Shown here one piece after another: positions 1 through 64,000 of a stretch of DNA of 64,000 nucleotides. Every line of letters begins with the position of its first letter. Within the stretch, counting starts at the first letter, position 1. The position numbers and the translations under genes are program-made. The notes under the pieces are model-generated. The model saw only the letters and a program-made list of their open reading frames with translations, was not told the DNA's origin and did no database searches. This stretch comes from Psychrobacillus soli (GTDB lineage: Bacteria; Bacillota; Bacilli; Bacillales_A; Planococcaceae). The stretch is taken from the NCBI RefSeq assembly GCF_006861775.1, contig NZ_VDGG01000005.1, positions 1 to 64,000 of the forward strand, in the 5' to 3' direction.

Positions 1-305
1 ATCGAGCTGGTGAACTGAAAAACGCTGGCAAACGAAATACACGAGAAACGTCCCTTGCGAAGTGGCAAGCATGTGATTTTGCCAACCAAGCAGCTGATGA
101 TGCCGTTCAAATTCACGGGGCAAATGGCTACTCAGACGAATATCCAGTAGAACGTTATTTACGTAATTCTAAAGCACCTGTTATTTACGAAGGAACGCGT
201 GAAATCCATACAGTCATGCAAGCTGAATACGTATTAGGATACCGTGAGGACAAACAGCTAAACAAAATGCTACCTGCTTGGGAGCAAGAATTGATCAAAT
301 CATAA
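1..305 (+). CDS. Acyl-CoA dehydrogenase, C-terminal part (cut by left edge)
   Basis: The open frame enters from the left edge (codons in phase with position 3) and ends at TAA 303-305, leaving about 100 residues. They match the C-terminal helical domain of acyl-CoA dehydrogenases: [19 protein letters not shown] followed by a YEGTREIH segment, the usual FAD and dimer contact region near the end of the family. The enzyme would oxidise acyl-CoA thioesters to 2-enoyl-CoA in the cytoplasm and pass electrons to ETF. Chain-length preference cannot be judged from the fragment. A hairpin about 50 bases downstream probably ends the transcript. Confidence 0.9.
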
Positions 306-352
306 CTACATCAAAAGAGCATTTTACAGAGTTGACTTAACGTGCGATTAAG

Positions 353-389
353 AAGTAATCGGCCATATATTAAATGGCTGGTTACTTTT
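353..389 (+). terminator. Terminator-like hairpin after acyl-CoA dehydrogenase
   Basis: Imperfect stem AAGTAATCGGCCAT pairs with ATGGCTGGTTACTT around a short AT loop, followed by TTTTCGTGTTTTT. It sits between the acyl-CoA dehydrogenase stop and the metallophosphoesterase gene. Confidence 0.7.
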
Positions 390-458
390 CGTGTTTTTAA
401 GTAGAAATAACTCTCTTATCTTTAGTTTTCATGAAAACATATTTTTAATTAGTTTTTT

Positions 459-467
459 TGATATAAT
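459..467 (+). promoter_or_regulatory. Extended -10 promoter of metallophosphoesterase gene
   Basis: TGATATAAT is an extended -10 (TGn plus TATAAT) about 30 bases before the ATG at 500. No good -35 is visible at 17 bases, which is common for extended -10 promoters. Confidence 0.55.
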
Positions 468-499
468 ATTCTTAATATTTTATTTTTGGGGATGAGTTA

Positions 500-1585
500 A
501 TGATTGAAGTAAGGCAACTACAATTGGATAAAACAAAACGAATGATAGTCATTTCAGATATACATGCAAATCTACAGCTATTTAAAAATCTTTTACAAAA
601 AGTAGTTTATACAGAGGATGATTATTTATTCGTCAACGGCGACCTATGCGAAAAAGGGCTAAATAGTTTAGAGGTAGTGGAATTTGTTAGAGACTTGTCT
701 GAAAAATTCAGTAGTGTCTATGTAACAAAAGGAAACTGTGATCTAGTCCATCGTTATGTGTTTCATGGAAGTAAGGGCATCATTCCGTATATGAATAGAC
801 AAGAGCATTCCATTTTAAATGAAATGCTAGCAAACCATAGTAAAACATTAGATGATTTCAATAACTTAGAAGAATTAGCACACTTTTATCGCCAATATTT
901 TCATGAAGAGATTGATTGGATAGAATCATTACCAATTGCTTATGAAACGGATGATTTTATTATTATTCATGCAGGTATCGAAAACAAAGAAAATTGGAGA
1001 GAGACAAAAGAAGAGACTGCTTTATATATGCAAGAATTTTATAACCAAGCGCACCAAGCTGAGAAATTAGTCATCGTAGGTCATTGGCCAGTCGTGAATT
1101 ATCGTGCAAATCAAATTAGTTCCCATAATCCAATCATCGATCTAAGTAAAAAAGTCATTGCACTAGATGGGGGAAACCAGATAAAGAAAGATGGACAGCT
1201 AAACGCGCTAATTATCCATAATGGAACGTATACACATACATACGCCGATGAGTTAACAAGCGAAATGATTGTGCGAAAAGAATTTAAAGATTCGACGAAA
1301 AGGGTAGGAACTGTGACATATCCAAATTACGATATGCAAATAATACGACAAGAGAAATACTTTACCCTGTGTGAAAATACGAATCTCGGTATAGAACAAT
1401 GGATTAAAAATGAATATCTACAATTGGAGAATGAAGCGATACTTTCCAAAACGGACGTGAGCACAACTTTTCTATCTGTTAAACAAGGGGAAAAAGTGTG
1501 GATGGTTGATAATGAATGTGATGGATATATTTTGGTTAAGAAAGAAAATGGAGAGGTTGGCTGGTTGCCAAGAAATTGCTTTTGA
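500..1585 (+). CDS. Metallophosphoesterase with C-terminal SH3-like segment
   Basis: A calcineurin-like phosphoesterase, related to Ser/Thr and diadenosine tetraphosphate phosphatases. The metal-binding motifs appear in order: SDIHAN near residue 19, GDLCEKG near 47, GNCD near 78, IIHAG near 155 and GHWP near 195, which give the Asp, His and Asn ligands of a dinuclear site. After the roughly 270-residue catalytic domain, the last 40 residues (VKQGEKVWMV to GEVGWLPRNCF) read like an SH3-type fold, an unusual addition. The ATG at 500 follows a GGGGATGAG ribosome site. The gene runs into the MBL hydrolase gene, with 29 bases between stop and the chosen start, so the two are probably co-transcribed. 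The substrate is unknown. Confidence 0.85.
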   Translation: MIEVRQLQLDKTKRMIVISDIHANLQLFKNLLQKVVYTEDDYLFVNGDLCEKGLNSLEVVEFVRDLSEKFSSVYVTKGNCDLVHRYVFHGSKGIIPYMNRQEHSILNEMLANHSKTLDDFNNLEELAHFYRQYFHEEIDWIESLPIAYETDDFIIIHAGIENKENWRETKEETALYMQEFYNQAHQAEKLVIVGHWPVVNYRANQISSHNPIIDLSKKVIALDGGNQIKKDGQLNALIIHNGTYTHTYADELTSEMIVRKEFKDSTKRVGTVTYPNYDMQIIRQEKYFTLCENTNLGIEQWIKNEYLQLENEAILSKTDVSTTFLSVKQGEKVWMVDNECDGYILVKKENGEVGWLPRNCF

Positions 1586-1614
1586 ATTCGGAGGAAGAAA
1601 AAGGGGGAAGTGAT

Positions 1615-2577
1615 ATGTTAACAGAAGTAGCAGATGGTATACATAAATTAGTGATCAAATTTCCTACTGGAATGGGAGAGGTGAACTGCTATTTAATAGA
1701 AGGGACAAATGGGTATACAGTGATTGATACGGGAACTGATTCAATAGAAGCAAAAGATGGCTGGAAAAAGGTGTTATCTTCTGGGATCAAGATAGAGAAA
1801 GTGGTCCTTACTCACACGCATCAAGATCATATCGGTCTTGCGAAATGGTTTCAACAGGAGGTAGGGGTACCTGTTATTGTCTCCAATTTGGGATACAAAG
1901 AAATGAAAAAAAATCGGGGCTCGCATGGTAGAAATCGATTAAACAGCCTAATTATTAGACATGGGGGTGTTTCACTTCCTCATAAAATAAATGAAGATCC
2001 TCCCATTTATGATTTCGAACCGGATAGTTTTTTTGAAAACCATCAGCATCTTCAATTAGGTGAAGAATCGTATGAAGCCATTTGGACGCCAGGTCACGCT
2101 CCTGATCACTTTTGCTTTTATAATGAAAATAAGAAGATTATGATCGCTGGTGATCATGTATTAAACAGGATTAGTCCAGTAATTGGTCTATGGTCGGGAG
2201 AAGAAGCAAATCCATTGAAAGATTACTTTTTATCATTGACGGAATTGGAAAAATATCCAGCCGACATTACTTTACCAGGTCATGGCGACTTGATTTCTGA
2301 TCTTCATACGAGAATACACGAACTCGAGGCTAAACATGAACATCGCCTACAACAAGTTTTACTGTCCGTGACAAGTGAAAGTAAAACGGCGTATCAAATT
2401 AGCTACGAAGTATACGGAACCGTAAATATCATCCTCAATTTAAGTTCTTTTATGGCAACACTTACTCGATTATTGTATTTGGAATCGATTGGAAAAGTGG
2501 AACGTCTGGAACTGGATGAGGTAGTAAGCTTCAAGAGGAAAGTGTATATAGGGGAGATTAGTATTAATAACAATTGA
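1615..2577 (+). CDS. MBL-fold metallo-hydrolase
   Basis: A metallo-beta-lactamase superfamily hydrolase of 320 residues. The zinc-binding signature THTHQDHIGL (HxHxDH) lies near residue 67, followed by TPGHAPDH, AGDH and PGHGD, which supply the remaining His and Asp ligands. The C-terminal third looks like the helical extension of the YobT/YqjP group, often annotated as glyoxalase II-like. The open frame extends upstream to 1576, but the AAGGGGGAAG site at 1601-1610 points to the ATG at 1615, so that start is chosen. It probably shares a transcript with the phosphoesterase before it. The substrate cannot be deduced. Confidence 0.85.
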   Translation: MLTEVADGIHKLVIKFPTGMGEVNCYLIEGTNGYTVIDTGTDSIEAKDGWKKVLSSGIKIEKVVLTHTHQDHIGLAKWFQQEVGVPVIVSNLGYKEMKKNRGSHGRNRLNSLIIRHGGVSLPHKINEDPPIYDFEPDSFFENHQHLQLGEESYEAIWTPGHAPDHFCFYNENKKIMIAGDHVLNRISPVIGLWSGEEANPLKDYFLSLTELEKYPADITLPGHGDLISDLHTRIHELEAKHEHRLQQVLLSVTSESKTAYQISYEVYGTVNIILNLSSFMATLTRLLYLESIGKVERLELDEVVSFKRKVYIGEISINNN

Positions 2578-2826
2578 AAGGTAGACAAAGCAAAAATTAT
2601 AAATCCATAAAGAGGAAAAACTGTGAAAGAATCGTCTTTTTTGTAGTATGGAAACAAATTTCGATTCTAGATTAAGACGTGGATTTTGTATTCTATGCAC
2701 TTGTGTATTGACCTTCTACACTTTGTTGATTGCTTGATTCGAAAGTAGATTATGTTGTTTTAATAATGGATACGAGGATTTATCTTCGTTATATCACTTG
2801 TTTTATATGTGTTTTTGTATGACTAT

Positions 2827-2834
2827 GATATAAT
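2827..2834 (+). promoter_or_regulatory. Promoter of putative antitoxin RNA
   Basis: An extended -10 element (TG, one base, TATAAT) with TATAAT at 2829-2834. It points rightward toward the 3' end of the convergent toxin gene and would start an RNA near 2841. Confidence 0.5.
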
Positions 2835-2840
2835 GGACAT

Positions 2841-2987
2841 ATAATAAAAAAGACTGAGCGTCTCAGAAACGCCCAGTCAATGCAGCTGACATACCGCCTG
2901 AAGTGCGGTTGGCCAAGTTGTACGAGTGTTTCTAGAAAAAAGTAACTACCCTACACTTTGGTCGAGCGGAGGGGGTTACTTTTTTTT
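2841..2987 (+). ncRNA. Putative antisense antitoxin RNA (RatA/SR4-like)
   Basis: Inferred RNA of about 145 nt, starting just after the extended -10 at 2829-2834 and ending at the hairpin 2940-2980 (AAGTAAC pairing with GTTACTT around a GC-rich inner stem), followed by a run of T. It would be convergent with, and complementary to, the 3' end of the small toxin gene and its 3' untranslated region. This is the arrangement known for txpA/RatA and bsrG/SR4 of Bacillus subtilis. A second hairpin (CCGCCTGAAGTGCGG) lies in the middle. No experimental support is available here. Confidence 0.5.
2846..2878 (-). terminator. Terminator of toxin mRNA
   Basis: On the minus strand GACTGGGCG pairs with CGCTCAGTC around a short loop and is followed by a run of T. 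It lies about 100 bases past the toxin stop codon, giving the toxin mRNA a 3' tail that overlaps the putative antisense RNA. Confidence 0.75.
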
Positions 2988-3086
2988 GTTGGTCTTTAAA
3001 GCAACTAAAGCAACAATCGCTGTTAACGTTGTTACTAGAAATATACCAAACTGAAATAGCATATTCATTGCCTCATAAGTTACCAA
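2976..3086 (-). CDS. Small holin-like type I toxin (Hol_Tox/TxpA-like)
   Basis: A 36-residue peptide starting at TTG (3084-3086) and ending at TAA (2976-2978). It begins LVTYEAMNMLFQFGIF, continues with a hydrophobic membrane segment (residues about 9-30) and ends with a lysine tail TNKKK. The YEAM...FGxF opening, single membrane helix and basic tail are typical of the holin-like toxin family found beside antisense RNAs in Bacillales. An AAAGGGGGTG ribosome site precedes the TTG by about 9 bases and is buried in a stable hairpin. The peptide would insert in the membrane and depolarise it if translated freely. It is too short for most gene callers. Natural role is unknown. Confidence 0.75.
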   Translation of the reverse strand: MVTYEAMNMLFQFGIFLVTTLTAIVALVALKTNKKK

Positions 3087-3091
3087 ATCTA

Positions 3092-3117
3092 GGCACCCCC
3101 TTTCTCAAGGGAGTGCC
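3092..3117 (-). promoter_or_regulatory. Hairpin hiding the toxin ribosome binding site
   Basis: On the minus strand GGCACTCCCTT (3117-3107) pairs with AAGGGGGTGCC (3102-3092) around a GAGA loop: 11 base pairs with one G-U. The right arm is the toxin ribosome binding site, so translation should be blocked until the stem opens or the mRNA is processed. Such sequestration is known for other type I toxins. Confidence 0.7.
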
Positions 3118-3397
3118 AACCGCCCATCCGCTTAATATCACTGCTACTATTATTTTATCATTTTCACTATTAAATTTCATTAACCCGTCTAACTTAAAGA
3201 AGTAAAACATGCAACTAAGATTGTGAGGGAATAGAATCTTCTACGATTTTGAATAGAAATTCATCATTTCCATGAGTTTAGTGTGTAGTTTTATTTTTTT
3301 ATGGAACTAGCTTAAATATACGTGAATTATACTGCAGACAATCTGAATTATAAGAATGTCTACAGCTTTAATTATCAGAAAAATAAATCTTTTGTTG
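3118..3397. other. Intergenic region, toxin upstream side
   Basis: AT-rich DNA between the toxin gene and the ArsR-type regulator. It must hold the leftward toxin promoter (TAAAAT and TGATATTAA-like -10 candidates are visible on the minus strand, none convincing). No gene is supported here. Confidence 0.4.
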
Positions 3398-3438
3398 ATT
3401 CTATATTTATCGAATGATATATTCAGAGTATATAGAAT
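3398..3438 (+). promoter_or_regulatory. Candidate operator before ArsR-type regulator
   Basis: ATTCTATA (3398-3405) is repeated in inverted form as TATAGAAT (3431-3438), 18 bases before the start codon, with further AT dyad symmetry between. This fits autoregulation by the winged-helix regulator encoded next, but is unproven. Confidence 0.4.
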
Positions 3439-3455
3439 ATTAAAGAGGTGCTGTA

Positions 3456-4499
3456 ATGGAGGTCTTAAATCTAACAAGTAGGAAGAGAGAAACGTATCAA
3501 GTTCAATTAAAATACTCCGTTTTATGGGAGTGTGCATTAGGAATTGCTGCAATTACGAATACGCCTATAATTAAAACACTAGAAAAACCAGTGGAATATT
3601 GGAAAGAAATAAAAGAATCACTACCTGTGAAACTATTAGTTGAATTAGACTATGTAGAAAACAAAAATACTTGGAAAGCCTTACTGCAGTTACTGCATCA
3701 ACGAGACTTCACTGATTTAAAGGAGTTTACTAACTATATTCGGAAACTTTCCATGCCAGATTTCATATTTATTTGTATTCCATTTATTGGGAATAACTAT
3801 CAAGAACTAAGAAGGAATGCCTCATTAGGTGAGCAATTGGCCATGAAGGAAATGATGAAAATTACGAAGGATAACTCCTTTTTTCCACGGTATATTGAAT
3901 TCATTTGCCAGGTTAATAGCAAACGGTTAAAAGAACATCTTATCAGCGTAATGACGGGATGGTATGAGGAAGTTATTAAGAAAGAGGTGGAGCAACTTCA
4001 TACTATTTTGCAAATAGATTATGAAATGAAGAGAGAGATGGCAGACAAAATGTCGACTGAAGAACTAGTCGAATGGACGACTGGGGGCATTACGTATTTA
4101 CCTGAACTTAATGTATCCAATGTATTATTAATCCCGCAATACATTTATCGTCCGTGGAATATTGAGGCAGATTTAGAAAACACAAAAGTATTTTACTATC
4201 CAATTGCAAATGAAAGCATTACACCAAATGATCGGTACACACCAAATAATTTTTTAGTATTAAAACATAAAGCATTGGGAGATGAGGTGCGTCTCCGTAT
4301 AGTTAAATTACTGGAAGAACAAAATCTTACGTTACAAGACATCACGGAGAAATTAAACATAGGCAAATCAACCATCCATCATCATCTGAAAATTCTCAGA
4401 GCAGCTAAGTTAGTAGAGATTATCGATGCAAAGTATGCGCTTAAAAGAAATTCGCTAGATATGTTATCAAAAGAATTAGAGTTTTATCTAAATCAATGA
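3456..4499 (+). CDS. ArsR-family winged-helix transcriptional regulator (long form)
   Basis: A 347-residue protein with an ArsR/HTH_5 DNA-binding domain at the C-terminus (about residues 268-330: ALGDEVRLRIVKLL, then TLQDITEKLNIGKSTIHHHL as the helix-turn-helix, then a wing). The preceding 260 residues are helical and hydrophilic, with no recognised domain; long Bacillales regulators of this kind often sit beside MFS transporters. It begins at ATG 3456 after AAAGAGGTG. Its stop overlaps the MFS start by four bases (ATGA), so translation is coupled and the regulator probably controls the exporter. The effector is unknown. Confidence 0.85.
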   Translation: MEVLNLTSRKRETYQVQLKYSVLWECALGIAAITNTPIIKTLEKPVEYWKEIKESLPVKLLVELDYVENKNTWKALLQLLHQRDFTDLKEFTNYIRKLSMPDFIFICIPFIGNNYQELRRNASLGEQLAMKEMMKITKDNSFFPRYIEFICQVNSKRLKEHLISVMTGWYEEVIKKEVEQLHTILQIDYEMKREMADKMSTEELVEWTTGGITYLPELNVSNVLLIPQYIYRPWNIEADLENTKVFYYPIANESITPNDRYTPNNFLVLKHKALGDEVRLRIVKLLEEQNLTLQDITEKLNIGKSTIHHHLKILRAAKLVEIIDAKYALKRNSLDMLSKELEFYLNQ

Positions 4500-5734
4500 A
4501 TAGGGGGAGAAGTAGCACCTTATGGAGGAACCGTCCGTTTTTAATCGTATGGATAGGTAATGTCATTTCCGAATTAGGCGGTGCATTTGGTACTTTTTGC
4601 AATTCAATTCTTATTTATCAGCTGACCAATTCGACGATGGCATTAGGAAGCATGTGGTTACTGTATTTTATACCTTCTCTTATTTTACAATTATTTATTG
4701 GCCCTTTTATTGACCGGTGGAGTCGAAAGTGGATTATGGTATTTTCACAGTGGACGAGAGGTTTAATCTTCCTAATACCACTTGCTTCACTAGCAATTGG
4801 AAATCTAGAAGTGTGGCATATTTATGCAGTTCAAATTGTAATAGGATTAATAACGCCTATTTATATACCTGCAAACCAAGCACTCACACCAACAATTGTC
4901 TCTAAAAATCAGTTAGCAGAAGCAAATGCATATATAGATGGAACTGTCCGATTAATGACTTTTCTAGCTCCGATCTTGGGAGGAATCGTTATTGAGTATA
5001 TTGGCGTTATACCGACTTTGCTATTTGTATGTGGCACACTATTAACAAGTGGAGCACTTTTACTTTTTATTCAAGAAAAAAGAGTTTCTTTAAGTGTAAG
5101 GAAGTCCTGGCTAGAACAATTTATGGAAGGGATTTCTTATTTCTTTAAGCAACGGCTTATCGTCTGGTTAGGAATCTTTTTAGCATTCGTACAGTTTGGA
5201 GTAGGCGTGACAATGGTTGTCACCTTACCTTATATAACAAAAGAATTGTCCGGCAGCTACGCTGAATACGGCTATTTTATGGCAAGTTTTCCACTCGGCT
5301 ATGTAATTGGATCACTACTAGTAGGCAAAATAACATGTAAGAGTCGTAGAGTTTTGATGTTAGGAGCATTGGTGATCGGTGGTCTAACATTTATCGCGCT
5401 AGGATTTAACCATAGCATTATTTTGGGCATAATGACCGAGATGATTGCTGGAATAGCGATGGCATTCTTCGGTGTCCATAACATAACCATCTTTCAGCAA
5501 ACTGTTCCAAACGAATTGATGGGCAAAGTAGCATCTGTCCGACTTTTTATCATTAGAGGGGCAATGCCGCTAGGTGTACTTGTAGGAGGATTTTTAAGTG
5601 AACATTGGGGAATACGAGCACTTTACTTTTTAATCGGATCTATTATTTGTACCGTATCATTACTTGGTATATTTCTTCCTTACTTTAGGTTTATGGATGA
5701 TTTTGATAGTAGGAAAAATAATGGCAGGACATAA
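4496..5734 (+). CDS. MFS transporter (MFS_3/enterobactin-exporter-like)
   Basis: A 412-residue membrane protein with about 12 hydrophobic segments. It starts with a short basic tail then WIGNVISELGGAFG, and carries the loop 2-3 motif GPFIDRWSRKW, the major facilitator G-xxx-D-R-x-x-R signature. The overall look (NQLAEANAYIDGTVRL in the middle) matches the MFS_3 group of drug and siderophore exporters. It overlaps the regulator gene by four bases. The last 50 bases of the gene and the bases just after its stop are repeated at 14566-14621, on the far side of the LysR/TTT gene cluster. Confidence 0.9.
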   Translation: MNRGRSSTLWRNRPFLIVWIGNVISELGGAFGTFCNSILIYQLTNSTMALGSMWLLYFIPSLILQLFIGPFIDRWSRKWIMVFSQWTRGLIFLIPLASLAIGNLEVWHIYAVQIVIGLITPIYIPANQALTPTIVSKNQLAEANAYIDGTVRLMTFLAPILGGIVIEYIGVIPTLLFVCGTLLTSGALLLFIQEKRVSLSVRKSWLEQFMEGISYFFKQRLIVWLGIFLAFVQFGVGVTMVVTLPYITKELSGSYAEYGYFMASFPLGYVIGSLLVGKITCKSRRVLMLGALVIGGLTFIALGFNHSIILGIMTEMIAGIAMAFFGVHNITIFQQTVPNELMGKVASVRLFIIRGAMPLGVLVGGFLSEHWGIRALYFLIGSIICTVSLLGIFLPYFRFMDDFDSRKNNGRT

Positions 5735-5739
5735 TTAAA
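5682..5739 (+). repeat. Direct repeat 1, left copy (3' end of MFS gene)
   Basis: About 58 bp covering the last codons of the MFS gene and its stop. An imperfect direct copy lies at 14566-14621 (about 85% identical by eye, with a 2-base gap); the first 23 bases differ at one position. The pair brackets the LysR/CoA-transferase/TTT cluster. Confidence 0.75.
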
Positions 5740-5884
5740 AAAAATAGAAATAGAATACATTGGAACTACTTAATTCAGTTATGAATAAGATTTTATATGT
5801 GTACGGGTTTTAGTAAATATGGAATCTCCAATCATAGCATGCTTTTGACAACGTTAAGGGGATTAAAAATTGTCGATGCAAGCG

Positions 5885-6007
5885 ATGCTTTCTTTTGCTG
5901 CCATGGAATTTAAAGAAAATGGAAAACTGGACTTGGAAAGGTTCAGAAATGACCTAATAGTGACCTCGGGGAGATCGACTAGTATCGATAATTGCATTAC
6001 ATTTTAA
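5885..6007 (+). pseudogene. Possible gene remnant, 40 codons
   Basis: An ATG-initiated frame of 40 codons (MLSFAAMEFKENGKLDLERF at the start) with protein-like composition but no ribosome site and no extension upstream. It lies in otherwise non-coding DNA between the MFS gene and a terminator. It reads like the C-terminal end of a longer protein whose front is lost; I do not recognise the family. It could also be chance. Confidence 0.35.
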
Positions 6008-6024
6008 AAGAAGTAAAAAATTCA

Positions 6025-6066
6025 AAAAGGAGTTCGGAATATTTCATTCCAAACTCCTTTTGTCTA
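6025..6066 (+). terminator. Rho-independent terminator-like hairpin
   Basis: AAAAGGAGTTCGGAAT pairs with ATTCCAAACTCCTTTT around ATTTC, followed by TGTCT. It lies just after the gene remnant and would work in either direction, separating the MFS side from the LysR island. Confidence 0.65.
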
Positions 6067-6219
6067 CGCTCTTTGATTTATAACTACTAACAAGACCTTT
6101 GCTTTAGAAGGGCAATTTAATAAAGAGATGCTTTTTTGTATATTTGGAAAGAACAGGTCCATTACAGATGCGTATTATATAGGGTTATAGACCCTTTTTC
6201 CTATTTAAAATGAATAAAG

Positions 6220-7164
6220 TTATGTTGTTTTTGAATAGTCAGGTAAGTTGTGAACTCTTATAAAGTTTGAAGTTTGGATTTGTAATTCATCAATGAACTT
6301 TTTGGAAGCCAATGTTAATGGAATGCTCTTTTTAGTAACAATACCATGGACTGAGTAAGCATCAAAATTTTCTTCAATATAGATTGGAACGATTTGATTA
6401 CTCAATACATAGGGATCAGATTGTACAGAGACATCGCCATAAAAACCAACTGCAAAGCTTTCTGAGATAACTTTTTTCATTGACTCAGAACTTCCAGATG
6501 TAAACACAATATTAATTTTGCCAAAGGGTTCTAGTAAGGATTTCATGAAAAAATTTGTAGAATAACCTTCATTAAAAAGAACAAGCGGGTACTGAATAAT
6601 TTCTTTTAAGGAAACAGTCCTTCTTTTTGCTAAGGGGGAGTATTGACCAACATATGCTATTGTTTTACTAGTAAATAAGGGTTTAAAAGATAACCTTGGA
6701 TCTAAGTCTTCATTATATCGCATTGAAACTAATCCAATATTGACCTTTTCTTCCAGTATAAGTTGATTGATAAATAAAGTACCATCTTCAAATACTTTTA
6801 TTTGGACATCAGGATATTGATTTTTAAAAATATTTAAAGACTTCGGTAAAATATTCAGACAAAAGCTTGGAATTGCACCTATTGTTAAGGAGCCATTCAA
6901 TTGATAATTTTGAACACTTATCATATCTTTTAACTCGTCAACTTTTCTTAATATATCTCTAGCTTGTTGAATAATGAGCTTACCAGATTCAGTTGGTGTG
7001 GTCCCTTGTCTTGATCGAGTAAAAATTTTTATATTATAATCTTTTTCTAAACTAGTTATAGATTGGCTAATCGTAGGTTGTGTTATTTGAAGACTTTCTG
7101 CGGCATCGGATATAGAACCAGTATCTGCAATTTCAACAATGTATTTTAAATGATCAATTTTCAT
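6220..7164 (-). CDS. LysR-family regulator of the TTT/CoA-transferase operon
   Basis: A 314-residue LysR-type regulator. Residues 1-60 form the winged helix-turn-helix (GSISDAAESLQITQPTISQS), followed by the linker helix and an effector domain (GSLTIGAIPSFCLNILPKSL onward) of periplasmic-binding-protein type. It is transcribed away from the enoyl-CoA hydratase operon; the 230-base gap between them should hold its binding sites. By family habit it activates the divergent operon when it binds a pathway compound, probably the transported carboxylate or its CoA ester. Start: ATG 7162-7164 with AAAGGAGTGAG upstream on the minus strand. Confidence 0.9.
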   Translation of the reverse strand: MKIDHLKYIVEIADTGSISDAAESLQITQPTISQSITSLEKDYNIKIFTRSRQGTTPTESGKLIIQQARDILRKVDELKDMISVQNYQLNGSLTIGAIPSFCLNILPKSLNIFKNQYPDVQIKVFEDGTLFINQLILEEKVNIGLVSMRYNEDLDPRLSFKPLFTSKTIAYVGQYSPLAKRRTVSLKEIIQYPLVLFNEGYSTNFFMKSLLEPFGKINIVFTSGSSESMKKVISESFAVGFYGDVSVQSDPYVLSNQIVPIYIEENFDAYSVHGIVTKKSIPLTLASKKFIDELQIQTSNFIRVHNLPDYSKTT

Positions 7165-7394
7165 GAACTCACTCCTTTTGGATAAGATAATGGTCTCTAA
7201 TTAGCAGACAGTATACATAATTTACCTATTAAACGAAGTAATGAAAATACTTATCTAAAGGAATTTCCTATAGAAACATAAAAAAGTCGCACTATACAGA
7301 ATATTATAACATGTGTTTTAATTTTAATTAATACCACTCTTCGATTTTATTTAATGTTTTGGCAATAGAAACTTAATTTGAAAGGAAGATTGCT

Positions 7395-8111
7395 TTGAAG
7401 GAAACTCAAGTGTACAACAATTTCCGATTAGATTTTATGAATGAAAACAAGATTTTGGCGGTTACATTTAATAGACCACCTGTCAATGCATTGATTCAGG
7501 AAAGTTATGAAGAATTGAGTTCAATTGTAGAATATGTTAATAATCATTCTGAAATATGTACACTCATTCTTAAAGCAGAGGGGAGAGTTTTCTGTGGAGG
7601 TGCAGATACCAAAGTACTAGCAAAAAACACTCCAGCTGAGGATATTATAAGGCGTCCTAAACTTCGGAAAGTTTGGGAAGATTTATATCACTGTGCTGTA
7701 CCAGTTATTTGCGAATTGAATGGTGCGGCAGTTGGTATGGGGGGGGTATTAGTAGGTTGTTCTGATGTGATTATTTCGACAGAGGCAGGATACTTTGCAA
7801 TTCCAGAAATCAATATTGGACTTATTGGTGGGGCAAAGGGTTTATCAAGAATTTTACCAGAACAAAAGATTAGAACAATGGCTCTTACAGGTATGAGATG
7901 TACTGCTCAAGATGCGTATCGACTTGGAGCAATAGAAGCAATTGTTGAAGAGAGCGAATTAAGTAGCACAGTAATGGAGTATGCAGAAACAATCGCAAGT
8001 AAGGGCTACAAGGTGGTAAGAAAGTGGAAAGAATCTTTTGCATTAACTGAACAATTAGGAATGAAAGAAGGTATTATGCTCGAGCAAAGCTTTAACCATG
8101 ACCTTAAATAA
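7395..8111 (+). CDS. Enoyl-CoA hydratase/isomerase family protein
   Basis: A 238-residue crotonase-fold protein, a little shorter than the usual 255-260. The oxyanion-hole segments are FCGGADTKVL near residue 75 and GAAVGMGGVLVG near 115. The first catalytic Glu position is kept in IPEINIGLIGG; the region of the second shows GGAKGLSRIL, so it may be a hydratase, isomerase or hydrolase variant. It starts at TTG 7395 after AAAGGA. As first gene of an operon with a CoA-transferase and a 3-hydroxyacyl-CoA dehydrogenase, it most likely hydrates the enoyl-CoA made from the imported acid. Confidence 0.85.
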   Translation: MKETQVYNNFRLDFMNENKILAVTFNRPPVNALIQESYEELSSIVEYVNNHSEICTLILKAEGRVFCGGADTKVLAKNTPAEDIIRRPKLRKVWEDLYHCAVPVICELNGAAVGMGGVLVGCSDVIISTEAGYFAIPEINIGLIGGAKGLSRILPEQKIRTMALTGMRCTAQDAYRLGAIEAIVEESELSSTVMEYAETIASKGYKVVRKWKESFALTEQLGMKEGIMLEQSFNHDLK

Positions 8112-8215
8112 GTTTGTTTAATGTAATAAATACAAAAGGAAGCTTAAGAAATATAATAATTGAGCTTGATTGATTTTAAGGAGAAATTAATTATAGGTGA
8201 GGGGGTTGATAGTTT

Positions 8216-9424
8216 ATGAAACCTTTAAGTGGAATAAGAGTATTAGATTTTACACATTATATTGCTGGACCGCTTTGTTGTCAAACTTTAGCGGATCATG
8301 GAGCAGAAGTTATCAAAATTGAACCGTTAAATGGAGAACCTTCTAGGTCGGCATGGCCAATTTATGAAGATATAAGTATCTATTTTACTACGATGAATCG
8401 AAATAAAAAAGGATTGGCACTAAATTTGAAATCAGAAAAAGGTCAGGAGGTGATTAAGAAACTAATTGAAACCGCTGACATTTTAGTTACGAACTATACT
8501 ACGGGTGTTCCCGAAAAGTTGGGAATTGACTATAAAACTATCTCTACTATTAATCCGAAAATCAGTATGGTTCATATAACTGGATTTGGTCTAACCGGTG
8601 AAAAGAAAGATAAACGAGCATTTGATGGCATTATACAAGCATTGAGTGGGTCTGCACACTTGACGGGTGAAAAAGACGGACATCCAATGAAATCTGGCTT
8701 ATTTATTGCCGATCATATTGCAGGTTTACAAGGAGTTAATGGCGCATTGCTTGCTTTGCAGGCGAGAGAACGAAGTGGCAAAGGACAACTGGTCGATGTG
8801 GCAATGCTAGACTCGATGGTGTCGATGTTATTTGAAAATCTATCCCTTGTTTCTTTGCTTAAACAAAGTCCTAGCCGTATTGGTAACCGAAGCAGAAATG
8901 TCTTCTCTACTACCTTTCCTGCCAGTGATGGGTATGTATATATCGCGGCATTGTCACCAAAAATGTGGTTTGACTTTTGTGATTTGATGGGTCAATCTGA
9001 ATGGGCGAGTGAAAATTCGAAATATAGCACAGTTTCTGGCAGATTAGAAGATTATGATGAACTTGAAAATCAAATAACGCACTGGACAAAAAGCAAAACG
9101 GTCATAGAGCTAATTAGATTATTAGAAAGTGCCTCAATCCCTTGCGGAAAGGTCAATTCAATAGAAGATGTACTTAATGATAAACACTTAAAAGATCGTA
9201 ATATGCTAATTGATATAGAAATTGATGATATAAAAGTAACTGTGCCCGGTGTTGTTGTGAAATTATCAGACAGCCAAATTCTATTAAATAAGAAACCACC
9301 GGTAATAGGTGAGAATGCGATAGATATTTTATCTGAGATTGGTTATTCTTTATCTGCAATTAAATCTCTTTATGAATCAGGTGTAATTAATATGGAACAA
9401 CACGATGCAGCCCATAAAGTTTAA
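8216..9424 (+). CDS. CaiB/BaiF-type CoA-transferase (family III)
   Basis: A 402-residue family III CoA-transferase. It opens with PLSGIRVLDFTHYIAGP and GAEVIKIEPLNG, and has RNKKGLALNLKSEKGQE and the conserved VTGFG-like HITGFGLTG. The catalytic Asp should be the D in FIADHIAG near residue 168. Such enzymes move CoA from one thioester to a free acid, as in carnitine (CaiB), formyl-CoA (Frc) or bile acid (BaiF) metabolism. The likely job is to activate the acid brought in by the Tct transporter encoded downstream. GAGGGGG precedes the ATG at 8216. The exact substrate is not evident. Confidence 0.92.
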   Translation: MKPLSGIRVLDFTHYIAGPLCCQTLADHGAEVIKIEPLNGEPSRSAWPIYEDISIYFTTMNRNKKGLALNLKSEKGQEVIKKLIETADILVTNYTTGVPEKLGIDYKTISTINPKISMVHITGFGLTGEKKDKRAFDGIIQALSGSAHLTGEKDGHPMKSGLFIADHIAGLQGVNGALLALQARERSGKGQLVDVAMLDSMVSMLFENLSLVSLLKQSPSRIGNRSRNVFSTTFPASDGYVYIAALSPKMWFDFCDLMGQSEWASENSKYSTVSGRLEDYDELENQITHWTKSKTVIELIRLLESASIPCGKVNSIEDVLNDKHLKDRNMLIDIEIDDIKVTVPGVVVKLSDSQILLNKKPPVIGENAIDILSEIGYSLSAIKSLYESGVINMEQHDAAHKV

Positions 9425-9474
9425 TTTCTTTATAATTATCAGAATAATACAAAAATAAAGAGGGGGAAAAGAAA

Positions 9475-10467
9475 TTGAAAAAAACATCTTTTATGTTGCT
9501 TATGGCTTTATTTTTGGTACTTATGGCGGGCTGCTCTTCTTCAAGTGTAAAAGGTTCTACAAAGGAATCAACAGTTGAGGAGAAAGATAATTTTCCCGAG
9601 GAAACAATTAGGATAATCGTTCCTTATGATACTGGTGGGAGCACTGATACGTCAACACGCATTCTTGCGGAAGCGGTTTCAAAATATCTTCCGAATAACG
9701 TAACTGTATTTGTCGATAACAAACCGGGTGGCGCGTCTACAGTTGGTTTAACACAAGTATTTAATGCCAAACCAGACGGATACACCCTCGGAATCACTAT
9801 GGAGACAGGGCTTGCAATAAAAACACATACGGAGCAATTGCAATATGAATGGGATAGTTTCGAAGAAATTAGTAGATTGGTAGCATCACCACAGTTATTA
9901 ATTATCAGAAAAGACGCACCATGGGCAGATTTTGAAGAGTGGTTAGCGTATGTGAAGGAAAACCCAGGCAAATATAAATATGCTCATTCTGGAGTTGGCT
10001 CAATTGGACATCTTGCAATGGAAGAACTAATTGCTAAAACCGGAATCGATATTATTGGTGTTCCATACAGTGGGGGTGGACCATCAATGCAAGCACTTCT
10101 TTCTGGAGAAGTCGAAGGAACGATAGGTAATCCCTACCAAGTGGATGATAAACTAAATAGAATCCTTATAGATACTGCTGCAGAAAAAAGTGAATTATAT
10201 GAAGCTCCTATATTTAAGGACTATGGAATTGAAATCGGGAACACACCGTGGATTGGGTTAATTGCGACACCAGGAGTGCCCGAAAATCGAATCGAGATTA
10301 TCAACCAAGCTTTTAAAAAGGCACTAGAAGATCCTGAAACAAAAGAAAAATTGGTTAAATTAGGATTAGCACCATATTATGCGGGACCAGAAGAGTTCAG
10401 GGAGACGATTAAGGAAAGATACGATAAGAATAAAGTAATTCTAGAAAATATTAATGCTATTAAATAA
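9475..10467 (+). CDS. Tripartite tricarboxylate transporter substrate-binding lipoprotein (TctC)
   Basis: A 330-residue extracytoplasmic binding protein of the TctC/Bug family. The N-terminus is a lipoprotein signal peptide (MKKTSFMLLMAL, lipobox LMAGC), so it is membrane-anchored in this Gram-positive. Family motifs follow: IRIIVPYDTGGSTDTSTRIL near residue 45 and VFVDNKPGGASTVGL near 80. It delivers a carboxylate to the TctA/TctB pair encoded further along the same operon. It starts at TTG 9475 after AGAGGGGG. TctC genes are common in Gram-negatives and less so in Bacillales, in line with acquisition as part of an island. Confidence 0.93.
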   Translation: MKKTSFMLLMALFLVLMAGCSSSSVKGSTKESTVEEKDNFPEETIRIIVPYDTGGSTDTSTRILAEAVSKYLPNNVTVFVDNKPGGASTVGLTQVFNAKPDGYTLGITMETGLAIKTHTEQLQYEWDSFEEISRLVASPQLLIIRKDAPWADFEEWLAYVKENPGKYKYAHSGVGSIGHLAMEELIAKTGIDIIGVPYSGGGPSMQALLSGEVEGTIGNPYQVDDKLNRILIDTAAEKSELYEAPIFKDYGIEIGNTPWIGLIATPGVPENRIEIINQAFKKALEDPETKEKLVKLGLAPYYAGPEEFRETIKERYDKNKVILENINAIK

Positions 10468-10660
10468 ATGAGTATTTCTTCATTACTGAAAATATAAAAA
10501 GTAGAACATTAAGTGGGCTTCATTGAACGGAAAGCTTGATACTCAGAAGTTAAATATCAGGTTAGAAAATGTTTACAAGTAATAATTTTAACTTAATTGT
10601 GTATGTCTAAAAACATAAGTAGATTCATCTTTTAAAAACAAAAATGAGGTGTATAAGTAT

Positions 10661-11209
10661 ATGGAAACTATCAATGAAATAAACATATCTGCATTAAAGG
10701 GCTATATAGAGGAAGTTAAAGTAAACGCTGAAAGTGCTATGGTAGACTACAAGGTTAATCTTCAATGGAAAGGTGGCACAAAAACAAAGGTTACAACAAA
10801 TGGAATTAAATTTGGTGATCAAACTTTAGAAAGGAATTTTTCCTTTATTATCGATGAACCGGAACAGCTTTTAGGAGAAAATACGAATCCAACGCCACAA
10901 GAATATTTATTGGGTGGTATGGGTGCTTGTATGATAGTTGGATATTCTGTAGGTGCATCCGTAATGGGAATTACGCTTGAAAAGTTAGAAATCGATATGG
11001 AAGCAGGTTTAAATTTAAGAGGTTTTCTTGAGGTGGATCCTGAGGCGTCAATTGGGTTTAAAGATGTTAAATATACAATTCGAGTAAAAGGAAATGGAAC
11101 AAAAGAGCAATTTGAGAAAATTCATCAGAAAGTAATAGATTTTTCCCCTAATCGAGCAACAATTAGTAATGCAATTACAGTTATACCTGATTTAGTTATT
11201 GAAGAGTAA
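10661..11209 (+). CDS. OsmC family protein
   Basis: An OsmC/Ohr-fold protein of about 182 residues. EYLLGGMGACMIVGYSVGAS near residue 90 is the central helix that carries one reactive Cys; the second Cys of classical Ohr (normally about 60 residues later) is not seen, so peroxidase activity is uncertain. The frame is open from a GTG at 10649, but GAGGTG at 10646-10651 places the ATG at 10661 at the right distance. It sits between tctC and tctB, a position that suggests a role in the same pathway, such as handling reactive or thiol intermediates; that is inference. Confidence 0.82.
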   Translation: METINEINISALKGYIEEVKVNAESAMVDYKVNLQWKGGTKTKVTTNGIKFGDQTLERNFSFIIDEPEQLLGENTNPTPQEYLLGGMGACMIVGYSVGASVMGITLEKLEIDMEAGLNLRGFLEVDPEASIGFKDVKYTIRVKGNGTKEQFEKIHQKVIDFSPNRATISNAITVIPDLVIEE

Positions 11210-11304
11210 AGTATATGTTTTAATAACCACGGAATTTGCTTCCTTGTTTGTGAACCTATTCTTAAAGGATCCATTATAAGAGAAGTGCTATAGCTTAAGT
11301 GAAG

Positions 11305-11349
11305 ACTTTGACCTTGATTGTTTTGATACAGAACAATCAAGGTCAAAGT
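11305..11349 (+). terminator. Perfect 18-bp inverted repeat between OsmC and TctB genes
   Basis: ACTTTGACCTTGATTGTT at 11305-11322 is exactly complementary to 11332-11349, with a 9-base loop. No good run of T follows on the plus strand (TGTATATTTAATGG), so it may be a weak terminator, an mRNA stabiliser that sets different levels for the binding protein and the membrane parts, or an operator. Confidence 0.6.
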
Positions 11350-11423
11350 TGTATATTTAATGGAAAAACAAAATATTGTCTGGTGATTTAAAGTGTTACT
11401 AATATTATTGATGGGGGACCGCT

Positions 11424-11873
11424 ATGAATTCAAAAAAGGCTACTTATATTGCTTTAACTTTGATAATAATTCTTGGGTTGGTATATTTGAAATCGGCAAT
11501 AGATATGGGCTACGGAGATACATCAACACCAGGAGCCGGTTTTTTTCCAATATTACTAGTGTGTATGTTAGTTGTTTTGTGCATTGTAAGTTTAATCCAA
11601 ACGATGATGAGGACAGACGATAAAAAAATTGACTTGCCGAATATTAGATTGATTTCACTAACAGTTATCATCTCATTTTTATTTATTCTCAGTTGGGTAT
11701 GGTTTGGTTACTTTTACATTAGTTTGTTTGCCTATCTTCTTATATTAATGACAGTTTATTATTTTGAAGAAATGAATAAAAAGCGATTTGGTAAAAATTT
11801 AGTAATATCTTTGGTGCTTACAGTGTTAATTTATGGAGTCTTTGATTACTTATTAGGCTTAAACCTTACTTAA
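11424..11873 (+). CDS. Tripartite tricarboxylate transporter small membrane subunit (TctB)
   Basis: A 149-residue protein with four hydrophobic segments, matching the TctB family in size and layout. The first helix is followed by GYGDTSTPGAGFFPILL, the family's conserved P-G-xFP segment. It pairs with TctA in the membrane to form the transport channel. The ATG at 11424 follows GATGGGGGA. It is 98 bases upstream of tctA. Confidence 0.88.
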   Translation: MNSKKATYIALTLIIILGLVYLKSAIDMGYGDTSTPGAGFFPILLVCMLVVLCIVSLIQTMMRTDDKKIDLPNIRLISLTVIISFLFILSWVWFGYFYISLFAYLLILMTVYYFEEMNKKRFGKNLVISLVLTVLIYGVFDYLLGLNLT

Positions 11874-11970
11874 TCAAAAAAAATCTTCATACTTAAAAGT
11901 TGAATTCTGAAACAACAAACTGTAGCTCTCTGGAAAGTGTGGACAATTTAATATTAAAGGAGTTGAAGGT

Positions 11971-13464
11971 ATGGAGATGTTCAATTTTGATGTAGCAAGT
12001 TTATTTTCATTTTCTACTTTGTCCGCAATAATTTTGGGGACTTTAGTAGGGATTTTAATAGGGGCATTACCAGGTTTGGGTGCGGTACTTGCGCTAGTAC
12101 TTATGCTTCCTCTTACTTATTCTATGGAGCCGATGGCTGCAATTCTTCTATTATTGGCAACTTATCAGGGAGCTGAATATGGAGGTTCAATCTCTGCTGT
12201 TATTCTTGGAATACCTGGAACACCAGCAGCATTAGTTACAGTTTTCGATGGTAATGCAATGGCTAAAAAGGGGGAACCTGGAAAGGCTATTGCTTATTCT
12301 TTAACAGCTTCTGTTTTTGGTGGTTTGGCTGGTGGGTTAGCACTAATTTTTCTATCTGCTCCACTTGTTAAGTTTGCCCTATCAATAGGGGAACCTGAAT
12401 TTTTCCTAATTGGGTTACTTGGATTATTTGCAGTTGGTATGCTAAGTTCTACCGATATTGTAAAGAGTATGATTGCTACTGTGTTAGGTTTAATGGTTGG
12501 AACGGTAGGAATGGACGCTTTTACAGGGGAAACTCGGTTTACTTTCGGAAAAATTGAATTAATGGAAGGTATCGATTTAGTGGCATTATTAGTCGGTATG
12601 TTCGCCATTTCAGAATTATTACTAATGGTAAGTAAAGATTTAAAAGTTAAATATAAAACTGACCAAAAGGGTGTAAATAGTTTCATTACTAGGTTAGAAA
12701 TGAAGAATGTAAGAAAAGTTATAAAGCCTATTACTATTGGTTCGCTTGTTGGGATTGTGGTTGGAATTCTTCCTGGTATGGGTGCCGGTCCTGCTTCTTG
12801 GTTTTCTTATACACTTGCAAAAAAGGCTTCGAAAAGTCCAGAAACCTTTGGTAAAGGAAATCCTGAAGGGATAGCAGCGCCAGAAGCAGCTAATAATGCA
12901 ACGGTAGGTGGAGCTTTACTACCGTTATTAACGTTAGGAATTCCCGGTTCTCCATCTATCGCTATTATTATGGGAGCATTTATCATTCATGGGATCCAAC
13001 CAGGACCGAAATTATTTACTGCTGAATCGGATTTAGTTTATGGAATTTTATACGGATTTCTATTAACAACTGTAGCTTTATACATTCTTGGTAAATTTAT
13101 TACAGCTGGATTTGTAAAGATGCTAACAATTCCTAATCCAGTATTAATACCATTAATCCTAGGTATATCTTTTATAGGTGCATTTTCAGCACGTAGTTCA
13201 TATTTTGATGTTTGGCTTGCACTCATTGTTGGGATTATCAGTTTAGCTTTAATTAAACTAGACTTTTCCCTAGCCTCCTTCGTCTTGGCCCTAATCTTAT
13301 GTCCTATCATTGAAGAAAGTTTCCGCCGAAGCCTAATTCTATCTCAGGGAGATTATTCTATATTTTTCACTCGTCCAATTTCACTTATTTTGATTGTAAT
13401 CATGATAATAATCCTTGGATTCGGGATTAAGGGTGCTGTAAAACGTAAAAAAGTAGCTGCCTAA
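11971..13464 (+). CDS. Tripartite tricarboxylate transporter large permease (TctA)
   Basis: A 497-residue permease with about 11-12 membrane segments. It has the two internal repeat signatures of TctA: GILIGALPGLGAVLALVLML near residue 25 with YGGSISAVILGIPGTPAA, and GIVVGILPGMGAGPASWFSY near 265 with GIPGSPSIAIIMGA. These gated loops bind the carboxylate, probably with sodium or proton cotransport. With the TctC and TctB genes upstream the transporter is complete. ATG 11971 follows AAAGGAGTTGAAGG. Confidence 0.95.
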   Translation: MEMFNFDVASLFSFSTLSAIILGTLVGILIGALPGLGAVLALVLMLPLTYSMEPMAAILLLLATYQGAEYGGSISAVILGIPGTPAALVTVFDGNAMAKKGEPGKAIAYSLTASVFGGLAGGLALIFLSAPLVKFALSIGEPEFFLIGLLGLFAVGMLSSTDIVKSMIATVLGLMVGTVGMDAFTGETRFTFGKIELMEGIDLVALLVGMFAISELLLMVSKDLKVKYKTDQKGVNSFITRLEMKNVRKVIKPITIGSLVGIVVGILPGMGAGPASWFSYTLAKKASKSPETFGKGNPEGIAAPEAANNATVGGALLPLLTLGIPGSPSIAIIMGAFIIHGIQPGPKLFTAESDLVYGILYGFLLTTVALYILGKFITAGFVKMLTIPNPVLIPLILGISFIGAFSARSSYFDVWLALIVGIISLALIKLDFSLASFVLALILCPIIEESFRRSLILSQGDYSIFFTRPISLILIVIMIIILGFGIKGAVKRKKVAA

Positions 13465-13512
13465 TTTTTATACAGAATATAATTGTAATTTAAATTGAAA
13501 GGGATGAATTTA

Positions 13513-14355
13513 TTGCAAATTACTGTTGTAGGTGCGGGTGTAATGGGAAAGGGACTTGCTTATAATTGTGCAGTTTCTGGCCACGAAGTATTTTTGAACG
13601 ATAAGAATGAAGAGATTCTTGCAAAAGCTAAAAAAGAGATTGAGAAACTACTAGAAGTAAGTTTTCAAAAAAGTTTTATTACTGAAGAAACATTCGAAAG
13701 TGCTAAAAATTCGATTAAGTTCGAATCTGAATTGAATATTGCAGCAAAAGACGCAAATCTTGTTATCGAAGCAGTACTCGAGAATATGGATTTGAAAATC
13801 TCGATATTCAAGCAACTTGATCGAATTTGTAACCCTGAAACCATACTAGCTACAAATACATCAACAATGAGCCCAACTGAAATTGGAGCTCAAACATCAC
13901 GTCCTGATAAAGTTGTTGCTATGCATTTTTTTAACCCAGTGCATAAGATGAAATTGGTTGAAGTGGTTCGAGGATTGGAAACATCCGATGAAACAGTTGA
14001 GTTTGCTAAAGAGGTTTCTGCATCATTGAAAAAAGAAGCGGTAGAAGTAAATGAGTTTCCTGGTTTTGTTACTTCTCGCATGAATTGCTTAATTGGAAAT
14101 GAGGCAATGAATATGCTAATGGAAGGCGTAGCATCTGCGAAGGATATTGACAAAGCAATGAAACTAGGACTTAACCATCCGATGGGACCATTGGAACTAG
14201 CAGATCTTGTTGGACTTGATACGAGACTTCGCAATATGGAATATTTATATCAAACGCTTGGGGAGAAATATCGTCCTTGCCCGTTACTTGTTAAATATGT
14301 GAAAGCAGGTCGCTTGGGTAAGAAGAGCGGTAGCGGTTTTTATAAATATAACTAG
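13513..14355 (+). CDS. 3-hydroxyacyl-CoA dehydrogenase
   Basis: A 280-residue L-3-hydroxyacyl-CoA dehydrogenase (HbdH/FadN-type single-domain form). The Rossmann motif is TVVGAGVMGKG; NTSTMSPTEIG carries the substrate-binding Ser, MHFFNPVHKMKLVEVV the catalytic His, and NHPMGPLELADLVGLD the C-terminal helical domain. The frame is open from a TTG at 13495, but GAAAGGGA at 13497-13504 fits the TTG at 13513, which gives the usual family N-terminus (QITVVGAG). As last gene of the operon it should oxidise the hydroxyacyl-CoA made by the hydratase. No thiolase gene is in the cluster. Confidence 0.92.
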   Translation: MQITVVGAGVMGKGLAYNCAVSGHEVFLNDKNEEILAKAKKEIEKLLEVSFQKSFITEETFESAKNSIKFESELNIAAKDANLVIEAVLENMDLKISIFKQLDRICNPETILATNTSTMSPTEIGAQTSRPDKVVAMHFFNPVHKMKLVEVVRGLETSDETVEFAKEVSASLKKEAVEVNEFPGFVTSRMNCLIGNEAMNMLMEGVASAKDIDKAMKLGLNHPMGPLELADLVGLDTRLRNMEYLYQTLGEKYRPCPLLVKYVKAGRLGKKSGSGFYKYN

Positions 14356-14565
14356 TGGATGTGAATAGAATGGAAAAATACAGTAATTTGTTGGTAGATA
14401 AAAAATAAACCTGACGAATATATTTCGTTCATTCGAACAATTGTAAATGCTTGAAAAGAAGTGTGCTCATTTCTATTTAAGAAGTTTCATTTTCAATTCT
14501 AACTATATAACCATAATTTTTATTTAATGTTTGAAGAATATTAATAAACTAGTTTATACCATCTT
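14356..14565. other. Non-coding end of island 1
   Basis: AT-rich DNA with no credible frame, from the dehydrogenase stop to the right copy of direct repeat 1. No terminator with a clear T-run was found. Confidence 0.4.
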
Positions 14566-14621
14566 ATTTTAGGTTTATGGATGATTTTTCCAGTAGAATA
14601 TAATAGCAGGACATAATTAAA
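14566..14621 (+). repeat. Direct repeat 1, right copy (MFS gene tail fragment)
   Basis: Imperfect copy of 5682-5739. It still encodes YFRFMDDF, the same residues as the end of the MFS protein, and then runs to a stop, but nothing upstream of it resembles the rest of an MFS gene. It marks the right boundary of island 1. Confidence 0.75.
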
Positions 14622-14715
14622 TTTTTAAAATTTCTCAAACACTCACCCACAATTAAGTCCTTCTCATAATTTCTCGCTTTTAAGACAAGCTATATAAAAA
14701 GAGAAAGGTGATCGA

Positions 14716-14757
14716 ATGGATAATAATTATGGAATAGGTAAATTGCTATATGAATAA
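14716..14757 (+). CDS. 13-residue leader peptide overlapping splB
   Basis: A short frame, MDNNYGIGKLLYE, with a strong AGAAAGGTGAT ribosome site. It ends inside the splB start region: its stop TAA (14755-14757) overlaps the splB ATG at 14750 by 8 bases. The splB start has no good ribosome site of its own, so translation of splB is probably coupled to this leader. It takes the position of splA in Bacillus subtilis but does not resemble SplA. Confidence 0.5.
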   Translation: MDNNYGIGKLLYE

Positions 14758-15778
14758 ACCCTTCACACCACAGCTTGTCTATTTTGAGCCGAATGCACTT
14801 GATTATCCTCTTGGAAAAGAACTGAAGGAAAAGTTCGAGAAAATGGGGATTGAAACGCGCTTTACGACGTCGCATAATCAAATTCGGGATTTACCGGGTG
14901 AGACGGATGCTCAAAAATATCGTATTGCAAAATCCACTTTAGTCGTGGGCATTCGAAAAACATTAAAATTTGATACGTCCAAACCTTCTGCCGAATATGC
15001 AATCCCTCTTGCGACAGGTTGTATGGGGCATTGTCATTATTGCTATTTGCAAACGACGATGGGCAGCAAACCATATATTCGAACATATGTAAACGTGGAG
15101 GAGATTTTTGAAGCGGCTGATCGCTACATCGAAGAACGCGCTCCAGAAATTACTCGGTTCGAAGCTGCCTGTACATCTGATATTGTGGGAATTGATCATT
15201 TAACGCATTCATTGAAAAGAGCAATTGAACATATTGGTCAAACGGAACTAGGTAGGCTACGTTTTGTGACGAAATTCCATTTTGTCGACCATTTACTAGA
15301 TGCCAAGCATAATGGCAACACGCGATTCCGATTTAGCGTAAACGCTGATTATGTCATTAAAAGTTTCGAGCCAGGTACTTCTCCTCTCGATAAAAGGATC
15401 GAGGCTGCAGGAAAAGTAGCAAGAGCTGGTTACCCACTAGGCTTTATCGTTGCTCCCATTTATCTACATGAAGGCTGGGAGGAAGGCTATCGCCACTTGT
15501 TTGAGCGACTTGACGAGGAATTGCCCCAAGATGTTAGAGAGGATATTACATTTGAATTCATTCAACACCGGTTTACGAAGCCCGCGAAAAAAGTGATTGA
15601 AAAGAATTACCCAAAGACAAAATTGGAATTAGATGAAGAAAAAAGACGCTACAAATGGGGCAAGTATGGTATCGGTAAGTATATTTACCAAAAGGACGAA
15701 GAAGAAGAAATAAAATCTCATCTATACGGCTATATGGAAAAGTATTTTCCTAATGCCAAGTTAGAGTATTTTACTTGA
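14750..15778 (+). CDS. splB: Spore photoproduct lyase
   Basis: A 342-residue radical SAM enzyme that reverses the spore photoproduct (5-thyminyl-5,6-dihydrothymine) during germination. The cluster motif CMGHCHYC near residue 91 (CxxxCxxC) binds the 4Fe-4S centre and SAM; FEAACTSDIVGIDHLTH near residue 140 holds the extra Cys that donates hydrogen in the Bacillus enzyme. Length matches the family (about 340). It is normally made in the forespore under sigma-G; no such promoter was confirmed here. A hairpin terminator follows. This gene marks the organism as a spore former. Confidence 0.97.
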   Translation: MNKPFTPQLVYFEPNALDYPLGKELKEKFEKMGIETRFTTSHNQIRDLPGETDAQKYRIAKSTLVVGIRKTLKFDTSKPSAEYAIPLATGCMGHCHYCYLQTTMGSKPYIRTYVNVEEIFEAADRYIEERAPEITRFEAACTSDIVGIDHLTHSLKRAIEHIGQTELGRLRFVTKFHFVDHLLDAKHNGNTRFRFSVNADYVIKSFEPGTSPLDKRIEAAGKVARAGYPLGFIVAPIYLHEGWEEGYRHLFERLDEELPQDVREDITFEFIQHRFTKPAKKVIEKNYPKTKLELDEEKRRYKWGKYGIGKYIYQKDEEEEIKSHLYGYMEKYFPNAKLEYFT

Positions 15779-15795
15779 GCAATAAAAAAATGCGT

Positions 15796-15824
15796 ATGGC
15801 CCCGGACAAACTGGGGCTATTTTT
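15796..15824 (+). terminator. Terminator of splB
   Basis: GGCCCCGG and CTGGGGCT form a GC-rich stem around ACAAA, followed by ATTTTTGG. It lies directly after the splB stop. Confidence 0.75.
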
Positions 15825-15972
15825 GGTGTGTAACAAAGCAGAATAAAAAACAGTTAGCTGAATTAACATTCAATTAAGTATTCAGATTCCTCTTATATGT
15901 AGAATTTTCTTAAAACATTTTTAATAAAAGAGTTGCAAAATATACGAAGATGAAATAATATATAAACAAATA

Positions 15973-15988
15973 GTAATTCATTAATTAC
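15973..15988. promoter_or_regulatory. Putative NrtR operator upstream of nrtR
   Basis: GTAATTCATTAATTAC is a perfect inverted repeat (6-bp arms, 4-base spacer), extended on the right by AAATTACT. The same motif stands before pncA. It lies about 30 bases before the regulator start, where autorepression would act. Confidence 0.65.
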
Positions 15989-16016
15989 AAATTACTAAAA
16001 AGAATGAGGTACACAA

Positions 16017-16817
16017 ATGATGAAGTATAAGACAGAAGAGGAATTTCTGAAGAACTATGATTCTTCTAAATACCGCACACCAGATGGTTATACATCGGAT
16101 ATCGCTATTTTTACGATTGTATCTGAAAAAGTATTAGAGAAAGCTCCTCCAAAGATGACACTGAATATTATGCTGATCAAACGAGCTGAAAAAGATAGTG
16201 ATAATAATCCGAATATCGAAGGAGGAAAATGGGCGCTTCCTGGTGGTTTCGTAGATGCTCCGAAAAAAGAAACGGCTTACATGGCGGCAAAGAGAGAATT
16301 GAAAGAAGAAACAAATGTAGAAGGCTTGCATATAAAGCATTTTGGTGTTTATGACGAATTTGGTCGCGATCCTCGTGGATGGATGATTTCAAATGCCTTT
16401 TACGCGATTGTTCCTGACCAAAACATAGGGCAGCGACAAGCAAATGATGATGCTGCAGAGGTGGAATTGTTCGATATCGAAGAAGTATTCAAGTTAGATT
16501 TAGCTTTTGACCATCGTAAAATAATTACCGATGCGTTGAAGTCCATAAAAAAAGAGATGATTCAATCAACGGTAGCTAAAAATTTTCTGCCGAAAGAATT
16601 CACATTATCTGAATTACAAAGGGTACTCTTGACCGTGGGAGAGGATCCACGTATTTCCAATGATTCTGTATTTTTTACGAAAGCACCAAAGCTTCCATTT
16701 ATCGAAAAGGTAATGGATGAAGAAGGAAAGCCGAAAAAAACAAATAGAAATTCATTTAGACCGTCACAGTTATATACATTTAATGACTTTGAAATTATTG
16801 AATCCATTTATCATTAG
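16017..16817 (+). CDS. nrtR: NrtR-like Nudix transcriptional regulator of NAD salvage
   Basis: A 266-residue protein. Residues about 25-165 are a Nudix domain with a modified Nudix box (GGFVDAPKKETAYMAAKREL then KEETNV): the usual GX5E spacing is lengthened, as in NrtR regulators that bind but do not efficiently cleave ADP-ribose. Residues about 185-266 form the winged-helix segment (FTLSELQRVLLTV; SFRPSQLYTF). NrtR represses NAD synthesis genes and is released by ADP-ribose. The next three genes are NAD salvage genes and both transcription starts carry the same palindrome. It could still act as a hydrolase. Confidence 0.85.
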   Translation: MMKYKTEEEFLKNYDSSKYRTPDGYTSDIAIFTIVSEKVLEKAPPKMTLNIMLIKRAEKDSDNNPNIEGGKWALPGGFVDAPKKETAYMAAKRELKEETNVEGLHIKHFGVYDEFGRDPRGWMISNAFYAIVPDQNIGQRQANDDAAEVELFDIEEVFKLDLAFDHRKIITDALKSIKKEMIQSTVAKNFLPKEFTLSELQRVLLTVGEDPRISNDSVFFTKAPKLPFIEKVMDEEGKPKKTNRNSFRPSQLYTFNDFEIIESIYH

Positions 16818-16838
16818 GAAAGTTACTTTCTTTCCTAA
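16814..16838 (+). terminator. Hairpin after nrtR
   Basis: TTAGGAAAG pairs with CTTTCCTAA around a 7-base loop, overlapping the nrtR stop; a weak AT run follows. It probably separates the nrtR transcript from the pncA operon. Confidence 0.5.
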
Positions 16839-16860
16839 TTATTATTAAAAATAGTAATTT

Positions 16861-16876
16861 GTAATTCTTTAATTAC
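16861..16876. promoter_or_regulatory. Putative NrtR operator upstream of pncA
   Basis: GTAATTCTTTAATTAC, the same 6-4-6 palindrome as at 15973, here lengthened to 11-bp arms (AATTTGTAATT and AATTACAAATT). It lies about 34 bases before the pncA start. Confidence 0.7.
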
Positions 16877-16909
16877 AAATTCAAAAACTAATTATGAGGT
16901 GAAGAAATT

Positions 16910-17461
16910 ATGCAAAAACGTGCACTGATTAACATTGATTATACGGAAGACTTTGTAGCTACAAACGGTTCTTTAACTTGTGGAGAACCAGGTCAAAGAT
17001 TGGAATCAAAAATTACCAAGCTGACGGAGGAATTCATTGCAAATGGAGATTATACGGTATTTGCTGTGGATGTCCATGAAGTCGGGGACAAATATCATCC
17101 AGAAACGAAATTATTTCCCCCTCATAATATTAGAAACACAACAGGTAGGAATTTATATGGTTCTTTAAAAGATGTATACGAGACAAACGAAGGAAGAGAT
17201 AATGTTTACTTCATGGATAAAAAAAGATATTCAGCATTTGCTGGAACAGACTTAGAAATTAAATTGCATGAACGAGGAATTTCAGAGATACACTTAGTTG
17301 GTGTTTGTACAGATATTTGTGTGCTCCATACAGCAGTGGACGCTTATAACAAAGGATTTCATATTGTCATTCATAAAGATGCAGTAGCTTCTTTTAATCC
17401 AGCAGGAAATGAATGGGCATTAGGGCATTTTGAAAATTCACTTGGAGCAAAAGTTCTTTAA
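16910..17461 (+). CDS. pncA: Nicotinamidase
   Basis: A 183-residue cysteine hydrolase of the isochorismatase fold that turns nicotinamide into nicotinate. The catalytic triad is visible as Asp in INIDYTEDF (residue about 10), Lys in MDKKRYSAF (about 104) and Cys in VGVCTDICVLHTA (about 142); the metal-binding DVHE segment is near residue 55. It is followed 30 bases later by pncB in the same direction. The palindrome upstream suggests NrtR control. Confidence 0.93.
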   Translation: MQKRALINIDYTEDFVATNGSLTCGEPGQRLESKITKLTEEFIANGDYTVFAVDVHEVGDKYHPETKLFPPHNIRNTTGRNLYGSLKDVYETNEGRDNVYFMDKKRYSAFAGTDLEIKLHERGISEIHLVGVCTDICVLHTAVDAYNKGFHIVIHKDAVASFNPAGNEWALGHFENSLGAKVL

Positions 17462-17491
17462 AAGTCAAAGTAATTAAAGGAGGAAAACAAA

Positions 17492-18943
17492 ATGAAATAT
17501 GCAGATGATAGTTTCATGTTACACACAGACCTATATCAAATTAATATGGTGGAGACTTATTGGAAGGATGGCATACACAATAAGAAAGCTGTTTTTGAAA
17601 TGTATTTCCGTAAACTTCCGTTTGGAAATGGCTACTCACTGTTCGCAGGTTTGCAGCGTATCATTGATTTTATCGAAAACTTCGGGTTTTCGGAGAGCGA
17701 TATCGCGTATCTACGGGAGGAAGGGCATTATTCCGAGATGTATCTTGAATACCTTAGTAACCTTACATTCACCGGAACGATTCGTTCCATGAAAGAAGGA
17801 GAATTGGTATTTGCTAATGAACCTATCTTGGAAATAGAAGCACCGTTAGCAGAAGCTCAACTAATTGAAACTGCCTTATTAAATATAGTGAACTTCCAGA
17901 CATTGATTGCAACAAAAGCTTCCCGGATTAAACAAGTGATTGGTGAAGAGGTGGCAATGGAGCTCGGTACTAGACGCGCTCAAGAATTAGATGCGGCAAT
18001 TTGGGGTACTCGGGCTGCTTATATCGGTGGATTTTCTGCTACAAGTAATGTCCGTGCAGGAAAATTATTTGGTATCCCTGTGGCTGGAACACATGCCCAT
18101 GCAATGGTGCAAGCTTATCAGGATGAATATGTAGCTTTCACAAAATATGCAGAAGCACATAAGGATTGCGTTTTCTTAGTAGACACATACGATACGCTGC
18201 GTTCTGGTGTTCCTAATGCTATTCGGGTAGCCAAGGAATTTGGGGATAAGATTAATTTTATAGGGATTCGATTAGATAGTGGAGATATGGCTTACCTTTC
18301 AAAAGAAGCAAGAAAAATGTTAGATGAAGCTGGCTTTACAGAAGCGAAAATTTCCGCTTCTAATGATTTAGATGAATACACGATTATGAACTTAAAAGCA
18401 CAAGGGGCTAAAATTGATACTTGGGGTATTGGGACAAAATTGATTACCGCTTATGATCAACCCGCTCTAGGCGCTGTATATAAATTAGTTTCTATTGAAA
18501 ATGAAACTGGAGAAATGGTTGATACGATTAAAATCTCTGCTAATCCAGAGAAAGTAACGACACCGGGACGGAAACGAATATATCGTATTATTAATAACGT
18601 CAACGGTCATGCAGAAGGAGATTATATTGCTTTAGCTCATGAAAAGCCACAAGAGGAAGAACGTTTGAAAATGTTTCATCCGGTACACACCTATATTAGT
18701 AAATTTGTAACTGATTTTACTGCAAGAGAGTTGCATGTAGATGTAATAGCTGGCGGTTCTGTCGTTTATGAATTACCGACAATTCAAGAAATACAACGCT
18801 ATGCAAACGAAAATCTAAATTTATTATGGAATGAATATAAGCGCACCATGAATCCAGAAGAGTACCCAGTCGATTTGAGTCAAGCTTGTTGGGATAACAA
18901 GATGGAGCGAATCCGTGAAATTCAAGATAAAGTGCTAAGATAA
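17492..18943 (+). CDS. pncB: Nicotinate phosphoribosyltransferase
   Basis: A 483-residue NAPRTase, normal length for the Gram-positive type. It converts nicotinate and PRPP to nicotinate mononucleotide using ATP. Recognisable parts are HTDLYQINM at the start, ELGTRRAQELDAAIWGTRAA (conserved His replaced region and Arg triad), AGTHAHAMVQAY, and RLDSGDMAYLSKEARKML for the phosphate-binding part. It has an AAAGGAGG ribosome site and lies between pncA and the nadD-like gene. Confidence 0.96.
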   Translation: MKYADDSFMLHTDLYQINMVETYWKDGIHNKKAVFEMYFRKLPFGNGYSLFAGLQRIIDFIENFGFSESDIAYLREEGHYSEMYLEYLSNLTFTGTIRSMKEGELVFANEPILEIEAPLAEAQLIETALLNIVNFQTLIATKASRIKQVIGEEVAMELGTRRAQELDAAIWGTRAAYIGGFSATSNVRAGKLFGIPVAGTHAHAMVQAYQDEYVAFTKYAEAHKDCVFLVDTYDTLRSGVPNAIRVAKEFGDKINFIGIRLDSGDMAYLSKEARKMLDEAGFTEAKISASNDLDEYTIMNLKAQGAKIDTWGIGTKLITAYDQPALGAVYKLVSIENETGEMVDTIKISANPEKVTTPGRKRIYRIINNVNGHAEGDYIALAHEKPQEEERLKMFHPVHTYISKFVTDFTARELHVDVIAGGSVVYELPTIQEIQRYANENLNLLWNEYKRTMNPEEYPVDLSQACWDNKMERIREIQDKVLR

Positions 18944-18982
18944 CATTGTAATAGTGGAACAAGGGATTTGGAGGAATCAGTA

Positions 18983-19597
18983 ATGGCTAAAATCGGTATT
19001 TATGGATCTTCATTTGATCCAATTACAAATGTACATTTATGGACGGCAAGCACTGTTGCTCATCGCTGCAAATTGGATAAGGTGATTTTGTTGCCTTGCT
19101 CAAGTAAAAGAAAAGACAAAAGATTGAAAACGGAAGATGAGCATCGTTGGAATATGCTTCAACTGGCTATTGAAGATGATAGTCGTTTTGTTGCAGATGA
19201 TCATGAAATGAAGCAAGATGCTTGGAATATATATACGTATGACACAATGGTGCATTTTAAAAAGAAATATCCAATTGATGAAGTGTACTTCATTATGGGA
19301 GCAGATTTATTAGTGGATATTGCAAAAGGTGAATGGGCCAAAGGAAGAGAGTTAGTTTCTGAAAATAAATTCATTGTGATGGCAAGAGAGGGAGTAGATA
19401 TGTTATCAACCATTAGTCGCTCTGCAATACTTAGGAACAATGATGATGGTTCAACCTTCCATTTAGTTGATAAGGGGTTGGCTATGGAGATTAGCTCAAC
19501 GTATATTCGTGAAGAATTTGCTGTGGGTGGAGAACCGAAATATTTATTGCCGACTTCATGCTATGACTATATAAAAAAACATGGACTATATAGTTAA
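18983..19597 (+). CDS. NadD-like nicotinate-nucleotide adenylyltransferase
   Basis: A 204-residue nucleotidyltransferase that would make deamido-NAD from nicotinate mononucleotide and ATP, completing the salvage route. The N-terminus IGIYGSSFDPITNVHLW is the adenylyltransferase loop, but the usual (H/T)xGH is TNVH, with Gly replaced by Val. ISSTYIREEF near residue 172 is the conserved C-terminal ISST-x-x-R motif. The frame is open from TTG 18968; GGAGG at 18970-18974 fits ATG 18983. Bacillales normally have another nadD next to yqeK, so this may be a second, salvage-dedicated copy. Confidence 0.85.
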   Translation: MAKIGIYGSSFDPITNVHLWTASTVAHRCKLDKVILLPCSSKRKDKRLKTEDEHRWNMLQLAIEDDSRFVADDHEMKQDAWNIYTYDTMVHFKKKYPIDEVYFIMGADLLVDIAKGEWAKGRELVSENKFIVMAREGVDMLSTISRSAILRNNDDGSTFHLVDKGLAMEISSTYIREEFAVGGEPKYLLPTSCYDYIKKHGLYS

Positions 19598-20152
19598 GGT
19601 GAGTTGAGATGAGTTTAGCAACTTCCAACAAACGATTAACACGTTCCTCAGTCATTCGGAGATAACCCCACTTGGTGTCAGAGCGGACTTTCTGATAGTC
19701 ATGGCATGAGAATAGAATACAACCTATATACCTCATGCTCAGTAAAGCGCCGAATGAAAGGCCTGTGGTGGAATGAAAAAACATAGCGTATTGGTGTCGG
19801 ATTATGGTGCATTTTAAGGTACTCAAGAGCGTTTTATGTTAGATTCTGCGGTTTCCCAGGAAATATTTCGTTTGTGAATTATCGCTTATTTCTTAATGAG
19901 CTACAAGAAAAGTTTAATACAATCGGAGTGTTACAAGGCGTGAGTTAGATAAAACGGTTGGTATAACAATATTCTATCGTGTATTAAGCGGATTGGACAA
20001 TTTGAATTTCAATCCTGAAAGAGATACTCCCTTATTTCTAGGTGTATCTCTTTTTTTGAGTACTATTAATATTTATTTCGATATTAATGAAATTCGTCAA
20101 ACTGTACTTTTTAGCTGCAATAAAATTTTTAAATTTTCAGGGCCAATGAACA
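19598..20152. other. Intergenic region with possible decayed coding sequence
   Basis: No intact gene is supported. Short protein-like stretches appear in more than one frame: on the minus strand around 19640-19740 (HDYQKVRSDTKWGYL), and on the plus strand around 19945-20030 (DKTVGITIFYRVLSGLDNL). They have no ribosome sites and are broken by stops, so they may be remains of old genes. An imperfect hairpin (GAAAGAGATACTCC with GGTGTATCTCTTTTT, 20017-20055) may be a terminator. Confidence 0.35.
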
Positions 20153-20587
20153 ATGGATGTAAGTCTATTCGGGATAGTTTTAGGTCTTGCGGCAATGGGT
20201 TCTTTAAAAACCCAAAAGGAGATGGAACCGTCCCCAGTCCAAGAGCGAAGAGGCTATTTTCGAATCGACTTCCACTACCCATTAGAAGCGTTGATGACCA
20301 TTTCGGAATTGAACGAGAAAAAGGTTCAATTAGGAAACACAAGAATATTAGTTGAAAATTTGGGCCCAGCCGGATTACGTTTTTTATCAAAGATTAAACT
20401 ACCTGTAAGTTCGGATATACTCTTAAAGTTTCAAACTACTATGGCTGATGAAGGCATGACCCTTTACGGAACGATTATCCATGATTCAGAACTAGAAGGA
20501 TTGAATCGATATGGTGTTGAATTACTTGTGGATGAGGAAGAAAGAGGGAAACTTATTAAGCGGTTCAATCAGTTGCAGGTGCATTAA
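20153..20587 (+). CDS. PilZ-domain protein with N-terminal membrane helix
   Basis: A 144-residue protein. Residues 1-18 are hydrophobic (MDVSLFGIVLGLAAMGSL), a likely membrane anchor. A PilZ domain follows: ERRGYFRIDF near residue 31 is the RxxxR c-di-GMP motif and ENLGPAGLRFLS near 68 is the (D/N)xSxxG part, with Leu in place of Ser. It may sense cyclic di-GMP at the membrane. The ribosome site is weak (AGGGCC), so an internal start is possible. It stands alone between non-coding stretches. Confidence 0.75.
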   Translation: MDVSLFGIVLGLAAMGSLKTQKEMEPSPVQERRGYFRIDFHYPLEALMTISELNEKKVQLGNTRILVENLGPAGLRFLSKIKLPVSSDILLKFQTTMADEGMTLYGTIIHDSELEGLNRYGVELLVDEEERGKLIKRFNQLQVH

Positions 20588-20803
20588 AGAAAAAGCCAGC
20601 TTCTGCCAGGGTATCCATTCGTTACAGAGAATGTGTTTACTTACTTTAAGCAGCTGTAAATAAAACCCGATTTTTAACAACCTTTTTTTGAAGAAATTGG
20701 GGATCAACCGAGAAATGTCTTCATAATAAGCTCATTTCCATAGTTAGTATGACAATATCATTATAAGTGTGGAGAAAATATCCTTTGTAAGCTAAACTAT
20801 ATT

Positions 20804-20838
20804 AAATCCCGCAACCCAATATATGAGTTGTGGGATTT
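20804..20838. terminator. Bidirectional terminator (PilZ gene / NA37 gene)
   Basis: AAATCCCGCAAC pairs with GTTGTGGGATTT around an 11-base AT loop, with AT-rich flanks on both sides. It lies between the two convergent genes. Confidence 0.75.
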
Positions 20839-20851
20839 TAGCATTTTTTGA

Positions 20852-21856
20852 TTATACTTCTTCTTGGAAGTAGATTTTATAAAACTTTCGGTTGGTTGTT
20901 TCATCATAGCCAACTTCAATTAGTTCCTCTACTTGATTGATATCACGAACATTTACTTGAATTTCAATGTTGGAGTCGAGTTTAATTTTACGCTTATACG
21001 TTTTTTCTACTTTTTCGATCGCACTTTCGGAAATTACTGTTTCGTATGGTTTTACCGAGTTTACGATGACTTCTTTTTGTACTGGATCTGCCTTTTCAAA
21101 TACGGTATCAATAAAATCATGTACCTGGAATTCTTCTTCAGTCCTAAAATAATCGAGCGTTTTATTTAAAAATCCTAATTTCTCCGTATTCGTAAAACTT
21201 TCTTCTTTTAAAATATATTTTTTGCATTCTGTTAACGCTAAATTCGTTTTATGGTAATGTTCATCTGCTACTTTAATTTTTAAAAAGCGTTCTTGCCAGT
21301 AGATAACATCTTCTTTCTTTTTTGTTTTTATAAAGACAGCGGGTGCTTGATCCGCTCCCATATCCACGATTATGGCCATATTATTGAGTTTCTTTACGTT
21401 AATACCGTCGACGCCATTGACAATCATTTTGTTTTGCTCGTTTTTCACATCTAAAAACATTTCTTTTTCTTCTATTTTTACGATGGCGATTACCTTTTTT
21501 ACTTCCGTAGACATTAAACAGTTTTCGAACAGTCCAATAAACAAGTCTCCACTTTTAATATTGGGATGCCCAGATACGCTGTGTAAATGTGCGGCGATAT
21601 GTTTTGATTGTTCCAGAAAGCTATCGTTATTATCGAAAATGGATGTCACATATGTATACACTTCATTTAACCCAATATTTGTTTCGTGAAAAAATTCGTA
21701 TTGTTGCTCCAAATCCATTTTGTTAAATGCTAATTGTGTAAAGGCTGCTTCTAGCAATACTTCTGGCTGAGAAAATGCCTCTTCTCCTAAAACAAGCGCA
21801 TCGCTTACATTATGAACGACATACTGTGCTAATTTACTTTCACTTACTTCTAGCAT
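20852..21856 (-). CDS. 37-kDa nucleoid-associated protein (NA37/YejK family)
   Basis: A 334-residue protein of the NdpA/NA37 family, cytoplasmic proteins found on the nucleoid whose exact function is unsettled. Family features are the helical N-terminal half, the KSGDLFIGLFENC segment near residue 105, the paired beta strands of the middle (KMIVNGVDGINVKKLNNMAI) and a C-terminal DNA-binding-like domain (YKRKIKLDSNIEI). The frame is open to a GTG at 21865, but AAGGTG places the ATG at 21854-21856. It is a single gene, convergent with the PilZ gene. Confidence 0.85.
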   Translation of the reverse strand: MLEVSESKLAQYVVHNVSDALVLGEEAFSQPEVLLEAAFTQLAFNKMDLEQQYEFFHETNIGLNEVYTYVTSIFDNNDSFLEQSKHIAAHLHSVSGHPNIKSGDLFIGLFENCLMSTEVKKVIAIVKIEEKEMFLDVKNEQNKMIVNGVDGINVKKLNNMAIIVDMGADQAPAVFIKTKKKEDVIYWQERFLKIKVADEHYHKTNLALTECKKYILKEESFTNTEKLGFLNKTLDYFRTEEEFQVHDFIDTVFEKADPVQKEVIVNSVKPYETVISESAIEKVEKTYKRKIKLDSNIEIQVNVRDINQVEELIEVGYDETTNRKFYKIYFQEEV

Positions 21857-22117
21857 GGTCTTCACCTTCTAATCATTAGTTGTAGATAGTTTACCTTATC
21901 ATATCTTGGATACTATTTGAATGGAATATTTTTAAAAGTCACTTTTAAAAGAGGGAAATTAAGGTAAGTTATACAATTGACTAAATATTGAGGTGATAAG
22001 ACGGACTATGAATTACTGAAAAAAGAGTAAGTAACAAAGTAGATTGGAAAATCTGGTTCTATCTTTTACTTTTCTGATTACACTAAATAGAATAGGTGAA
22101 TTGGGAGGGAAGAGAAT

Positions 22118-23395
22118 TTGGCGAAAAAATGGGGAATAACAGCACTATTGGTATTTGGATTATATGCTTTAGTTATGTATGTTTATATCTTCCATAGTGG
22201 AAGTGGGGATATACCAGCAGGGTTGAAAGGGACTGTTGCGGATCCGAATGTTTTTATGACGGAGCGTGAATTGTATCTGAGTGAGGAATATTCAAAAATA
22301 AGAAATTTCCTCTTTTTTGTAATCACTCCTCTTGAATGGCTTATCTATTTATTTATTCTCATTACTGGTCTTTCTCAAGTATTTGAAAGATGGCTTCCAC
22401 TAAAAAACAAATGGGCAATCGTGCAAAATGCAGTTTATTTATTTTTACTGTCTGTTTTCCTTTTTATCGCATTATTTCCAATAGATTATTACAGATATTA
22501 TTTAAGTAAGTACTACGGAATAAGTACGCAAGTTTTTTCCTCATGGATGCGGGATAATGTCATTGATTTTTGGGTTACGCTCGGAGAGACTGTACTCATA
22601 GTAACCGTACTTTATTGGCTAATTAATAAAAGCACAAAGAGATGGTGGCTACATGCTTGGTTGTTAATGATTCCTTTTACGATCTTCCTTATGTTTATCC
22701 AACCAGTCGTAATCGACCCATTATATAATGATTTCTATCCGCTTACAAATAAAGAATTAGAAACGAAAATCTTAGCGGTCGCTGAACAAGCAAATATTCC
22801 AACAGAGCATGTATATGAAGTGAATATGGCGGAAAAGACAAATGCGCTTAATGCCTACGTTACGGGGATTGGAAGTAATGCAAGAATTGTATTATGGGAT
22901 ACGACGTTAAGCCGATTATCCGAAAATGAAATTCTCTTCATTATGGCACATGAAATGGGGCACTATGTGGAGAAACATATCTATTTCGGAATCGCAGGCT
23001 ATCTGTTAACGACGCTTGTAGGACTTTGGTTAACAGCGAAACTAATGCCTTGGATCATCACGCGTTTTGGACGTGTTTTAAAAATTAAGCGACTAAATGC
23101 AATTCATTCGCTTCCATTATTTTTACTTATTACATCGTTTTTATTGTTCGTTTCAAGTCCAGCTTCAAATTATGTTTCTAGATACCAAGAGACTAGAGCA
23201 GATCGATATGCGATGGAGTTAGTGGCAGATCCAGAGGCAGCTGTGAGCACTTTCCAGGCACTGACGAAGGCTGGATTAAATGAAGTGAATCCGCCGCTAC
23301 TCGTGAAATGGTTTCGATATGGTCATCCGACGATGTTAGATAGAATAACTAACGTTGCTGGTGAAAAAGAAACAATGGAGCAAGATGCCCCTTAA
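22118..23395 (+). CDS. M48 family zinc metalloprotease (Ste24/CAAX protease-like)
   Basis: A 425-residue membrane protease. About seven hydrophobic segments surround the zinc motif HEMGHYVEKH near residue 283 (HExxH), with the third ligand Glu in ETRADRYAMEL near 363. This layout matches Ste24/CAAX prenyl protease 1 homologues in Bacillales, which probably serve membrane protein quality control since bacteria lack prenylated CAAX proteins. It starts at TTG 22118 after GGGAGGGA. It stands alone, convergent with the guanine deaminase gene. Confidence 0.93.
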   Translation: MAKKWGITALLVFGLYALVMYVYIFHSGSGDIPAGLKGTVADPNVFMTERELYLSEEYSKIRNFLFFVITPLEWLIYLFILITGLSQVFERWLPLKNKWAIVQNAVYLFLLSVFLFIALFPIDYYRYYLSKYYGISTQVFSSWMRDNVIDFWVTLGETVLIVTVLYWLINKSTKRWWLHAWLLMIPFTIFLMFIQPVVIDPLYNDFYPLTNKELETKILAVAEQANIPTEHVYEVNMAEKTNALNAYVTGIGSNARIVLWDTTLSRLSENEILFIMAHEMGHYVEKHIYFGIAGYLLTTLVGLWLTAKLMPWIITRFGRVLKIKRLNAIHSLPLFLLITSFLLFVSSPASNYVSRYQETRADRYAMELVADPEAAVSTFQALTKAGLNEVNPPLLVKWFRYGHPTMLDRITNVAGEKETMEQDAP

Positions 23396-23421
23396 GTTTC
23401 AATAAATATACTTAAAAGATA

Positions 23422-23461
23422 GAAGTAGGAGGTGCTAGAACAAGCTAGCGCCTCCTACTTC
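23422..23461. terminator. Bidirectional terminator (M48 protease / guanine deaminase)
   Basis: GAAGTAGGAGGTGCTAG pairs with CTAGCGCCTCCTACTTC around AACAAG: a strong stem that touches the guaD stop codon. Confidence 0.85.
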
Positions 23462-23462
23462 A

Positions 23463-24830
23463 TTACATGCGTGAATGTACTTTTTCACCTTGAACCCAGA
23501 CTTCACGAATATTTTCCGGACGAACTAAATACATTATTTTTTGGAAGACATCGTGCAAATCTTCCTCTGCGTTAAAAATAGGAAGTTTTGCGGTCGCTAA
23601 TTTCGTATCAATGGTTTGTACATCCCATGCATAATTTTCTGCTAAACGTCCGATTGGCAAGCTTAAACCTTCTCCTCCACCAGCAGTTGCCAAGTAAAAA
23701 GCTTCGTTAATCGTAATACGCGAATTTGGCACACCGCGTTCACTAGCAGGAAGAGCGGTATTCACACCATCTTCTAACATTCTAGATGAGATCACAGCCT
23801 GTCTAGCATTATCGAAAAGACTAGGAGAAAAACCACCGGAAATATCAGAGCCTAAACCAATCTCCACACCTTTTGCATGCAAATGAGCGATCGGAATAAC
23901 GCTATTGGCGAAGTAAGCATTCGATATTGGGCAATGGCAAACGGCAGTTCCTGTTTCCGCAAAAAGATGTGCATCGTCATCATCTAAGAAATTACAATGT
24001 GCCATTACAGACTTATCACCTAATAGACCAAAATCATTCAAGGCAAAGGCATCGTTCTTTTGGAATCGATCTTGTACATAGCCATGTTCCCAATCACTTT
24101 CACTGCAGTGCGATTGAATATGGGTGTCGTATTTAGCAGCAAGCTCACCTAAACCTTTTAAAGCATCATCTGTACAACTTGGGATAAAACGAGGTGTAAC
24201 TACGGGATACACACCTTGTTTAGTTGACTTAGCAAGTTCTTTTACAGCTATAATAAACTCTTCTGTATCTTCTAATGCGGTTTGCGTACTAGCATCGCGA
24301 TAAAAGTCCGGATTTTGATCAGGATTATCCATGACAACTTTCCCAACTAGACCGCGTTGTCCTTTGTTCGCACATATTTCGGCTAGCATGAAACTTGCTT
24401 CTTTATGTACAGTTGCAAAATAAAGAGCTGTAGTCGTTCCGTTTGCTAGTAGCGTATTTACTACATCTTCATAGACATTTTTGGCAAATTCTAAATCCGA
24501 AAACTTCGACTCAATTGGGAATGTATATGTATTTAACCAATCATAGAGTGGAATATCTAGTGCTGTTCCAGATTGTGCCCATTGCGGAGCGTGCACGTGT
24601 AAATCGACAAAACCTGGTAAGAAGTACTGACCTTCAGCTAAGTGGTGAAAGTTTTCTGCTCCTTCATAAGAATTTAGTAAAACTGGATAGTCGGCATCTT
24701 CTGGTGCCACAACTTTCTCAATCATTCCGTTGTCATTAATGCAAAAAAGATAGTCTTTTAGAATTTTGACTTCTTTTGGTGACTCGCTTGTAAAAGCAGT
24801 CCCTTGAAAAACTTGCGCATATTTAATCAT
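23463..24830 (-). CDS. guaD: Guanine deaminase
   Basis: A 455-residue amidohydrolase that converts guanine to xanthine and ammonia. It is the long, TIM-barrel form of guanine deaminase, unlike the short CDA-fold GuaD of Bacillus subtilis. Signatures: FLPGFVDLHVHAPQW near residue 75 (metal-binding HxH and the PQW substrate segment), HIQSHCSESDWE near 237, and GLGSDISGG near 325 with the catalytic Asp. Start ATG 24828-24830 follows GAGGTG. A plain sigma-A-type promoter is close upstream, and no purine riboswitch was recognised. Confidence 0.93.
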   Translation of the reverse strand: MIKYAQVFQGTAFTSESPKEVKILKDYLFCINDNGMIEKVVAPEDADYPVLLNSYEGAENFHHLAEGQYFLPGFVDLHVHAPQWAQSGTALDIPLYDWLNTYTFPIESKFSDLEFAKNVYEDVVNTLLANGTTTALYFATVHKEASFMLAEICANKGQRGLVGKVVMDNPDQNPDFYRDASTQTALEDTEEFIIAVKELAKSTKQGVYPVVTPRFIPSCTDDALKGLGELAAKYDTHIQSHCSESDWEHGYVQDRFQKNDAFALNDFGLLGDKSVMAHCNFLDDDDAHLFAETGTAVCHCPISNAYFANSVIPIAHLHAKGVEIGLGSDISGGFSPSLFDNARQAVISSRMLEDGVNTALPASERGVPNSRITINEAFYLATAGGGEGLSLPIGRLAENYAWDVQTIDTKLATAKLPIFNAEEDLHDVFQKIMYLVRPENIREVWVQGEKVHSRM

Positions 24831-24871
24831 AAACTACACCTCATTGGTCGTATTTTAACAATATAATCGTA

Positions 24872-24900
24872 ATTATAGGGCAATAAGAATAGGGCGTCTA
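24872..24900 (-). promoter_or_regulatory. Promoter of guaD
   Basis: On the minus strand TAGACG (24900-24895), a 17-base spacer and TATAAT (24877-24872). The leader would be only about 35 bases, too short for a metabolite riboswitch. Confidence 0.65.
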
Positions 24901-24973
24901 CGGTTTTTTAGGTTCGCTACAATGTTAAATAGATAAAGCCGAAGTTAAATACTATTTTTTTAGGGAAAACACA

Positions 24974-25002
24974 ATAAAAGCGAGAGTGTAAATAGCTCTC
25001 GC
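24974..25002 (-). terminator. Terminator after small gene at 25006
   Basis: On the minus strand GCGAGAG and CTCTCGC form a stem around a 9-base loop, followed by TTTTATTGTG. It lies right after the stop of the 64-residue protein. Confidence 0.75.
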
Positions 25003-25005
25003 CTT

Positions 25006-25200
25006 TCATATATGATTACTATGGTTGGTTTGTGATGCTTGCTTTTTTCTTTTAGAACTAAATTCCTCCGCAAACTCTTCTTCTAGATTATTGTTCGAGT
25101 CGTGGTTATTACTATTGGTTTTGTTTTTACTTTTGTTTTTGTAAAGATCTAAATTATTATGCGTTCTTTCATTCATTGTTTTTTTATTGTTTTTACTCAT
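25006..25200 (-). CDS. Small Asn/Lys-rich hydrophilic protein, function unknown
   Basis: A 64-residue, very polar protein rich in Asn, Lys, Glu and Ser, without hydrophobic segments. It has an excellent ribosome site (AAGAGGTGAAC before ATG 25198-25200) and its own terminator, so it is probably real. The LEEEFAEEFSSKRKKQ part recalls the tails of some small acid-soluble spore proteins, a suggestion only. It follows another small gene at 25260 in the same direction, possibly in one transcript. Confidence 0.65.
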   Translation of the reverse strand: MSKNNKKTMNERTHNNLDLYKNKSKNKTNSNNHDSNNNLEEEFAEEFSSKRKKQASQTNHSNHI

Positions 25201-25259
25201 AGAAGTTCACCTCTTAGAGTTTATTGTGCTTCCTATTGGATATTTTATTCTTAAAGTGC

Positions 25260-25484
25260 TTATCTTCTTTTATTCTTCCCAAGGTCTTTCGTACTTGCTT
25301 TATTTTTATCTACTATTTTTTCAAACTCAATATAAACGTGATATGTGTTTTCATCGATTTCCATCACACTAATAACTTTTCCTTTCCTACCTTTAATCTT
25401 TATAGCTTCATCTACTGTAGGTATACTTCTTAACGCTTGATTGAGCACTTTAGTCTTGTTTTCATAAAAATGAACGGCAAACAT
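25260..25484 (-). CDS. Small conserved-looking hypothetical protein
   Basis: A 74-residue protein (start ATG 25482-25484 after AAAGGGGATATAGGG). It contains ALRSIPTVDEAIKIKGRKGK and a VISVMEIDENTYHVYIEFEK strand-rich centre that looks like a small SH3- or KOW-like beta barrel, and ends in a Lys-rich tail. I do not recognise the family. It may share a transcript with the 64-residue protein 59 bases downstream. Confidence 0.6.
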   Translation of the reverse strand: MFAVHFYENKTKVLNQALRSIPTVDEAIKIKGRKGKVISVMEIDENTYHVYIEFEKIVDKNKASTKDLGKNKRR

Positions 25485-25647
25485 CCCTATATCCCCTTTA
25501 ATTCGTAATTTTACTATCTTTGAATTAACTCATTTTATGATTCTGAAGGGGATATAGAACTTTAAAATTAAATATAAGTTATTTATGAAAAAACAAGAGG
25601 GCGAAACATTCCAATTGCTCAAGCTGGCTAAATAGTTCAATCTGTTA

Positions 25648-25653
25648 TATAAT
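25648..25653 (+). promoter_or_regulatory. Promoter -10 of cold shock gene
   Basis: TATAAT about 150 bases before the csp start; the -35 region is weak. It implies a long untranslated leader of about 145 bases. Confidence 0.5.
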
Positions 25654-25690
25654 ATGGATAGATAATTAAATTACTTTACTAGAAAATATG

Positions 25691-25753
25691 AATTCACATA
25701 TTGTAAAAAGTAATCGCATTCGTTCGTTACTTTTTTAATATGTGAATTTTTTT
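25691..25753 (+). promoter_or_regulatory. Long hairpin with T-run in csp leader
   Basis: AATTCACATATT pairs with AATATGTGAATT, and inside it AAAAAGTAA pairs with TTACTTTTT, around a 13-base loop. T residues follow at once, so it looks like an intrinsic terminator. No plus-strand gene lies upstream, so it would act as an attenuator or a temperature-sensitive structure in the cold shock mRNA leader. Confidence 0.6.
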
Positions 25754-25805
25754 ATATCTGTTGGAGATAATATATTATTCAATATATTTTATGGAGGTTT
25801 TTTAA

Positions 25806-26006
25806 ATGAAACAAGGTACAGTAAAATGGTTTAACGCAGAAAAAGGTTTTGGATTTATCGAAATGGAAGGCGGAAGCGACGTATTCGCTCACTTCTCAGC
25901 TATCCAAGGCGACGGTTTCAAATCACTTGACGAAGGTCAAAAAGTGGAATTTGAAGTGGAAGATGGTCAACGTGGACCACAAGCAGTTAACATCGTAAAA
26001 CTTTAA
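25806..26006 (+). CDS. Cold shock protein (CspA/CspB family)
   Basis: A 66-residue OB-fold RNA chaperone. It has the two RNA-binding motifs KGFGFIEM (RNP1) and VFAHFSAI (RNP2) and the usual start [14 protein letters not shown]. It melts RNA structure at low temperature. TATGGAGG precedes the ATG. The leader of about 145 bases contains a strong hairpin, in line with post-transcriptional temperature control seen in other csp genes. A terminator follows. Confidence 0.97.
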
Positions 26007-26041
26007 TTCTTTGGAATTAGGTCAATGTTAAGCGTAAATTG

Positions 26042-26071
26042 GAGACACTCTTTTATGGGTGTCTCTTTTTT
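26042..26071 (+). terminator. Terminator of csp gene
   Basis: GAGACAC pairs with GTGTCTC around a 10-base loop, followed by TTTTTTGCG. Confidence 0.85.
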
Positions 26072-26108
26072 GCGTCTTTTTTTACTTCTATGATAATTGT
26101 TTTTGTAA

Positions 26109-27017
26109 CTAGGACGACTTTCTGTTGATTGCCAATAATAAGATCATCCCAATGATACAAGCTGTACCTACCCACTGAAATATTCCAAAAGGTTCTTTTA
26201 ACCAAATGACTGTTGTTAAAACAGCAGCTAGTGGTTCTAAACTCCCTAACAGGCTTGTTTCTTTAGGAGAAAGACTTTGTAAACTTTCAATATAAAACCA
26301 AAAGGCTATCATTGTGCCGAATATGATGACGAATATTAAGTAGAAATAGGCTTCCATCGTTAAAGAACTCAAGTCTAATCGCCAAGGTGGATGGATGAAA
26401 CTTAATGCAAAACCACCGATAATCATTGCCCAGCCAACGATGACTAGGGAATCATATTGTTTTAGTAAAGGAACGGCATATAAAGTATAAAATGCGACAG
26501 ATAGCCCGGATAAAATACCCCAAACGATTGCAGGAGTAGGCACTGAAAGTTGAGAGGGAGAGCCATTTGTTAATAGGAAAAAACAACCGACTAATGCAAG
26601 GGAAACAGTTATCAAATCTTGCTTTGTTAAAACAGCTTGTCTTCGTAAAATTAAGTAAACGATAATCATGACCGGAGCTAGATATTGTAAGAGAGTTGCT
26701 ACTGCAGCATTGCCATGCTTAATGGATGCCATATATGTATATTGAACTGCAAGCATACCGAGTAAACCAAAAATAATGAGTTTAGCAGCTGCCTTTCTAT
26801 CTTTCCACACACCTAATATTTGAGAACGATCTTTTACAAAAAATTGAACGAGTAAAAGTAAACAACCGGCTATTAATAATCGTGTCGTTACGAGCCAATT
26901 GATATCAATAGCAAATTGTTGAAAGAGCTTTTGTGCAACAGTTCCACCAACTCCCCAAAACATTGCACCCGTTATGACAAGAAATAATCCAGTTTTTCTA
27001 GTAGGTCTATTCATCAT
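26109..27017 (-). CDS. EamA family (DMT) transporter
   Basis: A 302-residue membrane protein with ten hydrophobic segments in two EamA repeats. [15 protein letters not shown] opens repeat 1; [20 protein letters not shown] and [15 protein letters not shown] are the conserved helix pieces at the ends of repeats 1 and 2. Such proteins export metabolites or amino acids. It is divergent from an AraC-type regulator gene 104 bases away, its probable controller. Confidence 0.9.
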
Positions 27018-27120
27018 TTCATCACCTTCTTAAATGTAATAATAGTATTATAATAAGTGAAAAAATGTTTTAATGATACTTAAACTGAATAGAAAAGTAT
27101 AAATATATTGAGGTGATACA

Positions 27121-28095
27121 GTGCAAATAAAAGATTTCAAAGTGGATGAAACCTTAAAAGAGTTAACGAAACATCATACAGTCGTACTACCTATTGCATG
27201 CTATGAAACAACCATTGCTCAAAATATTCATGGATATATACCACTTCATTGGCATGAGGAAATACAATTTGTTTTGATTGTAAAAGGGGAAGCCATCTTT
27301 CAAATAAATGAAGAGAAACTAGTTGTGCGAGAAGGCGACGGGCTGTTTATAAATAGTGGCTGCCTTCATATGGCGGAGGAAAAGAACCAATCAGGATGTG
27401 TTTATATTTGCTTAAATGTAGATCCTCATTTTCTGTTACCACAAGAGCTGCGGGCTACCTATGTATATCCCTATATTCAAGCTACTAATATACCTTACTT
27501 ATATATAAACGCAGAAGACTTATGGGGGAAGAACATTTTAGATGCTTGTATAAAAATTAACCAAAGTATTCAACGAAAGCTACCATACTATGAGATCGAA
27601 ATTACTGGACAGTTAACGTTCATATGGCAGAACTTAATCATGAATGGTTTAAAATTAGAATACGATCAGACAGAAATGCTAAAAAGTCATCGAATGAAAC
27701 AAATGTTAAATTGGATACATCTACATTATACAGAGAAAATCAGGTTAGATGATATCGCAAGAGCAGGTCAATTGAGCCGTTCTGAATGCTGTCGATATTT
27801 CAAACGAATATTAAAGACAACCCCGTTAAGTTATGTAATGGAATATCGAATTCAAAAAAGTTTAATATTACTGCAACAAGCAGAATCCAATGTAACAGAA
27901 GTTGCCTATCAAGTAGGGTTCAATAGTACAAGTTATTTCATCGATAAGTTCCGGAAGTCGATGCATATGACACCATTAGTGTATAAGAAAACTAAAGGGG
28001 AAGAGCAGCTACGACATCGTGATGTGTGCTTGCGAAAGGATTTATATTATCCTGAAATAGAAAATGTGGATGAGAGTATAAATCAAAACGAATGA
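27121..28095 (+). CDS. AraC-family transcriptional regulator
   Basis: A 324-residue regulator. The N-terminal cupin domain (LHWHEEIQFVLIVKGEA near residue 43) should bind a small ligand. The C-terminal pair of helix-turn-helix units spans about residues 195-295 (RLDDIARAGQLSRSECCRYF, then VTEVAYQVGFNSTSYFIDKF). Start GTG 27121 follows GAGGTGATACA. It is transcribed away from the EamA transporter gene and probably regulates it. Confidence 0.9.
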   Translation: MQIKDFKVDETLKELTKHHTVVLPIACYETTIAQNIHGYIPLHWHEEIQFVLIVKGEAIFQINEEKLVVREGDGLFINSGCLHMAEEKNQSGCVYICLNVDPHFLLPQELRATYVYPYIQATNIPYLYINAEDLWGKNILDACIKINQSIQRKLPYYEIEITGQLTFIWQNLIMNGLKLEYDQTEMLKSHRMKQMLNWIHLHYTEKIRLDDIARAGQLSRSECCRYFKRILKTTPLSYVMEYRIQKSLILLQQAESNVTEVAYQVGFNSTSYFIDKFRKSMHMTPLVYKKTKGEEQLRHRDVCLRKDLYYPEIENVDESINQNE

Positions 28096-28115
28096 TGAAT
28101 TTTTTCTCCGATATG

Positions 28116-28157
28116 AAAACGTCTCAAAAGATGTGGTTAGCTTTTGGGACGTTTTTT
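28116..28157 (+). terminator. Terminator of AraC-family gene
   Basis: AAAACGTCTCAAAAG pairs with CTTTTGGGACGTTTT around a 10-base loop, followed by TTAAAG. Confidence 0.8.
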
Positions 28158-28203
28158 AAAGTTTTGCGTAGCATATTATACGTTATTGGCTACATACTGA
28201 GAC

Positions 28204-28308
28204 GTTTTGCAAGATAATCAATCCAAATCGCAAATTAGCTTCTCCTAATCGCAAAATAGAAACCCCAAATCGCAAAATAACACTTCATAATCGCAAGATA
28301 GATTTATA
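28204..28308. repeat. Tandem array of five 21-bp repeats
   Basis: Five consecutive 21-bp units start at 28204, 28225, 28246, 28267 and 28288. The conserved core is AATCGCAAAATA (units 1 and 2 are variants: TTTTGCAAGATA and AATCGCAAATTA); the remaining 9 bases vary freely. It lies between the AraC terminator and the end of the LysE gene. No coding role is seen. Confidence 0.8.
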
Positions 28309-28320
28309 GGGATTATAAAT

Positions 28321-28929
28321 TTAACGCAAACCTATTAATAGATAAACTGCCGTACACCATATAAAAATAGCGGAGCATTTATTGAAAATAGTCATCAGCT
28401 TACCTGTCCCATCGAGCTTTTTCATCGTGGCTCCGGCAAATGTCAATCCCAAAAACCATAACCAAGATACCCCGATACAAGCCGTTGTAAATAACAATTG
28501 CTCTGTCCCGACGTACTTTAGGGCACTAGTCCCGATGACCCCAACCGTATCTAAAATAGCATGTGGGTTTAACAAAGAAACAGACATTGCAAAGACAATT
28601 TGTTTCTTCGCTTTTAAACTTTTCCCTGTTTCCAGCCCAGCAGGTTTGGACTTCCAAATCGAATATCCCATGTACAGTAGAAAAAGGATACCTACAATCA
28701 TTAGTCCTAATCTTAAGCCCTCAAATTGCAGGACAATAACAGACAAACCAAAAACCGCAAGTAAGATTAGAAAAGTGTCACAAATCGCAGCTGTGATTGT
28801 AGCAGGAAATGCCTTTAACAAACTTGGTTGGGAGGCTCCTTGTGAAAAGATAAAGACGTTTTGTACGCCTAAAGGCAAGATAAGTCCAAATGCTAATAAA
28901 ATACCATGTAATATTGCTTCCAATTTCAA
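28321..28929 (-). CDS. LysE/ArgO family amino acid exporter
   Basis: A 202-residue protein with six hydrophobic segments. GLILPLGVQNVFIFSQG near residue 16 is the family's Gly/Pro/Gln motif, and SLLNPHAILDTVGVIGTSAL near 115 the conserved NPxAxLD segment. It would export lysine, arginine or another amino acid. It starts at TTG 28927-28929, or possibly at the TTG two codons later, which is better placed relative to GGAAGGGAG. It is divergent from a MocR regulator gene, with a shared operator-like palindrome between them. Confidence 0.92.
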   Translation of the reverse strand: MKLEAILHGILLAFGLILPLGVQNVFIFSQGASQPSLLKAFPATITAAICDTFLILLAVFGLSVIVLQFEGLRLGLMIVGILFLLYMGYSIWKSKPAGLETGKSLKAKKQIVFAMSVSLLNPHAILDTVGVIGTSALKYVGTEQLLFTTACIGVSWLWFLGLTFAGATMKKLDGTGKLMTIFNKCSAIFIWCTAVYLLIGLR

Positions 28930-28981
28930 AAACTCCCTTCCAATACTAGTTTAGCTATGTTACAACTAGAAGAAAACAACC

Positions 28982-29009
28982 AATTGGATGGTTTAGTAAC
29001 CAACCAATT
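28982..29009. promoter_or_regulatory. Candidate operator between LysE and MocR genes
   Basis: AATTGGATGGTT (28982-28993) and AACCAACCAATT (28998-29009) form an inverted repeat with one mismatch and a 4-base spacer, centred in the 101-base divergent gap. It is a likely binding site of the MocR protein. Confidence 0.6.
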
Positions 29010-29030
29010 TATGAAAAGGGGATTATTATT

Positions 29031-30446
29031 TTGCAATGGAAACCAGATCGTCATTCCCATTTGTCTCTTCATATTCAAATTGTTGACTGGATGAAAACAC
29101 ATATAGAACGTGGGGAATGGACAGTAGGAACGAAACTTCCCCCGCAACGAAAGCTAGCCGAGTTGCTAGGAGTGAACCGAAGTACGATCATTGATGTACT
29201 AGATGAATTAAAAGCGGATGGATTGCTTGAAATGAAAAGAGGGGCTGGCACTTTTGTATCCAATAACTCATGGAATGTGTTACTTAATAAATCACAACCA
29301 GACTGGCATAAACATATACAAGCAAGTATTCATAAACCAAATTATCATACAATCCAACTCATAAATGAATATGAACAAGATTCTTGTATAATTAGGCTTG
29401 GTACCGGTGAACTTTCACCGGATTTACTACCAACGAAGCTTTTAGAACAATCACTTCAATCTATTTCATTAAACGCACGAGATATCGGTTATTCTGAACC
29501 GAAAGGAAGTAAAAGACTGCGAATAATTTTAAGTGACTATTTGCAGAAGCGAGGAATACATACTTCACCAGAAAGCATTTTAATCGTTTCAGGGGCACTG
29601 CAAGCTTTGCAATTGATCTCTGTTGGTTTACTTGAACAGCAATCGATTATTTTTCAAGAGCATCCATCTTATTTAAATTCGGTTCATCCGTTTCAATCAG
29701 CTGGTATGCAAATGGTATCCGTTAAGCGGAATGAACGTTTAGCTGAAACGTTAAAAGCTGGAAGCGGGAAAAAACAATCACTTTTTTATACGATTCCGAC
29801 TTTGCATAATCCAACAGGGAGTAGTTTAACGCCTGAGGAGCGCAAAAGATTATTGGAAATATGTGCAGAACTACAAATACCAATAATTGAAGATGATGTG
29901 TATCATGAATTATTGTTTGAGGAATCACCACCAGCCATGAAATCTCTAGATCAAACGGGACAAGTTTTATATGTAGGAAGTGTTTCGAAAACATTAAGTC
30001 CGGGACTCAGAATTGGCTGGGTTGTTGCCCCTGAACCCGTTATTAATCGACTGGCAGATATTAAGATGCAGACGGATTATGGGTCGAGTGCATTTTCACA
30101 AGAAATTGTCGCTCATTGGCTTTCTTCTGGTTTATATGAGGAGCATGTTGCAAGCCTACGTCAGCAATTAAAAGGGCGTTCCTTGTTCGTGGAGAGTATT
30201 CTTAATGAAAATTTCCGTCGAATTGCTACATGGGAGAAATCAATGGGAGGCTTCTATATATGGCTAAGATTCAACGAACCAGTTGTAAATAAAGCGTTAT
30301 TCTTGAAGCTCATAAAGCAAAAAGTCCTCATTAACCCCGGCTATATATATGATCCGAGCGATTTACATCATATTCGACTTTCCTATGCTTATGCCACTTT
30401 GGAAGAGTTAAAGGAAGGATTATATATTCTATTAAATAATATATAG
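29031..30446 (+). CDS. MocR-type GntR/aminotransferase regulator
   Basis: A 471-residue fusion. Residues 1-75 are a GntR winged helix (GTKLPPQRKLAELLGVNRST); a short linker leads to an aminotransferase class I domain (about 110-470) with the PLP-binding Lys in GSVSKTLSPGLRIGW near residue 323 and TIPTLHNPTG for the PLP pyridine contact. MocR proteins use PLP as ligand and act on DNA rather than catalysing transamination. It starts at TTG 29031. It is divergent from the LysE-type exporter gene, its probable target. Confidence 0.93.
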   Translation: MQWKPDRHSHLSLHIQIVDWMKTHIERGEWTVGTKLPPQRKLAELLGVNRSTIIDVLDELKADGLLEMKRGAGTFVSNNSWNVLLNKSQPDWHKHIQASIHKPNYHTIQLINEYEQDSCIIRLGTGELSPDLLPTKLLEQSLQSISLNARDIGYSEPKGSKRLRIILSDYLQKRGIHTSPESILIVSGALQALQLISVGLLEQQSIIFQEHPSYLNSVHPFQSAGMQMVSVKRNERLAETLKAGSGKKQSLFYTIPTLHNPTGSSLTPEERKRLLEICAELQIPIIEDDVYHELLFEESPPAMKSLDQTGQVLYVGSVSKTLSPGLRIGWVVAPEPVINRLADIKMQTDYGSSAFSQEIVAHWLSSGLYEEHVASLRQQLKGRSLFVESILNENFRRIATWEKSMGGFYIWLRFNEPVVNKALFLKLIKQKVLINPGYIYDPSDLHHIRLSYAYATLEELKEGLYILLNNI

Positions 30447-30470
30447 TGTATATTGCTTAAGTTATTTTAC

Positions 30471-30499
30471 GTGAATTTTCGAACTACAAGTGTTATACT
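30471..30499 (+). promoter_or_regulatory. Promoter of riboflavin operon
   Basis: GTGAAT (30471-30476), a 17-base spacer and TATACT (30494-30499) preceded by TGT (extended -10). It lies about 20 bases before the first FMN riboswitch. No comparable promoter was seen between the two riboswitches. Confidence 0.6.
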
Positions 30500-30515
30500 A
30501 CATTTTATAGATGAA

Positions 30516-30644
30516 TAATCCTTCGGGGTCGGGTGAAATTCCCAATCGACGGTGATGCAAAAACTGCTAAGCCCGTGAGCCTTTTTAAGGCAGGATTTGG
30601 TGCAACTCCAAAGCCGACAGTATAGTCTGGATGGGAGAAGGATG
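30516..30644 (+). ncRNA. FMN riboswitch, copy 1
   Basis: A complete RFN element. Conserved blocks in order: CTTCGGGGTCGGGTGAAATT, CCCAATCGACGGTGAT, AAGCCCGTGAGCC, GGATTTGGTGCAACTCCAA, AGCCGACAGTATAGTCTGGA and TGGGAGAAGGATG. The variable arm is short (GAGCCTTTTTAAGGC). It binds FMN and should favour the terminator at 30730 when FMN is plentiful. Confidence 0.97.
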
Positions 30645-30729
30645 TAGCAAGTAAGCTTATTTCCTTATGGGGTAAAATATACCTCTAAAGGTTTATTTAG
30701 TGATGCTTTCAACATAAATTTCCTAATCA

Positions 30730-30765
30730 CCCCCGTAGAGATATGTCTATGGGGTTTTATTTTTG
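30730..30765 (+). terminator. Terminator of FMN riboswitch 1
   Basis: CCCCGTAGA pairs with TCTATGGGG around GATATG, followed by TTTTATTTTT. The upstream TTATGGGG (about 30663-30670) can pair with the left arm and is a candidate antiterminator strand. Confidence 0.88.
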
Positions 30766-30795
30766 CAATAAAACCGAAATAATTTCATAAAAGTG

Positions 30796-30934
30796 TATTC
30801 CTTCGGGGTCGGGTGAAATTCCCAATCGACGGTGATGAAGAAATTCTAAGCCCGTGAGCCTTACTTTATTTAAAGATGGGCAGGATTTGGTGCAACTCCA
30901 AAGCCGACAGTATAGTCTGGATGGGAGAAGGATG
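30796..30934 (+). ncRNA. FMN riboswitch, copy 2
   Basis: A second complete RFN element, 280 bases after the first, with all conserved blocks identical. The variable arm is longer (GAGCCTTACTTTATTTAAAG and onward), and the P6-side bases after GGTGATG differ. The following CAAGCTTATTTCCTTATGGG of the expression platform is also shared, so the whole aptamer plus platform was duplicated. Confidence 0.97.
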
Positions 30935-31019
30935 TACGAGCAAGCTTATTTCCTTATGGGGTAAAACAACACCTCTAAAAGGTTTATTTGTCGATGCGTA
31001 AAACATAATTTCCCAAAAC

Positions 31020-31056
31020 TAACCCCTTAGAGCTGATCTATGGGGTTTTCTTTTTG
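31020..31056 (+). terminator. Terminator of FMN riboswitch 2
   Basis: AACCCC with AGA pairs with TCT and GGGGTT around a short loop, followed by TTCTTTTTG. It ends about 35 bases before ribE. Confidence 0.85.
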
Positions 31057-31090
31057 AACAAAATTTCTTTACAGAAAAGAGGTGTTTTGT

Positions 31091-31729
31091 ATGTTCACGG
31101 GAATTGTAGAAGATTTAGGTAAGGTCAAATCGATGAAAAGCGGGCCTAATAGTATGCAGCTAACATTAGAATCTAAAAAGATTGTAGAAGACATCCACTT
31201 AGGTGATAGTATTGCAGTTAATGGTGTATGTTTAACAGTTATTTCTTTTTCTAATCATCTATTTACGGTAGACGTCATGCCTGAAACGGTAAAGTCTACA
31301 AGCATTCGGTCTTTGCAAACTGGACATGTCGTTAATCTGGAGCGAGCAATGCCTGCAAACGGTCGATTTGGCGGTCACTTTGTTTCTGGACATGTGGACG
31401 GAACGGGCGTTATTTTAAGAAAAAGAAAAGTAGAAAACGCAGTGTATGTAGATATTGGCATCAGTGAAGAATTGAGTAGGTACTGCATGCTAAAAGGATC
31501 GGTAGCAATCGATGGCATTAGTTTAACTATTTTCGATGTTCAGCCGAGACAGCTCACTGTTTCGCTTATACCACTTACATTTAGCGAAACAATATTAGGT
31601 ATAAAAAAAGAGCAAGATGTCGTCAATATTGAAAATGATTTACTAGGCAAATATGTAATCAATCATTTGGATCGAAAGAAAGAAAGTTCGCCGATTACGA
31701 TGGACTTTTTAAGACAAAATGGATTTTAA
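31091..31729 (+). CDS. ribE: Riboflavin synthase, alpha chain
   Basis: A 212-residue riboflavin synthase that dismutates two 6,7-dimethyl-8-ribityllumazine molecules. It has the canonical [10 protein letters not shown] start and two lumazine-binding repeats, each with a VNGVCLTV / IDGISLTI signature (residues about 45 and 142), and [10 protein letters not shown] near 97. The frame is open from GTG 31082, but AGAGGTG fits ATG 31091. It is under both FMN riboswitches. Confidence 0.97.
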
Positions 31730-31751
31730 GATGTTAAAGGAGGTATTTTAT

Positions 31752-32372
31752 ATGTTCCATACAATTGAAGAAGCACTCGAAGATTTAAAAAAAGGGAAGA
31801 TTATTATCGTTGTCGATGATGAAAGTCGTGAGAATGAGGGAGATTTTCTAGTGTTGGCAGATTACGCGACACCAGAAAATATTAACTTTATGGCAACACA
31901 CGGTCGTGGGCTGATTTGCACACCTATAACGCAAAAGTTAGCAGATCGTCTTGAGTTGAATCCGATGGTCGAACACAATACGGATAATCATCAAACGGCA
32001 TTTACGGTTAGTATCGATTATAAAACAACGGAAACAGGTATTAGTGCATTCGAGCGTTCTGAAACGATTTTACAATTGTTAAATGAAGAATCGGTTAGTT
32101 CAGACTTCCGTCGCCCTGGGCATGTGTTTCCACTTATAGCAAAAGAGAACGGAGTACTGGAGCGCCCAGGTCACACCGAGGCAGCAGTTGATTTTGCGAA
32201 ACTTTGTGAGGTTCAACCTGCAGGCGTGATTTGCGAAATTATGAGTGTCGACGGCTCCATGGCGAGAGTTCCAGAATTACATACTATTGCAGAGACACAT
32301 GATTTGAAGTTCGTGACGATTGAAGCATTAGTAAAATATCGACAGGAAAAAAGTACTAAAGCGACGGTTTGA
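31752..32372 (+). CDS. ribB: 3,4-dihydroxy-2-butanone-4-phosphate synthase, stand-alone
   Basis: A 206-residue enzyme that makes the four-carbon precursor of lumazine from ribulose 5-phosphate. [11 protein letters not shown] near residue 25 is the acidic metal-binding loop, [10 protein letters not shown] near 52, and [14 protein letters not shown] near 140 carries the catalytic His. It ends at 206 residues, just where the RibBA fusion of Bacillus subtilis continues into GTP cyclohydrolase II; no such domain follows in any frame. The real start is ATG 31752 after AAAGGAGG; the upstream extension overlaps ribE. Confidence 0.95.
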
Positions 32373-32410
32373 TTTTAAAAAAACATATTTTAACATAGGA
32401 GAGATGAAGA

Positions 32411-32875
32411 ATGGGTAAAGTATTTGAAGCAACATTAATCGGAACAGATTTAAAAATTGGGGTAGTAGTAGGTAGATTCAATGAATTTATCAATGGGAAA
32501 TTATTGGATGGTGCAATGGATGGATTGAAACGTCACGGCGTTGCAGAAGATAATGTGGATGTTGCATGGGTACCAGGTGCGTTTGAAGTACCTTTTATCG
32601 CAAAAAAAATGGCCGAAACAAAAAAATATGATGCGATTATCGGTTTAGGTTCTGTTATTCGTGGTTCTACGACGCATTATGATTATGTTTGTAATGAAAC
32701 GGCGAAAGGCATCGCAAGTGTCGGTTTAACAACAGGTGTTCCAGTTATGTTCGGTATTGTAACAACAGAAACAATTGAACAAGCGATTGAACGTGCTGGT
32801 ACGAAAGCTGGAAATAAAGGCTATGATGCTGCGGTATCCGCAATTGAAATGGCGAATTTGAATCGTTTGTTTTAA
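32411..32875 (+). CDS. ribH: 6,7-dimethyl-8-ribityllumazine synthase
   Basis: A 154-residue lumazine synthase, which forms 60-subunit capsids in Bacillus. [17 protein letters not shown] near residue 21, VPGAFEVPF near 57 and [17 protein letters not shown] near 79 (catalytic His in THYDYV) are all canonical. It joins the RibB product with the pyrimidine made by RibA and RibD, whose genes are not in this window. A terminator follows. Confidence 0.98.
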
Positions 32876-32895
32876 TTAAATAATTTGATGAAAAA

Positions 32896-32932
32896 AAAGC
32901 GCTATCGTATTACAAATATGATAGCGCTTTTT
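32896..32932 (+). terminator. Terminator of riboflavin operon
   Basis: AAAGCGCTATC pairs with GATAGCGCTTT around a 13-base loop, followed by TTG; A-rich before, T-rich after. Confidence 0.88.
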
Positions 32933-33278
32933 GATATACTAAATTGTATATAACTAACTAGTATGAAAAGTCATGGAAAGATAGTTAAAGAATGAGGAAA
33001 ATTTATGGAGATATAAAGAATTAAAGGTACAGGAAATACCAAAGTGGGGATATTATCTCCGCGAGCAGTGGCGGAAATGTTTTGCAAGCCATCTTTCAAC
33101 TGAAGTACAAAATGCAATTGGGATCGGAATCTTCCATTTTATTAATTGATTTCAAATTAACGATAGGTAAATTATTGAGTAATGATGATTTTTTCGACCT
33201 CAAGTGAACTAAATATCTACTTGTTATGAATATAATCGAAGAAGCTGTTGCTTTATGAAAATTTTAGAAGGAGGTTTT
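32933..33278. other. Intergenic region with a possible coding remnant
   Basis: No intact gene. One frame without ATG, about 33004-33150, reads LWRYKELKVQEIPKWGYYLR onward to a stop, with protein-like composition; it could be the tail of a lost gene. I do not recognise it. The stretch ends in the GAAGGAGG ribosome site of the next gene. Confidence 0.3.
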
Positions 33279-34100
33279 ATGTTGAAGAAAATTTTAATTT
33301 TGGGTGCTAGTGGGTTAGTTGGAAAGGCTATTGCTAAGGAATGTTTAAATGATTTTGATGTATATGGAACTTACTTTTCATCGAAAACAAACCTACCGGA
33401 CGAAAAGCAATTCCAATTAAATATCCAAGATGAAAAAATACTACGTGACATACTTAATTTAGTTCAGCCTGATATCATTGTTTCCACTTTACGGGGAGAT
33501 TTTGACGAACAATTAAAATTCCATAGGGTATTAGCTGAGGAATTGAAAAACGGCGATAGTGTACTTTACTTTTTCTCCACTACAAATGTTTTCGATGGAG
33601 ACTTGTCCAAGCACCATAGCGAGGAGGATGAACCTATTTCTAAATCTGAATATGGTCAATACAAAATCAATTGTGAGGAAATGCTCGTACAATATCTTGG
33701 AAATCGTTCAAATATTATTAGAATCCCAGGAATGTGGGGAAAGAATTCACCTCGATTGAACACTATGAAAACGAATATTGAAACAAATAACCAGATTCAA
33801 GCCTATTCTAATTTAGAATGTAGTTTTCTATTAGATGTACACTTAGCTCATCAAATGCGCTTCATCTTTGAAAATGATTTAAGAGGAATATTTCATTTAG
33901 GTGCAGTAGACATGGTAAATGAATCGGCATTCCTAGAAAACTTAGTTAACCAACTTACTACTGCAGAGGTAAATATTCAGCGTAACCATTATCAAGACAA
34001 AGAGAGTACTTATTATTTCGGCCTCGTGTCAAATCGTAATGATCTTCCAGATTCTCTTAAAATTACGAATCAAGAAATTATTTCTCACTTGATACATTAA
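33279..34100 (+). CDS. RmlD-like NAD(P)-dependent sugar reductase/epimerase family protein
   Basis: A 273-residue extended short-chain dehydrogenase. The Rossmann motif ILGASGLVGKA is at the N-terminus, FFSTTNVFDGD is the family's SSDYVFDG-type strand, and YGQYKINCE near residue 135 is the YxxxK catalytic pair. It resembles dTDP-4-dehydrorhamnose reductases but lacks a neighbouring sugar cluster, so the substrate is unknown. GGAGG fits the ATG at 33279 rather than the earlier 33255. Confidence 0.82.
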   Translation: MLKKILILGASGLVGKAIAKECLNDFDVYGTYFSSKTNLPDEKQFQLNIQDEKILRDILNLVQPDIIVSTLRGDFDEQLKFHRVLAEELKNGDSVLYFFSTTNVFDGDLSKHHSEEDEPISKSEYGQYKINCEEMLVQYLGNRSNIIRIPGMWGKNSPRLNTMKTNIETNNQIQAYSNLECSFLLDVHLAHQMRFIFENDLRGIFHLGAVDMVNESAFLENLVNQLTTAEVNIQRNHYQDKESTYYFGLVSNRNDLPDSLKITNQEIISHLIH

Positions 34101-34135
34101 GCCTTATAGGGGAAATTGAAATGGAGAGGGTGTTT

Positions 34136-34873
34136 ATGAAATATTTCTGTACAAATATCATATTTTTCATATTGATCATGAGTGGATGTTCTAATAATGG
34201 AGCAGAGAATGATTTAAAACAAGAAATTGAACAGTTAAAGCAGGAAAATGCAAACTTATCAGTAGGTAAAGAGAAATTAGAGTTAGATTTGAAAATAGTT
34301 AACGCGGAATCATCTAGAAAGAATGATCGATTAACTAGTGAAGTAAGTTCCTTGCAAATGGATTATGAAAAGCAACAAGAATTAATTAATCGGTATCAGA
34401 AAGTATTTGAATTTCCCATTTCGAGTAATCGTACCATCGCCGATACTTTAAGTATTTTTTCACCTGATCAAGTAAAAAAGGATAGCCAAATCGCGGGACT
34501 AATCGTTTCAGAAGTAAAAAAGGAAGCAGTTAATGACGCAACAGGTTATTTCATTAAATTTACTGGTGAATTTGAAGTCAGGGGCTCCATCATTCATGAT
34601 ATAAGTAGTGAAGGTGAATATTCCTTTATAGTTAAAGAAAATTTAGAAACGATACCACACACATTATGGCAATTTGAAAATGGAACAATCTACTTTGATA
34701 TTACAAATGATGAAGATTTAAGAAAATCACTAGGCAACAAATTGGACGAATTGCCTGAAGAGGGTCAACTAGATATAATGGGTGTTTTTAAAAATTATTC
34801 GTATAACGAAGTACTTGAAACGGACTTCCTGCCGAGTTACGCTGAATTTGTCAGATTAATATCTGCGAATTGA
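34136..34873 (+). CDS. Coiled-coil lipoprotein, function unknown
   Basis: A 245-residue secreted lipoprotein: signal peptide with lipobox ILIMSGC, then a coiled coil (about residues 25-90, heptads such as EIEQLKQENANLSVGKEKLE) and a globular C-terminal domain of beta type (about 100-245). No family recognised. The GGAGAGGGTG site favours ATG 34136 over 34121. It lies 20-35 bases after the reductase-like gene and may share its transcript. Confidence 0.75.
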   Translation: MKYFCTNIIFFILIMSGCSNNGAENDLKQEIEQLKQENANLSVGKEKLELDLKIVNAESSRKNDRLTSEVSSLQMDYEKQQELINRYQKVFEFPISSNRTIADTLSIFSPDQVKKDSQIAGLIVSEVKKEAVNDATGYFIKFTGEFEVRGSIIHDISSEGEYSFIVKENLETIPHTLWQFENGTIYFDITNDEDLRKSLGNKLDELPEEGQLDIMGVFKNYSYNEVLETDFLPSYAEFVRLISAN

Positions 34874-35016
34874 TCATTGATTTGTAGGGAGGGTTTCTTG
34901 TTCAACTAAAGTAGTTATGGAATGCGAAAGCTAAATGTACAGTTATGCTGCACCATTTCTCTATAAGGAATAGTTATGAAATATTACACCGAAATTATTC
35001 CTAGGGGGTGTTTAGT

Positions 35017-35241
35017 TTGAATAATCACGAGGAAACGCCTGAAGAAAAAAGAGAACGATTAAGACAAAGTGAGTTAAAAAATAATCCGACTGGTTCTCTA
35101 AACGATGCATTAAATAGAGGAAGTAATGGGAATTTAACAGATTTAACAGGTGGTATGGGCTGGAAAGGTACAGGAATATTAATTGTTGTTTTAATAGTTG
35201 GGTATGTTTTATATAAATTGTTTTTTCATGATTTTGCTTAA
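35017..35241 (+). CDS. Small single-pass membrane protein (DUF6366-like)
   Basis: A 74-residue protein: charged N-terminal half (ETPEEKRERLRQSELKNNP), then NGNLTDLTGGMGWKGTG leading into one C-terminal membrane helix. This layout matches DUF6366 proteins of Bacillales, function unknown. The GGGGGTG site fits the TTG at 35017 better than the GTG at 35008. Directly downstream is the left copy of the SOS promoter repeat. Confidence 0.7.
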   Translation: MNNHEETPEEKRERLRQSELKNNPTGSLNDALNRGSNGNLTDLTGGMGWKGTGILIVVLIVGYVLYKLFFHDFA

Positions 35242-35274
35242 CCCCAGAACTTTTGCTGTCCCTCACTTTTTCCG

Positions 35275-35415
35275 ATTATTTTGGTCTATTACCAATAATA
35301 TCTTCTTGAATAAAAACGAATGTTCGGCATATAATAAGAACAAACGTTCTTTATCGGAGGAGAAGAGAGACGATGCATGAAGGTTTAAAAGATCGAAAAA
35401 TTATATGCATTGATA
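35275..35415 (+). repeat. Direct repeat 2, left copy (promoter and 5' end of Y-family polymerase gene)
   Basis: 141 bp aligned without gaps to 48563-48703 (offset 13,288), with five mismatches by eye, all upstream of the start codon. It contains the -35, the -10, the LexA-type box, the ribosome site and the first 14 codons plus one base. The two copies flank island 2. Confidence 0.95.
35306..35349 (+). promoter_or_regulatory. Orphan SOS promoter (copy)
   Basis: TTGAAT (35306-35311), an 18-base spacer, TATAAT (35330-35335) and GAACAAACGTTC (35338-35349), a perfect GAAC-N4-GTTC LexA/DinR box. It is the duplicate of the polymerase promoter at 48594-48637 but now drives only a truncated frame. 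Confidence 0.8.
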
Positions 35416-35477
35416 ATGGAAGGAGAATACCCATTAAAGTGGATACTCTCCTCATTAAATTTAAAAAGGGTTCTTAG
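35373..35477 (+). pseudogene. Truncated 5' fragment of Y-family polymerase gene
   Basis: The first 14 codons (MHEGLKDRKIICID) are identical to the polymerase at 48661, including the first catalytic Asp region. Sequence then diverges and the frame stops after 34 codons. A weak hairpin (GGAGAATACCC with GGATACTCTCC) follows the junction. Ribosome site and SOS promoter are intact, so a small peptide could be made after DNA damage. Confidence 0.85.
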
Positions 35478-35558
35478 TTATATAGGTTAAATATTAATTA
35501 GATGACATCATGCATCTATGCAAAAACACAAGGGAAGTAAGAAAGGATTAGCATACAT

Positions 35559-37493
35559 TTATCTAATATTTAATTCTTTTAACTTCCTATATAAAGTGGT
35601 TCTTCCGATTCCAAGTTCTTCGGCTAAGGCTGTTCGATCGCCATTTTGGATGTCTAAGTATTTTTGAATAATGGATCTTTCCGCCTCTGCTAAACTATCT
35701 TTATAGTTATCCTTTAGCACAAATTCAATTTTCTCATTTTCCGCTAGATGATGTAGTTGAATTTCTTCGATACATTCCTCTAAAAGCAGTCTATAGTAAT
35801 CTAACTTGTTTCTGTTTGTTTCAGCTAAAATGGTAAATCGTTCAAGGATATTGTAAAGTTCTCTCACATTCCCCGCAAATCGATACGTCAGCAAGTCCGC
35901 ACAAATGTCTTCGATTAAATGCTCAATTTGGCTAAAAAGTTCTTTTCGATGTTTCCATATAAAGTGTTTGGTAAGGGGAACAATATCTTCCGGCCGCTGT
36001 CTTAAAGGAGGAAGATTAATTTTTAAAACGTTCAGACGATAGTATAAGTCAGCGCGGAATTTGTTTTCTTGTACTAAGTTTATTAAATTCTCATTGGATG
36101 TAGCGATAATTCTAATATTAACCGGAATAACCTTATGACCGCCAATCCGAACAATTTCTTTTTCTTGTAGTGCCCTTAATAGCCTGGCTTGAAAGTGAAT
36201 GGAAATGGAATTGATTTCGTCTAAGAAAAGAGTTCCAGGATGAGCTAGCTCAAAAAGTCCCTTTTTTCCATCTTTCGCTGCACCTGTAAATGCCCCTTTT
36301 TCATAGCCAAAAAGTTCACTTTCTAAGAGTGTTTCAGGTAATGCGGCGCAATTGATGGCGACGAAAGGATATGCTTTCCTGTAGCTATGATTATGGATAC
36401 TCTGGGCAATTAGTTCTTTTCCTGTACCAGATTCTCCAGTTATTAAAATGGTAGAATCGGTTCTCGCAAACTTTTTAGCTTTTTCTATTGTGTGATGAAT
36501 GATTTCACTTTTGTAAATCAAGTTACTAAATTCATTTTTGGCAACTAATCCTTTTGATTCAGTCTCGACCCTATAATTATGTTCGATTTGTTGAATTTCC
36601 GAAATATCTTGCAAAGTGATGATATTGCCAATTTTTGTTCCTTTTTGAGTAACAGCCACTTTACTAGTGTTCAAAGTAATGTGATCAAATTTTATAATTT
36701 TGTTTTGAAAAGCTTCATCTTGCGTAATTTCTCGAATAGAGCGATTTGGTATGATTTTTAACAGGCGATCGCCAATAATATTTTTTTTTTGTATATTAAG
36801 AAGATTCCAGGCCGATTCGTTAATAAGGGTAATCTTATCTTGTTCATCTGTTGCGATAATTCCATCTCGTACCGAATCAATAACAGCCTTAAGATGCTGC
36901 CTTTGATTTTCTTCCGCCCTTTTAAAGTGGATAATTTCAATTGCACGTTCAATGGATGCAATGATACTGACTTCGGAATATATTAATGTGCCTGATAGTC
37001 CATATTCTTTCGCATAAATAACCCCAGTCCCTGTACTGATGACTGTTCCTTTTGTATTTGAATAGGTTTCAATTTTCTGTCGTAACTCATCCTGTGTGTT
37101 GTAACTAATGTAGTGAAGTTGAACTTGCAAAAGCTCTTCTAGAATCGAATAATCATATTTAAGCTCTTCAAGGTCAGGCAATGTTATGGCAATTTTGTTT
37201 GAAAAGGGCAAAGATTTTTGAACAGCAAATAACATATCGATTGGTGTTACTTTTAGTTTTATAACGGGGATACTCGTCCGTTTTTCAAGAAATACTTTGA
37301 AAAAATGCCCTGTGATAATTATATCTGTTTCATTTTCTTCTAATTTAGTCAAAATCCTTGGGAGTGTAATAGAAAGGTCCCCTCCACAATCGAAGACGGT
37401 GATTTCAATATCACTATTTTTAAACTTTATCGTTGAGTTTCTTGCTAAATTCACGAATTCCCCTCGTCCCACAACCGCAATTTTTGTTTTCAT
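35559..37493 (-). CDS. Sigma-54-dependent activator with PrpR-type sensor domain
   Basis: A 644-residue enhancer-binding protein. Residues 1-190 resemble the PrpR N-terminal domain, about 200-310 form a PAS domain ([20 protein letters not shown]), and about 335-560 the AAA+ domain with Walker A GESGTGKE, the sigma-54 contact loop GAFTGA and Walker B TLFLDEI. The C-terminus is a Fis-type helix-turn-helix ([20 protein letters not shown]). It is divergent from an operon with a near-consensus sigma-54 promoter, its obvious target. PrpR domains sense small organic ligands. Start ATG 37491-37493 follows TTGGAGGGCTAT, rather than 37505. Confidence 0.95.
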
Positions 37494-37572
37494 ATAGCCC
37501 TCCAACTAAAAGTTTTTATTTGTATATCTGAATATTTCGACTAAAATCAAAAAATCCCTTTTTTAAAACAAT

Positions 37573-37590
37573 TGTTTCAGTTTTGGAACA
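37573..37590. promoter_or_regulatory. Candidate upstream activator site
   Basis: TGTTTCAGTTTTGGAACA is a near-palindrome (TGTTTC / GGAACA), followed by CTGACTAGTTCAG, another partial dyad. They lie 50-70 bases upstream of the sigma-54 promoter, where an enhancer-binding protein usually sits. Confidence 0.5.
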
Positions 37591-37641
37591 CTGACTAGTT
37601 CAGTTTCGAAAAAATAACTGATAAATCAGCAAATTGAAAGT

Positions 37642-37657
37642 TGGCACGGAAGTTGCA
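37642..37657 (+). promoter_or_regulatory. Sigma-54 (-24/-12) promoter
   Basis: TGGCACGGAAGTTGCA matches the consensus TGGCAC-N5-TTGCA exactly. The transcript would start near 37669, about 45 bases before the RraA-like gene. Confidence 0.92.
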
Positions 37658-37713
37658 TTAATAGATAACAAGAATATTTTCTGAATGTTCTTAATTTAGA
37701 AAGGGGGATGTTT

Positions 37714-38403
37714 GTGTTTACTGTTAAGCCAAGAGTTCAAGGGGTTACTCCAGAATTAGTTGATTTGTTTCAAGACGTTGGTACATCCACGATTGGTCAT
37801 CTTACTGATTTTGGATTTTTAAAAGGGTTAAAACCATTATTTAGACCAATCCACTTCGTAGGTAATGCTGTAACAGTTCGTCTTCCACATATGGATTCAA
37901 CAGCTGTCCATAAGGCTTTGGATTTTGTTGAACCTGGTGATGTCCTTGTCATTGATATGTCGGGGGATGTGGAAAGATCTTGTTTTGGGGGGATAGTATC
38001 CTACGCTGCAAAAGCTAAAAAAGTGGCAGGTGTCATTGTTGCTGGAAGCATTAATGATGTTGAGGAAATAAAGGAGATTCAATTGCCGGTATTTTCACTA
38101 GGAGTGAGCCCAATCACTACACGCATTCTCGGCATTGAAGGGGAAATTAATACAACGGTAAGTGTATGTGGGGTAAGTATTCATCCAGGTGACCTAGTGG
38201 TAGCTGATAATGATGGTGTGTTCATTATAAATCCAAAATCTGCAGCTAAATATGCGGAAATTGCGATAGAAAAGCAGCTAAGAGAGCCTGAGACAAAAAG
38301 GAAGATTGATTCTGGTATTTCGCTTGCTTCTATAAGTAAAGCTGATCGATTTTTTACGACTGAAGGGCAATCAGAGAGCAAGGAACCAACAAAAGTAATA
38401 TAA
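37714..38403 (+). CDS. RraA-like family protein (HMG/CHA aldolase-like)
   Basis: A 229-residue protein of the RraA fold, a group that includes 4-hydroxy-4-methyl-2-oxoglutarate aldolases and oxaloacetate decarboxylases. VGTSTIGHLTDFG near residue 25, PGDVLVIDMSGDVERSCFGG near 75 and the VKPGDLVVADNDGV-like HPGDLVVADNDGVF near 165 are recognisable. The metal/substrate motif normally DGxxRD reads AGSIND, so the catalytic Arg is Asn; aldolase activity is doubtful. AAGGGGG fits the GTG at 37714 better than ATG 37708. First gene of the sigma-54 operon. Confidence 0.82.
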   Translation: MFTVKPRVQGVTPELVDLFQDVGTSTIGHLTDFGFLKGLKPLFRPIHFVGNAVTVRLPHMDSTAVHKALDFVEPGDVLVIDMSGDVERSCFGGIVSYAAKAKKVAGVIVAGSINDVEEIKEIQLPVFSLGVSPITTRILGIEGEINTTVSVCGVSIHPGDLVVADNDGVFIINPKSAAKYAEIAIEKQLREPETKRKIDSGISLASISKADRFFTTEGQSESKEPTKVI

Positions 38404-38412
38404 AATAACATT

Positions 38413-38490
38413 CTGATTTTGCAAAATCAGCCAAGAGCATGTATATATCATCGGTTTCATTTTACTGCACCGGTGATTAATTTGTACATT
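38413..38490 (+). other. Hairpins between RraA-like and binding-protein genes
   Basis: CTGATTTTGCAAAATCAG (38413-38430) is a perfect palindrome; further on ATCATCGGT pairs imperfectly with ACCGGTGAT. No T-run follows either, so they more likely affect mRNA stability than termination. Confidence 0.45.
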
Positions 38491-38544
38491 AAATTACCGA
38501 TAATTTAATTTTATACAATAAAATCATAAAGGTGGGAAATAAGA

Positions 38545-40098
38545 GTGAGGAGAACGAAAACTTTTAAATTTTGCTCTATCATGCTGTTGTTAGTATTTCT
38601 AGTCATTATGAGTGCATGTAAGTCAGCTGAGTCATCTTCATCAAGCGCAAAAAGCGATAAGAGTATAGTTGTTGCATTAACTGGGGAAGCGAATAGCTTA
38701 GATCCACATAACACGACAGATACAGCTTCTAAACAAATATATTCAGTAATGGCGGAAACATTAGTAAGTTTGAATGAAAATGGAGAAGTAGTACCACTTT
38801 TAGCGAAGAGTTGGGAAAATTCTGAGGATGGGAAGACTTGGACATTCCAGCTTGAAGAAGGGGTAGAATTTACAGATGGTACTCCATTTAATGCAGAAGC
38901 AGTAAAAATTAACTTTGAACGTGTCACAAACGAAGAGGACAAATTAGCAAGATATCCTATGTTAGGTCCATATCTTGATAGTATTACGGCTAATGGCGAT
39001 TACGAAGTTGTATTTCATTTGAATAGTCCTGTAGGTCCTTTTTTGAATATTCTTGCTTTCCCTTCTGGGAGCAATATTATTAGCCCTAAAACAATCGCAG
39101 AAGGTATAGAGTCAATTAGAACAAACCCAATTGGAACAGGCCCTTATAAAATTAAAAACTGGTCACCTGGAACTGATACCGTTTTTGAAGCAAATCCTAA
39201 TTATTGGGGTGGAACTCCACAATTAGACCAGATTACTTTTAAGGTTGTTCCTGAAAATGCTTCACGTGTACTGATGCTAGAAACTGGTGAGGTAGATATC
39301 ATTTCAGACGTTCCAGCTACAGATATTGAAAGAATAAACAATAGTGAAGAGACAAAAGTAAATTCAATCGAAATCAACCGTACTTTGTATGTTGGAATTA
39401 ATAACTCAGTAGCTCCTTTTGACAAGGTGGAAGTTCGCCAAGCATTAAACTATGCGATTGATAAAGTTGCGCTGACAAATGATTTATATGAGGGTCGAGT
39501 GAAAGAGAGTTCTGCCATCGTATCTTCTAAGGACCAAATGTATAGTAATGCGGGTACTTATCCATATGATTTAGAAAAGGCAAAGGAATTGTTAAAAAAG
39601 GCAGGGGTCAAGGAAGGTACTAAAGTAAGACTTGTAGCTGCGGGCAACGCTGTTCGAGATCATAAGGCTGGACAATATGTTCAAACTAGTTTGCAACTAC
39701 TAGGATTTGATGTTGAGTTTCAAATGTTGGAGCTGAATGATTATTTAAATACTTTAGATGATCCAAGTAAATATGAACTCTATTTAAGAGGTGGGATTGC
39801 AAACACAAATGATGCCTATGACATCCTAAGGGATAGTTTTTATTCTGATAGTAAATATAATTATGCCCGTTATATAAATCCAAACATTGATCAGGCTATA
39901 GAAAAAGGTGCTATTGAGCCTAATATAGAAAATCGTAAGAAGATTTATGAAGAAGCATTTAAGGATATTAAAGAGGATGCTCCGTGGATTTTCCTTTATG
40001 AGGATACTGTGCACATCGGGATGAGGTCAAACATAGAAGGCCTGATTGTCCCACCAACACATCTTTGGAATTTCACAGAGGTACGCAAATCAAACTAG
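38545..40098 (+). CDS. ABC transporter substrate-binding lipoprotein (dipeptide/oligopeptide type)
   Basis: A 517-residue family 5 solute-binding protein. The signal peptide ends in lipobox VIMSACK; the mature protein has ALTGEANSLDPHNTTDTASK and LAKSWENSEDGKTWTFQLEE, hallmarks of DppA/OppA-type receptors. It captures a peptide or amide-like solute for the DppBCDF-type importer encoded downstream. Start GTG 38545 after GGTGGG. The ligand is unknown; the enzymes in the operon suggest a compound with amide or cyclic amide bonds. Confidence 0.93.
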   Translation: MRRTKTFKFCSIMLLLVFLVIMSACKSAESSSSSAKSDKSIVVALTGEANSLDPHNTTDTASKQIYSVMAETLVSLNENGEVVPLLAKSWENSEDGKTWTFQLEEGVEFTDGTPFNAEAVKINFERVTNEEDKLARYPMLGPYLDSITANGDYEVVFHLNSPVGPFLNILAFPSGSNIISPKTIAEGIESIRTNPIGTGPYKIKNWSPGTDTVFEANPNYWGGTPQLDQITFKVVPENASRVLMLETGEVDIISDVPATDIERINNSEETKVNSIEINRTLYVGINNSVAPFDKVEVRQALNYAIDKVALTNDLYEGRVKESSAIVSSKDQMYSNAGTYPYDLEKAKELLKKAGVKEGTKVRLVAAGNAVRDHKAGQYVQTSLQLLGFDVEFQMLELNDYLNTLDDPSKYELYLRGGIANTNDAYDILRDSFYSDSKYNYARYINPNIDQAIEKGAIEPNIENRKKIYEEAFKDIKEDAPWIFLYEDTVHIGMRSNIEGLIVPPTHLWNFTEVRKSN

Positions 40099-40149
40099 AT
40101 TTATAGAGATATTATATAAGCAACTTTTAAAAAAATAGGAGTGAATAAA

Positions 40150-40980
40150 ATGTCTTTTCAAATTGTAATGGCTCAGTTAGGTTCTTCAGAAAATAAACAA
40201 GAGAATTTAGAAAAAGCTGAAAAAGCATTGAGGGATTCAACAAATCTTTATGGGGCTGATATGGTTGTCTTCCCAGAAGCATTCATGAGTTATTTCGAAG
40301 TGGGAACACCAACAGAAGTAAAAATAAACGATGCTGAACCAATCGAAGGACCATTTGTATCTGCGATGAGTGAATTAGCAAGTAAATATGGGGTCTGGGT
40401 TGTATTTGGCATGCGTGAGAGTACGGAAGATGTAGATGATAAGAGAGTTTATAATTCAACAGTAGTTATAAATTCATCTGGCTTAATTGAAAGTGTTTAT
40501 CGTAAAACGCATTTATATGATGCATTTGGAGGAAAAGAGTCAGATACTATTAAACCAGGTGATGCCTTATTCGAACCGATTGATACGCCTTTCGGAAAAA
40601 TTGGATTGTTTGTTTGTTATGAATTACGATTCCCTGAAATCGCTCGTCATCAAGCGCTAAACGGGGCTGATATCCTTATTGTTCCTTCAGGTTGGGTAAA
40701 AGGACCGTTAAAAGAACACCATTGGGAAAATCTTGTAACGACACGTGCGATAGAAAATACTGTTTATGTAGTCGCTTGTGACCATGTGAATGATTACTAT
40801 ATGGGACAGAGTATGGTCGTTGATCCTATGGGAGTGGTAATAGCAAAAGGAAATGAAAATGAGTGTTTGATTCCGTGCCGAATCGATTTAAAGCGTGTTC
40901 AGGAAGTTCGAAAAAAACTCCCTTCTTATATACACCGTCAACCAAGCTTATATAAGGGTGCAGGGATTTATACATCCTGA
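40150..40980 (+). CDS. Nitrilase-superfamily C-N hydrolase
   Basis: A 276-residue carbon-nitrogen hydrolase. The Glu-Lys-Cys triad is visible: VVFPEAFMSYF (Glu about 42), YRKTHLYDAFG (Lys about 117) and GLFVCYELRFPE (Cys about 154). The family contains nitrilases, omega-amidases and N-carbamoyl-amino acid hydrolases; PSGWVKGPLKEHHWE suggests an amidase-like member. AGGAGTG fits ATG 40150, not GTG 40141. Cytoplasmic. Confidence 0.9.
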   Translation: MSFQIVMAQLGSSENKQENLEKAEKALRDSTNLYGADMVVFPEAFMSYFEVGTPTEVKINDAEPIEGPFVSAMSELASKYGVWVVFGMRESTEDVDDKRVYNSTVVINSSGLIESVYRKTHLYDAFGGKESDTIKPGDALFEPIDTPFGKIGLFVCYELRFPEIARHQALNGADILIVPSGWVKGPLKEHHWENLVTTRAIENTVYVVACDHVNDYYMGQSMVVDPMGVVIAKGNENECLIPCRIDLKRVQEVRKKLPSYIHRQPSLYKGAGIYTS

Positions 40981-41066
40981 AGTTTAATTGTCCGATCCTA
41001 TTTAGCGTTTTTAAATGATTGTTAATTTCGAAGAGTTTAACTAATTTTACAAACTTTTTATAACGG

Positions 41067-41101
41067 AAATTGGGGACTTATTTTGTACTAGTCCCCAATT
41101 T
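41067..41101 (+). terminator. Perfect 12-bp hairpin inside the operon
   Basis: AAATTGGGGACT (41067-41078) is exactly complementary to 41090-41101, loop 11 bases; the following ACTTGG is not a T-run. It may cause partial termination or stabilise the upstream mRNA, setting more binding protein and nitrilase than permease. Confidence 0.55.
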
Positions 41102-41172
41102 ACTTGGCTGCAATAGTTTTTGCTCACTCTAAATTAAAATGAAAAAGTGCCATAGATTGAGGGGTGGATAGA

Positions 41173-42096
41173 TTGTCAATATATCTTGTTAAACGTTTAT
41201 TGCATTTAATACCTACTTTAATTGGTGTTACATTATTTGCTTTTTTACTAGTAGCTGCTGTGCCCGGGGATCCAGCGCAAATCATTGCTGGGGAATCGGC
41301 ATCTGAAGAAGAGGTGCAGATTATTAGGGATCAATTAGGCATTGACAAACCCTTATACCAGCAATATATAAGCTATGTCACAAATATCTTCAAGGGGGAT
41401 TTAGGAACATCCTTGCGATCCAGCAAGCCCGTCTTAGATGAAATTTTATTGCGTTTTCCTACAACCCTCATTCTTACTGTCATGTCCCTGGTAGTGATGA
41501 TTATCGTAGGGCTAATTGCAGGAATTGCTTCTGCCACAAAGCCAAATAGTATAAGGGATAACGTTTCCATGATGATTTCATTATTTGGAATTTCAATGCC
41601 GGTTTTCTGGATGGGGATCATGTTTATTCTTCTCTTTTCCTATTACTTGCCGTGGTTTCCTTCAGGTGGAAGTAGCGAATTCAAACACTTTGTCCTACCT
41701 TCGCTTGTCTTAGGGCTTTCTGCATCCGGAATTTTAGCGAGACTTACAAGATCAAGTATTCTTGAAATTGTTAATCAGGATTTCGTCCGAACAGCTCGAG
41801 CGAAAGGGGTTAAAGAAAAGTATGTCATCTACAAGCACACTTTGAAAAATGCTTTAATTCCGATTATCACCATTGTTGGTATGGAATTTGGCGTTTTATT
41901 AGGTGGAGCGGTGATTACAGAGACAGTATTTTCAATGAATGGAATTGGAAGATATGTTGTTGAATCCATCCAATTTAGAGATTTCCCAGCTATTCAAGGA
42001 AGTATTCTATTCATTTCAACGATTTTTGTTTTGGTGATTCTGCTTGTTGATCTTTCTTATAGTATTGTAGATCCAAGAATCCGATACGAAAATTAG
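41173..42096 (+). CDS. ABC transporter permease (DppB type)
   Basis: A 307-residue permease with six membrane helices. It opens SIYLVKRLLHLIPTLIGVTL, typical of DppB/OppB, has VPGDPAQIIAG in the first external loop and LTRSSILEIVNQDFVRTARA-type EAA loop for ATPase contact near residue 195. GAGGGGTGG fits the TTG at 41173 (GTG 41164 is the longer choice). Pairs with DppC. Confidence 0.94.
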   Translation: MSIYLVKRLLHLIPTLIGVTLFAFLLVAAVPGDPAQIIAGESASEEEVQIIRDQLGIDKPLYQQYISYVTNIFKGDLGTSLRSSKPVLDEILLRFPTTLILTVMSLVVMIIVGLIAGIASATKPNSIRDNVSMMISLFGISMPVFWMGIMFILLFSYYLPWFPSGGSSEFKHFVLPSLVLGLSASGILARLTRSSILEIVNQDFVRTARAKGVKEKYVIYKHTLKNALIPIITIVGMEFGVLLGGAVITETVFSMNGIGRYVVESIQFRDFPAIQGSILFISTIFVLVILLVDLSYSIVDPRIRYEN

Positions 42097-42110
42097 AAAG
42101 GGGCTTTTAG

Positions 42111-43010
42111 ATGGAAATAATAGAAAATGTGGTGTCACAAAAGGAAGTTGTTGCACCTGCATATGTACCACGTTCTCCATGGAAAATGATGATTCAACGT
42201 TTTAAAAAGAATAAGCGTGCGATGATAGGGTTGTACATTACCTCATTATTTGTCATTTTGGCCATATTTGCTCCGTGGATCTCTCCATACAATCCTTTTG
42301 AGTACAATATGAAAGCACTGCTACAAGCACCTAGTTTAAGTCATCCGTTTGGAACAGATCAATTTGGTCGCGATGTTTTATCTCGAATTATTCATGGTTC
42401 CCGTATTTCCTTAATGATTGGAATTGTTGGAGTAGGGATTTCTATCATAGTCGGGGTGACATTAGGAACAATGGCTGGCTATTTTGGCGGGATTTTAGAT
42501 TCGATTATTATGAGAATCATGGATATCCTTTTGGCGTTTCCTGGATTTCTATTGGCACTAGCTATCATTAGCATTCTAGGACCAAATATGGTGAATGTTA
42601 TGATTGCGATTGGTATTTTCTCTATTCCTACCTTTGCTCGAATTATGCGCAGCTCGGTCATTTCTATTAAATATAAAGAATTTATAGAAGCGACTAAATC
42701 GCTAGGGGGCAGTCACTTGTTTATCATCATCAAACACGTGATACCAAATTGTATTGCCCCAATTATTGTCTTATCTACGATGAGAATTGCGACAGCTATT
42801 TTAACAGCTGCAGGTTTAAGCTTCCTAGGATTGGGAGCTCAGCCACCTTCACCAGAATGGGGAGCAATGTTAAATGAGGGTAGGGAATATATTAGAGCTG
42901 CATCCCATTTAAGTACAATCCCAGGATTAATAATTATGTTAGTCGTACTAGGTTTTAATATGCTAGGGGATGGCCTGCGTGATGCTCTAGATCCACAAAT
43001 GAAGATTTAA
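42111..43010 (+). CDS. ABC transporter permease (DppC type)
   Basis: A 299-residue permease, second half of the membrane channel. WISPYNPFEYN and HPFGTDQFGRDVLSRIIHGS near residues 60-90 are DppC/OppC hallmarks; the EAA loop is FIEATKSLGGSHLFIIIKHV near 190. It starts at ATG 42111 after GAAAGGGGC, 14 bases after dppB, and ends 12 bases before dppD. Confidence 0.95.
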   Translation: MEIIENVVSQKEVVAPAYVPRSPWKMMIQRFKKNKRAMIGLYITSLFVILAIFAPWISPYNPFEYNMKALLQAPSLSHPFGTDQFGRDVLSRIIHGSRISLMIGIVGVGISIIVGVTLGTMAGYFGGILDSIIMRIMDILLAFPGFLLALAIISILGPNMVNVMIAIGIFSIPTFARIMRSSVISIKYKEFIEATKSLGGSHLFIIIKHVIPNCIAPIIVLSTMRIATAILTAAGLSFLGLGAQPPSPEWGAMLNEGREYIRAASHLSTIPGLIIMLVVLGFNMLGDGLRDALDPQMKI

Positions 43011-43022
43011 GGGGGAGTGACT

Positions 43023-44033
43023 TTGGAAAGTTTATTAGAGATTAATAATCTTAAAACTTACTTTTATTCCGAAAACGGTGAAGTTCCAGCTGTAGATGGA
43101 GTCAGTATTACAGTTAAAAAAGGGGAAACATTAGGAATTGTAGGAGAATCTGGTTCAGGAAAAAGTGTCACGGCATTAACAGCTATGAGATTAAGTCAAG
43201 GAAAGGTAATGGGCGGCTCCGTTAAATTTAAAGGAATCGATCTCCTATCCTTATCTGATGAAGAGATGAGAAAAATCCGTGGAAAGGAAATAGCGATGAT
43301 TTTTCAGGAGCCCATGACATCGCTAAATCCAGTATTTACAGTAGGGAATCAAATTATGGAAGCCATTCAAACCCATATGGACGTTGGTAAGTCTAAAGCC
43401 AAGGAGAGAGCAGTTGAACTACTAGCCCTAGTAGGGATTCCACGGCCAGAACAAATTGTGAACGAATATCCTCACCGGCTGTCGGGGGGCATGCGGCAGC
43501 GTGTCATGATTGCTATGGCAATGGCTTGTAATCCGAGTCTATTAATTGCGGATGAACCGACTACCGCCTTGGATGTAACAATCCAAGCACAAATATTAGA
43601 TTTAATGAGAGACCTTAAGGAAAAGCATAATACGGCAATAATGATGATTACCCATGATTTAGGTGTAGTAGCCGAAACGTGTGATCGTGTTTGTGTTATG
43701 TATGGAGGCAAAGTAGTAGAAGAAAGTGATGTTCAGGAGATTTTTAAAAACCCAAAACATCCTTATACACAAGGTTTGCTGAAATCTGTACCTACTTTAA
43801 TAGATTCCGAACAACAGACAAGGCTTTATTCGATAGAAGGAAATGTGCCGATTCCTGGGTCATTGCGTGAAGGTTGTTACTTTGCCCCTCGCTGTGAATT
43901 TGCAATGGAAATATGCAGAACAAAAGCCCCTGCATTTAAAGAGGTGGAACCGGGGCATTTCAATCGCTGCTGGCTTCATGAATTGGACGAAAGGGGGGAA
44001 CTCGATGTTAAACAATTGGTTGAATCAAATTGA
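43023..44033 (+). CDS. ABC transporter ATP-binding protein (DppD type)
   Basis: A 336-residue ATPase: Walker A GESGSGKS near residue 40, Q-loop [12 protein letters not shown], signature LSGGMRQRV, Walker [10 protein letters not shown] and the C-terminal oligopeptide-transporter extension with four Cys ([15 protein letters not shown]) typical of DppD iron-sulfur-type tails. GGGGGAG fits TTG 43023 (GTG 43017 also possible). Its end overlaps the start of the M20 amidohydrolase gene by 29 bases. Confidence 0.94.
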
Positions 44034-45234
44034 AAACATGTTTGACCAAATGGTGGAGTGGCGAAGGTATATGCATCAACATCCAGAACTTTCCTTTCAA
44101 GAAGTAGAGACGCCAAAAATGATTGCCTCTATTCTTGAAAGTTTTGGAATCGAAGTTCGTAGAAATGTGGGAGAAAGAGGGGTTGTTGGGATAATATATG
44201 GAGGTAAACCAGGAAAAACAATTGCTCTTCGTGCTGATTTTGATGCACTTCCTATCCAAGATGAAAAGGACGTTCCTTATAAGTCTAAAGTAAACGGAGT
44301 AATGCATGCTTGTGGACATGACGGGCACACGGCCACTCTTTTAGCTGTAGCAAAAGTTTTACAAGATAACCGAGATCAACTTGAGGGTAATGTAGTCCTC
44401 CTTCATCAACATGCCGAAGAAAAATGCCCAGGCGGTGCGATTGCAATGATTAAAGATGGGTGCTTAGAGGGAGTTGACGCGGTATTTGGAACACATCTAT
44501 TGACTAAAGTGCCCACAGGCTTTTATGGGTACAGAAAAGGCTATACCATGGCTGCAAGTGACCAATTCGCCATTAAAATTCATGGAAAAGGCGGCCACGG
44601 GGCATCTCCACACGAAACGGTTGATGCGATTGCTATTGGTAGCCAAGTAGTCAATCAATTACAGCATATTGTGAGCCGACAAGTGAATCCCTTAAAATCT
44701 GCTGTTGTATCAGTAGGATCATTCCACGCGGGAAAGGCCTCGAATGTAATTGCGGATTCAGCTGAACTAATTGGAACAGTTCGTACCTTTGACGAAGATG
44801 TGCGAGATCAGATTAAGAGGGAAATGGAAGTGATTGTAAATGGTATTTGTTCAGCCTTTCATGCTACCTACACAATCACTTATGAGAGTGGATATCCTGC
44901 CGTATATAACCATGCAGAAGAGACGGAAGCTTTTGTACAGGCAGTTGAGAAAAACATAGGAGAAGATACTCTTATTGAAATTGATCCATCAATGGGAGGA
45001 GAAGATTTTGCATATTATTTAAAACAAAAACCGGGAATGTTCTTCTATACTGGGGCTCGAAATGAAAGTATCAAAGCAAAGTATCCTCATCATCATCCAA
45101 AATTTACTTTTGATGAACAAGCTATGGTAATGGCTGGCAAGGGATTAATAAGCATTGTTCATCATTATCTAGTTTCGGAAGCTTCGAAGGCAGAGAAAAA
45201 GTCTGATACTGAAGCGGAGAAATCCTTCATATAA
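44005..45234 (+). CDS. M20 family amidohydrolase (N-acyl-amino acid/hippurate hydrolase type)
   Basis: A 409-residue zinc amidohydrolase of the M20D group. [31 protein letters not shown] (metal ligands), [13 protein letters not shown], and [20 protein letters not shown] cover the catalytic domain; [14 protein letters not shown] lies in the dimerisation lid. The family removes acyl groups from amino acids. It is inserted between the two ATPase genes of the importer, so its substrate is probably what the importer brings in. AAGGGGGG fits ATG 44005, inside dppD. Confidence 0.93.
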
Positions 45235-45305
45235 GAAAGGGATCGATGTTTGAATTTTTGTTCAAGCGTCCTATACATTTACTTTGGATAAAAAGGGGGC
45301 TTAAA

Positions 45306-46271
45306 ATGAAGCAATCATTAGTGGAGATTAAGAATTTCAAAAAATATTATTCAAGCAAAAGGAGCTTTCTAAATCGAAATGTCAGTTATGTAAAGGCAGT
45401 TGATGGCTTGAACTTCACTATTTATAAAGGGGAAACTTTAGGGTTAGTAGGCGAAAGCGGTTGTGGAAAATCGACAACAGGTAGAGCGATTTTACAGCTT
45501 CAACCACCGACTGAAGGAGAAGTGTTATACGAGGGAGAAAATCTTGTCGGAATGAACACAAAGGATTTGAGAAGGGTTCGAAAGGAAATGCAAATGGTCT
45601 TCCAAGATCCATACGCTTCTCTTGATCCTCGGATGACAGTCGGGGAAATTATTTCAGAACCTCTTGAAATTCATAAAATAGCTTCAGGTAAAGAAAAAAA
45701 CATTCGTGTGGATGAATTACTCGATACGGTAGGCTTAAGCAGCTACCATGCTAAACGTTATCCTCATGAATTTAGTGGAGGACAGCGCCAAAGGGTAGGT
45801 ATTGCGCGAGCGTTAGCGCTAAATCCAAAATTTATCGTGGCGGATGAGCCAGTATCGGCACTCGATGTTTCTATTCAATCACAAATTGTGAATCTCTTTC
45901 AGGATTTGCAAGAGCGGTTTGACTTAACATATTTATTTATTGCACATGATTTAAGCGTCGTGAAACATATTAGCGATCGCGTGGCTGTAATGTATTTAGG
46001 TCGAATTGTTGAGATGGGGGATAAGAAAACTTTATTTAGTCAACCTATGCACCCATATACACAGGCGTTGTTATCGGCCGTTCCATTGCCGAATCCAAAT
46101 GTAAAAAAAGAAAGAATCATGCTTCGTGGGGATGTTCCAAGCCCTTCAAACCCACCAAATGGATGTACGTTCCATACTCGTTGTAGTCAATGTATGGAAA
46201 TTTGTAAGACAGTTCAACCAGAGTTTAAGGAAGTAGATGGGCGTATGATTGCGTGCCATTTATATAACTAA
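45306..46271 (+). CDS. ABC transporter ATP-binding protein (DppF type)
   Basis: A 321-residue ATPase: Walker A GESGCGKS, LQPPTEGEVLYEG after it, Q-loop FQDPYASLDPRMTVGEI, signature FSGGQRQRVGIARAL, Walker B FIVADEPVSALD, and the C-terminal CTFHTRCSQCMEICK tail. It completes the importer as the second ATPase. AAAAGGGGG fits ATG 45306 rather than the earlier open start at 45246. Confidence 0.95.
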   Translation: MKQSLVEIKNFKKYYSSKRSFLNRNVSYVKAVDGLNFTIYKGETLGLVGESGCGKSTTGRAILQLQPPTEGEVLYEGENLVGMNTKDLRRVRKEMQMVFQDPYASLDPRMTVGEIISEPLEIHKIASGKEKNIRVDELLDTVGLSSYHAKRYPHEFSGGQRQRVGIARALALNPKFIVADEPVSALDVSIQSQIVNLFQDLQERFDLTYLFIAHDLSVVKHISDRVAVMYLGRIVEMGDKKTLFSQPMHPYTQALLSAVPLPNPNVKKERIMLRGDVPSPSNPPNGCTFHTRCSQCMEICKTVQPEFKEVDGRMIACHLYN

Positions 46272-46283
46272 ATAAGGTTTACT

Positions 46284-46440
46284 TTTAACTTCATTCAGTA
46301 GAAGTCTCCCACTTCTTTAAGTGGCAAATAGTAAAACCATTCAGTGGTGGTTCAATCTCTGAATGAAGTTAAAGCCTCCGGCGGATATCACAGATTTTAC
46401 CGAGCAAGCTTGATAAAATCTGGGCACAAATACGGAAAGG
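46284..46440 (-). mobile_element. IS200/IS605-like end remnant or small structured element
   Basis: A 15-bp perfect inverted repeat (TTTAACTTCATTCAG at 46284-46298, its complement at 46359-46373) encloses nested hairpins (AGAAGT CTCCC ACTTCT; CCACTT/AAGTGG; ACCA/TGGT). Next to it GCCTCCGGCGG and a CAGATTTTA/TAAAATCTG hairpin recall the subterminal and guide-RNA region of IS605/TnpB elements read on the minus strand. No tnpA or tnpB frame remains. The assignment is by resemblance only. Confidence 0.4.
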
Positions 46441-46520
46441 CGCATTTGATTGTAGGAGATTGGATTACTAATAAATTTTTAAAACTGAATATTAATAATA
46501 TTATAAAGGATGGGTTGAAA

Positions 46521-47294
46521 ATGACATTTAAAAAATCAAATTTTCTAAAAGAAATGAGCTGGACTCGATTTGAAGGAAGAAAAAAAGATACGGACCTTGT
46601 AATTATTCCTTCAGGTGCATTTGAAGTATATGGCTACCATTTACCGTTGGGAACAGATACACTCGTTTCCGTAAAGATTGCAGAAATTCTTGCTGAACGT
46701 GTTAATGCTATTATTGGACCTACGTTAGAGGTTGGTGATTCAACGGCCTTAGAGGAATTCCCAGGAACAATGGTAATTAAGGCAGAAAATTTCAAACAAT
46801 ATTTATGGGACACAGTAAAAAGCTTAGAAAAATGGGGATTTAAAAAATTCCTTTTTATTAATTCTCACGCGGGAAATGTACCTATTATTAATCAAGTAGC
46901 TAGGGATTTACAGTCTAATTCGGAAATTCAATGCGCTCAAATTGATTATTGGCGTTTTATAAAAAATCATGATAATGGGATTATTGAGTCCGGAGAGTTA
47001 GCACATACACATGCGAGTGAAGCAGGTACTTCCGTGATGATGTATCTATATCCAGAACTTTGTGATTTAGAAAAACGGGTAAACGAACCACCGAAAACTG
47101 GAGACGATTATCCAGACATTATTAAATACATTCCTTTTTCTGAGAAAACGGACTCTGGCACAATCGGAGATGCAACATTGGGAACGAAGGAAAAAGGGGA
47201 GAAACTTGTCAATCGCTCGGTCAATCGAATTGTTGAATTTTTAGTAGAAAGCTGGGAGATTAAAGAGCTTGAGGAGCAAGTTTTAGAAGTGTAA
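46521..47294 (+). CDS. Creatininase-family amidohydrolase
   Basis: A 257-residue protein of the creatininase/MftE fold. IPSGAFEVYGYHLPLGTDT near residue 31 is the GxxEqHGpHLPLgTD metal motif with Tyr in place of one usual residue; FINSHAGNVP near 115 is the N-x-H-x-G-N motif (usual GGN is AGN), and AHTHASEAGTSVMMY near 165 the HAGxxETS motif. It should hydrolyse a cyclic or linear amide. The frame is open from 46344 through the structured element upstream, but AAAGGATGGG fits ATG 46521. Confidence 0.88.
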   Translation: MTFKKSNFLKEMSWTRFEGRKKDTDLVIIPSGAFEVYGYHLPLGTDTLVSVKIAEILAERVNAIIGPTLEVGDSTALEEFPGTMVIKAENFKQYLWDTVKSLEKWGFKKFLFINSHAGNVPIINQVARDLQSNSEIQCAQIDYWRFIKNHDNGIIESGELAHTHASEAGTSVMMYLYPELCDLEKRVNEPPKTGDDYPDIIKYIPFSEKTDSGTIGDATLGTKEKGEKLVNRSVNRIVEFLVESWEIKELEEQVLEV

Positions 47295-47320
47295 ATTTTG
47301 AAGTGTTGACTGGAGACAAA

Positions 47321-48247
47321 ATGGAATTTTCTTTAATTTTTGAATCAATCTTTATTATTAGTATTATGATTGCATTAGGATCGTTGATATCGAGAACATT
47401 TCCATTCAATAGTGATACACGTAAACTTTTAGTTAGTCTCATTGTCAATATTGCAATGCCATCTATTATTCTTTCAAGTATATTAAATGTAGAAATTAAT
47501 AGAGAAACCTTTAAAATGATTGCAAATGTTTTTATTTTATCTGTCATCATTAATCTGCTTGGAATTCTTATTGGCTGGTTATTTTCGAACACCTTTTATC
47601 GTCATTCAACCAAGAAAAGAGAAATTGCCTTATTGTCTGGTCTAGGGAATACGGGGTTTATTGGAATTCCTTTGTGTGCAGCGCTTATTGGTCCAGAAGG
47701 AGCACTATTCGCTGCAATCTTTGATGCGGGAGTAGACATTACCCTTTGGACGATTGGCGTGCTAATTATTCAGAAAAACAGGCGGTTTTCGTTCAAGTCA
47801 TTAAAGGAATTAATAAATGTTCCAACTATAGCAATTGTATTTGGTCTTTTTATTGCATATTTCAACATGAAACCACCTGCAGTTTTCATCGAATTAGCGA
47901 ATCAGCTAGCAAATCTCGCAGCCCCGTTAGCCATGTTTTACATTGGTATTCTTGTTATGAATTTATACCGGAAAAAGACTCAAGATTCAGATCAGGAGAT
48001 TTGGGTTCCTATTGTTGTAAAGCTAATTGTTTTACCTGCGTGTGTTGCATTAATGGTTAACTATTTGTATCTTAAAAGTGATATCTTACAAACGATACTA
48101 ATTCAATCTATGATGCCGTCACTCACACTTGCATCTATACTATTTGCCAAATACTCTGCAGATGAGAATATGGGGGCATTTACGACTGTGCTATCGACTA
48201 TAGTTGCTTTAATTACGATTCCGCTTATGCTTTATTTATTTTTGTGA
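47321..48247 (+). CDS. AEC family transporter (auxin efflux carrier type)
   Basis: A 308-residue membrane protein with ten hydrophobic segments. SLIVNIAMPSIILSSIL near residue 45 is the first NxPxPxL-like AEC motif, ALLSGLGNTGFIGIPLC near 100 the second half-signature, and LIQSMMPSLTLASILFAKY near 250 the C-terminal one. AEC carriers move carboxylates such as malate. TGGAG fits ATG 47321. Last gene of the sigma-54 operon; it may export or import a product of the pathway. Confidence 0.9.
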   Translation: MEFSLIFESIFIISIMIALGSLISRTFPFNSDTRKLLVSLIVNIAMPSIILSSILNVEINRETFKMIANVFILSVIINLLGILIGWLFSNTFYRHSTKKREIALLSGLGNTGFIGIPLCAALIGPEGALFAAIFDAGVDITLWTIGVLIIQKNRRFSFKSLKELINVPTIAIVFGLFIAYFNMKPPAVFIELANQLANLAAPLAMFYIGILVMNLYRKKTQDSDQEIWVPIVVKLIVLPACVALMVNYLYLKSDILQTILIQSMMPSLTLASILFAKYSADENMGAFTTVLSTIVALITIPLMLYLFL

Positions 48248-48562
48248 GATATGAGATTGAATTAATAGAAAAATGACAATTACCTCATACATGATCTTAA
48301 CGATTTAGTATTTGATCCATAATATTAGCTTGTAATTTTGAGGTTTTTGTCATCTGTTCGTTTCAATAGTTAAAACAGGTCCCTTAAAGATGCCATAATG
48401 AATTCTAATATGACTACTTTGAAAATTGTGCTGTTCAATATTTTTAGATTCGAAAGTGTAGAGGATGTTCGAAGATATATTCAATAATGCAGTTACGACC
48501 TTACTGATAACTGCCTAAAAACCCTTATGCAATCGTCCTTGATTCTTTAAGTGTTTTTTTCA
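48248..48562. other. Non-coding right end of island 2
   Basis: AT-rich, no credible gene. A short plus-strand frame (about 48402-48487) starting MNSNMTTLKIVLFNIFRFES has no ribosome site. It ends where the right copy of direct repeat 2 begins. Confidence 0.4.
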
Positions 48563-48703
48563 ATTATTTTGGTCTAATACCAATTAAATCTTCTTGAATA
48601 AAAACGAATGTTCGGCATATAATAAGAACAAACGTTCTTTAGTGGAGGAGAAGAGAGACGATGCATGAAGGTTTAAAAGATCGAAAAATTATATGCATTG
48701 ATA
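48563..48703 (+). repeat. Direct repeat 2, right copy
   Basis: Copy of 35275-35415. Here it continues into the intact Y-family polymerase gene, so this side holds the functional promoter and 5' end. Confidence 0.95.
48594..48637 (+). promoter_or_regulatory. SOS promoter with LexA/DinR box
   Basis: TTGAAT (48594-48599), 18-base spacer, TATAAT (48618-48623), and GAACAAACGTTC at 48626-48637 (perfect GAAC-N4-GTTC), just after the -10 where LexA would block RNA polymerase. Confidence 0.88.
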
Positions 48704-49914
48704 TACGGAGCTTTTTCGCAAGCTGTGCGGCTGCAGATGCAGGACTCGACATTATGCGCACGCCAATTGCAGTAATCGGAAATTTAGAACAAAAAGGAAG
48801 TATTGTGCTTGCGGCATCTCCCATGATGAAAAAGAAATTTGGAGTGAAGACAGGAACACGGCTCTTTGAAATTCCAGATCATCCATCGGTTCATTTAATC
48901 GAACCGAAGATGGAGTTTTTCGTTCGCGTTTCCATGGAAATCACACGTTATCTAAATCAATTTGTTCCAACCGAAGCAATTCATGTGTACAGCGTCGATG
49001 AATGCTTCGCTGATCTGGGAGGAACAGAAAAATTATGGGGACCGGTAGAAAGTACAATTAAACAAATACAAGATGGGCTATATAACCAGTTTCAATTACC
49101 ATGTGCGGTTGGAATGGGACCAAATATGCTCATGGCGAAGCTTGCACTGGATTTGGAAGCGAAAAAAACAGGCTTTGCGAAATGGGCGTATGAAGATGTG
49201 CCCCAAAAATTATGGCCTATTACGCCACTCTCCAAAATGTGGGGAATTGGCTCTCGTTTAGAAAAAACATTAAATAATATGGGAATAATAAGTGTTGGGC
49301 AATTAGCAAACACATCGCTTGTGACACTGGAAGCTAAGTTTGGCGTAATGGGAAATCAGTTGTATCATCATGCGCGGGGAATTGATTTGTCAGAACTTGG
49401 TGCTCCTTTAGCAGAAGGACAAATTAGTTACGGCAAGGGGCAAGTGCTATTTCGTGATTATCGTTCAAAAGAGGAAATAATGACAGTCGTATTAGAAATG
49501 TGTGAAGATGTGGCGAGACGTGCTCGCGAAGCCGAAATGGTCGGAAGAACGGTCCATCTCTCCATTAATTACAGTCAAGATGCATTTGGTGGAGGGTTTA
49601 ATCGCTCTCGTTCGATTGATGAGCCGACGAATGCCACGATGACCATTTATAAAGTATGCGAACAAATTTTTGATGAATTTTACGATCACAGGCCCGTTCG
49701 CAAACTGTCGATTTCCATTACGAATCTAGAACCCGAGTACTCCATGCAACTGAGCCTATTTGAAGAGGACAACTGGAAAGTTCGAGAACTGGGAAAAACA
49801 ATGGATTACCTCCGAAGTAAATATGGCTCTAATGCCATATTGCGCGCCGTTTCCTACACGGAAGCAGGTACGGCGAGAAAACGTGCAGGGTTACTTGGTG
49901 GGCATAAGAAATAA
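48661..49914 (+). CDS. uvrX: Y-family DNA polymerase (UvrX/YqjW type)
   Basis: A 417-residue translesion polymerase. IICIDIRSFFASCAAAD near residue 10 holds the first catalytic Asp, YSVDECFADL near 115 the Asp-Glu pair; the thumb (MWGIGSRLEKTLNNMGI) and little-finger domain follow, and QLSLFEED near the C-terminus resembles a beta-clamp binding motif (QLSLF). It copies damaged DNA after SOS induction, in line with the LexA box at its promoter. UvrX/YqjW in Bacillus subtilis and its prophage SPbeta are the nearest relatives by motif. Its first 14 codons are duplicated at 35373. Confidence 0.93.
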   Translation: MHEGLKDRKIICIDIRSFFASCAAADAGLDIMRTPIAVIGNLEQKGSIVLAASPMMKKKFGVKTGTRLFEIPDHPSVHLIEPKMEFFVRVSMEITRYLNQFVPTEAIHVYSVDECFADLGGTEKLWGPVESTIKQIQDGLYNQFQLPCAVGMGPNMLMAKLALDLEAKKTGFAKWAYEDVPQKLWPITPLSKMWGIGSRLEKTLNNMGIISVGQLANTSLVTLEAKFGVMGNQLYHHARGIDLSELGAPLAEGQISYGKGQVLFRDYRSKEEIMTVVLEMCEDVARRAREAEMVGRTVHLSINYSQDAFGGGFNRSRSIDEPTNATMTIYKVCEQIFDEFYDHRPVRKLSISITNLEPEYSMQLSLFEEDNWKVRELGKTMDYLRSKYGSNAILRAVSYTEAGTARKRAGLLGGHKK

Positions 49915-49917
49915 TGG

Positions 49918-49952
49918 AAGACTGAACGTTTGCATGCGTTTGGTCTTTTTTA
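49918..49952 (+). terminator. Terminator of polymerase gene
   Basis: AAGACTGAACG pairs with CGTTTGGTCTT around TTTGCATG, followed by TTTTATTT. Confidence 0.8.
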
Positions 49953-50077
49953 TTTCCTAGAAGGACTTTCTAGTCTTGAAGTAGAACAATTATAAATGGA
50001 GGGAATCTATGGAAAATAAATATGTGTACAGTATAAGTGAAGTTTGCATATTACTGTCGATAAGGAGATTGATTTCA

Positions 50078-51088
50078 ATGATACATAAAATCAAAAAAAT
50101 CGTAGAGCAATTGTCGGAGCAAGAAGCAAAATCATTGTTATTGCTAAATTTGTATCGAATTCAACTACTAGAGGAAACAAGCTATTCAGAAAGCGAATTC
50201 ACTGAAAAAATGAAAAAAGAATATCGGGAATTGCTACAGTCTTCCACAAATCAAAAACAACAACCTTATCATACAATACATATTGTTTTTGGAGATTCTG
50301 CAGCAGGAAGCCTAAAGATGGCACTTCCAAATGATGAAAAAGTGATTCAATTTTCAGATCTGTTTTCTATCGGTCCCGTAAACCAACTACACACTGAAGA
50401 CGGAATCAAACAACGAAAAAAGTGGTTGTTTTTACATATTAATATGGACGAACAGCGCACACATACTTATGTAGAAGATTTTCAACAAACATTAATGGAA
50501 ATAAGTAACATACCAGAGCATATACCAATTTACATTTGGACAGCAAACAATGCCCATGAACAAATTGCTGCACGATTTGTCTTGCAAATCCTGAAAGAAA
50601 ATAAAAATAATGTTCATCTCCTTAACATCAGCACTGCATTCCAACATCTATGGCCCACCATGATTCCAGTTCATACTGGGGAAGTGGGAAAGGATGAATT
50701 AAAAAAGATCTACAAAATGTACAAAATTGACCCACCATTAACAAACTTGCTTCGTAACAAACTTGCAGAAGAATGGGAAAAACTTGCCGAAACAACAGAA
50801 GTACTGCGTATTTGGCAGGACGACCAAATTATAAGTGTGCCAGAAAGTTATTTCGATGCATTTATTATTGAAAAAGCTCGTTATTTGCATAATAAACAAA
50901 CGAAGCCCGACTTTATGAAATCAGCACGACTAATCGGAGAAGTACTTGGACACTCGAATCAATACGTTGGCGATGTATATTTCGAATATAGGGTTCGCCA
51001 GCTAATTTTACAAGGAGTATTTGAAATAGAAGGCGTTCCAAAAGCAATGCGATTTTATAGTGTGAAATTGAAAGGAGAACTAAGTTGA
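50078..51088 (+). CDS. DUF1835/DUF3658 domain protein
   Basis: A 336-residue cytoplasmic protein. A short helical N-terminus (about 1-60) precedes the DUF1835 domain opening HIVFGDSAAGSLKMA near residue 70; the C-terminal part (FIIEKARYL to the end) matches DUF3658. Function is unknown; such genes are common in Bacillaceae. Two starts are possible: ATG 50009 with GGAGGGA, giving 23 extra residues, and ATG 50078 with AAGGAG. The latter gives the usual N-terminus and is chosen with modest certainty. Its stop overlaps the next, broken, lipoprotein gene. Confidence 0.82.
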   Translation: MIHKIKKIVEQLSEQEAKSLLLLNLYRIQLLEETSYSESEFTEKMKKEYRELLQSSTNQKQQPYHTIHIVFGDSAAGSLKMALPNDEKVIQFSDLFSIGPVNQLHTEDGIKQRKKWLFLHINMDEQRTHTYVEDFQQTLMEISNIPEHIPIYIWTANNAHEQIAARFVLQILKENKNNVHLLNISTAFQHLWPTMIPVHTGEVGKDELKKIYKMYKIDPPLTNLLRNKLAEEWEKLAETTEVLRIWQDDQIISVPESYFDAFIIEKARYLHNKQTKPDFMKSARLIGEVLGHSNQYVGDVYFEYRVRQLILQGVFEIEGVPKAMRFYSVKLKGELS

Positions 51089-51518
51089 AAAAAATAATCA
51101 TTGGTTTCCTAGCCATTATACTTTTAACAGGCTGCTCAGAAACTACGCATAACAATTATACATTTACTGGATAAAGTGAACAGTGGGAAGCACAGTACGC
51201 TTATAATGGGACTGAAAAATGGGGAGAAAAAGAGGGAAGTAAAACGTATTCAAGCGAAGATAGCTATGAATTCACCTTGAAGTACAAGGCACTTTAGGAG
51301 AATTATCTTCCTTACAGACACTTGAATATTCATATGAAACAATTAGTAGTAGTGGAAAAACAACAGAAGAGTTCACCGAGCCACCAACAACTATCATATT
51401 CAAATCCCAAGGAAGTTCTAAAGGTGCTGCAAAGGTAAGTGAAGACGAAGTGATCAAGGTTACTGTAAAATGGAATGACTTGGAAGAATCTATTTTGTTA
51501 GAAAATAAAAGCAAATGA
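51085..51518 (+). pseudogene. Broken lipoprotein gene
   Basis: Starts at TTG 51085 after AAAGGAGAAC, overlapping the DUF1835 stop. The signal peptide and lipobox (IILLTGC) are intact, but TAA at 51172-51174 stops the frame at codon 30; it then runs SEQWEAQYAYNGTEKWGEKE onward to TAG near 51296, where the frame shifts and continues as GTLGELSSLQTLEYSYETIS to TGA 51518. One nonsense change and one frameshift would restore a lipoprotein of about 145 residues. Confidence 0.8.
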
Positions 51519-51544
51519 TAGAGTAGGGATTTGGAGGGAATTCA

Positions 51545-52015
51545 GTGAAGGCTAAAATGAAAAGAAAAGATTTATTGAATACGAATGATATATGGAATGC
51601 GATGATTACATTGATTGGTGAATATGGATATTCAACAGAAAATAAAGTATTAAACGAAACATTTATTGTTTTTCAATATTATTCTGAGCTTGAAAGTGGA
51701 GGTCATGAAATCTTATTTACATGGTTTTCGCAACATATAGAAAAAGTAGGAATAACTATTTACTTGCAAGAACTAATAAATATTCTAGAGAAGATTGGTG
51801 CACATGATTATGCACTAATTGAAAAAAATTATGGGGAAGAAATGTGGAGAAAGTTCGTGGCTTTAGAAAATGGCGAGATTGAAGAAAATGAATTTTATCG
51901 TGTTATTGAAAAAGCGGACAACGAATATAACAAACTTAATGGAAAGCTAGGAGAATTGTTAGAACCCTATTTTATGAGGATTCATACCGATTTAATGGAT
52001 GTGGTTGAAGATTAA
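51545..52015 (+). CDS. DMP19-like protein (DUF4375)
   Basis: A 156-residue acidic, helical protein. VFQYYSELESGGHEILFTWF near residue 41 is the diagnostic region of the DUF4375/DMP19-like family, followed by NILEKIGAHDYALI. DMP19 itself is a DNA-mimic protein in Neisseria; for the Bacillales relatives no function is established. Start GTG 51545 follows GGAGGGA. It lies 26 bases after the broken lipoprotein gene, perhaps in one transcript with the DUF1835 gene. Confidence 0.75.
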   Translation: MKAKMKRKDLLNTNDIWNAMITLIGEYGYSTENKVLNETFIVFQYYSELESGGHEILFTWFSQHIEKVGITIYLQELINILEKIGAHDYALIEKNYGEEMWRKFVALENGEIEENEFYRVIEKADNEYNKLNGKLGELLEPYFMRIHTDLMDVVED

Positions 52016-52033
52016 TTTGCAGAAGGAGCAATT

Positions 52034-52149
52034 ATGAATAGAGAAAACGGCGAATATCAAATACAGGTCAGAGAGGGTAGCTTATGGTGAAGATTTATTA
52101 AAAGGACAACCCGTTATTATTCACGTTATAGACCAATGTATCTAGCTTC
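52034..52149 (+). pseudogene. Possible small decayed gene
   Basis: ATG 52034 follows AGAAGGAGC, a good ribosome site, and reads MNRENGEYQIQVREGSLW before a stop. In another frame the adjoining sequence reads VAYGEDLLKGQPVIIHVIDQ, which looks protein-like, so a frameshift near 52080 may have broken a small gene. Family not recognised. Confidence 0.35.
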
Positions 52150-52328
52150 ATTAATTAGGTTCAAGAAGTCTAGGTAGAGGATTTAATATGAGACTATGTG
52201 CTAGGATCCGTGCTTTTACTTGTAAGAAGATATAGATCATATTAAATAATACTCCACTTAATTAGTAAAATGAATAAATAGGTGGTTCACCGAATATGTA
52301 AAAGTATTAACTATAAAGGGGAATATAC
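52150..52328. other. Non-coding stretch before DinB-family gene
   Basis: AT-rich DNA without a credible frame; it ends in the AAGGGGA ribosome site of the next gene. No clear promoter. Confidence 0.35.
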
Positions 52329-52865
52329 ATGCACAATATGCTTTCGGAAGACGAGTACGCATCGAATTATTCAAGCTATGTGAAATTAGTACCTGATGGA
52401 GATATACTACCAACATTAACAAAGCAAATAGAAAAGACCATTGCTTTACTACTCGACATTTCGGATGATCAAGCCCATTTTCGTTACGCCTCTGAAAAAT
52501 GGAGTATAAAAGAAGTGATTGGTCATATGGCAGATACAGAGCGAATAATGGCATATAGACTTTTAGCCATAGCGCGAGGGGATACTGTTTCTCTTCCTGG
52601 TTATGATGATAAGAAATACGTCCAAAACGCATCATTTGATAAGCAGTCAGTAAAAGACCTTCTTCAAAATTTGAATGTCGTACGCCAATCCACCATTCAC
52701 CTAATTAAAAGCTTAGCGAAGGAAGATTTGCTTCGCCGCGGGACAGCGAATAATACAGAAGTAACTGTCCGTGCACTAATAGCAATTATTGCTGGTCACG
52801 AGCTTCATCATTGTAACATTATAAGAGATAGATATTTTGGTGATGAGGCGTATCCGAAAAGCTGA
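52329..52865 (+). CDS. DinB/YfiT-family putative metal-dependent hydrolase
   Basis: A 178-residue four-helix-bundle protein. Metal-binding His residues are in IKEVIGHMADTERI near residue 65 and in IIAGHELHHCNII near 157, the standard three-His pattern of the DinB/DUF664 superfamily, which includes bacillithiol transferases. Substrate is unknown. ATG 52329 follows AAGGGGA. The last 80 bases of this gene recur, decayed, at 54912-55003 beyond the LysR/EamA pair. Confidence 0.87.
   Translation: MHNMLSEDEYASNYSSYVKLVPDGDILPTLTKQIEKTIALLLDISDDQAHFRYASEKWSIKEVIGHMADTERIMAYRLLAIARGDTVSLPGYDDKKYVQNASFDKQSVKDLLQNLNVVRQSTIHLIKSLAKEDLLRRGTANNTEVTVRALIAIIAGHELHHCNIIRDRYFGDEAYPKS
52785..52863 (+). repeat. 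Direct repeat 3, left copy (3' end of DinB-family gene)
   Basis: Matches 54914-54993 at roughly 75% by eye with small gaps. Shared blocks are GGTCA-GAGCTTC and GCGTATCC-AAAGCT. Confidence 0.7.
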
Positions 52866-52870
52866 AATTC

Positions 52871-52903
52871 AAAGAGTTGGCTCAACTAATGTGTGGAGTC
52901 AAC
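52871..52903. terminator. Bidirectional terminator (DinB-family / LysR gene)
   Basis: AGAGTTGGCTC pairs with GAGTCAACTCT (one mismatch) around an 11-base loop, then ATTTATATTTT. It separates two convergent genes. Confidence 0.72.
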
Positions 52904-52932
52904 TCTATTTATATTTTGTAAGTACATAAATG

Positions 52933-53805
52933 CTATTTCACTTCTAAGTAGCGTTCCACATAATGTAGAAATTTTTCTGTCGCAGGAGATATATGCCTTT
53001 TAGAATTCACGGCAATCCCAAGGGAGCGGTAGCAAGGTTTGTCCAGTTCTAGTAAATGCAGATTACGCTTTTGCCCACGAATTACGAGTTCCGGTAGTAT
53101 ACTAACACCTAATCCTTTTTCAACCATAGCCAGGATGGCATAATCATCCCCAGCAGTAAATTTAATATCTGGTTTAATCGATGCTTTTTCTAAAATACGA
53201 TTGATATCATCATCTCCGCCTTTTCTAGGCATGATAAATGGTTCTCTCTCAATTTGACTTAACATAAGTTTCGTTTGAGAACTTAACGGATGATTAGTAG
53301 GGAGTACTACTAGCATCTGGTCTTCATGCAATGGTATTACATCCAGCGTATCTCGTGTTGGAAGGGATAAAAAGCCACAGTCAATTACGCCATCAGCAAT
53401 CCAATCCTCAATTTCACGATAATCTCCTTCACATAGTTCGATTTCAATATTTGGATAATCCTGTTGAAAATCCTTCAAAATAGCAGGTAACCAATTAACG
53501 GAAACACTTGTAAACGTACCGATATGGATAGTTCCAACTTCTATACCAAGAATAGCAGCAACTTCCTGCTCTAGATGTTCATTCCATTTCAATATTTCCC
53601 GAATGGTCTTCAGAACTTGTTCGCCGTTCACCGTTAATTTCACTCCGGAACGGCTTCGAGCTAGCAATAAAAATCCAAACTCTTGTTCCAAACTGGAAAT
53701 CGTATGACTCACACCAGATTGCGTGTACCCTAGAGCATCTGCTGCTTTGGTGAGACTTCCAAGTTCGACTACTTTCAATAAAACCTTATACTTACTAATG
53801 CTCAA
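52933..53805 (-). CDS. LysR-family regulator (paired with EamA transporter)
   Basis: A 290-residue LysR-type regulator: helix-turn-helix GSLTKAADALGYTQSGVSHT in the first 60 residues, effector domain from GTIHIGTFTSVSVNWLPAIL near 90. It is divergent from an EamA transporter gene, its likely target. The frame is open to GTG 53820, but GGAGGGAG fits the TTG at 53803-53805. It is clearly related to the LysR protein encoded at 56927 (shared I-GTF-SV---WLP-ILK-F pattern). Confidence 0.9.
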   Translation of the reverse strand: MSISKYKVLLKVVELGSLTKAADALGYTQSGVSHTISSLEQEFGFLLLARSRSGVKLTVNGEQVLKTIREILKWNEHLEQEVAAILGIEVGTIHIGTFTSVSVNWLPAILKDFQQDYPNIEIELCEGDYREIEDWIADGVIDCGFLSLPTRDTLDVIPLHEDQMLVVLPTNHPLSSQTKLMLSQIEREPFIMPRKGGDDDINRILEKASIKPDIKFTAGDDYAILAMVEKGLGVSILPELVIRGQKRNLHLLELDKPCYRSLGIAVNSKRHISPATEKFLHYVERYLEVK

Positions 53806-53927
53806 AGTTTCTCCCTCCACTTTCTATTACATTAGGTTTACTCATGCTACCTATAAGAAACATTCGTTTTACTTGTTCATTATAGCTTAGTATACTGAAT
53901 TTGTTCTATAGAAAGGGGGTTTTGAAA

Positions 53928-54857
53928 ATGAAACCATTAAAGGCAGATCTCTTGATTTTATTAGTGACAATTTTTTGGGGTTCATCCTACCTTTTTATGA
54001 AAATGGGATTGGATTCAATAGCGGAGTTTAATTTGATCGCACTTCGGTTTGGATTGGCTTTTATCCTTGCGGGGGCCATTTTTTTCCGTCGTTTGTTGCG
54101 CATTGATAAAACAACGATAAAATATGCGGCGCTTTTAGGATTTATTTTGTTTCTCGTGTTTACATCCATTACTTTTGGATTAAAAACAACGACCACCTCT
54201 AACGCAGGCTTTATAGTAAGCTTGACGGTTGTGTTTGTACCGCTTATTAGTGCGTTAATATGGAAGAATAAAATAGAGGCAAGACTAACGATTAGCATTA
54301 TGCTTGCGATAATAGGGATTGCTTTTCTAACTATTCAGCTCCCTTTTAGCATAACGATTGGTGACTTCTTATGTATGGCAGCGGCATTCTTTTATGCCGC
54401 GCATATAATTGTGGTAGGCTTCGCCGCTCAAAAAGTAGATACGTTAAATCTTGGGATTTTACAATTGGGGTTCGCAGGATTATTCGGCTTAGTTTTTTCC
54501 TTCATCTTTGAAACACCAACATTGCCGGGTTCAACGAAAGGCTGGTTCGCCATACTAGCACTTAGCATTTTGTGTAGCGCTCTAGGATTTATACTGCAAA
54601 CCGTAGCACAAAAATATACATCTCCTGAACGTACAGGTCTTATTTTTTCTCTCGAACCTGTTTTCGCCGCTTTTTTTGGTTATTTGTTTGCACAAGAAAT
54701 CATGAGTTTAAAAGAATATATAGGTGCTATTCTAGTACTGCTCAGCATTACCTTGTCCACTATTAAAAAGAAGGATAGTGCAGAAGAGTTGAATGTAGAA
54801 AAGAATAACAGAATAGATTGTATAGATCTTACTAGAGATTTGGAGAAGAGCACATGA
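53928..54857 (+). CDS. EamA family (DMT) transporter
   Basis: A 309-residue exporter with ten hydrophobic segments in two EamA repeats (LVTIFWGSSYLFMKMGLDSI at the start; SPERTGLIFSLEPVFAAFFG in repeat 2). The tail after the last helix is hydrophilic. AAAGGGGG fits ATG 53928. It forms, with the divergent LysR gene, a self-contained two-gene module bracketed by DinB-gene repeats. The exported metabolite is unknown. Confidence 0.92.
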   Translation: MKPLKADLLILLVTIFWGSSYLFMKMGLDSIAEFNLIALRFGLAFILAGAIFFRRLLRIDKTTIKYAALLGFILFLVFTSITFGLKTTTTSNAGFIVSLTVVFVPLISALIWKNKIEARLTISIMLAIIGIAFLTIQLPFSITIGDFLCMAAAFFYAAHIIVVGFAAQKVDTLNLGILQLGFAGLFGLVFSFIFETPTLPGSTKGWFAILALSILCSALGFILQTVAQKYTSPERTGLIFSLEPVFAAFFGYLFAQEIMSLKEYIGAILVLLSITLSTIKKKDSAEELNVEKNNRIDCIDLTRDLEKST

Positions 54858-54870
54858 GATCCAAAATGAG

Positions 54871-54899
54871 CCGTAACTTTTAATAAGAGTAACGGTTTT
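54871..54899 (+). terminator. Terminator of EamA gene
   Basis: CCGTAACT pairs with AGTAACGG around TTTAATAAG, followed by TTTTACG. Confidence 0.8.
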
Positions 54900-54911
54900 A
54901 CGAGGACTCAT

Positions 54912-55003
54912 ATTATAATTGCCGGTCATGAGCTTCCTCTTTGTAATTATTATGAAAGACAGGTATATTAGTGGCGAAGCGTATCCAAAAGCTAATTGAA
55001 TAA
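54912..55003 (+). pseudogene. Decayed 3' end of a DinB-family gene (direct repeat 3, right copy)
   Basis: Translates as IIAGHELPLCNYYERQ, then after a one-base frameshift YISGEAYPKAN and stop, matching the end of the intact protein (IIAGHELHHCNIIRDRYFGD). The metal-binding HH is replaced by PL. No upstream part of the gene is present, so it is a bounded fragment at the far side of the LysR/EamA module. Confidence 0.75.
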
Positions 55004-55015
55004 TGATTCGAAAAA

Positions 55016-55045
55016 GACGGTATCGCTACACGAAGCGATACCGTC
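55016..55045. terminator. Strong hairpin, terminator of permease gene
   Basis: GACGGTATCGCT pairs perfectly with AGCGATACCGTC around ACACGA. It lies past the stop of the leftward permease gene, with A-rich sequence on the side that becomes the T-run on the minus strand. Confidence 0.85.
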
Positions 55046-55058
55046 TGTTCTATTAGGA

Positions 55059-56468
55059 CTAGCGAATCGTCCTTGAGGAAGCTTGTAAAAGACCTTCCTG
55101 CAATTCCCCGACTCTATCTTTCTTACGAACAAAAATGAAATAAGAAATAATGGTCAAGCCAGCGATCAGCAAAGTGAGTAGAGCTTGTATGCGCAATGAT
55201 TCAATGATGAGCATTGCGATATAGATTCCCGTGATAACGATTATCGTTGCATACGTCAAGTAAGGGAATAGCCACATCTTAAGTTGAAGTGCCTCAGGGT
55301 TCTCCTTTTCTAACTTTCTTCGCATCCGTAAATGAGAGAACGCGATTACGAGGTAGACTAATAGCGCCACAGCCCCTGATGAATTAATTAAAAATAAAAA
55401 TATTTTGTCAGGAGAAGTATAACTAAAGATCACTGCAATATATGAAAACAATGTACTGAATAGTATTGCTCGAACAGGAACACCTTTTTTGCTTAGTTTC
55501 AAAAACGCTTTTGGCGCATCGCCTTTCTTAGCCATACCGAACAACATCCGAGAATTTGCATATAAAGCAGAATTTAAACAAGAAAGAACGGCAGTCAAAA
55601 CAACAAAGTTCATAAGCTGTGCCGCTGCTGGTATACCGATGTAATCAAGTACCGCAACGAATGGGCTGACAAGAATGTTGGCAGAGTTCCATGGCAATAA
55701 TGTGACGACAATAGCAATGGACCCAATGTAGAAGATAAGAATTCGCCAAATAACGCTATTGGTGGCAATACGTACAGCTTTTCCAGGATGATCGGATTCA
55801 CCAGCCGCAATTGCAACTATTTCAGTCCCCATAAATGAAAAGATAACAACTGTGATTCCTAGTAGAACTGAACCAAATCCAGTAGGTATGAATCCACCTT
55901 CCCCTAATAGATTCGCAGTACCAGGAGCCCCTACGCCAGGATACCAACCGAAAATGACACAAAGACCGAGAACAAGAAACAAACCGATACTAATAACTTT
56001 AATAAGTGAAAACCAATATTCGAATTCACCAAAAGACTTCACGGAAAAAAGATTTGTAAGCGTTAATAAAACAGTTAAAATGAGTGCCATTAACCAAAGT
56101 GGGAAATCTGGAATCCAATATTGCATAATCGCCGCTCCCGCAATCGCTTCGATCGCAATGACGACGACCCAGAAAAACCAATATAACCAACCGATAGTAA
56201 AGCCTGCCCAAGGTCCTATCGCTTCGTTTGCGTATGTTGCAAACGATCCACTAGTCGGATAGGCAGCCGCCATTTCTCCAAGCATTCTCATAACCAATAC
56301 GACAATTGCTCCCGCAAATGTGTAAGATAGAATTGCCCCTGGTCCAGAAGCGTTAATTACTGCACCACTACCGATAAATAAACCTGCTCCGATTACACCT
56401 GCAATTGAAATCATACTAATATGTCGGATCTTCAAGTCCGATTTTAACTGACCTTGTTGACTCGTCAT
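55059..56468 (-). CDS. Amino acid permease (APC superfamily, GabP/ProY-like)
   Basis: A 469-residue permease with 12 hydrophobic segments. SIAGVIGAGLFIGSGAVINA in helix 1 and GEMAAAYPTSGSFATYANEA after helix 2 are the amino-acid-transporter signature of the AAT family; ISRMLFGMA-like NSRMLFGMAKKGDAPKAFLK is near residue 305. The neighbourhood of an operon resembling hydroxyproline breakdown suggests proline, hydroxyproline or a related imino acid as substrate. A cre-like site lies upstream. Start ATG 56466-56468 follows CAAGGGGGAATG. Confidence 0.92.
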   Translation of the reverse strand: MTSQQGQLKSDLKIRHISMISIAGVIGAGLFIGSGAVINASGPGAILSYTFAGAIVVLVMRMLGEMAAAYPTSGSFATYANEAIGPWAGFTIGWLYWFFWVVVIAIEAIAGAAIMQYWIPDFPLWLMALILTVLLTLTNLFSVKSFGEFEYWFSLIKVISIGLFLVLGLCVIFGWYPGVGAPGTANLLGEGGFIPTGFGSVLLGITVVIFSFMGTEIVAIAAGESDHPGKAVRIATNSVIWRILIFYIGSIAIVVTLLPWNSANILVSPFVAVLDYIGIPAAAQLMNFVVLTAVLSCLNSALYANSRMLFGMAKKGDAPKAFLKLSKKGVPVRAILFSTLFSYIAVIFSYTSPDKIFLFLINSSGAVALLVYLVIAFSHLRMRRKLEKENPEALQLKMWLFPYLTYATIIVITGIYIAMLIIESLRIQALLTLLIAGLTIISYFIFVRKKDRVGELQEGLLQASSRTIR

Positions 56469-56579
56469 TTACATTCCCCCTTGTGAAAGTCGTGATTCCC
56501 CCAAAAAATGTCTATACTTTTTGTAAATCTAGCTTAACCTCTCCATAAATTGATGTGCAAGTATTATTACCTCCCTTCA

Positions 56580-56594
56580 AAAAAGCGCTTTCAT
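56580..56594 (-). promoter_or_regulatory. Candidate cre site (CcpA) upstream of permease
   Basis: On the minus strand ATGAAAGCGCTTTTT matches 13 of 15 positions of the cre consensus WTGNAARCGNWWWCA. It lies about 112 bases before the permease start. Confidence 0.55.
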
Positions 56595-56926
56595 TTTCTA
56601 GAATATTCTTATAAGTTGTCAGTTAAATTATACACAAAACAAAATAAATTTTTCTGGACAAGTTGTAAATGGATATGAAATTGAATTATACAGAGTGTTA
56701 AAGAGACTCATAGCTAAAGTGCAAAAGTAAGAATATGTGAGGGGAAAATCTATTAGTATATAGTTGATATAAAGAATTCCTTCGAACGAAACTTGCTTCA
56801 CTACTTCGGTAAACCACTAACCAAAAGCTAAACTGCTAATCTTATTGCTAGTGGTTCCCCTTTAAAATACATTTTTAATCAATTTATGTAGACATTTACT
56901 TGTCCGTTTTTTATTTCATTTCTTTT
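56595..56926. other. Intergenic region between permease and LysR genes
   Basis: AT-rich, no gene supported. Both flanking genes are leftward; the stretch holds the permease promoter region at its left and the LysR 3' flank at its right. ACTAGCAATAAGATTAGC-like short dyads are visible but none is convincing. Confidence 0.35.
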
Positions 56927-57793
56927 TTATATAGTTTGATAGATTTCCTTAACTATGGAGATAAAGCTTTTAGTCGCATGCGATGTCTGCTTTGTAAAAC
57001 CTAAACCAATAATTCTATAAGCCTCTTCTTCAAATTCAAGCGCTGTAATACCATCTGGAGCGTTTTTTAAAACAAGTTCAGGTCGGATATTGATCCCGAT
57101 ATTTGCTTGTACCAAAGCAATGATTGACTGGTCATCCGAAATTTCAAATTTAATAATTGGGTCGATTTTGAATTTGCTAAAAAAAGTTATAACCTCACTA
57201 TCCCAACCTCTTTTAGGTTTAATTAATGGGTATTCCTCGAGTTGCTCAATACGCATTGCTGTTTGTGTTTGTAAAGGGCTGTCGTTTGAGACGATACAAA
57301 ACAACTTATCTTTGTGTAATGGTAAAAATTCAATATTTTTCTTAGTAGTTGGGGTTGTGAAGCAACAATCTAATTCCCCTAACTGGACCGCATTTTCTAG
57401 ACTTTCGTAATCATCTTCCAATATTTCAACGATGATTTCGGGATGTTTCTTCTTAAACTCCTTCAGTATAGTAGGAAGCCAATGCGTCGTTACACTAGCG
57501 AATGTTCCTATTTTTATAACTCCTGAATCTAATCCGTTTAATGCGTATGCATCCTGAAGCAAGTTATGGTGAGCATGAATGATCGTAAGTGTATGCTCAT
57601 ATATTTTTTCCCCTTCACTCGTTAGTTTAATCCCTGTTCGATTTCGGAGTAACAAATGCAACCCCAATTCATCTTCTAGACTTTTAATCGCATGACTCAC
57701 CGCAGATTGCGTGAGGTTTAATTCGATACCTGCCTTAGTGATGCTCTGTAATTGAACAACTTTATTAAAAACTTCATACCTTTGAATGGTCAC
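56927..57793 (-). CDS. LysR-family regulator of the hydroxyproline-like operon
   Basis: A 288-residue LysR-type regulator: winged helix with SITKAGIELNLTQSAVSHAI, effector domain from GVIKIGTFASVTTHWLPTIL. It is divergent from the aldehyde dehydrogenase operon and upstream of the permease gene, so it may regulate both. Start GTG 57791-57793 follows AAGGAGG. It is a paralogue of the LysR protein at 52933. Confidence 0.9.
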   Translation of the reverse strand: MTIQRYEVFNKVVQLQSITKAGIELNLTQSAVSHAIKSLEDELGLHLLLRNRTGIKLTSEGEKIYEHTLTIIHAHHNLLQDAYALNGLDSGVIKIGTFASVTTHWLPTILKEFKKKHPEIIVEILEDDYESLENAVQLGELDCCFTTPTTKKNIEFLPLHKDKLFCIVSNDSPLQTQTAMRIEQLEEYPLIKPKRGWDSEVITFFSKFKIDPIIKFEISDDQSIIALVQANIGINIRPELVLKNAPDGITALEFEEEAYRIIGLGFTKQTSHATKSFISIVKEIYQTI

Positions 57794-57953
57794 TACACCC
57801 AGCCTCCTTGAACATGAATAAAATTAATATAAAGTATTACAAACATTCGTTTCACTAATTACAATAATCAGACTATACTGAAAACAAGTCAAGGAAAACT
57901 AGTAACCTTGAATGGAAAATTGTTATATTCGCTACCTAGTAGGAGGCTGATAT

Positions 57954-58001
57954 ATGGCAATATTACTTAGACTGAAAAATATGAAAGCGTTATCTGATTG
58001 A
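57954..58001 (+). CDS. Possible 15-residue leader peptide
   Basis: MAILLRLKNMKALSD, with a perfect AGGAGG ribosome site 5-6 bases before its ATG. It ends 42 bases before the aldehyde dehydrogenase start and overlaps the cre site at 57981. Such a strong ribosome site without a larger gene suggests a translated leader or the remains of a lost gene. Confidence 0.4.
   Translation: MAILLRLKNMKALSD
57981..57995 (+). promoter_or_regulatory. Candidate cre site (CcpA) before aldehyde dehydrogenase operon
   Basis: ATGAAAGCGTTATCT matches 14 of 15 positions of the cre consensus WTGNAARCGNWWWCA. Placed in the leader, it would work as a roadblock, repressing the operon when preferred sugars are present. 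Confidence 0.65.
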
Positions 58002-58043
58002 AAACCAAGTAGAACATTCTAGTTAGAAGGGAGAAAAGTGAGT

Positions 58044-59561
58044 ATGACAATAACGATTGAGAAATTTGAAACGGTCCTTAGGGAAAAAACAGCAATTCAA
58101 AGAATGTATTTGAATGGAAGCTGGACTACAAGTGTTTCAAATAAGACGAGGGAAATCATAAACCCTGCAAATAATGAAGTCATAGCGATAGTAACAGAAG
58201 GAGTAGCTGAAGAAGTAGATATAGCTGTAAAAGCTGCCAAAGACGCTTTTTATAAAAATGGTTGGAAAACAGTTTATGCCCGAACACGAGCAGACCTACT
58301 CTTGAAAGTTGCAAGTAAATTAGAAGAACGCAAAGAAGAGTTTGCCATGCTAGAGACATTAAACAATGGGAAAGTATATGAGGATTCTCTAGGAGATGTT
58401 GAAGACGCCATCAATCAGTTTAAATATTATGCAGGTCTTGCTACAAAACCACATGGTCAAACCTATGAGGTACCAGATGAGATGCAAGCGATGGTTGTTC
58501 GTGAACCGATAGGCGTTGTTGCACAAATCGTTCCTTGGAATTATCCGCTCGTCATGGCTGCCCAGAAAATGTCGGCAGCGTTAGCAGCAGGCTGTACAGT
58601 TGTCATAAAGCCTGCTTCGCAAACACCACTAACGCTTATTCGATTGTTTGAGATTCTAGATGAAGTCGGCTTTCCAGACGGTGTTGTAAATTTACTGCTC
58701 GGTTCGGGGGCGGATATTGGAGACATACTTGTCAATCATCCGGATGTGGATAAAATCTCCTTCACTGGAGGTACGTCGACAGGCAAACAAATAATGAAAG
58801 ATGCAGCCGATACGATTAAAAAGGTAAGTCTGGAACTTGGCGGAAAATCACCGAATATTGTTTTTGCGGATGCCGATTTCGACACGGCAGTCGACTATGC
58901 CCTACTTGCGATATTTGCAGGTCAAGGACAAGTTTGTTCCGCAGGTTCACGTCTACTTCTCGAGAAATCTATTTACGACAAGTTTGTACCCGAGCTTGTT
59001 GCACGAGCTAAAAAAATTAAAATCGGACCAGGTTGGCATAAAGACACGGAAATGGGTCCTCTTATTTCAGAAGCTCATATGCAGAGCGTGTTAGACTACG
59101 TGAAAATTGGTATGGAAGAGGGGGCGGAGCTGTTATGCGGAGGAAATCAAATAACGGATGGTGAACTTGCGACAGGCAACTTTATCGAGCCGACGATTTT
59201 TACAAACACAAAACCGAATATGCGTATTGTTCAGGAGGAGATCTTCGGTCCAGTACTAGTGATCCAAGTATTTGAAACAGAACAAGAAGCGTTAGAGTTG
59301 GCTAATGGTACTGACTTTGGATTAGCCGCTGCCGTATTTACCAATGATGGAGCGAAAGCACAACGTGTTATCCGTGGTCTGCAAGCCGGCATTACATGGA
59401 TCAATGCCTATCATCCCACATTTAACGAGGCACCTTGGAGTGGCTACAAACAAAGTGGAATCGGCGCAGATCTAGGAACTTACGGTTTTGAAGAGTATTT
59501 ACTGACAAAACAGATTAACATCGCTCTCCATGTACAACCGTCTGGATGGTATAAGGGGTGA
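58044..59561 (+). CDS. NAD(P)-dependent aldehyde dehydrogenase
   Basis: A 505-residue aldehyde dehydrogenase. IVPWNYPLVMAAQKMSAALA near residue 155, SFTGGTSTGKQIM near 235 (NAD-binding), LELGGKSPNIV near 260 (general-base Glu) and GQGQVCSAGSRLLLEKSIYD near 295 (catalytic Cys) are all present. By gene context it probably oxidises 2-oxoglutarate semialdehyde to 2-oxoglutarate, the last step of hydroxyproline breakdown; by sequence alone it looks like the betaine aldehyde dehydrogenase group. ATG 58044 is preferred over GTG 58038. Confidence 0.93.
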   Translation: MTITIEKFETVLREKTAIQRMYLNGSWTTSVSNKTREIINPANNEVIAIVTEGVAEEVDIAVKAAKDAFYKNGWKTVYARTRADLLLKVASKLEERKEEFAMLETLNNGKVYEDSLGDVEDAINQFKYYAGLATKPHGQTYEVPDEMQAMVVREPIGVVAQIVPWNYPLVMAAQKMSAALAAGCTVVIKPASQTPLTLIRLFEILDEVGFPDGVVNLLLGSGADIGDILVNHPDVDKISFTGGTSTGKQIMKDAADTIKKVSLELGGKSPNIVFADADFDTAVDYALLAIFAGQGQVCSAGSRLLLEKSIYDKFVPELVARAKKIKIGPGWHKDTEMGPLISEAHMQSVLDYVKIGMEEGAELLCGGNQITDGELATGNFIEPTIFTNTKPNMRIVQEEIFGPVLVIQVFETEQEALELANGTDFGLAAAVFTNDGAKAQRVIRGLQAGITWINAYHPTFNEAPWSGYKQSGIGADLGTYGFEEYLLTKQINIALHVQPSGWYKG

Positions 59562-59589
59562 TTAGTAATGTGGAGTAAGGAGGTCCTTC

Positions 59590-60774
59590 ATGACCAGTTT
59601 TGATATTGTCGTCATAGGTGCTGGTATTATCGGCTCCAGTGTTGCCTATCATTTGTCCAAAGCAGGCTACAGCGTGGCACTTGTAGAAAAAGGCGACATT
59701 GCACACGGAACATCCAGTCGCTGTGATGCGGTAGCACTCATTTGTGATAAAAAACCCGGCATTGATACGGAGATGGGATTTAAAAGTATCCAGCTTTATA
59801 AAGAGTTAGCAAAAGAGTTCTCATTTGATTTTGAATTCTCATCGAGAGGGAGCTTGTATGTTTGTGAAACGGAACAAGAACTTGAAATTGCGGGAGATTA
59901 TGTTGCCCAACAAAGAGCTGATGGGTATGACATGAAAATGGTCGATAACAAGGAACTGCTGGAGATTGAACCTTATTTGGCAAAAGACTTACGAGGTGGA
60001 ATCTGGACAGAAGTCGATTCCACGATGAATCCTTACTTGGTGTGCTTTGCTTTTATAGAAGAAGCAAAAAAATATGGACTTAAGCTGTTCACAAACCATG
60101 AAGTAAGAGAAATTACACAAAGTCCTGATGGACGTGTGGAATCCGTTATAACGGATAGAACAACGATTCATACAAATCGTATTGTGAACTGTGCAGGTGT
60201 TTGGGCAGCAAAGATTGGGCAAATGGTAGGAATTGATATACCTATACGTCCACGAAAAGGTATGGTTCTAATCTCGGAAAAAACAAAGCCAATTGTCAAT
60301 CAAAAAGTGCATGAATTTGGTTACATGCTTTCCAAATTTGAAGACATTACCTATAAACGCGCAGTTAGTAAACTAGTAGAAGATAATAATATTGCTTTTA
60401 CGATTGAACCAACAGAAGCCGATAACTTTTTGTTAGGTGGTCATCGTGCATTTAAAGGGTATGATATTAGCTCGGAAAATGATGTCATGCGTGGAATTGC
60501 TGAGCGAGCTATTCGTTTTCTACCAATCCTTAAAGATATCAATTGTATTCGTGCTTATGCGGGCATTCGTCCGTGGGTGGCCGACCATCTGCCAATCGTC
60601 TCTGAAGTCGAAGAGGTGCCGGGCTTTTTTATAGCAAGTGGTCATGAAGGTGATGGCATTAGTATGGCACCTATTACCGGAAGAATGGTTACGCAGCTAA
60701 TTACCGGACAAGAAACAGACTTTAACATAGACAGGTTAAACTTTTCACGTTACAAACTATTGGAAAAGGTTTGA
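59590..60774 (+). CDS. FAD-dependent oxidoreductase, DAO/HcnC type
   Basis: A 394-residue D-amino-acid-oxidase-fold flavoprotein. The dinucleotide-binding motif is IVVIGAGIIGSSVAYHLSKA; RIVNCAGVWAAKIGQMVGID and GHEGDGISMAPITGRMV near the end are typical of the glycine oxidase / HcnC group. Together with the HcnA- and HcnB-like products downstream it probably forms a multi-subunit D-hydroxyproline (or D-proline, or sarcosine-like) dehydrogenase. AAGGAGG precedes the ATG. Confidence 0.9.
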   Translation: MTSFDIVVIGAGIIGSSVAYHLSKAGYSVALVEKGDIAHGTSSRCDAVALICDKKPGIDTEMGFKSIQLYKELAKEFSFDFEFSSRGSLYVCETEQELEIAGDYVAQQRADGYDMKMVDNKELLEIEPYLAKDLRGGIWTEVDSTMNPYLVCFAFIEEAKKYGLKLFTNHEVREITQSPDGRVESVITDRTTIHTNRIVNCAGVWAAKIGQMVGIDIPIRPRKGMVLISEKTKPIVNQKVHEFGYMLSKFEDITYKRAVSKLVEDNNIAFTIEPTEADNFLLGGHRAFKGYDISSENDVMRGIAERAIRFLPILKDINCIRAYAGIRPWVADHLPIVSEVEEVPGFFIASGHEGDGISMAPITGRMVTQLITGQETDFNIDRLNFSRYKLLEKV

Positions 60775-60810
60775 AACTATTAATAGATAAAAAAATTGGA
60801 GGAATTAATT

Positions 60811-61710
60811 ATGTATAAACCATTTGGAATGATCCCAGCAATGCCAACCCCTTTTGACCAACAAGGAAAGGTAGATTTTGAGGCGTTTAACGAATTGATC
60901 GAGCACCTAATTGATGGCGGAGTCCACTGTCTTCTTGCAGGTGGTAGTACAGGTGAATATTCACTGATGTCACTTGAGGAGCGTAAATCTGTTTTAAAAG
61001 CAGCAGTCGATGCTTCGAATGGTCGTGTTCCGATTATGGCTGGAACGAGTGCCCATAGAACGGAAGAAACGCTTGAACTAACGAAATATGCAGCAGAAAT
61101 TGGCGCAGATTGCGCGCTTGTCATTACGCCTTATTATATGAAGACGAGTGAAGCAGGCATCATCGACTACTACAAAACAATTGCAGAGCAATCCGGCATC
61201 GGGATTGTCATCTACCATTATCCATCTGCAACAGGGGTGGAGCTTTCTCCAGAGTTGATCGCTGAGTTAAGCAAAATTGAAGGGATTGTAGGTGTCAAAA
61301 ATACAACAGACCAAGAACATACATGTAAAGTGATCGGTCTAACAAAAGATCAGAAAGATTTCTCTGTACTGACAGGATACGAACATCTAATTTTACCGAC
61401 ATTAGCTGTTGGAGGTCATGGTGCAACAGGCATCATTCCGAATCTTATTCCAAAAGAAATCGTTGCGCTTTATGACTTATTCACAAAAGAACGAGATATT
61501 GAAGGAGCGATTGCACTCAACCAAAAGCTTCTCCCACTCTATGACTATGTGGAAGCAGAGCCTAGCCCAGGTCCTGTAAAAGCTGGTCTTGACATGATTG
61601 GGCTGAGAGGTGGAACGGTTCGTTCACCACTCGTACCTGCCTCTGAAGAATTAAAACAAAAAATGCAAATTACACTTTCTGAACTTGGCTATGAAGTGAG
61701 CCCAGTCTAA
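60811..61710 (+). CDS. DapA-family lyase (dihydrodipicolinate synthase fold)
   Basis: A 299-residue class I aldolase-fold protein. GGSTGEYSLMSLEERKSVL near residue 46, ITPYYMKTSEAG near 107 (Tyr of the relay) and GIVGVKNTTDQ near 160 (Schiff-base Lys) are canonical. In hydroxyproline clusters this family supplies the deaminase acting on pyrroline-4-hydroxy-2-carboxylate, giving 2-oxoglutarate semialdehyde; that fits the neighbours. Real dapA function in lysine synthesis is less likely here. GGAGG fits ATG 60811, not 60796. Confidence 0.9.
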   Translation: MYKPFGMIPAMPTPFDQQGKVDFEAFNELIEHLIDGGVHCLLAGGSTGEYSLMSLEERKSVLKAAVDASNGRVPIMAGTSAHRTEETLELTKYAAEIGADCALVITPYYMKTSEAGIIDYYKTIAEQSGIGIVIYHYPSATGVELSPELIAELSKIEGIVGVKNTTDQEHTCKVIGLTKDQKDFSVLTGYEHLILPTLAVGGHGATGIIPNLIPKEIVALYDLFTKERDIEGAIALNQKLLPLYDYVEAEPSPGPVKAGLDMIGLRGGTVRSPLVPASEELKQKMQITLSELGYEVSPV

Positions 61711-61718
61711 TAGTTTTG

Positions 61719-61746
61719 GAGAATAGCTAAAAAGCTATTCTCTCTC
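61719..61746 (+). terminator. Hairpin inside operon
   Basis: GAGAATAGCT pairs perfectly with AGCTATTCTC around AAAA, followed by TCTCCTTTTATTC. It may partly end the transcript after the DapA-family gene. Confidence 0.6.
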
Positions 61747-61781
61747 CTTTTATTCATAAATCTAAAGGTGGGATTGACAGC

Positions 61782-62570
61782 ATGGCTATGCAAACTGTAA
61801 ACAAAAGAGAATATGGTTTTATTGAAAAAGGAAGACAGTCGAAAGTGCATATGAAGAAAGGACAGTATATCTCAGGTTTTTCTGTTGGTATTTTGTATTT
61901 AGATGATTGTTGGTATCCCATTTTACCAGGTAATGTCGCCAATCTCGCAACCTATGACTTTCCTGTTGTATTAAAAGTTGTACCAAATTGCACTCAAGAA
62001 AGAATTCACGTAGGAGATCCAATGCTTGTCGAAGATGTCATTCGTTCAGCCAAGCAATTTGAGGCTGAAGGAGCTCGGGTTATATGTGGAGCTTGTGGTT
62101 TTTTCGGCAATTTTCAAGAACAAGTAGCAAATGCCGTTGATATACCTGTGTTTCTATCAAGTGTCGTGCAATTGCCATGGATTAAAACGGGACTAAAATC
62201 GACTCAACGTATTGGTATGTTAACAGCAGATAGTCATGGTATTACACCATCTTTATATAAAAGTTGTGGCATAGACAATCCAGATTATGTCGTTGTGAAG
62301 GATTTAGGTAGATTACCAGAGTTCTCCGCAATCATTGAAAGTAGAGGTAGTTTTGATAATGATGTGGTGCGTGAAGAAGTTGTAAGTGCGGCTTTGGAGC
62401 TTGTTCGTGATAACCCGGATATCGGGGCAATCCTATTGGAGTGCAGCGATCTCCCGCCATACGCAGCAGATATTCAACGGGCAGTCGGACTACCGGTTTA
62501 TGATTTTATAACGATGATTCGCTGGGCCCATATGGCGACTGCACAAAGACCATATGACGGGTTCATCTAG
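61782..62570 (+). CDS. Asp/Glu racemase-superfamily protein
   Basis: A 262-residue protein of the aspartate/glutamate/hydantoin racemase fold. The two catalytic Cys positions are in ICGACGFFGNF near residue 106 and LLECSDLPPYA near 222; GMLTADSHGITPSLYKSCGI is the middle segment. It may racemise or epimerise a substrate of this pathway, for instance taking the place of the proline-racemase-type hydroxyproline epimerase, which is not seen in the window. That role is inference. AAAGGTGGG precedes ATG 61782. Confidence 0.82.
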   Translation: MAMQTVNKREYGFIEKGRQSKVHMKKGQYISGFSVGILYLDDCWYPILPGNVANLATYDFPVVLKVVPNCTQERIHVGDPMLVEDVIRSAKQFEAEGARVICGACGFFGNFQEQVANAVDIPVFLSSVVQLPWIKTGLKSTQRIGMLTADSHGITPSLYKSCGIDNPDYVVVKDLGRLPEFSAIIESRGSFDNDVVREEVVSAALELVRDNPDIGAILLECSDLPPYAADIQRAVGLPVYDFITMIRWAHMATAQRPYDGFI

Positions 62571-62582
62571 GGGGTTCTCAAA

Positions 62583-62870
62583 ATGAGCGATGAGAAGACG
62601 ATAATATGCAGATGTGAAGAAGTATCATTAAAGACAATCAATGACACTGTTTATCAATATAGTTGCTCCTCCCGTGAGGTAAAACTTCGAACGCGAGCAG
62701 GAATGGGGTATTGCGGAGGAAGAACTTGTCGACATGTCATCGATACAATTGTGGCTGATTTAAACCAAAAGGTGATTACGGATGATATTCAGCTGAGTTA
62801 CCGCCCTCCAGTTCGTCCTATAACCTTTGGAGCGTTAGGAGGGGTATACCATGAGAATGAGAGTTGTTAA
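62583..62870 (+). CDS. BFD-like [2Fe-2S]-binding protein
   Basis: A 95-residue protein with the bacterioferritin-associated-ferredoxin-like fold: IICRCEEVSLKTI near residue 7 and GMGYCGGRTCRHVI near 40 supply the four Cys (CxC...CxxxxC). In HcnB-type and sarcosine oxidase-type enzymes this domain is usually fused to the flavoprotein; here it is a separate subunit. Its end overlaps the next gene by 20 bases. Confidence 0.88.
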   Translation: MSDEKTIICRCEEVSLKTINDTVYQYSCSSREVKLRTRAGMGYCGGRTCRHVIDTIVADLNQKVITDDIQLSYRPPVRPITFGALGGVYHENESC

Positions 62871-63177
62871 TCATCCGGTTCTTGGAAACCTTCCAGAGCG
62901 AAATCGGGTTACAATCTACTTCAACAACCAACCTTTTCAAGCGTATGAAGGGGACACCATTGCATCCGCAATGATGGCTGAAGGCATAAAAACATTACGG
63001 AATCACGAAGAGAGTGGAAATGGCCGAGGGATCTACTGCAATATTGGTCACTGCTTTGAATGTAGAGTTCAAGTAGGCGAACGAAAAGTTGTTAGAGCCT
63101 GCTTAACACCCGTTTCAGAAGGTATGGACATTTATTCGCTTTCTGTTTTTAAGAAGGGGAGTGAATCACATTGTTGA
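62851..63177 (+). CDS. 2Fe-2S ferredoxin-like subunit (HcnA type)
   Basis: A 108-residue protein of the Fer2_4/HcnA group, as in the small subunit of hydrogen cyanide synthase and D-hydroxyproline dehydrogenase. GIYCNIGHCFECRVQVGERK near residue 70 gives three cluster Cys and VVRACLTPVSEGM the fourth. It passes electrons between the flavin subunits. GGAGGGG precedes ATG 62851 and its stop overlaps the start of the next gene. Confidence 0.88.
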   Translation: MRMRVVNHPVLGNLPERNRVTIYFNNQPFQAYEGDTIASAMMAEGIKTLRNHEESGNGRGIYCNIGHCFECRVQVGERKVVRACLTPVSEGMDIYSLSVFKKGSESHC

Positions 63178-64000
63178 ACTTACTAATTATTGGGGCGGGA
63201 CCAGCGGGTTTGAAAGCGGCGATTGCAGCGGCTGAGCAAGGTCTTAACGTCAAAGTGATTGATGAGTTTCCGAAAGTAGGTGGTCGTCTACTCGGTCAAC
63301 TTCATCAAGAGCCAAACGGCGAATGGTGGAACGGAATGGAAATGGGCGAGAAACTTCATCAAAAAGCAATAAGAGCCGGAGTTGATATACAGTGTGAAGT
63401 TTCCGTCGTCGACATTAGCCAATCAGTTTCAGGTTGGACGGTTTATACTTCTCAAGGAATGATAGAAGCAAGAAAACTGCTGTTAGCGACAGGAGCAACA
63501 GAAACACCTATTCCAATACCTGGATGGACACTACCGGGAGTAATGTCTATTGGGGCAGCACAAGTGATGGGAAATGTCCATCGAGTGAAGCCGGGAAATA
63601 CATGTGTCATAATCGGAGCAAACGTATTGTCTATGGCGATTGCAAATGAATTGAGATTATGTGGAATAAAGGTGAAAGAAATTGTTCTGCCAGCAGTGGG
63701 TCCAATATCAAAAGACGCAGGTATACCGGAAAAAGTACTAGCATCGTTAATGAAGTTAACGCACTTAGCACCAACCGTTATTTTGCGTCAGGCCGGTAAG
63801 CTTGGAAAGTTCATAAACCCAAGTTTCGCCATCAAGTACTTTCCTAGAAGGGGGATCAAGCTGTTTGGAATTCCTATTCGGCTGAAGACAGCAGCTGTCG
63901 AAATAATGGGTGAAGACCATGTAACAGGTGTGCAGACGGTTACTATTTCATCGGACGGAAAAGTGATTCCAGGAAGTGAAAAAGTAACGGAAGCTGATTT
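63171..64000 (+). CDS. FAD/NAD(P)-binding oxidoreductase (HcnB type), cut by right edge
   Basis: The frame starts at TTG 63171 (or 63174), overlapping the previous stop, after AAGGGGAGTG, and is open to the window edge: 276 codons. LLIIGAGPAGLKAAIAAAEQ is the FAD-binding motif and LLATGATETPIPIPGWTLPG the conserved ATG loop of pyridine-nucleotide-disulfide-type oxidoreductases. It matches the large subunit of HcnABC-like amino acid dehydrogenases. The C-terminal part lies outside; since the BFD domain is encoded separately at 62583, it may lack it. Confidence 0.9.
   Translation, partial: MLNLLIIGAGPAGLKAAIAAAEQGLNVKVIDEFPKVGGRLLGQLHQEPNGEWWNGMEMGEKLHQKAIRAGVDIQCEVSVVDISQSVSGWTVYTSQGMIEARKLLLATGATETPIPIPGWTLPGVMSIGAAQVMGNVHRVKPGNTCVIIGANVLSMAIANELRLCGIKVKEIVLPAVGPISKDAGIPEKVLASLMKLTHLAPTVILRQAGKLGKFINPSFAIKYFPRRGIKLFGIPIRLKTAAVEIMGEDHVTGVQTVTISSDGKVIPGSEKVTEAD

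What the first reader, a model, noticed from the sequence alone, without database searches (positions are those of the whole stretch)
35275..48703. 13-kb sigma-54 catabolic island flanked by a 141-bp direct repeat of a neighbouring gene's promoter and 5' end
35275-35415 and 48563-48703 align without gaps over 141 bp, with five mismatches by eye. The repeat is the SOS promoter, LexA box, ribosome site and first 14 codons of the Y-family polymerase gene. The polymerase is intact on the right; the left copy is cut off after codon 14. Between them lies a self-contained regulator, importer and amidohydrolase operon with no integrase. The simplest reading is insertion by recombination (Campbell-type, or homology-assisted illegitimate recombination) next to a damage-inducible polymerase gene. 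This is not a transposon or tRNA-site island.
Basis: partly seen in the sequence, partly recalled or inferred. Interest (0 to 1): 0.85.

Follow-up and report, generated by a model that had tools for sequence, protein, structure and literature searches.

The report
Acquired gene cluster flanked by polymerase-gene repeat
A 13-kb block of uptake and amide-degrading genes was inserted next to a DNA-repair polymerase gene in a Psychrobacillus bacterium, leaving a second copy of that gene's control region and first 14 codons as a scar; it is a clear, fairly ordinary case of horizontal gene acquisition by recombination.

Summary
Confirmed. Two same-genus genomes (G006, G016) show the empty site: DUF6366 directly followed by one promoter and pol1. 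The block 35416-48380 recurs at 96.5% identity in Psychrobacillus sp. OK032 (G011), at another site, and in none of the other 17 genus relatives searched. The two islands differ at 7.5% of 4-fold sites, against 32% (pol1) and 39% (argH): the island moved horizontally after the lineages split. The 174 bp before the right copy match nothing in 40 relatives. The repeat starts where pol1-region homology also starts in the four nearest relatives, and ends at an illegitimate joint with 1-base overlap. Best mechanism: a donor fragment closed into a circle and integrated by one crossover; linear homology-facilitated illegitimate recombination is the main rival. G011's own pol1 carries an independent ~17.4-kb hydantoinase island with a longer broken repeat. 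A recombination scar of a known kind, moderately interesting because it recurs at SOS-polymerase loci.

The parts
35017..35241 (+). DUF6366 gene, native left neighbour of pol1
   Evidence: Pfam PF19893 E 5.9e-37; adjacent to the pol1 promoter in G016 and G006
35267..35415 (+). left repeat copy: pol1 promoter region, LexA-like box, ribosome site, 14 codons
35373..35414 (+). orphan first 14 codons of pol1; reads on to a 34-aa ORF
35415..35416 (.). left junction: pol1 codon 14 joined to island end, 1-nt overlap (A)
35416..48380 (.). acquired catabolic island, 12,965 bp; 96.5% identical to G011:C30:6685-19732
35559..37505 (-). PrpR_N / sigma-54 activator regulator
   Evidence: PF00158 E 5.1e-69, PF06506 E 3.6e-22
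37642..37657 (+). -24/-12 sigma-54 promoter consensus, exact match
   Evidence: the only 0-mismatch hit in the window
37708..38403 (+). RraA-like aldolase family protein
38545..40098 (+). ABC solute-binding protein, SBP_bac_5
40141..40980 (+). CN-hydrolase (nitrilase superfamily amidase)
41164..42096 (+). ABC permease, DppB type
42111..43010 (+). ABC permease, OppC type
43017..44033 (+). ABC ATPase, oligopeptide type
44005..45234 (+). M20 amidohydrolase
45306..46271 (+). ABC ATPase, oligopeptide type
46524..47294 (+). creatininase-family amidohydrolase
47318..48247 (+). AEC / Mem_trans family transporter
48381..48554 (.). 174 bp of unknown origin between island and right repeat; read as donor sequence upstream of its pol1
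   Evidence: no match in 40 relatives or in the plasmid collection
48555..48703 (+). right repeat copy, continuous with pol1
48661..49914 (+). pol1: intact Y-family (UvrX-like) DNA polymerase
   Evidence: PF00817, PF11799; PHROG 1268 E 1.1e-113; homologues annotated UvrX

Best explanation
The 12,965-bp catabolic operon is a horizontally acquired island in a Psychrobacillus chromosome, sitting between two native neighbours, DUF6366 and pol1 (shown). It most likely came in as a DNA fragment from a related strain in which the island stood just upstream of pol1 (inferred). That fragment, reading island - 174 bp - pol1 promoter - first 14 codons, was closed into a circle by end-joining with a 1-base overlap (inferred; the joint and overlap are seen). 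A single crossover in the ~149 bp shared with the resident pol1 then inserted the whole circle (inferred). The product is what is seen: native DUF6366 with promoter and 14 codons on the left, then island and donor spacer, then promoter and complete pol1 on the right. The polymerase stays intact because the incoming homologous segment restores its 5' end.
For: Empty sites in G016 and G006. Same block at 96.5% over 13,051 bp at another site in G011. 4-fold divergence of 118/1580 in the island against 55/173 in pol1 and 70/179 in argH. The repeat's upstream edge coincides with the start of pol1-region homology in the four nearest relatives: G011 48552, G016 48555, G006 48556, G013 48555; in the other 12 with full-length pol1 the match starts about 39 bp further in. 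This is expected if the repeat begins where donor and recipient homology begins. The downstream edge is a pol1/island joint with a 1-nt overlap. Precedent: in PMC3240628 (passages) 56 of 60 E. coli clones gave a PCR product diagnostic of partial duplication of the homologous locus; 14 sequenced ones confirmed it (109-950 bp), attributed by the authors to single crossover of a shortened circle. A second, independent case of the same topology exists at pol1 of G011.
Against: No donor with island - 174 bp - pol1 was found and a circle cannot be seen in an assembly. L and R differ from each other (7/149) about as much as from G011 (8 and 9/149), so this stretch alone does not say whether R is donor-derived. 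All 7 mismatches lie in the first 89 bp; a donor/recipient pair would be expected to differ throughout. The shared upstream edge may merely mark the functionally conserved promoter region. A linear route gives the same product. G011's parallel island contains transposase genes, so that case may have another cause. The genome is a draft of 101 contigs.
Confidence: 0.62

Rival explanations
1. Linear homology-facilitated illegitimate recombination (HFIR): donor DNA carrying island and pol1 recombined homologously inside pol1 downstream of codon 14, and its other end was joined illegitimately to the resident gene at codon 14.
For: Same final product; the left joint is illegitimate with 1-nt overlap. 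HFIR is reported in three naturally competent species; in E. coli 3 of 4 HFIR clones had no homology at the new junction, so a 1-nt overlap is not against it (PMC3240628, passages).
Against: HFIR generally removes recipient DNA of a size similar to the insert, with inserts of about 1 kb on average (PMC3240628); here nothing is missing relative to G016 and G006 and the insert is 13 kb. No sustained switch of nearest relative along pol1 marks a crossover.
Confidence: 0.22
2. Remnant of a site-specific element (IME/ICE type) that used the pol1 5' end as att site and has lost its integrase; the 149 bp are attL/attR.
For: IME8 of the related genus Lysinibacillus integrates in yolD of an acnL-yolD-uvrX SOS operon (PMC13239906; abstract, sections 3.5 and 4.2 and passages). 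G011 holds a different island at the same pol1.
Against: No integrase in the island ORFs scanned. No IME8 att sequence within 4 mismatches in the window. The G011 copy of the island has no pol1 repeat, and the repeat at G011's pol1 ends at about codon 66, not 14. PMC13239906 reports its Psychrobacillus example as without attB.
Confidence: 0.07
3. Replication template switching or a tandem duplication of the pol1 5' region by the cell, with island DNA captured at the break.
For: L and R agree at four sites where G011 differs (91, 106, 122, 125). G010 shows an old tandem duplication of the pol1 3' end plus a 157-aa gene.
Against: Does not explain the 174 bp of unmatched sequence, nor why the repeat starts at the edge of pol1-region homology.
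Confidence: 0.07
4. Assembly artefact joining two loci through the repeat.
For: Draft genome; repeat of 149 bp.
Against: Copies differ at 7 sites with no exact run over 60 bp; DUF6366 on the left and the 359-aa gene at 50009 on the right (labelled DUF1835 from recall) flank one pol1 in G006 and G016.
Confidence: 0.02

Closest known systems
Single-crossover (Campbell-type) integration of a shortened circle, as seen in E. coli (PMC3240628, passages)
   Same: Cargo inserted whole; partial duplication of the homologous locus of similar size (109-950 bp in 14 sequenced clones; 149 bp here)
   Different: There a plasmid in the laboratory; here a 13-kb catabolic operon in nature, old enough for the copies to differ by 5%; the circle is inferred
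Homology-facilitated illegitimate recombination (HFIR)
   Same: One homologous and one illegitimate joint, no integrase
   Different: No recipient deletion and a very large insert
IME8 of Lysinibacillus sphaericus (PMC13239906)
   Same: Cargo island at a UvrX-type SOS polymerase locus in a related genus
   Different: IME8 has tyrosine recombinases and an att site inside yolD; here no integrase found, DUF6366 rather than yolD beside pol1, and a 149-bp promoter/5'-end repeat
Conserved catabolic operon of Cytobacillus depressus and Neobacillus kokaensis (L137, L138)
   Same: Regulator, RraA, SBP, CN-hydrolase, ABC genes and creatininase in the same order, 71-93% protein identity
   Different: No AEC match; M20 lacks its middle in L137 and has no match in L138; no pol1 match in the fetched stretches (about 20.8 kb each)

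Membership tests
Single-crossover duplicative integration | Direct repeat of a chromosomal locus flanks the insert; one copy truncated, one intact | tested here: met
Single-crossover duplicative integration | Relatives lacking the insert carry a single copy of the locus | tested here: met
   G016 and G006: one copy; only these two keep an intact DUF6366 at pol1 in the stretches fetched
Single-crossover duplicative integration | Circular intermediate, or a donor bearing island plus pol1 5' end | tested here: inconclusive
   No donor among 40 relatives; one genome per species is held and a circle cannot be seen in an assembly. Filed as works like, not proven
HFIR | One illegitimate joint, usually with short microhomology | tested here: inconclusive
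   Left joint has 1-nt overlap
HFIR | Recipient deletion coupled to the insertion | tested here: not met
   DUF6366, promoter and pol1 all kept, compared with G016 and G006
ICE / IME / tRNA-type genomic island | Integrase or recombinase gene | tested here: not met
   None at Pfam cut-off in 16 of 16 island ORFs of 80 aa or more
ICE / IME / tRNA-type genomic island | Same att ends at each insertion of the element | tested here: not met
   G011 copy sits at another site without the pol1 repeat; one other copy only
Transposon | Terminal inverted repeats and short target duplication | tested here: not met
   No inverted-repeat pair of 20 nt or more joins the two ends; shorter ones looked for by eye only; the duplication is 149 bp
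IME8-type yolD target | attB sequence, and yolD next to uvrX | tested here: not met
   No att match within 4 mismatches in the window; the neighbour of pol1 is DUF6366

The most novel reading that the evidence does not exclude
UvrX-type SOS polymerase loci act as integrase-free docking sites. Islands that carry a piece of the polymerase 5' region excise by RecA-mediated recombination between the repeats, most readily under DNA damage, and re-integrate by homology into the polymerase gene of other Psychrobacillus strains. The orphan SOS promoter left upstream also drives damage-induced transcription towards the convergent sigma-54 regulator gene.
Probability: 0.08. Interest if true: 0.72.

Novelty: new member of a known kind. 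Interest (0 to 1): 0.36.

Why it matters
It is an unusually readable scar: native left neighbour, native right neighbour, an empty site in two relatives and the same island elsewhere, so a large operon can be shown to have entered with no mobility gene found in it. Two independent insertions with different cargo at the same polymerase gene, plus the published IME8 case, suggest that SOS polymerase loci of this group collect foreign DNA, which can be tested across more genomes. It does not need a new mechanism.

Tried and rejected
Chance similarity: rejected. Island ancestral at this site: rejected, absent from 17 of 18 genus relatives and from both empty sites. Plasmid origin: DUF6366 occurs on two Cytobacillus plasmids at 88-90% nt identity over 225 bp, with no polymerase annotated within 6 kb, in a gene table that is incomplete. 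The plasmid collection holds no close full pol1 (best by coverage 68.7% over 88% of the query) and no close relative of the island's amidase (66 of 66 records under 60% aa identity at E 1e-30). Phage origin: best pol1 match is Psychrobacillus phage PVJ1, 67.9% over 82%, too distant to have supplied the repeat. The 174-bp stretch: no match in 40 relatives or plasmids. Mosaic pol1 as a mark of the crossover: G011 is nearest in most 150-column bins inside the gene; G016/G006 lead by 0.01 in one inner bin (49152) and G006 in the last ones, at and past the stop codon; no sustained switch. I first read an 85-aa ORF beside the G011 island as YolD-like; Pfam gives no match, so the name is dropped, while the neighbouring 92-aa ORF does match the LexA DNA-binding domain. 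A 170-bp stretch left of the G011 island looks by eye like an aminotransferase 3' end; not tested. A terminator just inside the left junction: the fold is not better than shuffles (z -0.94).

Pol1 as a proven hotspot: not claimed. In four sampled stretches (200, 124, 140 and 44 kb), direct repeats of at least 80 bp and 90% identity, 2-40 kb apart, occurred twice in the 200-kb G011 stretch: once at Bacillaceae-1 small RNAs, once as the 3' end of an SDR-like gene (named by eye) flanking about 10 kb. They occurred once in the 124-kb stretch (the finding), never in the 140-kb one, and twice in the 44-kb one (both parts of the G011 pol1 repeat). Two pairs at 88% in the 140-kb stretch, near a transposase-like ORF, fell just below the limit.
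Full report
Observation. The repeat is real: one ungapped pair of 149 nt, 35267-35415 and 48555-48703, 95% identical. The mismatches fall at repeat positions 6, 8, 23, 31, 33, 88 and 89; the last 60 bp are identical. Apart from a tandem FMN-riboswitch pair it is the only direct repeat of 60 nt or more that the ungapped search finds in the window. The right copy continues into an intact 417-aa Y-family polymerase (pol1). The left copy has promoter, LexA-like box (name recalled), ribosome site and 14 codons, then runs out of pol1 into island sequence and stops after 34 codons in all. The promoter hexamers are exact in place in both copies, though the promoter scan of this region as a whole is not above chance (44 found, 47.7 in shuffles).

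What lies between. The genes are a divergent PrpR_N/sigma-54 regulator, an RraA-like protein, a solute-binding protein, a CN-hydrolase, two permeases, two ATPases, an M20 amidohydrolase, a creatininase-family protein and an AEC-family transporter. An exact -24/-12 sigma-54 consensus lies at 37642-37657, in front of the operon (with one mismatch allowed the window has 6 hits against 4.2 expected, so the exact hit and its place carry the weight). In 16 of 16 island ORFs of 80 aa or more no integrase or transposase domain reached Pfam's cut-off. The operon is an established one: Cytobacillus depressus and Neobacillus kokaensis carry most of it in the same order at 71-93% protein identity, and four Paenibacillus loci carry a more distant form without a match to the regulator, M20 or AEC genes. 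The likely role is uptake and hydrolysis of a small amide or acylated compound; that is inference from family names.

Empty site. In G016 and G006 the DUF6366 gene is followed directly by one promoter copy and pol1, colinear with window 34988-35415 and then 48555 onwards. So the left copy keeps the native upstream neighbour and the right copy the native gene body. Full-length pol1 is present in 17 of 19 genus genomes counting this one; G002 has a deletion and G012 has none. Only G006 and G016 keep an intact DUF6366 at pol1 in the stretches fetched (upstream DNA was short for G004 and G018), so there are two empty-site comparators. Short matches of 33-55 bp to the promoter alone occur elsewhere in G003, G010 and G017; I take them for other SOS-type promoters, untested.

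The island elsewhere. There it matches window 35415-48380 at 96.5% over 13,051 bp, but beside argH/argG (named by eye), where island plus flanks replace about 4.9 kb present in G016. Its flank in G011 includes a LexA-domain ORF and a decayed 5' end of a second UvrX-type polymerase. Between the two genomes the island differs at 118 of 1580 four-fold sites (7.5%), whereas pol1 differs at 55 of 173 and argH at 70 of 179. The island was therefore shared long after the two lineages split. An interspersed ~92-bp repeat with matches in 15 of 18 genus relatives and in none of 22 genomes outside the genus (candidates per genome capped) sits in both islands between the second ATPase and creatininase genes and falls outside the stretches aligned to Cytobacillus. 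This suggests that the island had already been in this genus.

The junctions. The left junction joins pol1 codon 14 to the island end with one shared base. On the right the shared island ends at 48380, and 174 bp follow that match nothing in 40 relatives or in plasmids. The upstream edge of the repeat is where homology of the pol1 region also starts in G011, G016, G006 and G013 (48552, 48555, 48556, 48555), although DNA further upstream differs among them (G016 and G006 resemble each other there). In the other 12 relatives with full-length pol1 the match starts about 39 bp further in. This is what one expects if the right copy came from a donor with a different sequence upstream of its pol1, the repeat beginning where homology begins; it could also just mark a conserved promoter region.

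Mechanism. These facts fit a donor fragment (island, 174 bp, promoter, 14 codons) that closed into a circle and entered by one crossover. PMC3240628 (passages) reports this product in E. coli: 56 of 60 clones gave the PCR product diagnostic of a partial duplication, and 14 that were sequenced confirmed duplications of 109-950 bp, read by the authors as single crossover of shortened circles. The same passages say that HFIR generally deletes recipient DNA and inserts about 1 kb on average, neither of which holds here. They also say 3-10 bp of microhomology is usual in competent species but that 3 of 4 E. coli HFIR clones had none, so the 1-nt overlap does not separate the two. A linear route can give the same product and is kept as the main rival. 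Against the favoured view: no donor was found, the two copies are about as far from each other (7/149) as from G011 (8 and 9/149), and all mismatches lie in the first 89 bp.

Recurrence. In G011 the pol1 locus holds a different island, about 17.4 kb between the repeats, with hydantoinase genes, an MFS transporter and also transposase genes. It is flanked by a broken repeat that spans about 1.2 kb when measured on G016, from upstream of DUF6366 to about pol1 codon 66; the pieces still alignable between its copies are 265, 129 and 90 bp. The left copy is broken and the right copy leads into intact pol1. Both G011 copies share a DUF6366 deletion that this genome lacks, so the two duplications look independent. 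Among 16 relatives with intact pol1, partial extra pol1 copies near the gene were seen in 3 (G011, 5' part; G010 and G017, 3' part), leaving aside self-matches of 62 bp or less; the fetched neighbourhoods were incomplete for several, such as G004 and G018. G010's looks like an old tandem duplication, not an island. A background sample also found a partial SDR-like gene repeat flanking about 10 kb in G011, so pol1 is not proven to be special.

Known cases. [quoted passage not shown] abstract, sections 3.5 and 4.2 and passages). The window does not meet that definition: no integrase found, no att match within 4 mismatches, and DUF6366 rather than yolD at pol1. Searches for uvrX with genomic island and integration (6 papers), Psychrobacillus with horizontal gene transfer (14), yolD/uvrX/attB (4), and two on partial duplication and flanking repeats (0 each) showed no title or abstract describing this structure (listings only, apart from IME8). 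In PMC5361080 I saw passages that propose HFIR for effector-module insertion in Vibrio.

Verdict. Observation confirmed, interpretation supported with refinements, mechanism likely but unproven, kind already known.

Noticed in passing
window 30515-30646 and 30795-30936: Two complete FMN riboswitch aptamers in tandem (114.4 and 115.8 bits) ahead of the rib genes; the doubled arrangement also shows in alignments to G016 and G011. One paper search for the phrase 'tandem FMN riboswitch' found none.
   Followed up: partly
window 46359-46451: A dispersed ~92-nt element with a strong predicted fold (46350-46460, + strand z -2.62, 0 of 200 shuffles; - strand z -2.04) and related copies in 15 of 18 genus relatives; no Rfam match at gathering threshold.
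   Followed up: partly
G011:C26:335097-352464 (L071, L072): Independent ~17.4-kb hydantoinase island, with transposase genes, at the same pol1 gene, flanked by a broken repeat of the pol1 upstream region and 5' end.
   Followed up: yes
G011:C30:5235-5870 (L077): Fragment of a second SOS polymerase locus (LexA-domain ORF plus decayed polymerase 5' end; 84% identical over 161 bp to G011's intact second polymerase locus) beside the second island copy.
   Followed up: partly
L188 2044-2201 and 12545-12702 (G011:C30): 158-bp, 93.7% repeat of the 3' end of an SDR-like gene about 10.5 kb apart: possibly another duplicative insertion scar.
   Followed up: no
L170 6925-9728 (G010): Tandem duplication of the pol1 3' end together with a 157-aa gene.
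   Followed up: no
window 35017-35241: The DUF6366 gene is 88-90% identical in DNA to copies on large Cytobacillus plasmids, suggesting that it is mobile too.
   Followed up: partly
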